Assembly: GCA_019683615.1 (NCBI GenBank)
Contig: JADGIC010000007.1
Location: 1-35,106 of the forward strand
Reading direction: 5' to 3'
Length of the DNA stretch: 35,106 nt
Source: Alicyclobacillaceae bacterium
GTDB lineage: Bacteria > Bacillota > Bacilli > Alicyclobacillales > Alicyclobacillaceae
Shown one piece after another: positions 1 through 35,106 of the stretch (positions are counted from its first letter, which is position 1; each line of letters begins with the position of its first letter). Below the pieces are notes generated by a model. The model did not search any database. It worked only from the letters and a program-made list of their open reading frames with translations, and was not told the DNA's origin. Both the position numbers and the translations under genes were made by a program.

Positions 1-300
1 CCCTGCATGCCTGTGGATAAGTCTGAGAAGCCGCGCCACTGCTGCATCCCAATCCTATCCATCTGCCTACAGGGGCACATTAACTGTCGAACTCCGGACG
101 AACTGGCGGCGTGCACCAGATTCGCGCTGGCGGCAAGGTCGTCTGCTGGGGTTGAAACGCTATGAAGAACGGTCGGCGTCAGTGCTGCGGGGTGTGTGAT
201 GACGAGTCCGGTTGCAAGAGGGAGCCAAAGACGGTGGCCAGAAGGATGATACTTGGGGGACAAGTGCTTAGCGGGTGTCGCCACGAGCGGCGCAGGAGCA
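1..300. other. Left-edge intergenic stretch, no gene seen
   Basis: I see no convincing coding region here. The short open frames lack a good ribosome site and have no recognisable protein character. One perfect consensus DnaA box (TTATCCACA, minus strand) lies at 12-20, but it is alone. The stretch may be the 3' flank of a gene outside the window. Confidence 0.5.
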
Positions 301-335
301 GGACGTTGCCGGGCTATCGAGCCCGGCTGGCGTCC
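301..335. terminator. Strong hairpin over the CDGSH gene stop codon
   Basis: GCCGGGCT (308-315) and AGCCCGGC (320-327) form a perfect 8-bp stem with an ATCG loop. It is extended by GGACG (301-305) pairing with CGTCC (331-335). It includes the stop codon of the minus-strand CDGSH gene. No T-run follows, so it is either a weak terminator or a 3'-end stabiliser. Confidence 0.45.
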
Positions 336-514
336 TCAAACCCCTGACGCGCGTGGGAACCGTCGCAAAACGGCTTGTTCCCGGAGTGCCCGCAACGGCA
401 CAGGGCAAACGCTTCCTTGCGAGTGAATTCGGTGCCTTCGGCGTCGACGAGCTTGACGACGCCTTCCACCCGGTACGGTCCATTGTCACGGACGGTGATG
501 ACGACGTCAGACAT
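314..514 (-). CDS. CDGSH iron-sulfur domain protein
   Basis: This is a small (66 aa) soluble protein of the CDGSH/mitoNEET-like family, which binds a redox-active [2Fe-2S] cluster through three cysteines and one histidine. The signature is complete: C39-x-C41, then C50-D-G-S-H54, inside CRCGHSGNKPFCDGSH. The first half is a short beta-rich segment typical of stand-alone bacterial members. The ATG at 514 is chosen because GGGAGGGG lies about 8 bases upstream; a longer frame to 544 has no better site. It is divergent from cydAB across a 220-bp gap. The fold and cofactor are well supported. The cellular role of bacterial stand-alone CDGSH proteins is poorly known, with redox or Fe-S handling the usual suggestion. 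Confidence 0.9.
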   Translation of the reverse strand: MSDVVITVRDNGPYRVEGVVKLVDAEGTEFTRKEAFALCRCGHSGNKPFCDGSHARQGFEDASRAR

Positions 515-734
515 GAGAACCCCTCCCTCGCTGGTGTGCGTCACCGCTTCACAGAGAAGAATTCAAAATCGATTAAAGGAACGGTGACAATCAAGCATTC
601 AAAATTGTAATACAAACTGAATCTTGAATCCATGTTATCACGCGGCTGTGGGTTAGTCAAGGAAAGAGTGGTCATACTAACCGTTGTTCGAGAATGGCCG
701 TTTGTTTGAGAGCGGTCCGTACGGAGGGTGAGTC
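515..734. promoter_or_regulatory. Divergent intergenic region, CDGSH gene / cydA
   Basis: This AT-richer gap must carry the start signals for both divergent genes. A perfect 5-1-5 palindrome TTGTAATACAA is at 605-615. An inverted repeat GGTTAGT (651-657) / ACTAACC (676-682) lies about 50 bases before cydA. ATTCAAAAT occurs twice (near 562 and 596). I could not pick an unambiguous -35/-10 pair. The palindromes are candidate operators, for example for a redox regulator, but neither matches a Rex or Fnr box well. Confidence 0.35.
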
Positions 735-2105
735 ATGTCTCCAGACCACGTCCTGCTCGCGCGCACCCTGTTCGCTACCTCGCTGGCGATGCATATTATC
801 TATGCCACGCTGGGCGTGGGCATTCCGCTGATGGTGACCGTCGCCGAGGTGACGTACGCGCTCACCGGCGACAGCGATTACGCCATCATGGCCAAGCGCT
901 GGACGCGTGGCTTCACGGTCCTGCTGGCGGTGAGCATCACGACGGGCACCACCGTCGCGCTTCAGCTGAGCCTTCTGTGGCCGCGTTTCATGCAGGTGGT
1001 CGGGCAGGTCATCGCGCTGCCGTTTCTCATCGAGATCTTCGCCTTTTTCGTGGAGGCGCTGTTTATGTCCATCTACGTGTACGCGGCGGATCGCATCCCG
1101 CACCGGTGGCGGATTGCCAGCGTCGCCTTCGTGGCGGTGGGTGCCGCGGCGTCCGCCCTGCTGATCACCGACGCCAACGCCTTCATGAATACCCCGCGCG
1201 GCTTCCGGATGGTGGAGGGGCGGGCGGTCGACGTGCACCCGTGGCAAGCGGTGTTCAACCCGGCCCTGCCGACGGAGGACGCGCACGTGCTGGTGTCGGC
1301 GTACATGACGGTTGCGTTCATCACCGCCGCGGTGGCAGCCCACGGCTTGCTGCGGCGAGCGCACAGCGACCGCGTGCGTGAACACCAGTATAAGGCGCTC
1401 ATGTTGTCGCTTGCCCTGGGCGGGCTGTTTGGGATTTTCACCGCCATCGCCGGCGATGCCTCCGGCAAGTTCATCGCCCGCTACCAGCCGGAGAAGTTGG
1501 CGGTGGCGGAAGGGCTGTTCCACACCCAGGCGCACGCGCCGCTGGTCATCGGCGGGTGGGTGGACGGCGTGCACCAGCGGGTGATTGGCGGCATCGAGCT
1601 GCCCGGGTTGCTCAGCTGGCTGGCGACCGACCGGTTCGACGGGGTCGTCAAAGGGCTGGACGCGTTTCCGCGCGACACCTGGCCGCCCCTGTACGTGCAT
1701 TTGTTGTTCGACGCGATGGTGGGCATTGGCATGCTGTTGGTGCTGTTGGCCATCGCCGCTTGGCTGGTCAAGACCGTCCGCCGCGGTCAGCGCTTCCCGT
1801 TCCCGCGCTGGCTGCTGTGGCTGGTGGCCGCCAGCGGCCCGCTGGCGATGGCGGCGATTGAATGCGGCTGGATTTACGCGGAGGTGGCGCGCCAGCCGTG
1901 GATCATCTACCACGTCATGCGCACCGCCGACGCGGTCACGCCGGCGCCGTACGTGGGAGTCCTGTGCGTCCTGTTTGTCGGCCTGTACATCCTGCTGTCG
2001 GTGGGCACGGTGCTGGTGATGCGCGGCTACTTCCGGCGCCATCCCTTGGCCGAGGAGATTGAGCCCGGGCCCATCTCGCCGCGACGGGTGGTGTGGTTGC
2101 CGTGA
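735..2105 (+). CDS. cydA: Cytochrome bd-type quinol oxidase subunit I
   Basis: This is the haem-bearing subunit of a bd-type terminal oxidase in the cytoplasmic membrane; it oxidises quinol and reduces O2 to water without pumping protons. At 456 aa with about nine membrane segments it matches the family. Conserved features are H20 (MHIIYATLG; b595/d ligand region), E100 and E107 in IEIFAFFVEALF (proton path and haem site), H184 (EDAHVLVSAY; haem b558 ligand) and the late GWIYAEVARQPW motif. The quinol-binding loop looks short, as in cyanide-insensitive-oxidase (CIO/YthAB-like) enzymes rather than E. coli CydA; this subtype is an inference. The ATG at 735 has GGAGGGTGAG just upstream. The stop overlaps the start of cydB by 4 bases, so the two are translationally coupled. 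Confidence 0.95.
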   Translation: MSPDHVLLARTLFATSLAMHIIYATLGVGIPLMVTVAEVTYALTGDSDYAIMAKRWTRGFTVLLAVSITTGTTVALQLSLLWPRFMQVVGQVIALPFLIEIFAFFVEALFMSIYVYAADRIPHRWRIASVAFVAVGAAASALLITDANAFMNTPRGFRMVEGRAVDVHPWQAVFNPALPTEDAHVLVSAYMTVAFITAAVAAHGLLRRAHSDRVREHQYKALMLSLALGGLFGIFTAIAGDASGKFIARYQPEKLAVAEGLFHTQAHAPLVIGGWVDGVHQRVIGGIELPGLLSWLATDRFDGVVKGLDAFPRDTWPPLYVHLLFDAMVGIGMLLVLLAIAAWLVKTVRRGQRFPFPRWLLWLVAASGPLAMAAIECGWIYAEVARQPWIIYHVMRTADAVTPAPYVGVLCVLFVGLYILLSVGTVLVMRGYFRRHPLAEEIEPGPISPRRVVWLP

Positions 2106-3127
2106 ACGAGCCGCTGTGGGGTGCCGCGGTCCTGTGGACAGCGGTGTTCATCTACGCGATGGCAGGGTCCATCGACTTCGGGGCAGGCTTTTGGTCGATG
2201 GTGTACCGGCGGGAGAAGGACACACGCGCGTCGGTCATCGCCAACCGCTACCTGTCGCCTCTGTGGGAGGTTACGAACGTCTTTCTGGTGCTGTTTGCGG
2301 TGGCGCTGGTGGGGATGTTTCCGTCTGCCGCCTACGCGCTCGGCAGCGTCCTGCTGGTGCCCGGCAATCTGATCCTGATCCTGCTCACCATCCGCACCGT
2401 GTTTCTCGTCTATACGCACGCGGTGCACCGCCACCAGAGCGGGCTGCGGACCGTCTCCGGGATCACCGGCCTGGTCATCCCGGCGCTCTTGATGACCGTC
2501 TTTCCGGTCGCCCAGGGGGGCTTCCTGCGCCACACCGGCGGGCACTGGACGCTGTCGCTGGCGTCGTTGTTCAGTCACTGGACCACGTACAGCTACATCG
2601 CGCTGGGGTTGACGAGCGAGCTGTACCTCTCCAGCCTTTTCCTCGCCGATTACGCGCGCGTGGCGGGCGACGATTCCGCCTTTCAGGTGTACCGGCGCAA
2701 CGCGCTGTGGCTGGGGCCGGTCACGATGCTTGCCGCCCTCTTCACGCTGTGGGCGATACCATCTTCGGCCGCTTGGCTGCGGCGCGATCTCGCCGGACAA
2801 TCCACGCTTTTCATCGCCTCGGCGGCCTGCTTCCTGGTGGCGATGGCGGTGCTGTGGCGGGGGTCAGACGTCCGCCGGCGCTGGTACCGTCTGAGCGTCG
2901 TCGCCTCCGTGGCGCAGTACGCCTTGGCGATGATCGCCTACGGGCGCGCCCATCTGCCGTACCTCGTGTACCCGTCGTTCACCATCGCCAACAGCTTCAC
3001 CAACATGGAGATGTTCCGGGCGGCTGTGTTGGTCCTGCTGATTGGCATCGCCATCCTGTTTCCCGGGTTCGTCTGGTTTTGGCGGCTGTTCCTGGAGAAC
3101 AAGGGGTACGTCGGCAAACTGGAGTGA
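2102..3127 (+). CDS. cydB: Cytochrome bd-type quinol oxidase subunit II
   Basis: This is the second integral-membrane subunit of the oxidase (341 aa, about eight to nine segments), a structural partner of CydA. The N-terminal AMAGSIDFGAGFWSMVYRR corresponds to the conserved DFGxG segment of CydB, and NRYLSPLWEVTNVFLV matches the following W-E-x-x-N element. I place the start at GTG 2102, which overlaps the cydA stop as GTGA with a GGGTGGTG site about 10 bases upstream. A GTG at 2093 in the same frame would add three residues. No cydCD assembly transporter or small CydX-type ORF is visible here. The gene ends 20 bp before the convergent metC-type gene. Confidence 0.93.
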   Translation: MNEPLWGAAVLWTAVFIYAMAGSIDFGAGFWSMVYRREKDTRASVIANRYLSPLWEVTNVFLVLFAVALVGMFPSAAYALGSVLLVPGNLILILLTIRTVFLVYTHAVHRHQSGLRTVSGITGLVIPALLMTVFPVAQGGFLRHTGGHWTLSLASLFSHWTTYSYIALGLTSELYLSSLFLADYARVAGDDSAFQVYRRNALWLGPVTMLAALFTLWAIPSSAAWLRRDLAGQSTLFIASAACFLVAMAVLWRGSDVRRRWYRLSVVASVAQYALAMIAYGRAHLPYLVYPSFTIANSFTNMEMFRAAVLVLLIGIAILFPGFVWFWRLFLENKGYVGKLE

Positions 3128-3147
3128 CCGGGCATCGCGCGGCACGT

Positions 3148-4332
3148 TCACACCGCCTGCAGCGCCTGCTCCAGGTCGGCCAAAAGGTCCGCCTCCGCCT
3201 CCAGCCCCACGGACAGTCGCAGCAGCCCGTCGGTGATGCCGCGGCGGGCCCGCTCGTCCGGGGGCATGCTGGCGTGGGACATGCGCGCCGGGTACGACAG
3301 GATGCTCTCCGCCGCGCCCAGGCTGACGGCGAACAGGGGCAACCGAAGCCGCGCCGCGAACCGCCTGACCTCGTCCGCGCCGCCGATGTCGAACGACAGC
3401 ACCGCACCCGGCCCCTTCGCCTGGCGGTCGTGCACCGCTTTGCCGGGGTGGCCGGGCAGACCAGGATAGTACACTCGGTTTACCTTCGGGTGGTCCTGCA
3501 GGAAGCGGGCGATGGCCTGGGCGGACGACTGGGACTGGCGCATCCGCACCGACAACGTCTTGATGCCGCGCATCACCAGCCAGCTGTCGTACGGGCCGAG
3601 CACGCCTCCGAAGCCGTTTTGGATCAGGTACATCTCGGCACCCAGGCGCTCGTTCGCCACCGTCGCCAGGCCGGCCACCACGTCCGAGTGGCCGCCGAGA
3701 AACTTGGTGGCCGAGTGCACGACGATATCCGCGCCCAAATCGTGCGGCCGCTGCAGGTATGGTGACATGAACGTGTTGTCGACAATCGTCACCAGTCCCC
3801 GCTCCTTCGCCAGTGCGCAGGCGGAGGCCAGATCAATGATACGCAGCGTCGGGTTGGACGGCGTCTCCAGGTAGAGGGCGCGGGTGTTTGGCCGGATGGC
3901 AGCCCGAACCCGGTCGAGGTCGGTGGCATCCACAAACGTCGCTTCGACGCCCAGCCGCGCGAACACTCGCGTCAGCGCCCGGTAGGTGCCGCCGTAAATG
4001 TCCTCGCAGGCGACAATGTGGCTGCCGGCCGGGAACAGCAGGAGCGCCGCCGTGATGGCGGCCATGCCGGAGGCGAAGGCGAACCCCCGCACGCCGCCCT
4101 CCAGCTCGGCGATCACCCGTTCCAGCGCCACCCGCGTCGGGTTGCCGGAGCGGGCGTAGTCAAACTCGGGCGGGTGGTCGAAGTCCGGCTGGTGGAACGT
4201 GGACGCTTGGTAGATGGGAATGCTGGCGGCGCCGGTGTACGGGTCCACTTCGGCTCCGGTGTGCAGGTTGAGCGTCTCAAAGGAAAACCTGTCCGGCGCG
4301 TGCCGTCCCGGTCCCTGACGTTCAGAGGCCAA
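3148..4332 (-). CDS. metC: PLP-dependent transsulfuration enzyme, cystathionine beta-lyase type
   Basis: This is a cytosolic Cys/Met-metabolism PLP enzyme (394 aa, usual family length). It probably cleaves cystathionine to homocysteine in methionine synthesis. The PLP lysine is K210 in SATKFLGGHSD. The cofactor-phosphate segment FASGMAA is near 86-92, the conserved YARSGNPTR near 59-67 and VDNTF near 184-188. It is the second gene of a two-gene unit, overlapping the upstream paralogue by 11 bases. The TTG start at 4332 is chosen for its GGGAGGTGA site, which lies inside the end of the preceding gene. The pair mirrors Bacillus metI-metC, so position suggests this one is the lyase. Beta-lyase, gamma-lyase and gamma-synthase cannot be separated with certainty from sequence alone. 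Confidence 0.85.
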   Translation of the reverse strand: MASERQGPGRHAPDRFSFETLNLHTGAEVDPYTGAASIPIYQASTFHQPDFDHPPEFDYARSGNPTRVALERVIAELEGGVRGFAFASGMAAITAALLLFPAGSHIVACEDIYGGTYRALTRVFARLGVEATFVDATDLDRVRAAIRPNTRALYLETPSNPTLRIIDLASACALAKERGLVTIVDNTFMSPYLQRPHDLGADIVVHSATKFLGGHSDVVAGLATVANERLGAEMYLIQNGFGGVLGPYDSWLVMRGIKTLSVRMRQSQSSAQAIARFLQDHPKVNRVYYPGLPGHPGKAVHDRQAKGPGAVLSFDIGGADEVRRFAARLRLPLFAVSLGAAESILSYPARMSHASMPPDERARRGITDGLLRLSVGLEAEADLLADLEQALQAV

Positions 4333-5488
4333 CGCGCTTCACCTCCCGCTCCGCCGCCTTGAGCGCCTGTTCCAAGTCGGCAATCAGGTCGTCCACGTGC
4401 TCAATCCCGATGGACAGGCGCACCAGCCGGTCGGTGACGCCGATGGCTTCGCGCACCTCCGGCGGGATGTCGCTGTGCGTCTGCACCGCCGGGTATGTGA
4501 TCAGCGATTCGACACCGCCCAGGCTTTCGGCAAACGTGATCAGGCGCACGTTCGACAGCAGCGGTGCCACCAGCCGCGCGTCGGCGACGTCGAACGACAC
4601 CATGCCGCCAAACCCGGTCGCCTGTTGCTCGTGGACAGACCGCCGCGGGTGGCCGTCGAGGCCCGGGTAGTAGACCCGCGTGACCAAGGGATGGGTCTCC
4701 AGCCAGCGGGCGACGGCCGCCGCGTTCGCTTCGTGGCGCTGCATCCGCAGCGCCAGCGTCTTCATCCCGCGCAACAGCAGCCAGCTGTCGTGCGGCGACA
4801 GCACCGCGCCGGCCGAGTTCTGGTAGAACTGAAGCCTCTCGCCCAAGGCCGGGTCCTTGGCCACCAGCAGGCCGGCCAACACGTCATTGTGGCCACCCAG
4901 GTACTTGGTCGCCGAGTGTACCACCACGTCCGCGCCCAGCTCCAGCGGCCGCTGGAAGTACGGCGTCATGAACGTGTTGTCCACGATGGTGATGATCCCG
5001 CGGGCCCGGGCGATGCGCACGCAGCCTCGGATGTCGCTGATCTTCATGAGCGGGTTGGTGGGCGTCTCCAGGAACAGCGCCCGCGTCCGCTCATTCACCG
5101 CCCGCTCCACCGCTTCCAGGTCGCCCGTGTCGACGTACGCCACGTCGATGCCGAGCGGCCGCAGGATCCGTTCGAACAAGCGGTAGGTCCCGCCGTACAG
5201 GTCGTCTGACACCACCAGGCGGTCCCCCGGCCCAAACAGGCGGCACAGGCAGTCGATGGCGGCCATCCCGGATGCGAACGCCAGGCCGCGGGCGCCCCGC
5301 TCCAGCCGGGCCGTCTCTTCCTCGAGGGCCTGCCGTGTGGGGTTGCCGGTGCGGGTGTAGTCGTAGCCGGTGGACTGTCCGGGCCCCGGGTGTGCGAACG
5401 TCGCCGAGTGGTAGACGGGCACGGAGATGGCGCCGGTGGCGGGATCGCGGCGGTTGCCGAGCTGGGCCACGTGGGTATCGATATGCAC
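4322..5488 (-). CDS. metI: PLP-dependent transsulfuration enzyme, cystathionine gamma-synthase / O-acetylhomoserine sulfhydrylase type
   Basis: This is the first gene of the methionine-branch pair. It is expected to condense an activated homoserine with cysteine (cystathionine gamma-synthase) or with sulfide. The 388-aa product carries the PLP lysine K195 in SATKYLGGHND, FASGMAA near 71-77, YTRTGNPTR near 44-52 and VDNTFMTPYFQRP near 169-181. The GTG at 5488 is preferred: AAGGAGG sits 8 bases upstream, whereas the open frame continues to 5632 through unconserved sequence. In Bacillus the equivalent operon is usually under a SAM-I riboswitch, and I find no SAM-box core in the approximately 115-nt leader. 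Assignment as MetI rests on gene order and on similarity to the downstream paralogue. Confidence 0.85.
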   Translation of the reverse strand: MHIDTHVAQLGNRRDPATGAISVPVYHSATFAHPGPGQSTGYDYTRTGNPTRQALEEETARLERGARGLAFASGMAAIDCLCRLFGPGDRLVVSDDLYGGTYRLFERILRPLGIDVAYVDTGDLEAVERAVNERTRALFLETPTNPLMKISDIRGCVRIARARGIITIVDNTFMTPYFQRPLELGADVVVHSATKYLGGHNDVLAGLLVAKDPALGERLQFYQNSAGAVLSPHDSWLLLRGMKTLALRMQRHEANAAAVARWLETHPLVTRVYYPGLDGHPRRSVHEQQATGFGGMVSFDVADARLVAPLLSNVRLITFAESLGGVESLITYPAVQTHSDIPPEVREAIGVTDRLVRLSIGIEHVDDLIADLEQALKAAEREVKRVGL

Positions 5489-5603
5489 GTGAGTTCCCTC
5501 CTTGGGCCGATGCGCCGGCGGGCGCGCCCGGCGGGTGCTGCGGGTTCGGCCGTTGCGGGCCTTCGTGAGCACAAGTGCGGCCGAGCACAAACCTTTCTCT
5601 CCA

Positions 5604-5632
5604 CTTGTAACCCGATCTCGCCGGTGCGTCAA
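5604..5632 (-). promoter_or_regulatory. Putative sigma-A promoter of the metI-metC unit
   Basis: Read on the minus strand, TTGACG is followed after 16 bases by TTACAA (17 bases to TACAAG). The -35 is good and the -10 poor. It is the best candidate in the 227-bp gap, about 115 bases before the GTG start. Confidence 0.4.
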
Positions 5633-5715
5633 TGCACAGCGATGGAAATCACGTCATCTGCCGTCGAGAGGGCGGACCAAGGCTCGGCGGTGCCGGGCTG
5701 GTCGGCGACCGTCCG

Positions 5716-6504
5716 TCAGCGGATGGCCATCATCTCCTGGTGCAGGCCGTCGTACATGGCCGCCTCCGAGCGGGCGAAGTAGACGCCCACCCGGTACATG
5801 CTGCAAAGCGACTCCGGCTGCGTATATTGGGCGAGGATGTTCTTGCAGAGCTGGTAGTGGCGAGGTTCGTGTTCCTGCGCATGAGCCTCCCAAAACCGTA
5901 CGTCTATTGTCCGCTCCCGGTTGTACTCCGGCCGCCGGAAGCCGCGCCCGATGGCGCCCATCACAGACCCGGCGAACAGCTCCGACCCCAGGCCGACGGC
6001 GGCCATCGCTTCAAGCGGAGTGGCGGCGCGGAAGAACTCCAGAAACGTGTCCACGGCGGTTTGCACACAGGCCGACATCGGTTCCGCCGGGATGCCGTCG
6101 GCGTCAAGCGTGACGTCCGGATCGACCGAGAGCAGGAAGGTGCGGTAGAGCTGTTCGTGAGAGCGGCCGGGGACGCCGCGGCCAGCCTCGTCCCAGAGGT
6201 TGTCCGCCAGGGGTATCCACCAGGATTCCAGCGGGTTCATGGCGGCGATGGACGCCCCGAGTACGCGCGGAAAGTGGCGGCTGTAGTAACTGTACTGGAT
6301 GGCAAAGTGGCGAATTTGCCGCCAGTTGTACCGTCCTTGCAACAGGTGCGTGAAGAACGGCGCTTGGAAGAAGGCGCTCTCCACGACGCGCAGCACCGCT
6401 TGCTCGACGTCTTCGTAGGTTCGCAGTGCGAGTTCCGCCGGTGCGGCCGGCGCCTCTGCACGGGCGAACGCCCGGCCCTCGTCTCTGACGCCGTCAATCG
6501 TCAT
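5716..6504 (-). CDS. Haem-oxygenase-like (HDO/TenA/PqqC superfamily) iron-dependent enzyme
   Basis: The 262-aa all-helical protein belongs to the iron-containing redox enzyme branch of the haem-oxygenase-like fold, a group of mononuclear or diiron oxidases/oxygenases with varied substrates. Candidate metal ligands lie where the family has them: E106 and H116 in DNLWDEAGRGVPGRSHEQL, E175 in GLGSELFAG, and H208, E211/H212 and H216 in EAHAQEHEPRHY. The last segment reads H-x3-H-x3-H instead of the commoner H-x3-D-x2-H, so the site may be altered. The ATG at 6504 has AAAGGAGG about 10 bases upstream. It stands alone, with 227 bp before the met unit and a divergent TauE gene upstream. The substrate is unknown. 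A thiaminase (TenA) role is unlikely because no thiamin genes are nearby. Confidence 0.75.
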   Translation of the reverse strand: MTIDGVRDEGRAFARAEAPAAPAELALRTYEDVEQAVLRVVESAFFQAPFFTHLLQGRYNWRQIRHFAIQYSYYSRHFPRVLGASIAAMNPLESWWIPLADNLWDEAGRGVPGRSHEQLYRTFLLSVDPDVTLDADGIPAEPMSACVQTAVDTFLEFFRAATPLEAMAAVGLGSELFAGSVMGAIGRGFRRPEYNRERTIDVRFWEAHAQEHEPRHYQLCKNILAQYTQPESLCSMYRVGVYFARSEAAMYDGLHQEMMAIR

Positions 6505-6557
6505 GGCCCGGAACCCTCCTTTCCTGTGTCCTCTACCAGTATAGCAACAACACTCCC

Positions 6558-6586
6558 TTGACGGATGGCGTCGCAGGCGCTAGACT
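6558..6586 (+). promoter_or_regulatory. Putative promoter for the TauE-sat unit
   Basis: TTGACG (6558-6563), a 17-base spacer, then TAGACT (6581-6586). It would give a leader of about 150 bases before the TauE/SafE gene. The TATACT on the minus strand near 6538-6543 is the only -10 candidate I see for the divergent HDO gene. Confidence 0.45.
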
Positions 6587-6672
6587 GATCACATAATCTT
6601 TACTATACCCATCGGAATTTGTTTTATATGTGAAGAGGTTGTGAAGGCGGGTTTGAGCAATCGTTGAGGGAA

Positions 6673-6702
6673 TCAGTGACGGTTGGTTCAGTGACGGTTG
6701 GT
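6673..6702 (+). repeat. Perfect 15-bp tandem repeat in the TauE leader
   Basis: TCAGTGACGGTTGGT occurs twice with no gap (6673-6687 and 6688-6702), ending 37 bases before the start codon. It may be a tandem operator or a recent slippage duplication. Confidence 0.85.
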
Positions 6703-6739
6703 GGCGTTCATCCAGGTGTGAGCGGGGGACAGAGACGGT

Positions 6740-7516
6740 ATGGACTGGAAGGTTTCGGTCGTCGGTTTCGTGGTGGGTGTCTTGATCGGATTGACCGGCA
6801 TGGGCGGCGGCACCGTCATGACGCCCTTGATGATTTTCGTGTTCCACATGCACCCCGCGTTGGCGGTGGGCACAGATTTGGTATACTCCTCGCTCACCAA
6901 AATGGCCGGCGCCATCCAGCATATCCGGCAACGGACCGTCGATTTCCGGGCGCTGAAATTCCTCGCCATTGGCACTGTGCCAGGCGCGCTTGGGGGCTCC
7001 CTGCTCGTTGGGTTGCTGGAAAGGCACCTGCCGATGCAGCACTTTAACACCGTCGTGGGGCGGGCGCTTGGTGCCGTGTACATCCTGGTGATTGCCTCGA
7101 TGGTATGGCGCTGGTGGGCAGCCCGGCGGGGCGGCCGCCGCAAACCGGAAGGCGCAGTGCCTTTGCCGCGCCTTGGCTTGGTCGCGCTTGGCCTGGTCGC
7201 CGGTTTCCTGGTCGGATTGACATCGGTCGGAAGCGGGACCCTGTACATTGCGGTGCTCGCTCTCATTTACCCCATCGCCAGCGCGCGGATGGTCGGCACT
7301 GACATCGTCGTGGGCGTTTTGGTGACCGGCGTGGCCGGGCTCACGCACATGGCGTTTGGCAACGTCGATCTGCGGATGGTGCTGAGCCTGTTGGTGGGCT
7401 CCATCCCTGGTATCCTGCTTGGCAGCAAGGTCACCGTGCGGCTGCCTGAGCCGGCGGTGCGCGTCGGCCTGATGGCGATGCTGTGCTGGTCCAGCTGGAA
7501 CCTGCTGCTCCGCTGA
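6740..7516 (+). CDS. TauE/SafE family sulfite/sulfonate-type membrane transporter
   Basis: This 258-aa integral membrane protein has about eight segments in two repeated halves, as is usual for TauE/SafE. Each half carries the glycine-rich family signature: [22 protein letters not shown] near 10-31 and [21 protein letters not shown] near 151-171. The family moves small organic or inorganic sulfur anions. Because ATP sulfurylase follows 134 bp downstream on the same strand, sulfate uptake or sulfite export is the likely role here; direction and substrate are inferred. The ATG at 6740 has GGGGGACAG upstream. Confidence 0.88.
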
Positions 7517-7563
7517 ATGAACAGCCTGTTAGGTGCAACCGGTCGCTATTGACCGCACACGGG

Positions 7564-7585
7564 CCGGCCGCAGGGCAGCGGCCGG
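7564..7585 (+). other. Strong hairpin between the TauE gene and sat
   Basis: CCGGCCGC (7564-7571) and GCGGCCGG (7578-7585) make a perfect 8-bp GC stem with a six-base loop. No T-run follows, so it is more likely an mRNA-processing or partial-attenuation element than a full terminator. It lies 66 bases before the sat start. Confidence 0.5.
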
Positions 7586-7650
7586 GGGCAGGCGGCCCCA
7601 GCCGCGCCGGACCGGAAGCGGCGGAACATCACTGCAACGGAGGAATCGAG

Positions 7651-8826
7651 ATGGGCACACTCATCACCCCGCATGGCGGGACGCTGGTACAACGCGTACT
7701 CTCGGGGCGCGAGCGCCAAGAGGCCCTCGCCGAGGCGCGCAGCCTGCGCCAGATTGAACTGTCCGGCTGGTCCTTGTCCGACCTGGAGCTGATTGCCACC
7801 GGGGCGTTCTCGCCGCTCACCGGCTTCATGGGCCAAGCCGACTGGGAGAGCGTCGTCGAGACGATGCACCTGTCCACCGGCGAGGTGTGGAGCATCCCCA
7901 TCACGCTCCCGGTGCCGGAGTCACTCGCCAAGAGCCTGAAAGCGGATGAACGCGTGGCCCTGGTGGGGCAGGACGGCGTGGTGTACGGCGTCATCGAAGT
8001 CCGGGAGGTGTACTGGTACGACCAGCGGCGCGAGGCGGAAGCGGTCTACCGCACGACCGATGAGGCGCACCCGGGCGTGAAGAAGCTGTTCGAGCGCCCG
8101 CCGTACGCGGTGGCGGGTCCGGTGTGGCTGCTGAACCGCCGGGACCCGGGCGAATTCGCGGAGTTTTACTTTGATCCGGCGGAGATCCGCGCCGAATTCG
8201 AACGGCGCGGCTGGCGCACCGTGGTGGGCTTCCAGACGCGCAATCCGGTGCACCGCGCACACGAATACATCCAGAAGTGCGCGCTGGAAATTGTCGACGG
8301 CCTGCTGTTGAATCCTTTGGTTGGCGAGACGAAGGCGGACGACATCCCTGCTAGCGTCCGGATGCGCAGCTACCAGGTGTTGCTGCAGCACTACTACCGT
8401 CCGGAGCGGGTGTTCCTCGCCGTCTACCCGGCCGCCATGCGTTACGCCGGTCCGCGCGAGGCGGTGCTGCACGCCATCGTGCGCAAAAACTACGGCTGCA
8501 CGCACTTCATCGTCGGCCGCGATCACGCCGGCGTTGGCAACTACTACGGGACGTACGACGCCCAAAAGATCTTCTCCAACTTCACGCACGAGGAACTGGG
8601 GATTCAGCCCCTGTTCTTCGAGAACAGCTTCTACTGCGAGAAGTGCGACGGCATGGCGTCGGAGAAGACCTGTCCGCACTCGGAAGAACACCGCTACATC
8701 CTGTCGGGTACGAAGGTCCGCGCGATTCTGCGCAGCGGCCAGCGGCCGTCGCCCAAATTCACGCGGCCCGAGGTCGCCGACGTGTTGGTGCAGGGACTGG
8801 CCGAGAGCGAACCGGTCACGGGCTGA
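7651..8826 (+). CDS. sat: Sulfate adenylyltransferase (ATP sulfurylase)
   Basis: This cytosolic enzyme makes adenosine 5'-phosphosulfate and pyrophosphate from ATP and sulfate, the first step of sulfate activation. The 391-aa product is a stand-alone homo-oligomeric type without a fused APS kinase. The catalytic motifs are intact: [10 protein letters not shown] at 195-204 and GRDHAGVG at 289-296. A C329-x2-C332-x8-C341 cluster followed by histidines resembles the zinc site of thermophilic ATP sulfurylases. The ATG at 7651 is fixed by GGAGGAATCGAG. Longer frames upstream run through the GC-rich leader and are not credible. No APS kinase or reductase gene is in the window. Confidence 0.96.
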
Positions 8827-8896
8827 GCCGTCGGAACCCGGGCAGGGTGCCCGTACGGCCGTGCAGCTCGCAGGTGCAAGGACGAATGTTGAGTAA

Positions 8897-8955
8897 GCCG
8901 GGTTGTGCTGGCTGCCCAGCCTTGGGGGCGGCCGGTAACCCGGCCTTTCGTCTGT
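8897..8955 (+). terminator. Putative terminator after sat
   Basis: GCCGGGTT (8897-8904) pairs with AACCCGGC (8937-8944). The 32-base loop can fold further (GGCT/AGCC). CTTTCGTCTGTT follows. It separates sat from the helD promoter. Confidence 0.55.
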
Positions 8956-8983
8956 TGTCAAGCGTGCGGCAAGCGGATATAAT
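8955..8983 (+). promoter_or_regulatory. Near-consensus sigma-A promoter of helD
   Basis: TTGTCA (8955-8960), a 17-base spacer and a perfect TATAAT (8978-8983). The start point would be about 8990, giving a leader of roughly 36 bases before the GTG start. Confidence 0.8.
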
Positions 8984-9025
8984 CACCAATTGTCACGTGG
9001 CCGTGGCGGTGGGGAGGCGTTTGCC

Positions 9026-11317
9026 GTGACCGAAGACGACTGGTCGTACGAAATGCAGCGGCTCGACGTGGTGCTGCGGGAAATCCGCCGACAGTCAGAT
9101 CAACTCGGGGCCAAGTCGGACCACCGGCGAGGAGACGTGGTGGAGTCCCGCCGACAGATGTACGACGAACTTCCGCACTTCCCGGTCAGTTTCGAAGCGG
9201 TCGTCGAGATTGCCCAGAGTGTCGAACAGATGGGCCGCCGGGAGCGGGAGTACATGTTTTCCAGCGAGCTGCGGGAGCGGTTGGAACGCCTGCTGGCGTC
9301 GCCTTACTTCGGCCGCATGGATTTCCGGGAGGCGGGTGAATCGGCTGCGGAGCCGATCTACATCGGCCTGTCTTCGCTGATCGCGGGGGACTCCGGCGAG
9401 CCGCTGATATACGATTGGCGCGCACCCGTGTCGAGCATGTATTACGATTACGCCACCGGTCCCGCCCAGTACCAGGCGCCGGGCGGCGTCATTCGCGGGG
9501 AGATTGAACGCAAGCGCCAGTACAAGATTCGCGACGGGCGCATCGAGTACATGTTTGACACCGGTTTGCACATCGGCGACGACCTCTTGGCGGAAATGTT
9601 GGGGCGCAACGCCGACGCCAAGATGCACAACATCGTGACCACCATCCAACGGGAACAAAACCGCGTGATTCGGGATGAGCAGCACCGTGTGCTGGTGGTC
9701 CAGGGTCCCGCGGGCAGCGGGAAAACGTCGATCGCGCTGCAGCGCATCGCCTACCTGCTGTACCGGCACCGGCGAAGCCTGGCGGCCCACAACATCCTGT
9801 TTTTGACGCCCAACCGCCTGTTCCAGGATTACATCTCGTTGGTCCTGCCGGAGTTGGGGGAGCGCAACACGCTGCAGACCACGTTGGAGGAGTACGCGGA
9901 CAGCCTGTTTCGGGGCGAGATCCCGCTGGAAGGATTGCATGCCCAGCTGGAGTCGCTGTACGGAGTTGCCGAATCACCCCAGCAGCGCCTGCGGGGGGAA
10001 GGGATCCGGTACAAGGGTTCGGCAGCGTTCGCGCGGGTGCTGGAGCGTTACGTCGACTGGCTCAGCCGGGGCGGGCTGCGTTTTGAGGATATCAAAGTGG
10101 ACCGCAAGACGTTGTTCGCGAAAGAGGAGACGGAACACCTGTTTTACCAGCAGTACGCGCATCTCCCGGCGCCGCGCCGGTTTGCCGCCATTCGCCTGCG
10201 CATTGCTGAAGCGCTGGACGCTGCTGAAGGCCCGCTGGTTCAGCAGGTGTACCAGAAGTTGCTGCGATCCGACCGCTACTTGGGCGAGGAGCACGAGCTG
10301 CGCGCATACAGCGAGGCCGTCATGCGCCGCAAGCTGCGGGCGGTCCGCGACCGCCTGCGGGACCTGCCGGCGGTCGATGTGGTACAACTGTACACCCGGC
10401 TGTGGGAGGACGAGGCGCTGTTCAACCGGTTTGCCGAAGGGCTGCCGCTGCCCGCTGACATCCGCGGGATTCGCGCCTGGACGGTCGAACGGCTGCAGGC
10501 CGGTCGGGAAATTCCGCACGAGGACGTGTGGCCGCTGGTGTTCCTCAAGGGGGCCTTGCAGGGGGCCCCGTCGTTGACCGCAGTCCGCCACGTGATGATT
10601 GACGAAGCGCAAGACTACTCACCGCTGCAATACGAAATCATCCGGCAGCTGTTTCCGCACAGCCGCTTTACGTTGTTGGGGGATCTCAACCAGTCCATCC
10701 ATCCGTACACAGGTCTGACCGACTACCGGACCGTCCTCGACGTGTTCGGAGAGTCGGAAACACAGGTCGTGCGGTTGCACCAGACCTACCGCTCCACGGC
10801 TGAGATCGCCCGGTTTGCGGCGGCTGTGCTGGCCGCCGGGCAGGCGGCGGGCGGCGACGTGCGCACGGTCGAGCGGCCTGGCCCGAAGCCGAAGCTGGTG
10901 CGCGTGTCACACACCGGCGCCGTCGTCGCGGAGGTGGCGGCCGCAGTGGAACAGATGTTGGCGGACGGCTTGCGAACGGTGGCAATCATCTGCAAGACGG
11001 CCGCCGAAAGCGCGGCTTTGCACGAAGTGCTGGCGACCTTCACGAAGGCCCGCCTGGTGGTGACCGGAGACCAGCCATTGACAGTCGGCACAGTGGTAAT
11101 TCCCGTCTATTTGGCGAAAGGGTTGGAGTTCGACGGCGTGATCCTGCCCGACGTGTCCGCGCAGGTGTACCAGACGGAAGCGGACCGGCGCCTTCTGTAC
11201 ACGGCCTGTGCGCGGGCGTTGCACCGGCTGGTGTTGTACACCGCCGGCGAGTGGGCGCCGTGGATTGCGCAGGTGTCGCCAGACCTGTACGAGGCGTGTG
11301 TGATCTCGCCAAAGTGA
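9026..11317 (+). CDS. helD: HelD-type RNA polymerase recycling motor (UvrD-like SF1 ATPase)
   Basis: This is a cytosolic SF1 helicase-like ATPase that, in Bacillus and mycobacteria, pries stalled RNA polymerase off nucleic acid. The 763-aa protein has a charged N-terminal coiled coil (about 1-90), the HelD-specific segment PLIYDWRAPVSSMYY near 126-140, Walker A GPAGSGKT at 227-234, a helical insertion, the Walker B MIDEAQDYSP, and late motifs QTYRST and AKGLEFDGVILPD. The GTG at 9026 is chosen because GGGGAGG lies 9 bases upstream; the frame opens at 8990, at the predicted transcription start. It is a single-gene unit with its own promoter, convergent with the next gene. Confidence 0.88.
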   Translation: MTEDDWSYEMQRLDVVLREIRRQSDQLGAKSDHRRGDVVESRRQMYDELPHFPVSFEAVVEIAQSVEQMGRREREYMFSSELRERLERLLASPYFGRMDFREAGESAAEPIYIGLSSLIAGDSGEPLIYDWRAPVSSMYYDYATGPAQYQAPGGVIRGEIERKRQYKIRDGRIEYMFDTGLHIGDDLLAEMLGRNADAKMHNIVTTIQREQNRVIRDEQHRVLVVQGPAGSGKTSIALQRIAYLLYRHRRSLAAHNILFLTPNRLFQDYISLVLPELGERNTLQTTLEEYADSLFRGEIPLEGLHAQLESLYGVAESPQQRLRGEGIRYKGSAAFARVLERYVDWLSRGGLRFEDIKVDRKTLFAKEETEHLFYQQYAHLPAPRRFAAIRLRIAEALDAAEGPLVQQVYQKLLRSDRYLGEEHELRAYSEAVMRRKLRAVRDRLRDLPAVDVVQLYTRLWEDEALFNRFAEGLPLPADIRGIRAWTVERLQAGREIPHEDVWPLVFLKGALQGAPSLTAVRHVMIDEAQDYSPLQYEIIRQLFPHSRFTLLGDLNQSIHPYTGLTDYRTVLDVFGESETQVVRLHQTYRSTAEIARFAAAVLAAGQAAGGDVRTVERPGPKPKLVRVSHTGAVVAEVAAAVEQMLADGLRTVAIICKTAAESAALHEVLATFTKARLVVTGDQPLTVGTVVIPVYLAKGLEFDGVILPDVSAQVYQTEADRRLLYTACARALHRLVLYTAGEWAPWIAQVSPDLYEACVISPK

Positions 11318-11383
11318 AGGGGCAGGGGGCCGATCCGCCGGCCGTCGCACCGCCCTCGCCGCAACCCGGCTGTCTGCACAAAC

Positions 11384-11422
11384 ACAGCCGCAGGCACCTG
11401 CTGCCCAGGTTCCTGCGGCTGT
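11384..11422. terminator. Hairpin between convergent genes
   Basis: ACAGCCGCAGG (11384-11394) and CCTGCGGCTGT (11412-11422) form a perfect 11-bp stem with a 17-base loop, midway between helD and the convergent permease. On the minus strand it is followed by GTTTGTG, so it best serves as the permease terminator and possibly acts in both directions. Confidence 0.6.
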
Positions 11423-11479
11423 TGCTGCATTCCGACGCCGGAGCGCCCGGCGCCCTGCCGGCGGCCATTGCGGACGCGG

Positions 11480-12889
11480 TTACCAGAGAACGACTGCGAG
11501 CACCGTGCTGGCCACCAAGCCCATGATAACCGGGATGAAGTTTTTCTTGGCCAAATCCAACGCGTTCACACCGGCGATACCGGCGACAGCGACCAGCGTC
11601 GACCAGGCAATGAGAGTGCCGCCGCCGGTCCACACGGAGCCCATCTGGCCCACGGCGCTGAGCATCGACACGTACCCGACGTTGTGGCCGCCCAGCGCGG
11701 CTGCTGTCGCGCCGACCAGCGGCAGCCCGGCAAACCCGGAGCCGTCCAGACCGGTGATCATGCCGAGAATCAGCACGCCGAACGCGGCCAGCGCACTGCC
11801 CGGTGGCAGGATGTGGCCAAGCTTGACAGCGGCGTCAAACAGGAAGCCAGGCGCCCCTTGACCGAGGATGGCCGAGGAGCCGTCCGAACTGCCGAGGAAG
11901 AAGAACCCGGCAATCGGAATCACAGGACCCATTGCGCGGAAGGCGAACAGGAAACCGTCCACCAGGAAATCGGAGGTCGCCTCGAACGCCTCCAGTTTTG
12001 GCCCGCCGCGAGCCATGCTGATGATCATCAGCAGCAGGCCGCCCATGCCGCCCAGCAGCGCTGTCGCGTCACCGCCCTTGAGACCCTGCGTGATCATTGC
12101 GATGATGACCACCAACAGGAGCACGGGAATCAGGATGGCGACGAGGCCAGCCTTCCTCGACGACGCCGCGTGTGCGTGTTCGAGTGTGGCACCCACTTCT
12201 TCTTGCGCCGACAGCATGCCGGCCACTCGCATCCGCTCTTCCTCGGACTGCCGTGCGAACGGCACATCCTCTTTGCGCTGCATGACGTATCCGATACCCA
12301 GGGCGATCACGCCCGTCACAATCGTCAGCAGTCCGCCTTTCGGAAGCACCGTTGTAATCGGAATGCCTGCGGCTGTCGCCGTGATCTTCGGTGCCCCTTG
12401 AATTACGATGTCGCCCGCCAACGCCATGCCCTGGCCGGCCATGGCGATGGCCATGGCAGCCGTCATCGGGCTGAGGCCAACCCGGACCGCGGCCGGAATC
12501 AACAAGGCACCCACCAACGGCAGCGCGGGTGTCGGCCAGAAGAACAGCGAGATCAGGAACGTCGCCAATACCAAGATGACATACGCAAAGAACGGGTTGA
12601 TCATCAGCCGCTGAATCGGCCGGATCATCACTTGGTCGGCTTTGATGGAGCTGGCCGCTTTCAACATCGCCACCATGACAGAAATCAGCAGGAATACGTT
12701 AAACAATTGCGTGGCAGCATACAAATCAGCGTTGAACAAGGCCTGAATACCGGTGACGATGGAGCCTTTGTAAGCCCAGCCCACCAATACGGTGAAGACC
12801 ATGCTCGGCAACACGATGTTTTTGCGGAAGATCATCGTGGCCACGATGAACAGTGCGCCGATCAGATAGATCCAGTGCGCTAAGGTCAA
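11480..12889 (-). CDS. Polytopic membrane transporter, substrate unknown
   Basis: I recognise an integral membrane carrier (469 aa, about 11-12 hydrophobic segments) but not its substrate. The layout, with two halves joined by a charged loop (about residues 180-225), paired glycine-rich stretches such as MITGLDGSGFAGLPLVGA, and a WPTPALPLVGALLIP hairpin, resembles the ion-transporter (DASS/GntP-like) superfamily that carries organic acids. The TTG at 12889 is preferred for its GGAGGGGG site 8 bases upstream; an ATG at 12925 has no ribosome site. It lies 139 bp downstream of hprK on the same strand, which hints at carbon-source control, but this is inference. Confidence 0.7.
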   Translation of the reverse strand: MTLAHWIYLIGALFIVATMIFRKNIVLPSMVFTVLVGWAYKGSIVTGIQALFNADLYAATQLFNVFLLISVMVAMLKAASSIKADQVMIRPIQRLMINPFFAYVILVLATFLISLFFWPTPALPLVGALLIPAAVRVGLSPMTAAMAIAMAGQGMALAGDIVIQGAPKITATAAGIPITTVLPKGGLLTIVTGVIALGIGYVMQRKEDVPFARQSEEERMRVAGMLSAQEEVGATLEHAHAASSRKAGLVAILIPVLLLVVIIAMITQGLKGGDATALLGGMGGLLLMIISMARGGPKLEAFEATSDFLVDGFLFAFRAMGPVIPIAGFFFLGSSDGSSAILGQGAPGFLFDAAVKLGHILPPGSALAAFGVLILGMITGLDGSGFAGLPLVGATAAALGGHNVGYVSMLSAVGQMGSVWTGGGTLIAWSTLVAVAGIAGVNALDLAKKNFIPVIMGLVASTVLAVVLW

Positions 12890-13028
12890 GTTCCGAACCC
12901 CCTCCGGGTCTGGCTGTCGGATCATACAAAAGATCGTTTGGTTGGCGGACGATGTGCGAAGCAAACAACATCCTGTTGCCGGCGGTGACATCCCCCCTTT
13001 CGATACCCGGCTGGTTCGCCGCGGTGCC

Positions 13029-13937
13029 TCAGCGAGGAGCGCGGACTCGGCTGAACAAGTCGTGTTTGGCGTTGTAGCCGGTCGCCTGCAGGCGATGGTT
13101 TTTTGCCGCAACCTGCACGATTTCTGCAATGTCGCGCCCGGGCTTCACCGGTATCGTGATTTTGGGCACCGGTATGCCGAGGTAGGACACCGTTTGATCC
13201 TCCAGGCCGAGAGCGTCGTAATCGGTGCGATCGACCCACGGTACCAGTTCCACTTCCAGGTTGATCTCGGCTGATTCCCGGATAGAGCCAATCCCGTACA
13301 GTTCCCGCACGTTCAACAGCCCTGCCCCGCGAATCGACAGAAAGTGTTCATTGATGGGGCTGGCGGACGCCAACAGACGCGACCCCACCCGGCGGACCAC
13401 AATCATGTCGTCGGCGACGAACAGATGGCCCCTCTCAATCAGCGACAGCGCGACTTCGCTCTTGCCGATGCCGCTCACACCACGCAGTATGATGCCGACG
13501 CCAAACAGCTCCACCATCGTGCCGTGCAGGCCAATTTCCGGCGCCAGCCGTTCCAACAGGTAAGTGTGCAGGCCTAGCGAAAACTCGGTGGTGTCCCGGT
13601 TTGTCCGCAAAAGCGGCGTGCCGTACGCGTTGCACAATTCGATGAACAGCTGCAGCGTTCGGATTCCTTCTGTGAAGATCACGGCGGGGACGCTGCGTTC
13701 AATCAACCGTTGGATGGCTTGGTAACGGTCGTTGCTGGACAGCCGCACCAGGTAAGCGGTTTCTTTTTTGCCAAGAAGCTGAATCTTAAAAGGATCAAAG
13801 TAATCAAAATATCCAATGAGTTCTAACCCGGGTCGGTTCACCCCGGCCTGTCGCACCACGGTGTCCAAACCGCTGGAACCTGCCAACACTTCCAGTCCAA
13901 ACGCGCGAACGATGTCGGCAACCCTGAGCGGTTCCAT
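13029..13937 (-). CDS. hprK: HPr kinase/phosphorylase
   Basis: This cytosolic bifunctional enzyme phosphorylates and dephosphorylates Ser46 of HPr/Crh and so sets carbon catabolite repression in Bacillota. The 302-aa protein has the usual two-domain layout. The N-terminal domain is about 1-130. Catalytic H139 is in GLHGT, Walker A GVSGIGKS at 153-160, acidic D176/D177 in VADDM, the signature IRGAGLLNVRELYG near 202-215, and the C-terminal KPGRDIAEIVQVAAKN segment. The ATG at 13937 has CGGGGAG upstream. It is second in a two-gene unit 21 bases behind the HPr-like gene. The usual lgt or pgpP neighbours are absent. Confidence 0.95.
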   Translation of the reverse strand: MEPLRVADIVRAFGLEVLAGSSGLDTVVRQAGVNRPGLELIGYFDYFDPFKIQLLGKKETAYLVRLSSNDRYQAIQRLIERSVPAVIFTEGIRTLQLFIELCNAYGTPLLRTNRDTTEFSLGLHTYLLERLAPEIGLHGTMVELFGVGIILRGVSGIGKSEVALSLIERGHLFVADDMIVVRRVGSRLLASASPINEHFLSIRGAGLLNVRELYGIGSIRESAEINLEVELVPWVDRTDYDALGLEDQTVSYLGIPVPKITIPVKPGRDIAEIVQVAAKNHRLQATGYNAKHDLFSRVRAPR

Positions 13938-13958
13938 CGGATACTCCCCGCAGCCCCT

Positions 13959-14249
13959 TCACGATTCCTGGAGAAACCGGATGATGGCGTCGCGTGCCGC
14001 CAAACCGTCTTCCCCGTAGGTGAGAATTTCTACGCTATCGCCTTGCTGCAGGTTGAGAGAGAGCATCCCCAATACGCTCTTGGCGTTGGCTTCCCGAGTC
14101 AGACCGCCGACCGGGCCTTCACCCTCAAAGAAGTGTTTTTTGAACTGAATCTCGGCCCCGTACTGCGCGGCGATGCGGACAATCTGCAGAATCTGCTCGG
14201 GCGCCAAATCGCGCGCTACGGACATGACTTCGGAATACAGGTGTTCCAT
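13959..14249 (-). CDS. HPr-like (Crh-like) regulatory protein lacking the active-site histidine
   Basis: This 96-aa protein has the HPr fold, shown by AKSVLGMLSLNLQQGDSVEI and the final helix EDGLAARDAIIRFL. Ser58 in NAKSVLGML aligns with regulatory Ser46, the HprK target. Where HPr has G-I-His15-A-R-P, this protein reads D14-L-A16-P-E-Q, so the histidine that takes phosphate from Enzyme I is Ala, and Arg17 and Pro18 are lost too. About 11 extra residues (roughly 38-49) sit before the serine. It therefore cannot act in the PTS. It is best seen as a Crh-type co-regulator or a still more divergent HprK substrate. AAGGAGGT 8 bases before ATG 14249 is an excellent ribosome site. It precedes hprK in an apparent operon. 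Confidence 0.85.
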   Translation of the reverse strand: MEHLYSEVMSVARDLAPEQILQIVRIAAQYGAEIQFKKHFFEGEGPVGGLTREANAKSVLGMLSLNLQQGDSVEILTYGEDGLAARDAIIRFLQES

Positions 14250-14389
14250 GAACAGATACCTCCTTCTCTGATAGGTACGGAGAGGAATTTTCCTTCAAAG
14301 GCAGGCGTTCACGGCTTCGCCGCCCTCCGAACTTCTTCGTCGTGGCATCGTCCTTCTGAGGCCATCGCCACTGCCGGCGCCGGCCGGTC

Positions 14390-15103
14390 TCAATCAGCCA
14401 GCTCCGGCCGCTCCTGTCGAACCCGGGCTTCCGAGCGGGCACGGCTGCGCAGCCACACCAACGCCATCGCCAACACCGCCACCGTGACGCCCAGTGGAAT
14501 GATCCAGTCGTCCCCTGGGAACGACGCCCAACGGGCGAACCAGTTGTCCGAAACCAGGATGTGGCCCGCGGTCCAAGACAGGATGGCCGTTCCGGCCCAC
14601 AGCAGGATGGGAAATCGGTCAAGGAGTGCGACGACGCCGCGGCTGCCGAGAAGGATGATCGGAATGCTGATGAGCAATCCGACAGCGATGCTGGCAAATC
14701 GCCCGTTGGCTATCGCCGCGATCGCCACCACGTTGTCCAGGCTCATGATGAGGTCTGCTAAAACAATCCAAAGGATGATTTTGACCATTGAGTGGTGTTC
14801 AGGGCGCTTCCGGGTGGATTCCGCTTCCTGTTTGCTGATCAACAGCTTCAGGGCGATCCACGCCAGAAACACGGCCCCGGCCGTCTTGACGCCCGGGATT
14901 CGCATAACCCAGTTGGCAATGCCAGTCAGCGCCACCAACAGGATGACGAGAATCAGGCTGCCCCAGACCATGGCGTGCCGCCGGTGACGTTCCTCCAAAG
15001 GCCGGATGATCATGGCAAGAATCACGGCGTTGTCTGCGCTCAGCAGGGCATTGACAAATATGATGTTGAGCGTTGAAAGCATGATGGCTGTCACGGCGGT
15101 CAC
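14390..15103 (-). CDS. TerC family integral membrane protein (YjbE-like)
   Basis: This is a 237-aa membrane protein with about seven segments. Both TerC signatures are present: NALLSADNAVILAM (D24) and DLIMSLDNVVAIAA (D117, D123), whose acidic residues lie in the membrane. Bacillus relatives (MeeF/MeeY, YjbE) help export manganese or metallate secreted enzymes; tellurium resistance is not implied. The GTG at 15103 is the outermost start, with only a weak GAAGATGG upstream; a GTG at 15094 behind GGGTGA is an alternative. A 140-bp gap separates it from the HPr-like gene. Its upstream region holds a GTATACC motif shared with the accessory cluster. Confidence 0.85.
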   Translation of the reverse strand: MTAVTAIMLSTLNIIFVNALLSADNAVILAMIIRPLEERHRRHAMVWGSLILVILLVALTGIANWVMRIPGVKTAGAVFLAWIALKLLISKQEAESTRKRPEHHSMVKIILWIVLADLIMSLDNVVAIAAIANGRFASIAVGLLISIPIILLGSRGVVALLDRFPILLWAGTAILSWTAGHILVSDNWFARWASFPGDDWIIPLGVTVAVLAMALVWLRSRARSEARVRQERPELAD

Positions 15104-15128
15104 CCATCTTCAAGGTTGGCTGTCACCC

Positions 15129-15164
15129 ATGCAGTTTATGTACACTGCATGTTGTATACCAAAA
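15129..15164. promoter_or_regulatory. Candidate operator between TerC gene and aspartate dehydrogenase gene
   Basis: Two elements adjoin. ATGCAGT (15129-15135) and ACTGCAT (15144-15150) are perfect 7-bp inverted arms around eight bases. TTGTATACCAAAA follows at 15152-15164 with the same GTATACCAAA core as two other intergenic sites (17845-17856, 19895-19907). The left half of the 17-bp palindrome is poorly kept, so this may be a weaker or half site. No clear promoter could be fixed for either neighbour. Confidence 0.5.
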
Positions 15165-15392
15165 CTATTTTTTTAATTTTAGTTATAGTGGACGAGGACA
15201 GAAGCGTCAACAAAGATTTTGATGCATTATTTCCCGGTATCTATCATCCACTGCAGGCCCGTGCCAGGCCGGAAGCAGCCGCCCGGGTTGAAGTGTCGCC
15301 GTGGCCGCCGGGCGGGCGCGCCTCGTCGCTGCGGCATCGGTGTGCTATAATGCCGCTCAACGCGCTGTGCCGAAGAAAGGGGAATCGCACGG

Positions 15393-16181
15393 GTGAATAC
15401 TGGCATCATTGGCTACGGAGCGATCGGCCGCGAGGTGGCTGCACGTCTGCGGCGGGGCGATGTTCCCGGCGCCCGGTTGGGGGGCGTGCTCGTCCGGAAG
15501 CCATCGCCGGGAATGAGTGCGCCGGATTTCACCGACGATTTGAACGAGTTTTTGTCCTGGGGGTTGGACCTGGTGGTCGAGGCTGCCGGTCAGGACGCGC
15601 TGCGGGAATACGCCTGCCCGGTGCTGGAGCGGGGTGTTTCGCTGGCGGTCGTCAGCGTCGGAGCGCTGACGGACGACGGGCTGGCAAGGGATCTGCGGCG
15701 GTTGGCGCAGGAAACAGGGGCGAAGGTGTACTTTCCGTCCTGCGCGATCGCCGGGCTGGACCGGATTGCAGCGGCGCGCGAAGGGCGCTTGGACGCCGTC
15801 AAGCTGACCACGCGCAAGCCGGTGGGCGCCTGGTACGGGACGGTCGCGGAGGAAAAGTACAATCTGGCGCAGCTGACGGAACCGGTTCTTCTGTACACCG
15901 GCACCGCGCGTGAGGCGGCCTGCTTGTTTCCCGAGAGTGTCAACGTATCTGCCGCGCTGGCGCTGGCCGGGATTGGTATGGACCGAACGCAGGTCGACGT
16001 ATGGATTGACCCGACGCTGACGGCCAACGTTCACCAGGTCGAAGTGACGGGGGAGTTTGGGCGATTCGCGTTTGAAGTGCAAAACCGGCCTTCAAAAAAC
16101 CCGAAGACCGGAGTCATTGTGGCGATGAGCGTGGTCAAGCTGATCCGCAACCTGGCGGGGCCGTTTGTCATCGGAGTGTGA
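15393..16181 (+). CDS. nadX: L-aspartate dehydrogenase family protein
   Basis: This 262-aa cytosolic NAD(P)-dependent enzyme is predicted to interconvert L-aspartate and iminoaspartate/oxaloacetate. It has a Rossmann start GIIGYGAIGREVA (4-16), the family segments VEAAGQDALREYA and SCAIAGLDRIAAAREG, the conserved TTRKPVGAW, and the C-terminal NVHQVEVTGEFGRF with the catalytic-site histidine region. The GTG at 15393 has AAAGGGG about 11 bases upstream. In other organisms the enzyme feeds NAD synthesis, but no nadA or nadC is nearby. The divergent GTATACC site and the convergent permease, with a 14-bp overlap at the 3' ends, suggest it may belong to the accessory regulon. Substrate specificity within DUF108 proteins is not always aspartate. 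Confidence 0.85.
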   Translation: MNTGIIGYGAIGREVAARLRRGDVPGARLGGVLVRKPSPGMSAPDFTDDLNEFLSWGLDLVVEAAGQDALREYACPVLERGVSLAVVSVGALTDDGLARDLRRLAQETGAKVYFPSCAIAGLDRIAAAREGRLDAVKLTTRKPVGAWYGTVAEEKYNLAQLTEPVLLYTGTAREAACLFPESVNVSAALALAGIGMDRTQVDVWIDPTLTANVHQVEVTGEFGRFAFEVQNRPSKNPKTGVIVAMSVVKLIRNLAGPFVIGV

Positions 16182-17682
16182 CGGACCATTGCCCGGCGGC
16201 GGCGACGGCAGCCACAAACAACAGAAACAGGATGGAAAAGGCGGCGTTCCAGCGGATGATTTCGGACGGCTGAACGCCGCTGACGCTGGCGGCCACGTTC
16301 GCCGTCGCGTTGAACGGGCTGAGCACAAAACTGGTCACGCCACCGCCGAACAGCCCGATGGCGAGCCATATGGGTGACACGTGCAGAACCGATGGGGTCA
16401 GAGCGGCACCCAGGAGGGAAATCGTCACGACCGGGTGCAGCCCCACCAGCGACAGCACTACGGTCACGATCGGCACCAGGGCTACGAATCCGGTCGGACC
16501 GATTGCCCAGGAGGCGTGGATGAAGGCGGTGTCAAAGGCGTGAACGTACGTCGATTGGTGCAGGCATTGGACAAAGTACCCCGCAGCAGTGAATACGGAG
16601 AACGTGTTGTGGAGCGCCTGCACGGACTTGCGCTGTTGCGCCAAGCGTTTCCAAAAGATTGGCTGTCGCCCCAGCAGCAGGCTCCACAGCCAGGCAAACG
16701 GCATCGCCAAGATCGCAATCACCTCAATCATCGCCCATCCGGTGAGCGACTGCAGCGACTGCATGGCGGCGAAAAACAACACGACGGCCAGACCGATATG
16801 CCACAGTTTCCCGGACCGCGCCGGTACCGCGGTGCCGGTAGCGGCAGCGTTACCGTGGATGGGCCGCCCGAACTCGGAAAGTGCGTCTGCGGACGGCGCT
16901 GGGGCTGCGGATTGCTGCCGGGCTGCGGGCGGCACGGCCGACGGCGGGCCGCTGGCCGCGGTTGCGGCCGCTTCCTTGGCCGCCTGGTTGGACCCGGTGA
17001 TCCGGAATATGGCGACGCCGATGGCGAGGCCGGCGAAGCTGAGGGCAAGCGTGACAGGTACCGCTTGCGCCCAGCGGATACCGGTGATGTCCACTATCGC
17101 TGCGACGACGGCCGCAATTGGGCTCCAAGCGAGCGGCATCGCGTAACCGACGACAATGCTGGACATGAGAAAGCGGGTTGGTTCCGGAATTCGCCGCTGC
17201 TCCACCAAGCGCGCCACCGATTGGTACATCATCGGGATGGCAGCAATGTTCATGAGGCTGGCCAGCAGGTACGACAAACCGGCAATCGTCAAATACAGGC
17301 GGCGAGGTGACAGATGCCGCCCCTCGAACAGACGCTCCACCGCCTGTTGGTAGTCCCCGGCGACGATGGGGATGGCGAGAATCGGTACCACGGAAAACAG
17401 GCTGAGAAGGTTCAGCATGCTGCCAAACGACTGGATGACGGACCGCGGTCCGGGGTGGCCTGTCCACACAAGCGCCGTCCCGGCCGCTAAAAACAGGAAT
17501 GTCAAGCCTTTCGAGACAGCGGACGCTGCCGGCCAAGCGGTGAGCAGCGCAGCGATGGACAGGTATGGCAGGCTTTCCTGCAAGGGGGGCCACGGGATGA
17601 TTACCGAGATCAGGTACACGAACACGGCGGCCAAGAAAACCCAGCCACGCACACCTGCGATGTGTTTGAACAGCGCTGCCAT
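16168..17682 (-). CDS. Large polytopic permease, substrate unknown, divergent from the accessory cluster
   Basis: This is a 504-aa membrane carrier with about 12 segments and a long Ala/Pro-rich hydrophilic loop near the middle (about residues 230-290). I do not recognise the exact family. The two-half layout and the VVGYAMPLAWSPIAAVVAAIVDITG and FGGGVTSFVLSPFNATANVA segments resemble ion-transporter-superfamily carriers for organic anions. The ATG at 17682 (MAALFKHI) has GGGGGA upstream and begins just before the first segment; a GTG at 17751 would add an unlikely leader. It is driven from the intergenic region that also starts the ChrA-like gene, over a shared GTATACC operator. It is therefore the best candidate for the uptake system of the cluster's substrate. 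It is convergent with nadX. Confidence 0.75.
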   Translation of the reverse strand: MAALFKHIAGVRGWVFLAAVFVYLISVIIPWPPLQESLPYLSIAALLTAWPAASAVSKGLTFLFLAAGTALVWTGHPGPRSVIQSFGSMLNLLSLFSVVPILAIPIVAGDYQQAVERLFEGRHLSPRRLYLTIAGLSYLLASLMNIAAIPMMYQSVARLVEQRRIPEPTRFLMSSIVVGYAMPLAWSPIAAVVAAIVDITGIRWAQAVPVTLALSFAGLAIGVAIFRITGSNQAAKEAAATAASGPPSAVPPAARQQSAAPAPSADALSEFGRPIHGNAAATGTAVPARSGKLWHIGLAVVLFFAAMQSLQSLTGWAMIEVIAILAMPFAWLWSLLLGRQPIFWKRLAQQRKSVQALHNTFSVFTAAGYFVQCLHQSTYVHAFDTAFIHASWAIGPTGFVALVPIVTVVLSLVGLHPVVTISLLGAALTPSVLHVSPIWLAIGLFGGGVTSFVLSPFNATANVAASVSGVQPSEIIRWNAAFSILFLLFVAAVAAAGQWSVTLR

Positions 17683-17818
17683 ATCACAGTCCCCCAGTCC
17701 TTCCCATATCGAAGGCATCCGCATCGAGAAGGAGCCCGCATGGCCGGGCACGCCCGCCGCACAGGGGCTTGTCTCCTGAGACTACAAAATCTTCTTAGAG
17801 CCAAACGCGTCAGCGGCT

Positions 17819-17871
17819 TTAACAGCCCTCAGTTATGTTGTATATTGTATACCAAAGTCGTGGTTGGTCAA
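17819..17871. promoter_or_regulatory. Overlapping divergent promoters with a GTATACC operator
   Basis: Plus strand: TTAACA (17819-17824), 16 bases, TATATT (17841-17846). Minus strand: TTGACC (17871-17866), 16 bases, TACAAT (17849-17844). The operator-like palindrome TTGTATATTGTATACCA (17838-17854, 8-1-8, six of eight pairs) covers both -10 elements. A repressor bound here would shut off the permease and the ChrA-like gene together. Confidence 0.6.
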
Positions 17872-17928
17872 TGACGACTTTCAATGTTCAGGAATATTAT
17901 CCGTATATTTGAAAGAAGGAGACAGCGT

Positions 17929-18603
17929 GTGAGCCGTGGGCGCACCTTGTGGGAGATTTCGATGGCCATGCTGCGGACGGGGATCCTCGGATACGGAGGG
18001 GGCCCGTCGACGATTCCGCTGTTTCGGTATGAAGCGGTGGAGCGCTACCGCTGGGTTGACAACGAGGAATTCGGCCAAATTTTGGCAGTGGCAAACACGC
18101 TCCCGGGGCCCATCGCGACGAAGATGGCCGCGTACCTTGGGTACGAACAGGCTGGCCTGATGGGAGCGGTGACAGCGGTCGTCGTCCACATTTTGCCGAC
18201 GTCGCTGGCCATGGTGGTCTTGTTTGGCGCGCTGGGGCTGCTGCGTCATTCCCCCGTTGTCAAGGGTGTCATCGAGGCCGTGGACCCGGTGGTGGCCGTG
18301 ATGTTGGGTGTGATGGCATACGAATTTTTGAGCAAGACCTGGAAGGGCCTGGGGAAATGGGTTGGAACCGCATTCGCGGCGGTGGCCTTTCTGTTGCTGG
18401 TGGTTTTTCAGCTGAATCCAGGGGTCGTCGTGCTGGTGTTTTTGGCGTATGGCCTGGTCCACTACCGGTGGGCGGACGCGTTGCGGCGGCGCAGCGCCGG
18501 GCAGCCGGACACGGGTGCGGCGGGAGCTGACGCGGCGCGGGGCGACGCGGGTCGGCAGACGTCTGCCACGCATCAGCAAACATCGATCACACATCAACCG
18601 TAG
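17929..18603 (+). CDS. ChrA-family half-size membrane transporter (first copy)
   Basis: This 224-aa protein consists of one CHR domain with about five to six membrane segments and a hydrophilic C-terminal tail rich in Gln, Thr and Ala. Family motifs are LGYGGGPSTIPLFRYEAV near the start and VANTLPGPIATKMAAYLGYEQAGLMGA after the first segment. Half-size ChrA proteins normally work as hetero-pairs. The only partner in sight is the second copy at 24.1-24.7 kb, at the far end of the cluster. The start is placed at GTG 17929 because AAAGAAGGAGA lies 6 bases upstream; an ATG at 17884 in the same frame lacks a ribosome site. Chromate is the founding substrate, but here an oxyanion or organic anion from the pathway is more likely. 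Confidence 0.82.
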   Translation: MSRGRTLWEISMAMLRTGILGYGGGPSTIPLFRYEAVERYRWVDNEEFGQILAVANTLPGPIATKMAAYLGYEQAGLMGAVTAVVVHILPTSLAMVVLFGALGLLRHSPVVKGVIEAVDPVVAVMLGVMAYEFLSKTWKGLGKWVGTAFAAVAFLLLVVFQLNPGVVVLVFLAYGLVHYRWADALRRRSAGQPDTGAAGADAARGDAGRQTSATHQQTSITHQP

Positions 18604-18624
18604 TCGATGAAGGGAGGCAGTGTT

Positions 18625-18957
18625 GTGATCAAAGTCACCCTGCGGGGTCCAAATGGAACGTTTGAGCAAGAAGTTCCGGAAAACAGCAACTTGGTCGTGC
18701 TGGCGGGGTTGAAGAAGTTTCCCGGGCTGCGCTACTCCTGCGGCATGGGGCGGTGCGGGAAGTGCGCCTCCCGGGTGGTGCGAGGCGCCGAGCATTTGCC
18801 ACCGCCGGACTGGAAAGAAGAGCGAGTACTGGGAGAGGACAAGCTCCAAGAAGGGTATCGGCTGATGTGTCAATTGTATTTGACTCACGATCTTGAAATT
18901 GCGCAGGACAAGGTCCCCATCGTTCCCGCTTACCGGCGCGTGCGCCAGAAGGTCTGA
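18625..18957 (+). CDS. [2Fe-2S] ferredoxin (first copy)
   Basis: This is a 110-aa soluble electron carrier with the plant-type ferredoxin fold. The cluster ligands are C39-x4-C44-x2-C47 (SCGMGRCGKC) and C82 (LMCQL). The GTG at 18625 has AAGGGAGG 8 bases upstream; an in-frame ATG at 18607 overlaps that site and is rejected. It starts 21 bases after the ChrA-like gene. Together with the second ferredoxin, which has its cysteines at almost identical positions, it is a likely electron donor to the downstream diiron oxygenase. No dedicated ferredoxin reductase is encoded here, so a housekeeping reductase would be needed. Confidence 0.9.
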   Translation: MIKVTLRGPNGTFEQEVPENSNLVVLAGLKKFPGLRYSCGMGRCGKCASRVVRGAEHLPPPDWKEERVLGEDKLQEGYRLMCQLYLTHDLEIAQDKVPIVPAYRRVRQKV

Positions 18958-19021
18958 CGTCGGAAGCGTGTGGCAAAATCCCCGTGGGGATCGCGATGTG
19001 GCCGAAAGAGGGTGCTCACAG

Positions 19022-19789
19022 GTGGGATTCGTACTGGCCGAGATGACGTGGCCTGAGGTCAAGGAGGCGCTCCGGCACGTCAAGTTGGCAGTGATACCGT
19101 TGGGGGCGCACGAGCAACACGGTCCACACATCAACGAAAGTTGTGACAACGTCTTGGCGGAACAGTTCGCGCGCCGCTTGGTTGATCGGCTGCATCCGTG
19201 GGCCGTCATGGCGCCGACGATTCCGTTCGGCATCTCGATTCACCACATCCATTTTCCGGGTACCATCACCCTCAGGACGGAAACACTGATCCAGGTCTTG
19301 CGCGATGTGGTGTGGTCGCTCCAGCAACACGGGTTGAACAACTTCTTGATAGTCAACTCGCACGGCGGCAACCAATCCCTGTTGGGGGTGGCGTGCACAC
19401 AGTTGTCCTATGAACTCAAGGCGCGGGTGTGTTACGCCAAGACGACAGCCTCCGCGAAAGAAGCTATCCGGACGCATGTGAAGTCGGCCTTGTTCGGCCA
19501 CAGCTGTGAACGGGAAGTGTCGGAGGCGTTGTACATGGCTCCGCACCTTGTCCGCCAGGACCAGTTGCAGCCCGGCGAGATTGTCGAAGGCAAGTGGCGC
19601 TTGTTGCGGCCGGGCCAGCCGATTCAGGGATTCTACTTCTACGAAGAGATGACCGCGAACGGGTGTATCGGCAACGGTCCGGCGGGATCGTTCGAAGCGG
19701 GGGCAGCCATCGTCGAGGAAGCGCTGGACCGCGTGGAAGAGGCTGCACGCCAGTTGTTCGACTTGCCCAAACGGGAAGAAGGCAATTGA
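19022..19789 (+). CDS. Creatininase-family metalloamidohydrolase
   Basis: This 255-aa cytosolic enzyme belongs to the creatininase/MftE/ArfB family. Members hydrolyse cyclic or linear amides, formamides and, in IolN, a carbon-carbon bond, using a two-metal centre. The ligands expected for the family are present: E31 and H33 in GAHEQHGPH, D42 in SCDNV, H114 in VNSHGGNQ and E163 in HSCEREVSEAL. The GTG at 19022 has AGAGGGTG about 7 bases upstream; a GTG at 18998 is a weaker alternative. It follows the ferredoxin by 64 bases in the same orientation. Creatinine itself is unlikely as substrate since no creatinase or sarcosine genes are present. An amide ring-opening or deformylation step is a reasonable guess. 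Confidence 0.85.
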   Translation: MGFVLAEMTWPEVKEALRHVKLAVIPLGAHEQHGPHINESCDNVLAEQFARRLVDRLHPWAVMAPTIPFGISIHHIHFPGTITLRTETLIQVLRDVVWSLQQHGLNNFLIVNSHGGNQSLLGVACTQLSYELKARVCYAKTTASAKEAIRTHVKSALFGHSCEREVSEALYMAPHLVRQDQLQPGEIVEGKWRLLRPGQPIQGFYFYEEMTANGCIGNGPAGSFEAGAAIVEEALDRVEEAARQLFDLPKREEGN

Positions 19790-19808
19790 TACTAGGCAGA
19801 ATTGTCAG

Positions 19809-19837
19809 TTGACAGGCTTGTCCGACCCCGTTATCAT
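19809..19837 (+). promoter_or_regulatory. Near-consensus promoter of the diiron-oxygenase gene
   Basis: Perfect TTGACA (19809-19814), a 17-base spacer and TATCAT (19832-19837). The start point would be near 19844. It lets the second half of the cluster be transcribed separately from the ChrA/ferredoxin/creatininase part. Confidence 0.7.
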
Positions 19838-19853
19838 GAATCTCAACGATGAA

Positions 19854-19904
19854 TGGTATACAGAATGCCAAATGTCGACGGCGCTATTGGTGTACTGTAT
19901 ACCA
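19854..19904. promoter_or_regulatory. Paired GTATAC operators in the 5' leader
   Basis: TGGTATACAG (19854-19863) and its exact inverse CTGTATACCA (19895-19904) have centres 41 bp apart, about four helical turns. The right copy lies in a 17-bp near-palindrome TGGTGTACTGTATACCA (19888-19904, 8-1-8, one mismatch). The core resembles UxuR/ExuR-type GntR/FCD sites. Both lie just downstream of the predicted start point, consistent with repression by roadblock or looping. Confidence 0.65.
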
Positions 19905-19938
19905 AAATCGTAGGTATCACCCCGAGGAGGCTGTGAAC

Positions 19939-20658
19939 ATGGCTGAGCTGTTGTCCAGGGAAGAGTTCCGTAAGGCGATGGAAGAGGCCATCAAGGGCCG
20001 GCATTCGAAAGCCTCGCCGTTCAGCGAGGCGTGGGCGGCCGGCAAGTTGAAGAGGGAACACTTTGCGCGTTGGGCGGAAAACCACTACCACTACGTCGGA
20101 CCGTTCGCTGACTACCTGGCCTACATCTACGCCAACATTCCTGACAAATTCACGGACGCGAAAGATTTCATCCTGCAGAACATGTACGAAGAAGAAATCG
20201 CGGACGTCCGTCACACCGACCTGCTCATCCGGTTTGCGGAAGCGTGCGGCACGACGGCGGCGCGCGTGACTGACGAGCGCTTGATGCTGCCGACCACCCG
20301 CGGCCTGCAGAGCTGGTGCTACGCGGTCGCCATCCGTGAGCACTTCGTCGTCGCGACGGCGGCGTTGATCGTCGGCCTGGAGTCGCAGGTGCCGGAGATC
20401 TACCGCAAGCAGTTGCCTCCGCTGCTGGAGAAGTACCACTTCACGAAGGAAGAGGTCGAGTTCTTTGACCTGCACATCGTGTCGGACGAGATCCATGGCG
20501 AGCGCGGCTACCAGATTGTGCTCGACTACGCGAACACGCCGGAGTTGCAGCAGCGCTGCCTGGAAGTGATCCGCGACGGCGCCGAGATGCGCTGGATGTA
20601 TATGGATGGCCTCTACCGCGCGTACGTGGAGAAGGACTTGGCGGCTGTCAGCGCGTAA
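19939..20658 (+). CDS. PqqC/CADD-like diiron oxygenase (HDO superfamily)
   Basis: This 239-aa all-helical protein is of the PqqC/TenA/haem-oxygenase-like fold. The six residues that bind two irons in CADD/UndA-type enzymes are all present with the family spacing: E85 and H92 in YEEEIADVRH, E148 in VGLESQ, and H179, D183 and H186 in DLHIVSDEIHGERG. It is therefore probably an O2-activating diiron oxidase/oxygenase, not the cofactor-free PqqC. ATG 19939 has GAGGAGG 8 bases upstream. It has its own promoter and paired operators and is followed by an aldehyde dehydrogenase. Ferredoxins on both sides could supply electrons. Its substrate is unknown. Annotation as 'PqqC' would mislead, as no other pqq gene is present. 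Confidence 0.85.
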   Translation: MAELLSREEFRKAMEEAIKGRHSKASPFSEAWAAGKLKREHFARWAENHYHYVGPFADYLAYIYANIPDKFTDAKDFILQNMYEEEIADVRHTDLLIRFAEACGTTAARVTDERLMLPTTRGLQSWCYAVAIREHFVVATAALIVGLESQVPEIYRKQLPPLLEKYHFTKEEVEFFDLHIVSDEIHGERGYQIVLDYANTPELQQRCLEVIRDGAEMRWMYMDGLYRAYVEKDLAAVSA

Positions 20659-20693
20659 GCTGACGCGTCAGTTCAAAGCCGGACGCGGGACGG

Positions 20694-20719
20694 CAGGCGG
20701 CGGGCGTTTCCGCCGCCTG
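20694..20719 (+). other. Intercistronic hairpin before the aldehyde dehydrogenase gene
   Basis: CAGGCGGCGG (20694-20703) and CCGCCGCCTG (20710-20719) form a perfect 10-bp stem with the loop GCGTTT. A 12-bp palindrome CTGACGCGTCAG (20660-20671) lies just before it. With no T-run it is more likely a processing or stability element between the two genes than a terminator. Confidence 0.5.
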
Positions 20720-20755
20720 TCTGCACCGGTTGGCCGGAAAGGAAAGGGGAAGCCG

Positions 20756-22222
20756 ATGGCAACAAGGAGCGAAACCGTCGTCTTTCACGCCTGGGTTGCC
20801 GGTGAGTGGCGGCAATCCTCGGCTGGCGATCACTTTGACAGCGTCAACCCGGCGGATACGTCGGACGTCGTGGCGCGCTTTCCGAATCTGACGACGGACG
20901 ACGCGGCGCAGGCCATCGAGGCGGCTGCGCGGGCGTTCCCGAAGTGGGCGGCGACGGCTCCCGGCAAGCGCGCCGAAATTCTCTGGAAGGCTGCCTCCCT
21001 GTTGGACGAGCGGCGGGCCCAATACGCCGTGGAGCTGACCCGGGAGGAAGGAAAGGTGTTGTCGGCGGCCCAGGCCGAGGTCAAGCGTGCGGCTGACACC
21101 CTGCGCTTTTACGCGCAGGAAGGCCTGTCGTTGGCAGGCGAGACGTTCACGACGGACGACGCGGGGAGTCTGGTTTTTACCCGGCGCGAACCGTTGGGTG
21201 TGGTGACGGCCATCACCCCGTGGAATTTCCCGATTTCCATCCCGGCTCGCAAGATTGCGCCGGCGCTGGTGACGGGGAATACGGTGGTGTTCAAGCCTGC
21301 GTCCGACACGCCGCTGATTGCGTTGCGGTTGGTGGAATGCTTGATTGAGGCAGGGCTTCCGGCCGGCGTCATCAATCTGGTGACCGGCAGCGCGTCGCGC
21401 GTCGGGGACGTCATCGTCAGCCACCCGGAGGTGCGTGCGGTGACGTTCACCGGGTCGACCGGCGTGGGTGAGACCATCCACCGCAAGGTGTCGCTGACGA
21501 CGCGGGTCCAGATGGAGCTGGGCGGCAAGAATCCGATTCTCGTCATGGACGACGCCGACCTCAAGAAAGCCGTCGAGTTGACCATCAAGGGCGGCTTCGA
21601 ATTGACTGGCCAAGCATGCACCGGTACGAGCCGCGCCATCGTCATGCGGTCGGCGTACGACGCGTATGTCGAGGCGCTCGTTGACGCGACGGCGAGGTTG
21701 CGGATCGGCAGTGGCTTGGAACCGGGTGTGGAAATCGGTCCGTTGGCCAACCAGAGCCAGTTGCGGACGGTGTTGGAGTACGTTGCGCTCGGCCAGGAAG
21801 AAGGTGCCCGCTTGGTATACGGCGGCGAGCAGCTGACCGGCCCGGGTTACGACCGCGGCTACTTCGTGCGGCCTGCGGTGTTCGCCGATGTGAAGCCGAC
21901 CATGCGCATCGCGCAAGAAGAAATCTTCGGCCCCGTGATTGCAGTGATTCCGGTAGATTCGTTCGAAGAGGCGCTGAACCTGGCGAACGGTGTCGAGTAC
22001 GGCCTGTCGGCGTCCATCGTGACTCGCGACATCGAACGGGCACACCGCTTCGTCAAAGGGATTCAAGCCGGTACGGTGAAAGTCAACCGCACGACGACCG
22101 GCAACCTGATTCAGGCCCCGTTCGGCGGCTTGAAGCGCTCCAGCGCTGCCACGTTCCGCGAGTCTGGCCGGGTTGGTCTTGAGTTTTTCACCCAATTGAA
22201 GACGGTGTATTACGGTTTTTGA
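20756..22222 (+). CDS. Aldehyde dehydrogenase, alpha-ketoglutarate semialdehyde dehydrogenase-like
   Basis: This 488-aa soluble NAD(P)-dependent enzyme oxidises an aldehyde to its acid. Catalytic residues are in place: N157 in PWNFP, K180 in VVFKPAS, the glycine motif FTGSTGVG near 231-238, E254 in MELGGKNP and nucleophile C288 in GQACTGTSR. The C-terminal FGGLKRSSAATFRESG segment and overall pattern fit the 2,5-dioxovalerate (alpha-ketoglutarate semialdehyde) and succinate-semialdehyde group, so a carboxylated semialdehyde is a reasonable substrate guess. ATG 20756 has AAAGGGGAAG upstream. It lies 97 bp behind the diiron oxygenase and probably oxidises an aldehyde formed in that pathway. Confidence 0.9.
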   Translation: MATRSETVVFHAWVAGEWRQSSAGDHFDSVNPADTSDVVARFPNLTTDDAAQAIEAAARAFPKWAATAPGKRAEILWKAASLLDERRAQYAVELTREEGKVLSAAQAEVKRAADTLRFYAQEGLSLAGETFTTDDAGSLVFTRREPLGVVTAITPWNFPISIPARKIAPALVTGNTVVFKPASDTPLIALRLVECLIEAGLPAGVINLVTGSASRVGDVIVSHPEVRAVTFTGSTGVGETIHRKVSLTTRVQMELGGKNPILVMDDADLKKAVELTIKGGFELTGQACTGTSRAIVMRSAYDAYVEALVDATARLRIGSGLEPGVEIGPLANQSQLRTVLEYVALGQEEGARLVYGGEQLTGPGYDRGYFVRPAVFADVKPTMRIAQEEIFGPVIAVIPVDSFEEALNLANGVEYGLSASIVTRDIERAHRFVKGIQAGTVKVNRTTTGNLIQAPFGGLKRSSAATFRESGRVGLEFFTQLKTVYYGF

Positions 22223-22300
22223 CGATTCTGCCCGGCGCGGCGGGCGAGACAGCCAGCGCGGGGTTTGCGAACGTGTCACATCATGGTGGGGGGACTGGGC

Positions 22301-22780
22301 ATGAAGCAGGCGGTCATGCTGGAACTGGCGGAGGCGCGCGTACTGATCCAGGCAGCGATTGCAAAGGCGAAAGAGATCAACGTGGCCGAGACGATCGCGG
22401 TGGTCGACGCTGGCGGACACCTGATTGCTCTTGAGCGGATGGACGGTGCTCGCATCACCGGTCCGGAGATTGCGATTGCGAAGGCGTTTACGGCGGCCGG
22501 CCACAAGCGGTCGACGCATCTGTTCAACACTCCGCCCAACGGGCCTGCGCTGCCAAACAACGAGGCATACGGCATCCAGCTGATGTTCCCTGGCCGGTTC
22601 GCCGTGTTCGTCGGCGGATTCCCGGTGGTGGTCAACGGTGAAGTCGTGGGTGGCATCGGCATCAGCGGCGGCAACGGCGCCCAGGATACGGCCGTCGGGG
22701 TAGCGGCTCTGGAGGCGCTGGCCCGCCATCTGGAACCGCAAGGGTTGCAGGTGCTGGCACAAGCCGATATCAAGCTGTGA
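22301..22780 (+). CDS. GlcG/HbpS-family (DUF336) protein
   Basis: This 159-aa protein belongs to the GlcG/HbpS/PduO-C family, recognised by the N-terminal ARVLIQAAIAKAKEINV helix, VVDAGGHLIALERMDGA, and the C-terminal VGGIGISGGNGAQDTAVGVAALEAL. Family members bind haem or corrinoids, or occur without known function in glycolate and aromatic catabolic operons. There is no signal peptide, so it is cytosolic. The ATG at 22301 has GTGGGGGGA about 5 bases upstream. It lies 78 bp after the aldehyde dehydrogenase in the same orientation. It is probably an accessory or cofactor-handling protein of the pathway; no enzyme activity can be assigned. Confidence 0.85.
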   Translation: MKQAVMLELAEARVLIQAAIAKAKEINVAETIAVVDAGGHLIALERMDGARITGPEIAIAKAFTAAGHKRSTHLFNTPPNGPALPNNEAYGIQLMFPGRFAVFVGGFPVVVNGEVVGGIGISGGNGAQDTAVGVAALEALARHLEPQGLQVLAQADIKL

Positions 22781-22834
22781 GCGCCGGAGTGTTGAGTCGC
22801 GCGGGGCGGCGGAACATGGGGAGGAGGGTGTACG

Positions 22835-23212
22835 GTGGCCGGCTATATCTACTTTAAGACGTCTGGCAAACGGATTGAGATTGGACCGGAAGGCGAAGCG
22901 CATGTGCTGCGCACCTCCATCCGGTATGAATGCGACCTGCCGTTCAAGTGTGCGGGCGGCCTTTGCGGGACGTGCAAAATGCACGTGGACGAAGGCATGG
23001 AAAATTTGTCGCCGGTGCGGAAGGCTGAACAAAAACTGTTGGGCGACCTGTTGAATGAGGGATACAGGTTGGGCTGCCAGACGTTCGCCCACGGCGACTG
23101 CACCATTTCGTGGGACCCAGCTCAACAGCAGGGCAAGCCTTTGAAGAAACTGGCAGATTTCTGGGAGAAACACGGAGGTCGAGCGCGACTGTCACCGGTG
23201 GCCGGGGAGTGA
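22835..23212 (+). CDS. [2Fe-2S] ferredoxin (second copy)
   Basis: This is a 125-aa plant-type ferredoxin. Ligands are C39-x4-C44-x2-C47 (KCAGGLCGTC) and C81 (LGCQT), the same positions as in the first ferredoxin to within one residue, with a C-terminal extension of about 30 residues ending in KKLADFWEKHGG. The GTG at 22835 follows GGGGAGGAGGGTG. Two paralogous ferredoxins in one cluster may serve two oxidation steps, or one may be specific to the diiron oxygenase. The stop codon sits in a GGGGAGT-G-ACTCCCC palindrome (23204-23218). Confidence 0.9.
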   Translation: MAGYIYFKTSGKRIEIGPEGEAHVLRTSIRYECDLPFKCAGGLCGTCKMHVDEGMENLSPVRKAEQKLLGDLLNEGYRLGCQTFAHGDCTISWDPAQQQGKPLKKLADFWEKHGGRARLSPVAGE

Positions 23213-23224
23213 CTCCCCCAGCCT

Positions 23225-23266
23225 GCGGAGACGAGTCTTGAAACGCCCCGTCTTCGCTGTTAGTAT
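23225..23266 (+). promoter_or_regulatory. Terminator-like hairpin overlapping the gntR promoter
   Basis: GCGGAGACG (23225-23233) and CGTCTTCGC (23249-23257) form a 9-bp stem with one G-T pair, followed by TGTTAGTATTT. The same bases hold a promoter candidate: TTGAAA (23238-23243), 17 bases, TAGTAT (23261-23266). The regulator can thus be transcribed independently of the pathway genes. Confidence 0.5.
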
Positions 23267-23380
23267 TTAGTAGAACGTAGATTCTGCTTCAGACCGATCC
23301 TTTCGGCTGGGGGAGCCTATTCCCTGAGCCGTGAACGCGGCCGCCGGGGACGGGCGCCAGAGACCGGGAAGTGACAGCGA

Positions 23381-24010
23381 ATGGCGGAAAATCTGACAAT
23401 CCGAGCGGAAGAAGACTTTAGTCCGATAGAGTTGCGCGTGTACCAGATCCTGCGTGAACAGATTCTTTCCGGCGAACTGAAAGCCGGAGAACGCTTGGTG
23501 GAGCGGGAGTTGGCGGACAAATTGCACATCAGCCGCACCCCGGTCCGGGAAGCGTTGCGCAAATTGGATTCCGAAGGACTGATTCGGATCATCCCCCGCA
23601 AGGGCGGGATTGTGGCTGACCTCAGCCAGGATGACATCATTGATATGTTCGAAATACTGGAGAGTTTGGAAACGCTGGCGGTGCGCCAGGCGGCCGCGCG
23701 GATCACGCCCGAACAGCGCAAACTGTTGGAAGACGTCGACGAGACGGACGTCGCGTCGATGATCCGCGCCATCTGCCAGGTGGCGCGCAATCGCCGTCTG
23801 GATGAGATGTTGCGCGGGCTGTTGGACCTGATCCGGGCGAGTGCGCGCATCGGCCGGGAGCGGCCGGGGCGGGCATTTGAGGCCACCCAGGAGCACCGGG
23901 CGATTCTGGAAGCCGTCAAGCAGGGAGACGGGGAGCGGGCGGTCCAATTGGTTCGAGAGCACATCCGCCGCTCGGTTGAGGCGTATCAGTCCCAACTGCG
24001 GTCTCGCTGA
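23381..24010 (+). CDS. GntR-family transcriptional regulator, FCD subgroup
   Basis: This 209-aa regulator has an N-terminal winged helix-turn-helix (about 12-75; LREQILSGELKAGERLVERE and ISRTPVREALRKLDSEGL) and a helical C-terminal FCD effector domain. FCD domains usually bind a metal through an Asp and three His. Here the late histidines are seen in QEHRAIL and VREHIRRS, but the early D-x-x-F-H element reads DVASMIRAI, so the first ligands are lost and the domain is slightly short. The ATG at 23381 has GGGAAGTGA upstream. As the only regulator in the cluster it is the natural reader of the GTATACC sites, which match the known operator style of this subgroup. It probably acts as a repressor released by a pathway intermediate. 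Confidence 0.9.
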   Translation: MAENLTIRAEEDFSPIELRVYQILREQILSGELKAGERLVERELADKLHISRTPVREALRKLDSEGLIRIIPRKGGIVADLSQDDIIDMFEILESLETLAVRQAAARITPEQRKLLEDVDETDVASMIRAICQVARNRRLDEMLRGLLDLIRASARIGRERPGRAFEATQEHRAILEAVKQGDGERAVQLVREHIRRSVEAYQSQLRSR

Positions 24011-24087
24011 GGCCGCGTGCGGGCGGGTTTCCGGCGCGGGCCGCGAGGTGCGGACGCGCCGGTTTTCGTACCGCCTGACGGCGGTTC

Positions 24088-24672
24088 GTGGATCGACAGA
24101 CAGTCCGCGGGGAGGGAATCGCCACGAACTGGATTCATTTGTGGTGGGGATTTTTCATTTCGAACGTGTTGGGGTACGGGGGCGGACCGTCCTCCATCCC
24201 TTTGATGCAAAATGAAATCGTCCAGCACTACCACTGGATGACAAACAGCCAGTTTGCCAACATGTTGGCGTTGGCGAACGCATTGCCCGGACCGATTGCG
24301 ACCAAGATTGCCGCATTCACCGGGTACGGGGTGGGCGGTTGGTTGGGCCTGGTGGTGGCGACGGCGGCGACCGTACTCCCGTCGGCGATGGCGGTGGTGT
24401 TGTTGCTGCGACTGTTGAACCGTTACCGGCAATCGCGCCCGGTTAAGGGAATGACAGCCTTGGTACAACCGGTCATCGCCGTTCTGATGGTAGTGTTGAC
24501 TTGGCAGATTGGCCGCGATTCCGTCAGCGGCGTGGGTTGGATTCAGTCGATGTGCATCGCAGCTGTCGCCTGGTGGGCGATGGAGCGCCGCAAAGTGCAC
24601 CCTGCACTGGTCATTGTTGCAGCGTTCATCTACGGTGGGCTCATTCTCCCGCACTTGCCGCGTTTGGCCTGA
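24088..24672 (+). CDS. ChrA-family half-size membrane transporter (second copy)
   Basis: This is one CHR domain of up to 194 aa with five to six membrane segments, paralogous to the first copy. It has the same VLGYGGGPSSIPLMQNEIV and ALANALPGPIATKIAAFTGYGVGGW signatures but a shorter C-terminus. Together the two may form the hetero-pair typical of short ChrA systems. The start is uncertain. GTG 24088 has only a weak site, while the strong GGGGAGGG (24109-24116) is followed at good spacing by ACG (24124), not ATG/GTG/TTG. The next TTG (24139) is too far in. The gene follows gntR by 77 bases and ends the cluster. Confidence 0.8.
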   Translation: MDRQTVRGEGIATNWIHLWWGFFISNVLGYGGGPSSIPLMQNEIVQHYHWMTNSQFANMLALANALPGPIATKIAAFTGYGVGGWLGLVVATAATVLPSAMAVVLLLRLLNRYRQSRPVKGMTALVQPVIAVLMVVLTWQIGRDSVSGVGWIQSMCIAAVAWWAMERRKVHPALVIVAAFIYGGLILPHLPRLA

Positions 24673-24708
24673 CATACGCCAAGGGGTCCGAGTGCGGCTT
24701 CCCGACAA

Positions 24709-24745
24709 GGCCGCGGAGCATGCCGAAAGGGGTCTCTCCGCGGCC
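24709..24745 (+). terminator. Hairpin at the end of the accessory cluster
   Basis: GGCCGCGGAG (24709-24718) and CTCCGCGGCC (24736-24745) form a perfect 10-bp stem with a 17-base loop, 37 bases after the second ChrA-like stop. It lacks a T-run, so termination may be weak or Rho-assisted. Confidence 0.45.
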
Positions 24746-25043
24746 CGGTGGAAGAACGGGAAGCTGGTCCAGTCTGCTGCCCCGGTTTGACTGAACGGCG
24801 GGGGGCCGGTGGTGTACAGGCGCGGTAGGCAAGTGGCTTGGCGTCCTGGCCTTTCGACAAGTTTGCCTCGTACGATGATCAAATCCCTTGTTCGATGATC
24901 AGATCCGTTGTCGGCAAATCATGTCAACGGATGCAAAACACCCCCCGATCACCATCATTCGACAAAAATCGGCGGCTCCTATTGACCATTCTTTTAGATT
25001 GGTTCAATAATGAAATTGGTTCAATAATGAGTTGTCAATAAAT
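24746..25043. repeat. Intergenic stretch with two short tandem duplications
   Basis: No gene is seen. A 20-bp unit starting CGATGATCA is repeated in tandem (24873-24892 and 24893-24912) with three differences. ATTGGTTCAATAATGA (24998-25013) recurs with one inserted T at 25015-25031. The second pair overlaps the promoter region of the riboswitch transcript. Confidence 0.7.
24982..25011 (+). promoter_or_regulatory. Putative promoter of the riboswitch-EAL transcript
   Basis: TTGACC (24982-24987), an 18-base spacer and AATAAT (25006-25011). The duplicated segment provides a second AATAAT at 25024-25029. Transcription would start just before the c-di-GMP aptamer. Confidence 0.45.
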
Positions 25044-25162
25044 CCACAAGTGTTTCAGGGCAAACCAGCGGAAACGCTGGGACGCAAAGCTACGGGTCTG
25101 TCGACGTCCCGGAGAACGAAGCGGTACGGGGCGTCTATGATCGCCGGGCTGCCGCTTGAGGA
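25044..25162 (+). ncRNA. Cyclic di-GMP-I (GEMM-I) riboswitch aptamer
   Basis: The conserved core is clear: CAGGGCAAACC, then a CCAGCG-GAAA-CGCTGG hairpin with a GNRA loop (25066-25081), then GGGACGCAAAGCTACGGG, and the 3' element ATGATCGCCGGGCTGCCG. A variable P3 extension pairs GACGTCCC (25103-25110) with GGGGCGTC (25128-25135). The outer stem can be drawn from TCCACAAG (25044-25051) with CTTGAGGA (25155-25162), one mismatch. It lies in the leader of an EAL-domain gene, so the regulated gene acts on the ligand itself. Confidence 0.92.
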
Positions 25163-25170
25163 TACTCATG

Positions 25171-25200
25171 GGCAGCCGTGTGGCTGCCTTTCGTCGTTTG
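25171..25200 (+). terminator. Intrinsic terminator serving as riboswitch expression platform
   Basis: GGCAGCC (25171-25177), loop GTGT, GGCTGCC (25182-25188), then TTTCGTCGTTT. The 3' end of the aptamer (25147-25153) has the same sequence as the right arm, GGCTGCC, so it can pair with the left arm instead, as an antiterminator. Ligand binding would hold 25147-25153 in the aptamer and favour termination: an OFF switch by inference. Confidence 0.75.
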
Positions 25201-25273
25201 CGCAGCCGCATGGAGCGTTCCACGCGTTCCCGGGCACCTGTATCCAACTTCTTGGGAAGGAATGAAAAACTAG

Positions 25274-25594
25274 ATGGAGCGTTGGGTGTCGGGGTTCCGG
25301 CGCACACCGCACGGACGGCGTACGGAAACCCGCGGGACAAAAGGAGGTGTGAACCTCGCCTCCGATCCGCCTCTCGCCGAAACCACTCCCCAACATGGCA
25401 CCGCGCGCGTGCAGAACAAGCGGATTTTGGTTTCCAATCGGGACGGATTGGGCCTCTCCGCGTCAGCTTGGGTCCCGGTTCAACCGGGCCTCCCAGTGTG
25501 GATGAACGGCTGCCGGGCCACTGGCCACGTGGTGTTGACCGGGGCCACCGCGGCGGACGAGGTGACGGCGTGGTTGATCCAGTTCGACCCGTAA
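25274..25594 (+). CDS. Small hypothetical protein between riboswitch and EAL gene
   Basis: I do not recognise this 106-aa product. Its second half (KRILVSNRDGLGLSASAW to TAADEVTAWLIQFDP) looks like a folded soluble domain, while the first 25 residues are Arg-rich and unconvincing. ATG 25274 has AAGGAA about 12 bases upstream. A very strong AAGGAGGT at 25341-25348 directly abuts an in-frame GTG (25349), which is too close for normal initiation. A three-codon ORF (25262-25273) ends right before the ATG. If real, it lies under the c-di-GMP riboswitch with the EAL gene; it may instead be non-coding leader. Confidence 0.35.
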   Translation: MERWVSGFRRTPHGRRTETRGTKGGVNLASDPPLAETTPQHGTARVQNKRILVSNRDGLGLSASAWVPVQPGLPVWMNGCRATGHVVLTGATAADEVTAWLIQFDP

Positions 25595-25641
25595 ACGGGG
25601 GTGGACCTGCGGGAGGTGTACCACGGGAGGCTGGGTGAGAG

Positions 25642-27168
25642 ATGTTCAGCAGATTCGCAGGCAGAAACGGGCTGTGGGTGGCGTGGACAGGGCATTCGTT
25701 GCGGGCGGTTCCTCTGGGCACGTTGGCGCTGACCGCGGCGTGGTGCGGCGGTGCGGCATTCGCGCTGGGCATCGCTGCTCGGGCTTGGCGGAAACTGCGC
25801 CGGCGCGACCGGCTGACCGGACTGTACAACGGGAGAGGGTTGTTGACCCGCCTGCAGTCGGTGCTGACCGCGCGGGCAGCAGACAACGCGGACCTGCTGC
25901 CGCCCGTCGCCGTGGCGGTGGTCGACATTGACAGGTTTCGATGGCTGAACGAATCACTGGGCTACAAAGCGGGCGACGAGGTGTTGAAGGTGGTTGCCCG
26001 CCGGCTGGAAGGTTGCGTGGCGGACCGCGGCACCGGGGTTGCGCGTATGGACGGTGACACGTTCGCCTGGGTGATGCCGGGCCTGGGAGACCGCGCAGCG
26101 GCCGCTCGCTTTGTCAGCCGCGTGGTGGACGAGGTGTGCAAAGGCATGACCGTCGGCGGGCGGCTGTACCGGCCGACGCTGTCGGCGGGCATCGCGGTCT
26201 ACCCGGACGATGGTGCGGAAGCGGGCGTGCTGCTTCGGCACGCCGCGACCGCGCTGCACGCCGCACAGGCGGAAGGCCGAGGAGTCATTCGCACGTATGA
26301 CCCAGCTATGAGCCGACGCTTTCAAGAACAGTTTCACCTTGAAAGTGAACTCCTTCGGGCTTTGGCCAACGGCGAGTTTGTGTTGCACTACCAACCGCGC
26401 GTGCAGCTGTCCACTGGGGCGATGTCCGGCGTGGAAGCGCTGCTCCGGTGGCAACACCCTTCACTCGGCCTGCTGCCGCCAAGCCGGTTCATCGACGTGG
26501 CGGAAGAGACTGGCCTGATTGTGCCGATTGGTGAGTGGGTGATCCACGCGGCCTGCCGGCAGGTCAAACAGTGGCAGGCGGAAGGCCTGCCGCCGCTGCG
26601 GGTGGCAGTGAACATTTCCCCGCGCCAGTTTCAACGCGACGACGTGGTGGCGGTCGTCGCTCAAGCCTTGGAGGAACACGGCGTGGATCCGGCGTGGTTT
26701 GAGGTGGAGATCACGGAGCAGGTGTTCATGGGCAACATTGACGAGGCGAACCGTAAAATCCACGCCTTCCGGCGCATGGGCGTGTGCGTGGCCATCGACG
26801 ATTTCGGGGTCGGCTATGCTTCTCTCAGCACCTTGAAACACTTTCCAGTCGACTGCGTGAAAATCGACCGGTCGTTCATTCGCGACGTTCCGGCCAGCCC
26901 GGAAGATGCCGCGATTGTCAGCGCTGTCATTGAGTTGGGCCACAGCCTCCGGTTGCGCGTGGTCGGGGAGGGTGTGGAGACGCCGGAGCAGCGGATGTTC
27001 CTGGAGGCCCGCCGTTGTGACGAGGTTCAGGGGTATTATTTCAGCCATCCGGTGCCTCCGGAAAAAATTCCGAATTTGTGGCGAAACATGAGCCGCCGCG
27101 AGAAATCCGGCGCTGGGGCATCCCTGCCGGGTTGCCTCTGCACCGCCGGATTGAGCAGCGAACCGTAA
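25642..27168 (+). CDS. GGDEF/EAL c-di-GMP phosphodiesterase with degenerate GGDEF
   Basis: This 508-aa protein has one membrane segment near residues 25-45, a GGDEF domain (about 55-220) and an EAL domain (about 230-490). The cyclase signature reads DGDTF at 137-141 instead of GGDEF, losing the metal/catalytic Glu, so synthesis of c-di-GMP is unlikely. In the EAL half VEALLRW (E265-L267), NISPRQF, EITEQ, DDFGVGYASL, KIDRSF and GEGVETPEQ are intact, so phosphodiesterase activity is expected, with GGDEF perhaps as a GTP sensor. The ATG at 25642 follows GGGAGG with about 10 bases between. It lies downstream of a c-di-GMP riboswitch, giving direct feedback. The last 25 residues look unstructured. 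Confidence 0.9.
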   Translation: MFSRFAGRNGLWVAWTGHSLRAVPLGTLALTAAWCGGAAFALGIAARAWRKLRRRDRLTGLYNGRGLLTRLQSVLTARAADNADLLPPVAVAVVDIDRFRWLNESLGYKAGDEVLKVVARRLEGCVADRGTGVARMDGDTFAWVMPGLGDRAAAARFVSRVVDEVCKGMTVGGRLYRPTLSAGIAVYPDDGAEAGVLLRHAATALHAAQAEGRGVIRTYDPAMSRRFQEQFHLESELLRALANGEFVLHYQPRVQLSTGAMSGVEALLRWQHPSLGLLPPSRFIDVAEETGLIVPIGEWVIHAACRQVKQWQAEGLPPLRVAVNISPRQFQRDDVVAVVAQALEEHGVDPAWFEVEITEQVFMGNIDEANRKIHAFRRMGVCVAIDDFGVGYASLSTLKHFPVDCVKIDRSFIRDVPASPEDAAIVSAVIELGHSLRLRVVGEGVETPEQRMFLEARRCDEVQGYYFSHPVPPEKIPNLWRNMSRREKSGAGASLPGCLCTAGLSSEP

Positions 27169-27192
27169 GGCGGCGGACACATCGCGCCATCA

Positions 27193-27205
27193 CCGGGAAA
27201 CCCGG
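27193..27205. terminator. Short hairpin between convergent genes
   Basis: CCGGG-AAA-CCCGG lies in the 42-bp gap between the EAL gene and the convergent aldo/keto reductase gene. It is small and has no clear T-run, so this is a weak call. Confidence 0.3.
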
Positions 27206-27210
27206 GCTGT

Positions 27211-28188
27211 TCACCAGGCGTACGCTTCCGGTGCGGGCCCGCCCGGACCAGGGAAGATCTCGTCAAGGCGGCGAAGCACGTCCGCGGTGAGGGTCACTTC
27301 GACCGCGCGAACGGCGTCCTTCAACTGCTGCACCGTTCGAGGACCGACAATCGGCGCCGTGATGGCCGGATTCGCGAGCAACCAAGCGAGTGCCACGGTG
27401 CTCTCCGTTTCACCGAGTTCTTTGCACAGCTGGCTGAACGCCTCCAGTTGGGAACGGTGCCGCTCCGCTTCCGCCCGCAGATGGGAAGAGCGTGAGCCTG
27501 GTGCGGCCTGAAAGACGTTCCCTCCCAGCAGTCCGCCGGCCAGCGGACTCCACGGGATCACGCCGATACCGAGGTCCATCGCCGCCGGCAACACTTCCAG
27601 CTCCGGCAGCCGGCACAGCAGGTGGTACTTGTGCTGTTCAGACACCAATCCGAGAAAGTGGCGGGCTTGGGCAGCCGCCTGGGCCTTCACCAAGTGCCAG
27701 CCGGCAAAGTTGCTGGCGCCCACGTACACCACCTTGCCCTGCAGGACGAACAACTCAAACGCTTCCCACAGCTCATCCCAGCTGACGTTCCGGTCCACAT
27801 GATGCATCTGGTACAGCTCCACGTGGTCGGTCTGCAACCGGCGGAGAGACGCTTCGAGGTGACGGCGCAGTTTGTATCCGGATAAGCCCGGGGCGTCGTT
27901 CGGCCCGTCGTTAGGGTCGATCTGGTGATACACCTTGGTCGCCAGCACCACGCGCTCCCGGCGCCCGCCGCCCTGCGCAAACCAGCGGCCGATGATCTCC
28001 TCCGTGCGCCCGCGGTGACCGTCTCCGCCGTACGTGTTGGCAGTATCAAAAAAGTTGATCCCCAATTCCAAGGCGGTGTCCATGATGCGAAACGCCTCTT
28101 GCTCGTCGGTAACCGGGCCAAAGTTCATCGTGCCGAGGCAGATGCGGCTGACTTTCATGCCCGTGCGTCCGAGGCTGGTGTACTGCAT
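27211..28188 (-). CDS. Aldo/keto reductase
   Basis: This 325-aa cytosolic NADPH-dependent oxidoreductase has a TIM-barrel fold. The catalytic tetrad can be placed: Asp and Tyr in NFFDTANTYGG, Lys in LATKVYH and His in YQMHHVDR. The C-terminal cofactor-binding part includes VALAWLLANPAITAPIVGPRTVQQL. It resembles the general stress/YhdN-type group of Bacillus rather than sugar-specific reductases; the physiological substrate cannot be told. The ATG at 28188 (MQYTSLGRTGMKVSRI) has GGGGGGTTCC just upstream. The frame stays open to 28431, but the added residues are not family-like. It is a single-gene unit with its own promoter. Confidence 0.92.
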   Translation of the reverse strand: MQYTSLGRTGMKVSRICLGTMNFGPVTDEQEAFRIMDTALELGINFFDTANTYGGDGHRGRTEEIIGRWFAQGGGRRERVVLATKVYHQIDPNDGPNDAPGLSGYKLRRHLEASLRRLQTDHVELYQMHHVDRNVSWDELWEAFELFVLQGKVVYVGASNFAGWHLVKAQAAAQARHFLGLVSEQHKYHLLCRLPELEVLPAAMDLGIGVIPWSPLAGGLLGGNVFQAAPGSRSSHLRAEAERHRSQLEAFSQLCKELGETESTVALAWLLANPAITAPIVGPRTVQQLKDAVRAVEVTLTADVLRRLDEIFPGPGGPAPEAYAW

Positions 28189-28533
28189 GGAACCCCCCCG
28201 ATTTGGACAAATGTGCCAAGTACATCTTACCACGGCATTTGGCTGTTCCCAAATAACCGGGTGTGGTTCACACCACGTCGTTGTGTGCGTCACCGTGGTC
28301 GAAACGCCCGCGCCTGTGATAGAATGAAGAGAAGTCAGGTTCGCGGCGCTCTTGCTGGCCCCACGTTCCCCGCCGGGACGTGGGCCGTTGCATGTTTGGC
28401 GGCGGGTTTCAACCCTCGCTCTCTTCGACACTGTCAGAAGAAGAAGATGGACAGGTGCTCAAGGGGCCGGGGTCTGCCACCGAACGGGCCCGGGCGCTGC
28501 CGATACGCGGTTCGGAACCGGGGGAGTACGGTT
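28189..28533. other. Divergent gap with promoter and a hairpin
   Basis: Besides the promoter of the aldo/keto reductase gene, the gap holds CCCACGT (28360-28366) / ACGTGGG (28378-28384), a 7-bp stem with an 11-base loop followed by CCGTTGCATGTTT. This may be an attenuator in the leader of the HAD gene. No small gene is supported. Confidence 0.35.
28224..28252 (-). promoter_or_regulatory. Promoter of the aldo/keto reductase gene
   Basis: On the minus strand TTGGGA (28252-28247), a 17-base spacer and TAAGAT (28229-28224), about 35 bases before the start codon. Confidence 0.55.
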
Positions 28534-29289
28534 GTGACGGGACACTGGCGCTTAATCGCGTTGGATATGGACGGTACCTTGTTGCGTCCGGATGAAACCA
28601 TATCGGACGAGAACCGCCGCTGGATTCAGCGGGCGCGGGAAGCCGGGCTGGAGGTCACGCTGGCAACGGGACGCATGATGCGGGGCCTGGTGCCAGCCCT
28701 CGTCCAGGAGCTGGGCTTGACGGCACCGGTGGTCACAGGCAACGGCGGCGAGGTGTGGATGCCCGACGGTAGCTTGGTGGAACGCCATGTGATGGCGGCT
28801 GATGACGTTCGTTGGTTGCTGGCGCTGGCCCGGGAACACCGGGTGCATCATTGGGGAAGCGCGGCCGAAGCGCTGTTTCGCGCAGGCACCTTTCCCGAAC
28901 AAGTGGAAGCCTATACGTGGGTCAAGTTTGGGTTTGAGTCGGACGATCCCGTTCGTCTCCGCGTCATCTGGGACCAGCTGCAGGCGGCCGGGCGGTTTGA
29001 ACTGACCAATTCGCATCCGTCGAACATAGAGGTCAACCCCGCAGGCGTCAACAAGGCGACCGGCCTCGCCACGGTCTGCCGCATTCTCGGCATCCGGGCA
29101 GCTGAGGTGATCGCCATGGGAGACGGCCTCAATGACGTGCCCATGCTGCGCTGGGCCGGGCTTGGCATTGCAATGGGCAATGCTCAGCCGTGGGTCAAGG
29201 AGGCGGCCGATGAAGTGACCGAGCACCACCTGGCCGACGGAGTCGCCAAGGCCATCGAGCGAATCCTAGGGGCGGGCGCACTCTCGTAA
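28534..29289 (+). CDS. Cof-type HAD-superfamily (IIB) phosphatase
   Basis: This 251-aa cytosolic phosphatase of the Cof/YwpJ type dephosphorylates small molecules such as sugar phosphates or nucleotides. All HAD motifs are present: the nucleophile D11 and acid D13 in LDMDGTLL, TGR in LATGRMM, Lys in VNKATGL, and the metal-binding GDGLNDVPML. The C2B cap lies between motifs II and III. The GTG at 28534 is supported by GGGGGAG about 8 bases upstream; longer frames run into the intergenic region. Substrate specificity cannot be read from sequence. Confidence 0.9.
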   Translation: MTGHWRLIALDMDGTLLRPDETISDENRRWIQRAREAGLEVTLATGRMMRGLVPALVQELGLTAPVVTGNGGEVWMPDGSLVERHVMAADDVRWLLALAREHRVHHWGSAAEALFRAGTFPEQVEAYTWVKFGFESDDPVRLRVIWDQLQAAGRFELTNSHPSNIEVNPAGVNKATGLATVCRILGIRAAEVIAMGDGLNDVPMLRWAGLGIAMGNAQPWVKEAADEVTEHHLADGVAKAIERILGAGALS

Positions 29290-29433
29290 GGTCGCTGGCC
29301 GATCCCGCGCCGCAGGCGGGGCCATCTTTCAGGGATGCGTGGGCATGTTGAATGTTGAACGGCCCGCCGCGCACCATGGTAGCCTACCCGTGTCTGAAAT
29401 CCACGCGCCCAGTCATGGCTGCAACCGGACAGC

Positions 29434-29462
29434 TCGACAGAACCAGGAAATCCAAGTATGAT
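29434..29462 (+). promoter_or_regulatory. Promoter of the DedA-like / yfmQ / qor / phhB unit
   Basis: TCGACA (29434-29439), 17 bases, TATGAT (29457-29462), about 100 bases before the first start codon. The rest of the 29290-29564 gap shows no gene. Confidence 0.5.
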
Positions 29463-29564
29463 CGTCCTGGCGATGGTGGTTGGGGTTCCGGCTGGAGGTG
29501 CGTGCCGATTCCATCGAACGGGCGAGACCCGTCGCGCGGCGCGGCGGAAAAGCGGAAACACGCC

Positions 29565-30203
29565 GTGAGAATCTGGATAGGTTCTCTTTGGTCCGTCTGC
29601 CTGGTGCTGTCCGGGTTTGCGGCGATGGCCCTGTTCTTGTACATGGACCGAAACAACCAACTGTCGTCCGTCATCAGCGGCTGGGGTGCGGTTGGCATCG
29701 CCGCTTCCATCTTGCTGATGGCGGTTCTGTGCATGGTACCGGTGCCGACAGAATTTCTCCTGCTCATGAATATGCGCGTGTACGGCGTGTGGGCTGGGGT
29801 GTCGTTCGCCTGGTGCGGGGCAATGCTCGGCACGCTGGCGGTGTTCGGCCTCGCTCGCCGGTTCGGGCGCCGTTTTGTGCAGCGCTGGGTGTCGGACGAC
29901 CGCTTCCGCCAGGTGGAATCGTGGGTGCGCCGCAGGCAGACGGTGGGGCTGCTGTTCGCCCGTCTGCTGCCGATCCCGGCCGTCATTGTCAACTATGCCG
30001 CCGGACTGCTGACGCCCGTCAAACTGTGGACCTACATGTGGACAGCCGCGGTCACCATCATCCCATACTATATCGGAACCGCTCTGTTGTACCTGGGTAT
30101 CATTCGCCACTTGTCGCTGTGGCTGTTCGTGGGCGTGTTGTCCATGGCGGTCCTGTGGCTTGTGAGCCACTGGGTGACGCGTCGATTTCGCGACCGTTCG
30201 TAA
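29565..30203 (+). CDS. VTT/SNARE-associated (DedA/TVP38-like) membrane protein
   Basis: This 212-aa integral membrane protein of the TVP38/TMEM64 group has about six hydrophobic segments. The core reads FGRRFVQRWVSDDRFRQVE then LLFARLLPIPAVIVNYAAGL, with the conserved Arg-Leu-x-Pro re-entrant element, then YYIGTALLY. Family members act in membrane homeostasis and some as undecaprenyl-phosphate or phospholipid flippases. The GTG at 29565 begins directly before the first segment, with GCGGAAAC as a modest ribosome site. The frame is open from 29352, but the extra 71 residues are polar and unlike the family. First gene of a four-gene unit. Confidence 0.8.
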   Translation: MRIWIGSLWSVCLVLSGFAAMALFLYMDRNNQLSSVISGWGAVGIAASILLMAVLCMVPVPTEFLLLMNMRVYGVWAGVSFAWCGAMLGTLAVFGLARRFGRRFVQRWVSDDRFRQVESWVRRRQTVGLLFARLLPIPAVIVNYAAGLLTPVKLWTYMWTAAVTIIPYYIGTALLYLGIIRHLSLWLFVGVLSMAVLWLVSHWVTRRFRDRS

Positions 30204-30248
30204 GCCGTTCACAAGGATGCCCGGTACGGGCGCCAGGAGCTGACGAGG

Positions 30249-30743
30249 ATGACGCCTTTTTGGAACTGGTTCTGGCACAGCATCGCGTTCATACTGGCTT
30301 TGCTGATTGGTTTGCCATCGTTCATGATCCGCCGCATGGTGCACCGGTTCTCCCTGCACAAGCCCATTGCGCCGGGAGACGTGCGCTCCGTCCGCGTGGA
30401 CGGCCGGTCCCTGCAGCCTGCCGAGGCACAGCAGGTGCTGGCGTGGTTTAACGAGTCGGTGTTCCTGCTGCGCCACTGGGGTCCGTCCGGCGCGGTTCCA
30501 TCGGACGGGCCGACGCTGCGGATGGAGTTGGCCGGGAGCCGCGAAGTGCGGGTGTTTGCAGGGACGAAAGAGTGTGAGGTGGTCCGTACAGACGGGAAGC
30601 AGTCGGTTGCGTACCAGGTGCATGCCCCGTCGCTGTGGTCGTGGTTACGCATGCAACAAGCGGGCGAACCGCGCGACGGTGCCAGTGCTGAGGTGACCCG
30701 CGCAGTTGCGTCTCCCTATGGGGACAAGGAGGGGTTACGGTGA
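30249..30743 (+). CDS. YfmQ-like small membrane-anchored protein
   Basis: This 164-aa protein has a single N-terminal membrane segment (about 8-27) followed by a soluble domain. The run FSLHKPIAPGDVRSVRVDG, then QVLAWFNESVFLLRHW, recalls the YfmQ family of Bacillus, whose function is unknown. The C-terminal 30 residues are low in complexity and probably flexible. The ATG at 30249 has GACGAGG upstream. Its stop overlaps the next start by 4 bases, so it is coupled to the quinone oxidoreductase gene. Family assignment is from memory of the pattern and is moderately sure. Confidence 0.65.
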   Translation: MTPFWNWFWHSIAFILALLIGLPSFMIRRMVHRFSLHKPIAPGDVRSVRVDGRSLQPAEAQQVLAWFNESVFLLRHWGPSGAVPSDGPTLRMELAGSREVRVFAGTKECEVVRTDGKQSVAYQVHAPSLWSWLRMQQAGEPRDGASAEVTRAVASPYGDKEGLR

Positions 30744-31729
30744 AAGCGGTTGTCATGGCGAGGTTTGGCGGGCCGGACGTGTTGTCTCTGGGCGACTACC
30801 CAGATCCGGTGCCTGGTCCGCAGGATCTGCTGGTGCGGGTGCGGGCAACCGCCCTCAACCGCGCAGACTTGATGCAGCGGCGCGGACTGTATCCGCCGCC
30901 GCCCGGAGCCTCCGAGATTTTGGGTTTGGAGATGGCGGGCGAGGTGGTCTCGGCCGGGCCTGCGTGCCAGTCCGTGTGGCGACCCGGGGACCGCGTGTGT
31001 GCTCTGCTGCCGGGTGGCGGCTACGCTGAATGGGCGGTCGTCCCGGAGGATATGGCGATGCGGATCCCGGACAATTTGTCGTTTGAGCAGGCGGCCGCCA
31101 TCCCGGAGGTGTTCCTGACCGCCTATTCGAATCTGTTCTGGCTCGGGCGCCTGAAGGCGGGGGATACCGTCCTCGTTCACGCGGGGGCGAGCGGCGTTGG
31201 CACTGCCGCCATCCAGTTGATTCGCGAGGCGGGGGCGCGGCCGTTGGTGACGGCGGGATCGCCGGAGAAGATTGAGCGGTGCCTGGAGCTGGGTGCCGTG
31301 GCCGGCTGGAACTACCGGGAGGGCCCGTTTGAGCCGTGGGTGCGGGAGCAGACCGGCGGGCGCGGGGTGGACATCATCTTCGACTTTGTCGGAGCCTCCT
31401 ATTTCCGGCAAAATCTGTCGTCACTCGCAGTGGACGGGCGCCTCATCGTGATTGGCACGATGGGCGGCACCGCCGTCGACAGGCTCGACTTGGGCGAGCT
31501 GTTGCGCCGCCGTCTGCAGGTCATCGGCACGGCGCTGCGTTCCCGCAGCCCGGCGGAAAAAGCCCGCCTAACGCAGGAGTTTGCCGCTTATGCACTGCCC
31601 CGGTTTGCCGACGGCCGGCTGAAGCCTGTCGTCGATTCCGTGTTCGACTGGTCGCAGGCGGCCGACGCTCACCGGTACATGGAGTCGAACCGGAACATCG
31701 GCAAAATCGTGCTGCGCGTGGGAGGGTGA
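30740..31729 (+). CDS. Zinc-free MDR NAD(P)H:quinone oxidoreductase (QOR/PIG3-like)
   Basis: This 329-aa soluble medium-chain reductase probably reduces quinones or enones with NADPH. It lacks the zinc ligands of alcohol dehydrogenases. Landmarks are ATALNRADLMQRRGLYPPPPG (PIG3-type N-terminal signature), GLEMAGEV, PEVFLTAYSNLF, the nucleotide motif VHAGASGVGTAA near 147-158, and GTMGG. The GTG at 30740 overlaps the preceding stop as GTGA, with AAGGAGGGG upstream. It is followed 5 bases later by the pterin dehydratase gene. Confidence 0.92.
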   Translation: MKAVVMARFGGPDVLSLGDYPDPVPGPQDLLVRVRATALNRADLMQRRGLYPPPPGASEILGLEMAGEVVSAGPACQSVWRPGDRVCALLPGGGYAEWAVVPEDMAMRIPDNLSFEQAAAIPEVFLTAYSNLFWLGRLKAGDTVLVHAGASGVGTAAIQLIREAGARPLVTAGSPEKIERCLELGAVAGWNYREGPFEPWVREQTGGRGVDIIFDFVGASYFRQNLSSLAVDGRLIVIGTMGGTAVDRLDLGELLRRRLQVIGTALRSRSPAEKARLTQEFAAYALPRFADGRLKPVVDSVFDWSQAADAHRYMESNRNIGKIVLRVGG

Positions 31730-31734
31730 GTGCC

Positions 31735-32034
31735 GTGAACAAGCTGGCAGCGCCAGAAATCCAGGCGCGCCTGGCGGCGTTGCCCGAGTGGAGCCTGGAT
31801 CAGAAACAAATTGTCCGCCGCTACCGGTTTTTGTCGTTTCGCGACGCGATGCGGTTTGCCAACGGGGTGGCGGAGGTCGCCGAGCGGCGCAACCACCATC
31901 CGTTCATCGCCATCGACTACAAAGTGGTGACGCTGCGGCTGACGTCGTGGCACGCTGGCGGCCTGACTGACGCCGACTTCGACGAAGCGCGCGAGTTCGA
32001 CCAGTTGTACGAACGGATGACGGGGGCCAAATAA
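31735..32034 (+). CDS. phhB: Pterin-4a-carbinolamine dehydratase
   Basis: This 99-aa enzyme dehydrates 4a-hydroxytetrahydrobiopterin in pterin recycling and also acts as a moonlighting dehydratase. The active-site run AERRNHHPFIAIDYKVVTLRLTSW contains the two adjacent histidines of the family, and LTDADFDEAREFD closes the fold. The GTG at 31735 follows GGGAGGGTGAG. It begins 5 bases after the quinone oxidoreductase stop and is the last gene of the unit. No phenylalanine hydroxylase is in the window. Confidence 0.93.
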   Translation: MNKLAAPEIQARLAALPEWSLDQKQIVRRYRFLSFRDAMRFANGVAEVAERRNHHPFIAIDYKVVTLRLTSWHAGGLTDADFDEAREFDQLYERMTGAK

Positions 32035-32057
32035 CCGGCGCAGGGCGCGGCTGCTGG

Positions 32058-32819
32058 TCATGCCAAACCCGCGTGGCGCACGAGTGACAGGGACAGTGCG
32101 AACAAGGCGGCGCCGATGACGACCGTGAAGGCGGCACGCCGCCCGCCCTCTTGAACGACGGGGGCGAGGCCGGACGTCGCGATGAACAGAAACGTTCCGG
32201 TGGCGACCGCCATGAGCTGATGCACCAAAGCGGTGTCATCCATGCCCAACCACACCGTCAAGCCAGCGCCCGCCACTGTCGACGCGGCCAACAGCGCTGC
32301 GGACGCCAGCGCCCGCCGCCGGGGTTCTCCGGCGGCCAGGGCAATGGTGGCCATGCTGAAGCCTTCCGGCAGTTTGTGCATCGTGATGGCGATGAACATC
32401 AGGATGCCGGCCGCTCTGCTGGCCGCGAATGCACCGGCGATGACGACGCCGTCCATGAAGGTGTGGATCAAGAGTCCGACCAGGGCAACAACGCCCGCTT
32501 GGCGGCTGATGACGCCTTCTCCCGCGGGCGCAGCGAAGCGGCGCCGCGGCGGGTGCGCGTGTGCGGCGCCGTGTCGATCGAGCAGCAGCAGAGCCAGGTA
32601 GCCAGCCGTGATGTACAGAGGTGCTTGCGACGGCAGCTCCGCCATGGCGTCCGGCAGGCGGTCGAGCAGCGTGGCGGCGAGTAGAAACCCGGTGCCAAGC
32701 GCGGTGGCCATGCGAATATGGGCGGGGCCGAGCCGCTTCCAGACAACCAGCATGCCGCCAGCCACATCGGCCAGCCCGGCCGTCACGCTGAGCAGGAATG
32801 CAAGCCAAACGGTGAGCAA
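32058..32819 (-). CDS. ZIP-family divalent metal transporter
   Basis: This 253-aa membrane protein has eight predicted segments and a short His-containing loop (DRHGAAHAHPPRRR) between segments III and IV. The metal-path motifs are seen in LIHTFMDGVVIAGAF (segment IV) and ITMHKLPEGFSMATIAL (segment V). ZIP proteins bring Zn, Fe or Mn into the cytosol. The TTG at 32819 is preferred for GGAGG 5 bases upstream; the frame opens far earlier through the promoter. A strong promoter and a Fur-family-like palindrome lie upstream, fitting metal-responsive control. It is convergent with phhB, 23 bp away. Confidence 0.88.
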   Translation of the reverse strand: MLTVWLAFLLSVTAGLADVAGGMLVVWKRLGPAHIRMATALGTGFLLAATLLDRLPDAMAELPSQAPLYITAGYLALLLLDRHGAAHAHPPRRRFAAPAGEGVISRQAGVVALVGLLIHTFMDGVVIAGAFAASRAAGILMFIAITMHKLPEGFSMATIALAAGEPRRRALASAALLAASTVAGAGLTVWLGMDDTALVHQLMAVATGTFLFIATSGLAPVVQEGGRRAAFTVVIGAALFALSLSLVRHAGLA

Positions 32820-32871
32820 TGAGACCTCCCGCGTCGGCGGGCGCAGAGCGCCCCGGACCACGACGTCTTGT

Positions 32872-32886
32872 TGAAAATGATTTTCT
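32872..32886. promoter_or_regulatory. Fur-family-like operator of the ZIP gene
   Basis: TGAAAATGATTTTCT is a 7-1-7 palindrome with one imperfect end pair; the inner GAAAAT-G-ATTTTC is perfect. It resembles the TGATAATnATTATCA consensus shared by Fur, PerR and Zur. It starts about 12 bases downstream of the predicted start point. Confidence 0.6.
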
Positions 32887-32904
32887 ATAAGACCGTTCGT
32901 CACT

Positions 32905-32933
32905 ACTATAGTCGTGGTTCCAGGGCCTGTCAA
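32905..32933 (-). promoter_or_regulatory. Near-consensus promoter of the ZIP gene
   Basis: On the minus strand a perfect TTGACA (32933-32928), a 17-base spacer and TATAGT (32910-32905). The leader is about 80 bases and contains the metal-type operator. Confidence 0.75.
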
Positions 32934-33068
32934 CGTGAATTGGTTGTTCGCTGTCGCCGTGGCGGCGGCCGCTTCAGGCACGGGGCGCCGGACGCCGGAT
33001 GGCGGCAGGCAATACGCGGGCGCCGCGGCAATGGCTGCGGTGGTTCCCGTCGCGGCTCTCCCGGTGGC

Positions 33069-34625
33069 TCAGGCGTTCGTCGGCTGCGGTTTGCTGCCGG
33101 CGGCCACCGGCCGGGAGTAGATGGGGCGGTCGACGGCCGTCAGGCAGCGGCCGCTTGCGAGGTCCCACTGCCAGCCGTGCATGCGGCAAGTGAGAACGCC
33201 GTTTTCCACGTGGCCGAAGCGGGTGAGGTCGGCCTTCAGGTGCGGACAGCGGCGCTGCACCCAGTATCCGTCGCACTCCCACAGTTCCTTCACATCAGCC
33301 TTTTCGGCGAGGTAGCCCTCCAAGTACTGAATCCGCTCGGGCGACAGGCATTTGAAGAAATTGTACACGTGCTCGTTGAACGGGCCTTTCCGGCGGGCGC
33401 GGAACCGGCAGGACAAGAACAGCTCGTTGACCCAGTCGACTTCGTGCCGTTCCACGCACTGCTGGACCAGGCGGGGATCGATATAGAAGATGTAGTCGCA
33501 GTCTTCACCGCTCCACGCGTAGACTCGGCGGGTGTGAAAATCCAGGACAATCTTCTGTTCGCCAAGGTCGAGCAGGATTTTTCCGTTGATGCCGGCCGCG
33601 GTGAGGTCCGCTTGGCGCATCAAAGGTTCAAACCAGTCACGGATGGGCGTCAGCAGGTCAGCCCGGCCGTCCGGCCAAGATGCCTTGATGCGGTCGATGA
33701 CCGGTTGCTGGCGCTGCTTGTAGCGGATCAGGTAGTCGCGCTTGCGCCGAAAGATGTCCGCCACCTCCTCGTCCGGGAAGGGATGACGGATCTCGCAGGC
33801 GCCCTTGGTAACAGACATCACGCTGCCGGGAATCATCAGCCGGCCGGTGTGCACGCCATGTTCCTGCATGTACTCCAAAAACACAGTTTGGTCTGGGAAG
33901 ATGTTGGCTTCATCGCAGTCGAAGTCGTTGAATTCAAACAGGTCGTCGTCCAGGAAGCAGGGCGGTCCCGCTGAGGGGACGACGACGTCGGCACCAATCT
34001 GTTGGACGTAGCGCAGGGCCCTCGCCATTTCGTTGGCGCGTTTTTGCCGTCCCAGTGTGTTAAGCACGTTGTCCGGCAGAAGATATACCATCGGGTACCA
34101 AATGGCGCCGGAAAACTGCAGAAACAGCACGTCGAACGGGCCAAAGCTGCACAGCAAATCCATGTCGACAGGGCGGGAGTCGTTCTGGTTCAACATGCGA
34201 ACTTCGCCGTCGTCAACAATAAGCGCGGAATCGCCGATCGGGCCGTCTGTGGGCGCGGACAGAGCCATGATGGTGAAGCGCAGGCCGTCCGCGGCGACCG
34301 GTTCGCAGTTGCGAGTGTGCAAGAAGCGCGTGAAGCCGAGCTCACGCAGCGCCTGTTCCAGGTGGTTGAGCGGAAAGTCGGGCAGCAACACGACGGCGTC
34401 TTTGCACACGTGGTCGCGCAAAAACACCGGATCGAAGTGGTCGTGGTGCAAGTGTGACACATACAAATAGGTTGGGTTTTGGATGCGCCGGACATCGATG
34501 TGTTCGTTGCTGGGAAACGGGAACCAGGATGCGAAGTAGGCGGGGTTGAACCAAGGGTCGCAGAGGATGCTTCCATAGCGCGTTTCGATGTACAAGCCGG
34601 CTTGTCCCAAAAATGTGATCTCCAT
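33069..34625 (-). CDS. NamH/CMAH-like Rieske hydroxylase with metallo-beta-lactamase fold
   Basis: This 518-aa soluble protein joins an N-terminal metallo-beta-lactamase-fold domain (HLHHDHFD, ligand positions H58, H60, D62, H63) to a C-terminal Rieske [2Fe-2S] domain (C460-x-H462 and C480-x2-H483, in CPHLKADL and CRMHGWQW). Length, domain order and runs such as SILCDPWFNPAYFASWFPFP, SGAIWYPMVY and PSAGPPCFL closely recall mycobacterial NamH, which hydroxylates UDP-N-acetylmuramic acid to the N-glycolyl form, and CMP-sialate hydroxylase. A role on a nucleotide sugar or cell-wall precursor is likely but not proved. The ATG at 34625 follows AGGAGG at 8 bases. No reductase partner is adjacent. 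Confidence 0.88.
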   Translation of the reverse strand: MEITFLGQAGLYIETRYGSILCDPWFNPAYFASWFPFPSNEHIDVRRIQNPTYLYVSHLHHDHFDPVFLRDHVCKDAVVLLPDFPLNHLEQALRELGFTRFLHTRNCEPVAADGLRFTIMALSAPTDGPIGDSALIVDDGEVRMLNQNDSRPVDMDLLCSFGPFDVLFLQFSGAIWYPMVYLLPDNVLNTLGRQKRANEMARALRYVQQIGADVVVPSAGPPCFLDDDLFEFNDFDCDEANIFPDQTVFLEYMQEHGVHTGRLMIPGSVMSVTKGACEIRHPFPDEEVADIFRRKRDYLIRYKQRQQPVIDRIKASWPDGRADLLTPIRDWFEPLMRQADLTAAGINGKILLDLGEQKIVLDFHTRRVYAWSGEDCDYIFYIDPRLVQQCVERHEVDWVNELFLSCRFRARRKGPFNEHVYNFFKCLSPERIQYLEGYLAEKADVKELWECDGYWVQRRCPHLKADLTRFGHVENGVLTCRMHGWQWDLASGRCLTAVDRPIYSRPVAAGSKPQPTNA

Positions 34626-34826
34626 CCGAAGACCTCCTGCCCAAGTCTTGAGCCATTGTATCAATCCATGGAGACGAGGCGCAACAAGCAGGTGTGACAT
34701 TCTGCATAAACCGCAATGCCCCTGGCAACCTTGAAACCGACGGTGGCGAGCCACCGGCCGCCGCTGGCCGGCTGCGACAGGCCGCGGCGCCACATGGAGC
34801 AGACGGACAGGGAGGGGCGATCCGCT
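34626..34826. other. Divergent gap with a compact hairpin
   Basis: The gap between the Rieske and UPF0180 genes contains CGGTGGC (34741-34747) and GCCACCG (34750-34756), two arms of 7 bases separated by GA. I see no clear promoter hexamers and no gene. Confidence 0.3.
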
Positions 34827-35072
34827 GTGATCACGGTCGCGTTGGAACAAGGCTTGCAACCCGTCAAGGAGTACCTGGAGCGGCAAGGGTGCCGTTGCGT
34901 CGAATTGGATGAAGCGGGATCGCAGGCGTTGGGCGCTTCCGTCATGGTCATTACCGGCGTCGACAAAAACTTCATGGGCATGCAGGACGTGCAAACGGAC
35001 ATCCCCGTGGTTTCGGCCGACGGGCTCACCCCGGAAGAGGTGTACGAGCGGGTCAAGCGGTGTGTGCATTGA
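34827..35072 (+). CDS. UPF0180 family protein (YkuS-like)
   Basis: This 81-aa soluble protein matches the Bacillus YkuS family, whose function is unknown. The pattern is ALEQGLQPVKEYLERQGCRCVEL, then VMVITGVDKNFMGMQDVQTDIPVVSADGLTPEEVYERV, where the family has VVTGQDxNxMGI and AxGLTxDEI. The GTG at 34827 has GGGAGGGG about 10 bases upstream; the frame could begin earlier, but the extra residues are unlike the family. It is the last complete gene. The final 34 bases show nothing. Confidence 0.88.
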   Translation: MITVALEQGLQPVKEYLERQGCRCVELDEAGSQALGASVMVITGVDKNFMGMQDVQTDIPVVSADGLTPEEVYERVKRCVH

Positions 35073-35106
35073 CCGCCTCAAACACCTGTTGTGTGCAGAC
35101 ACGTGT

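Follow-up and report, generated by a model that had tools for sequence, protein, structure and literature searches.

A set of genes with common operators surrounds a diiron enzyme of the heme-oxygenase-like fold (HDO) in the window, the 35,106-nucleotide stretch of DNA from an Alicyclobacillaceae bacterium that was analyzed here as part of a 2.4-Mb draft genome. The coherence of this gene set is strongly supported by gene order, co-occurrence in other genomes and operators. We consider it fairly probable that the genes specify a GntR-controlled, inducible pathway by which a small nitrogen-containing acid is broken down aerobically.

Profile searches located nine same-strand genes and a divergent permease at the positions given in an earlier note on this DNA, and the family scores confirmed their names. 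The nine forward-strand genes encode a ChrB-type half of a CHR transporter (17884–18603); [2Fe-2S] ferredoxin 1 (18625–18957; PF00111), whose reading frame opens at 18607 with a probable GTG start at 18625; a predicted creatininase-fold metallo-amidohydrolase (19022–19789; PF02633); HDO, the core enzyme (19939–20658; PF14518, 113 bits); an aldehyde dehydrogenase identified by profile matches (ALDH; 20756–22222); an HbpS/GlcG-like protein (22265–22780; PF03928); [2Fe-2S] ferredoxin 2, a candidate electron donor (22835–23212; PF00111); a GntR-FCD regulator assigned by family profiles (23381–24010); and a ChrA-type CHR half (24088–24672). Permease B is encoded divergently (16168–17682, reverse strand). 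A gap of about 150 bp with an operator inside it separates the creatininase and HDO genes, so the row comprises at least two transcription units and not one operon. The earlier note began the cluster at 17682, and the genes that it listed are there, but the unit reaches further left. Because an operator precedes them, an aspartate dehydrogenase of the NadX/DUF108 type (AspDH; 15393–16181, forward strand) and probably a TerC-family membrane protein (14390–15103, reverse strand; operator 49 bp upstream) belong to it. A second permease, permease A (approximately 11480–12925, reverse strand), was located by its reading frame, and its membership in the unit is judged from relatives. TerC adjoins the cluster in five loci (the window, L006, L038, L082 and L088).

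The operator is a GntR-type palindrome, TNGTATACNA, found upstream of HDO in 68 of 87 loci against a background of 9%. It also precedes the gene for a 113-aa companion protein (66 of 69 loci), permease B (57 of the 67 loci that have it), ferredoxin 2 (57/76) and AspDH (42/52), and is nearly absent before the downstream genes ALDH (1/85), HbpS (0/83) and chr1 (2/63). Within the window, the form TTGTATACCAAA occurs exactly at 15152–15163 (AspDH/TerC) and 17845–17856 (chr1/permease B), and with one mismatch, as CTGTATACCAAA, at 19895–19906 (HDO operon). When up to two mismatches were allowed, five copies were present in the window versus 0.36 expected, and none of 100 shuffles reached five; across the whole genome, five sites had at most one mismatch, three of them in this cluster, and a reversed-pattern control gave four. 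In ten further Bacilli loci, TNGTATACNA lies upstream of HDO in all ten and of AspDH in seven, while control palindromes were found at none of the HDO or AspDH genes in these loci. The GntR-FCD protein presumably binds the common operators.

Co-occurrence of the genes was evaluated at several phylogenetic depths. Among 41 genomes of the window's family, orthologues of HDO, creatininase and ALDH are present in exactly the same four; for the creatininase profile, four random genomes would match by chance about once in 100,000 (C(41,4) = 101,270, relatedness ignored). AspDH is present in three of the four HDO genomes, was not found in the remaining one (G036), and occurs in none of the other genomes. 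HDO orthologues in three other genera of the family share 79–85% identity, and in all three the genes for ferredoxin 1, creatininase, HDO, ALDH, HbpS, ferredoxin 2 and GntR are clustered. Scanning 84,980 species genomes returned 506 HDO relatives, 80 of which were kept for the neighborhood survey. The cluster neighborhood is conserved in 87 loci plus the ten further Bacilli loci, and its order is kept over dozens of genera. The further Bacilli loci, from which L114 was left out as lying on the same contig as L012, extend down to 62% HDO identity, and all ten have creatininase, AspDH, ALDH, HbpS and ferredoxin 2 nearby. HDO, ALDH and HbpS-like genes occur together in Bacillota, Actinomycetota and Burkholderiales, and creatininase, AspDH, the ChrA halves and both ferredoxins recur across Bacillota. 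The clade was detected in 20 of 400 genomes of the window's class and is rare among those sampled from Actinomycetota (2/397, counting the centre genome, selected because it has the gene) and from Planctomycetota (1/199, only the centre genome). Among plasmid records, through which Pseudomonadota were covered, Cupriavidus and Caballeronia HDOs match at 71–73% identity and the next matches at 27%, a fall that sharply bounds the orthologue group.

Protein distances of the enzymes, ferredoxins, permeases and 113-aa protein correlate with HDO distances at r = 0.74–0.94, and those of the ChrA halves at 0.56; part of this correlation reflects shared species ancestry. The earlier note had stated that the cluster would be accidental if its genes did not co-occur in other genomes. 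They do so over dozens of genera, and conservation, the phylogenetic profile and the operators together rule out an accidental cluster. Its description as a coherent unit stands with respect to order, co-occurrence and common operators.

The full diiron ligand set ascribed to HDO by the earlier note was borne out by alignment: Glu85, His92, Glu148, His179, Asp183 and His186, a 3-His/3-carboxylate set, are invariant at all six positions in 37 of 37 HDO sequences. The clade is unusually conserved, with a median identity of 82% across phyla. The AlphaFold model (pLDDT 89) has the heme-oxygenase-like fold; its best PDB match is CADD (TM 0.91), and PqqC, UndA, BesC, HrmI and FlcD also match. CADD, the self-sacrificing pABA synthase (TIGR04305), has the same six metal-ligand positions, but its sacrificial Tyr27 is replaced by Ser/Thr and its Lys152 by Gln in all 37 HDO sequences, and the HDO score of 93.5 bits lies far below the model cut-off of 200. 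PqqC (TIGR02111) has the same fold at about 22% identity, but HDO reaches 66.9 bits where the model requires 240. No pqq genes were found in the HDO neighborhood, and PqqC catalysis is metal-free (PMC13108848). The missed cut-offs and changed key residues rule out HDO being CADD or PqqC.

Genes for [2Fe-2S] proteins accompany HDO in three phyla, in different combinations. Bacillota loci encode plant-type ferredoxins, whose Cys motif is kept in 73 of 73 ferredoxin 1 and 72 of 76 ferredoxin 2 sequences, and ten loci add a YumC-type reductase. In Actinomycetota a Rieske ferredoxin and a BphA4-type reductase directly follow HDO, and in Burkholderiales a BenC-type reductase lies inside the HDO operon. 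Because these chains differ yet accompany HDO throughout, the enzyme most likely works as a multi-component oxygenase that has its own electron chain, a conclusion drawn from genomic association. A precedent is MboA-MboB, in which the mangotoxin HDO has a dedicated flavin/Fe2S2 reductase, a dedicated redox partner proposed as a first (PMC13185094). The Burkholderiales cluster likewise combines an HDO with its own reductase, of the BenC type. MboA differs in acting on a peptide substrate in biosynthesis (PMC13185094), whereas the HDO described here is part of a GntR regulon that also includes ALDH, AspDH and permeases.

The creatininase-fold protein matches PF02633 (202 bits), and Glu74, His76, Asp85, His157, Glu206 and Glu208 (numbering of the reading frame 18893–19789) are near-invariant in 71 loci. 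It falls below the cut-offs of the creatininase (89.5/235 bits), MftE (108.8/172) and IolN (61.9/245) models, and a plasmid search gave only distant relatives in unrelated contexts (≤43% identity). Creatininase is found in Bacillota, a GGT-family enzyme in Actinomycetota and relatives, and an alpha/beta hydrolase in Caballeronia; these three seem to fill the same niche. Creatininase and GGT never occur in one locus, nor do AspDH and an OCD-family enzyme. All swaps follow phyla, so these exclusions are weaker than the counts suggest, and the hydrolase and dehydrogenase swaps may mean that the substrates differ, not that the enzymes play equivalent roles. Since creatininase is absent in Burkholderiales and Actinomycetota, amide hydrolysis is not established as a universal step.

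ALDH is the next gene after HDO in almost every Bacillota locus and in all loci from Burkholderiales. It is nearest to dicarboxylic-semialdehyde dehydrogenases, below their cut-offs (alpha-ketoglutaric semialdehyde dehydrogenase 578/770 bits; 2,5-dioxovalerate dehydrogenase 589/750). AspDH exceeds the cut-off of the subfamily model NF009828 (236 versus 177 bits) and is just short of equivalog-level models (e.g., NadX, 195.5 versus 206.6). The OCD family includes an iminosuccinate reductase (6rqa), which suggests aspartate/iminosuccinate as the common denominator of AspDH and OCD. RidA, a hydrolase of imines or enamines, is encoded in 36 loci of both phyla. Additional neighbors are hydroxypyruvate isomerase (six loci) and malic enzyme (two loci); neither was used as evidence.

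Of the transporters, permease A accompanies HDO most widely (81 of 87 loci); permease B has no match among Pfam or NCBIfam models. The CHR halves match the paired short form of the CHR chromate transporter, both scoring above the cut-off of 250 (NF053759, 271 bits; NF053760, 292 bits). Actinomycetota, Burkholderiales and several Bacilli lack them but keep the enzymes. The HbpS-like gene is kept with HDO and ALDH in three phyla. For the 113-aa companion, present in 69 loci and not in the window, sequence searches of Pfam, NCBIfam and PDB gave no match, and fold comparison gave nothing significant. In 34 loci the cluster contains a paralogue of the spore protease YyaC, whose canonical copy lies elsewhere in those genomes that were tested; the paralogue points only weakly to a spore compound such as dipicolinate.

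In the proposed pathway, a permease would import the substrate, and HDO would activate O2 with electrons from NAD(P)H delivered via [2Fe-2S] carriers and attack the substrate to yield an aldehyde or N-acyl semialdehyde. ALDH would then oxidize the aldehyde, and the creatininase-fold enzyme (elsewhere the GGT-family enzyme or alpha/beta hydrolase) would cleave an amide. RidA, in other genomes, and AspDH, or the OCD-family enzyme elsewhere, would handle the imine/aspartate to give oxaloacetate and ammonia. The genes, their order and co-occurrence, the common operators, the intact diiron ligands and the substitution pattern are observed; we infer the reaction order, end product and catabolic direction from them. 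The scheme does not account for HbpS, the ChrA halves or the 113-aa protein. The oxidative attack, amide hydrolysis and aldehyde oxidation envisaged in the earlier note fit the gene set as general chemistry, but the individual reactions are unproven, and its interpretation holds in part. It did not include AspDH, permease A, RidA or the exchange of electron-transfer chains between lineages, from which most of the insight into the mechanism comes.

The nearest families of two of the enzymes are biosynthetic, HDO resembling PqqC/CADD and the creatininase resembling MftE, and validated HDOs have been described in biosynthesis (PMC13108848). A cluster that makes a cofactor or natural product is nevertheless unlikely: both proteins are far below the curated cut-offs (93.5/200 and 66.9/240; 108.8/172), the 87 loci contain no recurrent precursor peptide, radical SAM, ligase or carrier protein, and the permeases, ALDH, AspDH and GntR-FCD regulator give the gene set a catabolic character. 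We regard as slightly less probable still a detoxification or stress unit in which the ChrA halves, TerC, HbpS and HDO act against chromate, metals or oxidants. The ChrA halves do exceed the chromate-efflux cut-offs and TerC adjoins five loci, but the halves track HDO least, the enzymes occur without them in Actinomycetota, Burkholderiales and several Bacilli, and such a unit provides no role for ALDH, the amide hydrolase or AspDH.

Breakdown of organosulfonates, with HDO releasing sulfite and an aldehyde, would agree with the SsuA/NMT1-type ABC transporters encoded next to the cluster in loci L008, L111, L112 and L120 and with the ability of CHR proteins to transport oxyanions. NMT1-type transporters, however, also carry other small molecules, sulfite oxidase and TauE are neighbors in one locus each, and the amide hydrolase is left without a role, making this explanation improbable. 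Heme degradation for iron, by a protein of the heme-oxygenase fold together with HbpS as its 'haem-degrading' partner, draws on the names of the fold and family and is scarcely credible given that HDO has the CADD diiron ligand pattern, its nearest folds are diiron or PqqC-type, heme uptake genes do not recur, and ALDH and AspDH are left unexplained.

Within the catabolic pathway, the leading guess for the HDO reaction is opening of an N-heteroaromatic ring, which would parallel the uracil and pyridine pathways and a flavin-enzyme counterpart in Arthrobacter. The Rut uracil and pyridine (Pyr) pathways combine an oxygenase, an amide hydrolase, enamine deamination and a semialdehyde step in one cluster; unlike the cluster described here, they use flavin monooxygenases as the oxygenase and, to our knowledge, contain no HDO, AspDH or CHR. 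On an Arthrobacter plasmid, the flavin-enzyme counterpart lies beside a permease A homologue, with an ALDH about 41% identical and an amidase and Rid protein that are not close; this context is suggestive only. A specific version is possible though doubtful: HDO with its ferredoxin chain might open an N-heteroaromatic carboxylate to an N-acyl semialdehyde, which would pass through ALDH and creatininase/GGT deacylation to iminosuccinate/aspartate. Candidate substrates are pyrrole-2-carboxylate, picolinate and spore dipicolinate. Literature on catabolic HDOs and on dipicolinate/pyrrole-2-carboxylate clusters yielded nothing relevant. The earlier note knew of no pathway with this combination of families, and no characterized operon of such composition was found in the literature or curated family libraries, with subscription journals thinly covered and an earlier report thus possible.

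The HDO superfamily has more than 10,000 members, about a dozen of them validated, and a 2026 review presents all through biosynthesis (PMC13108848). A catabolic HDO regulon, if true, would be new relative to that biosynthesis-only picture (PMC13108848). Carriers of the cluster include culturable relatives of Bacillus as well as Cupriavidus metallidurans CH34, and the common operator permits a direct inducer screen. About a dozen jointly controlled genes, found in many soil bacteria around an unusual iron enzyme, look like a route for breaking down a small nitrogen-containing compound, and an HDO clade with its own electron chain and regulon makes a catabolic HDO, together with an unrecognized nutrient pathway of soil bacteria, accessible to study.

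The HPr-like protein encoded in the window (13959-14249, minus strand) resembles Crh: a Ser46-type motif is present and the His15 region is apparently absent. Its gene adjoins that of an HPr kinase (13029-13937, minus strand), and the pair is flanked on the same strand by TerC (14390-15103) and permease A (11480-12925). The four genes possibly form one transcription unit starting at the operator at 15152, a predicted GntR-type site between TerC and the aspartate dehydrogenase gene. The genes at the left end of the window (735-8826), which encode cytochrome bd oxidase, two PLP enzymes of Cys/Met metabolism, a TauE-family exporter, and ATP sulfurylase, are apparently unrelated to the HDO (heme-oxygenase-like diiron oxidase/oxygenase) cluster.

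A companion protein of 113 aa, encoded at 69 cluster loci from other genomes and plasmids, matches no known family (e.g., L009:11078-11428 and L019:238-579, both minus strand). Its gene and that of ferredoxin 1 are divergently oriented in most of these loci, and in the plasmid collection the protein was found only in records also holding a cluster-type HDO; no copy was found in the window. A second paralogue of the spore protease YyaC lies within or adjoining the cluster in 30 of the loci numbered L017 to L088, as well as in L116-L119; its position takes two different forms, in separate lineages. In the genomes tested, the canonical YyaC copy scores higher and is located away from the cluster. 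A NIF3-like gene is repeatedly close to the cluster (L012, L014, L017, L032, L076, L082, L088, L111, L120) and in several of these loci is adjoined by an MpsC-like gene.

In the HDO tree, the cluster of L050 nests among Cytobacillus/Neobacillus sequences; the record bears the title Chryseobacterium sp. ISL-80 and is probably mislabelled or contaminated. A permease A homologue is also carried by Arthrobacter sulfonylureivorans plasmid p1 (L106), where it adjoins genes for a luciferase-type monooxygenase, flavin reductase, amidase, aldehyde dehydrogenase, and Rid protein, a set that looks like a flavin-based counterpart of the proposed HDO pathway.

Follow-up and report, generated by a model that had tools for sequence, protein, structure and literature searches.

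Known c-di-GMP riboswitches and phosphodiesterase genes

The closest described counterpart of the RNA considered here is Cd1 of the Clostridioides difficile flagellar operon, a c-di-GMP-I aptamer whose 3' strand is the competitor for the terminator in a three-strand switch. Its ligand-bound form can coexist with the terminator, resulting in an OFF switch (PMC9262584). GEMM RNAs were noted early 5' of some DGC and PDE genes, according to PMC12564702 (Weinberg, Sudarsan), and a later review describes riboswitch control of c-di-GMP metabolic genes as rare (PMC6366702). Also in C. difficile, the transcript of the GGDEF-EAL phosphodiesterase CD630_07570 goes down 5.1-fold on raised c-di-GMP; we found no statement on riboswitch control of this gene in that report (PMC6200980).

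The locus described below shares its three-strand layout with Cd1. Unlike it, Cd1 controls flagellar genes rather than an enzyme of c-di-GMP metabolism, and possesses an experimentally proven terminator. The sign of regulation predicted here is the same as that observed for CD630_07570, though the mechanisms may differ. In comparison with the earlier reports of GEMM RNAs near DGC and PDE genes, the wiring found here is frequent within one bacterial family and is tied to FapA.

The locus and its aptamer

The window, that is the whole stretch of 35,106 nucleotides that was analysed, contains the following features:

24982..25011 (+): promoter-like site TTGACC-18-AATAAT, agreeing with the consensus at 10/12 positions
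25049..25156 (+): c-di-GMP-I (GEMM-I) aptamer, RF01051; P1 pairs 25047-25052 with 25153-25158 in the computed folds
25147..25153 (+): segment A, GGCTGCC; serves as antiterminator strand without ligand and belongs to the aptamer with it
25171..25177 (+): segment B, GGCAGCC; partner of A (antiterminator) or of C (terminator)
25182..25188 (+): segment C, GGCTGCC; 3' arm of the terminator-like hairpin, with a GTGT loop
25189..25199 (+): imperfect U-tract TTTCGTCGTTT, read from the sequence and absent from the standard terminator scan
25202..25209 (+): segment D, GCAGCCGC; partner of 25180-25187 (segment C) in the read-through fold, from folds of transcripts reaching at least 25210
25274..25594 (+): open frame of 106 aa; its 25388-25549 section is left over from the N-terminal region of a FapA/DUF342 gene that is otherwise deleted
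25642..27168 (+): GGDEF-EAL protein of 508 aa, a predicted c-di-GMP phosphodiesterase from domain scans; ribosome-binding site GGGAGG at 25625-25630
25804..26280 (+): degenerate GGDEF domain, motif DGDTF
26347..27051 (+): intact EAL domain, with E265, N324, E359, D386, D387, K407, E443 and Q463

The preliminary description of this DNA had placed a GEMM-I aptamer before an EAL protein. The aptamer is borne out by cmscan, which recovers RF01051 at 68.6 bits (E 1.3e-11; cut-off 35 bits), spanning the full model (1-87) with zero broken pairs marked; the protein is indeed preceded by it, but is a GGDEF-EAL protein rather than EAL alone. The aptamer sequence, CAGGGCAAAC, shows a G at what we take, from the Vc2 structure, to be the ligand-pairing position, which is the c-di-GMP type as opposed to the A of cGAMP (GEMM-Ib) aptamers, and we infer that the RNA binds c-di-GMP. 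It has a GAAA (GNRA) tetraloop, while the tetraloop-receptor segment reads CUGUCG rather than the usual CUACGG/CUAAGG, a form that none of the others shares among the 84 sampled aptamers with a readable receptor segment. This unusual receptor could alter the ligand affinity, and in combination with a long insert in the P3 arm it may lower it. The promoter-like site is of the sigma-70 type and ends at 25011, 38 nt 5' of the aptamer; one such site was found against 0.5 expected from shuffles of 2.9 kb.

The upstream region additionally contains an apparently broken, shortened c-di-GMP-I-type aptamer at 24820-24876 (-), scoring 29.7 bits (E 6.7e-4 genome-wide), which has lost most of the second stem and lies 170 nt from the intact aptamer on the opposite strand, divergent to it and with no gene of its own behind it. 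Tandem direct repeats occur at 24866-24905 (20 nt x2, 85%) and 24998-25030 (16 nt x2, identical, ATTGGTTCAATAATGA); both are intergenic and 5' of the aptamer, and are possible operator sites. Pairs of aptamers were also observed at two loci of relatives, one divergent and ~220 nt apart (L190; G025:C1:2055587- and 2055894+), the other in tandem and ~95 nt apart (L188; G033:C1:3796259+ and 3796443+).

A predicted OFF-type expression platform

Two copies of GGCTGCC, reported earlier as terminator and matching antiterminator segments, are exact at the positions of segments A and C, and the GGCAGCC of segment B can pair with either. Segment A supplies the 3' strand of that aptamer's second stem as well as the C that pairs with the ligand, and contributes one base to P1; because it belongs to the aptamer, A-B pairing and the ligand-bound aptamer are mutually exclusive. 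When the 74 nt 3' of the aptamer were shuffled with the aptamer held fixed, and scored for a hairpin 5' arm matching the last 24 nt of the aptamer over 7 nt, such a dual-use pattern appeared in 0.03% of 20,000 dinucleotide shuffles. The B-C hairpin is GC-rich and terminator-like, with 8 bp and a computed stability of -15.6 kcal/mol. In the intrinsic terminator proposed previously the U-tract is poor, and the hairpin is not among the matches of the standard terminator scan; the label is plausible but weak.

In computed folds of transcripts ending at 25189-25196, the ensemble energies of which leave out tertiary contacts, the antiterminator form lies at -67.2 to -68.5 and the terminator plus P1 at -67.5 to -68.0 kcal/mol, so that with the polymerase at the U-tract the two differ by 0.5 kcal/mol or less. 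Once the transcript has grown by another 10-20 bases, past 25205, segment D captures C and read-through becomes the favoured fold. As the folds are near-balanced at the decision point, the energy contributed by the ligand would decide between them, toward termination. Part of the ligand-stabilised aptamer doubles as the antiterminator strand, in competition with the terminator-like hairpin 3' of it, as is typical of transcriptional OFF switches, and the location of this strand inside the aptamer implies that ligand should favour termination. The riboswitch is hence predicted to be an OFF switch that acts by terminating transcription.

This layout was compared across 88 aptamers from the bacterial family of the host, which together with this locus make 89 loci. 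Terminator-like hairpins accompany 59 of the family aptamers, and in 48 of these the hairpin's 5' arm is a better partner than its 3' arm for the 3' end of the aptamer. At the 14 loci sharing the segment the two strands co-vary, GGCTGCC being accompanied by GGCAGCC in 4/4 and GGTTGCC by GGCAACC in 8/10 cases (Fisher 0.015). In most of the orthologues that employ a different aptamer segment (GATCGCC, see below) the terminator fold is also the more stable one as computed, and a read-through state there would therefore have to be kinetic; the present locus is among the closely balanced cases.

An ON switch, in which c-di-GMP promotes read-through and a high signal induces its own destruction in a homeostatic negative feedback, would need the aptamer's own strand as a terminator arm. 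However, a U-tract of any kind follows just one hairpin, B-C, which lies outside the aptamer; none follows A-B. ON switches driven by c-di-GMP-I aptamers do exist (Vc2, PMC12564702), a homologous aptamer fold acts in the ON switch pilM (PMC9262584), and with its weak U-tract the terminator is a putative one. On the other hand, the OFF layout is common to the relatives and the tested class I switches of C. difficile are all OFF, according to PMC9495176, citing PMC6200980; we thus regard an ON switch as unlikely.

The FapA remnant and orthologous loci

The aptamer and the start codon of the enzyme are separated by 485 nt that include a gene remnant. The open frame in this spacer aligns with the FapA of a relative (G026) across 50-54 aa at 37-38% identity (E 3e-8 in the pairwise comparison and 9e-6 against 4 kb plus two loci), and we term it a remnant because only ~54 residues align. 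The 106-aa frame yields zero Pfam matches, including none to the FapA_N and beta-solenoid domains (PF03961 / PF20250). We rejected it as an independent gene, there being no Pfam match and part of it being accounted for by the FapA alignment. Its GC content by codon position resembles that of a coding frame, and a short FapA fragment might still be translated from it.

The nearest kin of the enzyme, from G024, G025, G026, G034 and G036, also have a c-di-GMP-I aptamer upstream, and with this one the six enzymes cluster in the best tree, moderately supported at 58/91. The order in G025, G026 and G034 is aptamer, full FapA (620-650 aa) and GGDEF-EAL gene, and in G036 the aptamer lies directly 5' of the GGDEF-EAL gene. 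G024 has likewise been left with just a piece of FapA, in its case a C-terminal one; the FapA losses in G024 and in this genome are two independent events, both of which kept riboswitch and enzyme. Several orthologues use another aptamer segment, GATCGCC, for the same purpose, and the switch logic is therefore shared among orthologues that differ in its sequence. The locus is best read as a reduced form of a lineage-wide operon comprising the riboswitch, FapA and an EAL protein. A KaiC-like gene precedes the riboswitch in G024, G025 and G034, with only a weak match in this genome. At three loci (L065, L066 and L068) a KaiC-like ATPase and a LuxR-type regulator are encoded just 5' of the riboswitch-FapA-PDE operon, and a second c-di-GMP-I aptamer occurs on the far side of the KaiC-like gene.

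The loss of FapA, reduced to ~54 recognisable residues here and with none elsewhere above the cut-off in this 2.4 Mb, 85.6% complete assembly, bears on a further reading, namely that the leader was inherited from the lost operon and is decaying or non-functional, the enzyme being expressed mostly from another promoter. The odd receptor segment, the imperfect U-tract and the broken aptamer nearby point in the same direction, and the 485-nt spacer with its decayed gene could reflect a linkage in decay. Against this, the aptamer core and all model pairs are intact, the platform pairing is perfect over 7 nt and near-balanced, a plausible promoter lies directly 5' of the aptamer, the genome retains three other full aptamers, and G024 independently lost most of FapA yet kept the riboswitch and the enzyme. 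Decay of the switch therefore strikes us as improbable.

The enzyme and the rest of the genome

All 8/8 catalytic residues of the EAL domain, metal-binding residues included, are present, whereas the GGDEF domain reads DGDTF in place of the GG(D/E)EF signature; the product should therefore degrade c-di-GMP, and is probably a net phosphodiesterase. Its best PDB relatives are GGDEF-EAL proteins of Pseudomonas aeruginosa that we take to be MorA (E 1e-105) and MucR (E 2.5e-98), from which it differs in its degenerate GGDEF domain. We know of no riboswitch control for either of these.

Elsewhere the genome encodes the flagellar export protein gene flhA, and over the whole assembly EAL stretches number five, GGDEF stretches six and full c-di-GMP-I aptamers four, two of these aptamers preceding EAL genes. 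The second such pair (L073; G000:C110:4940-5036, (-)) also shows an OFF layout, GGCAGCCC vs GGGUUGCC. Since the EAL protein of this pair has lost key residues (QAL, DN, KVG), it is probably a receptor or decaying. While that protein, the ability of GGDEF-EAL proteins to be either bifunctional or receptors, and the intact GGDEF motifs of the G024 and G026 orthologues could suggest a working switch whose product has both activities or acts as a c-di-GMP receptor instead of being a net phosphodiesterase, leaving no positive feedback, the complete EAL site and the DGDTF motif make this quite improbable for the enzyme at hand.

Recurrence of the wiring in the host family

An EAL gene occurs on the same strand within 3 kb downstream of 26 of the 74 best-scoring aptamers (taken in score order, one skipped), with two more of the 74 showing one just past the 3 kb read, and FapA is present, whole or partial, at 21/89 loci, and together with EAL or GGDEF-EAL at 16/89; many of these loci are orthologous, and the counts do not represent independent events. 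The wiring comes for the most part with the OFF layout described above. The commoner form has the aptamer followed by an EAL protein of ~330 aa and then FapA. A Spo0E-like C-terminal domain (PF09388) was found in 9/10 of the EAL-type proteins of this form that were scanned, an EAL-FapA fusion being counted separately. The riboswitch-linked EAL proteins with this domain are those of L198, L170, L173, L174, L190, L084, L211, L218 and L222, with FapA next in most. The fusion is an 867-aa EAL-FapA protein encoded behind a c-di-GMP-I aptamer at L202:354-2954 (+). It is possible that such EAL-Spo0E proteins directly link c-di-GMP to sporulation control; judging from these domains and from a SpoIID gene found in G036, the family would be one of spore-forming Bacillota.

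Fifteen named Bacillota loci with distant GGDEF-EAL proteins had no c-di-GMP-I aptamer, and the riboswitch link is therefore not a general property of such enzymes. Among the papers searched, none dealt with FapA and riboswitches together (one match cites a FapA paper and no more) and none with EAL-Spo0E proteins.

The proposed circuit and its significance

Based on these observations we propose, as the likely reading, that the leader of this phosphodiesterase gene contains an OFF-type, transcription-terminating c-di-GMP-I riboswitch which closes a positive-feedback loop. In the absence of c-di-GMP, segment A would pair with B and C with D, and the polymerase would pass through the FapA remnant and on to the GGDEF-EAL gene. 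Binding of c-di-GMP would keep A in the aptamer and let B pair with C, the resulting terminator halting transcription. As the EAL domain is expected to cleave c-di-GMP, a high ligand level would lead to less enzyme and thus to more ligand, making the circuit one of positive feedback that would reinforce either a low-c-di-GMP, probably motile, state or a high-c-di-GMP state.

The preliminary description had made positive feedback conditional on ligand promoting termination. Both halves of this claim gain computational support, the polarity from the antiterminator strand within the aptamer and the OFF layout shared with the relatives and Cd1, the enzyme activity from the state of the EAL (8/8) and GGDEF (DGDTF) sites; in cells positive feedback is probably the sign of the loop. 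Bistability is possible in such a model; it needs cooperativity and enough flux through one enzyme, in a genome with five EAL and six GGDEF stretches.

The RNA class is an ordinary one; the circuit is less ordinary. If an RNA turns off production of the very enzyme that breaks down its ligand, a single gene suffices for positive feedback without a protein regulator, and hysteresis in a second-messenger system would therefore be directly testable. Beyond what had been described before, the FapA remnant in the spacer and the recurrence of the wiring across the host family come into view. That roughly one in three of the best-scoring aptamers sampled shows this wiring, along with FapA and EAL-Spo0E fusions, suggests a lineage-level circuit of c-di-GMP, FapA and sporulation rather than an accident of one genome. 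More tentatively, and at somewhat less than even chances, the combination, in this family, of a c-di-GMP-I OFF riboswitch, an EAL phosphodiesterase, often as a Spo0E-like fusion, and FapA may represent a conserved positive-feedback module, in which low c-di-GMP would lock in the phosphodiesterase, FapA and an altered sporulation control, with the present locus being a stripped-down version in which the phosphodiesterase alone is left.
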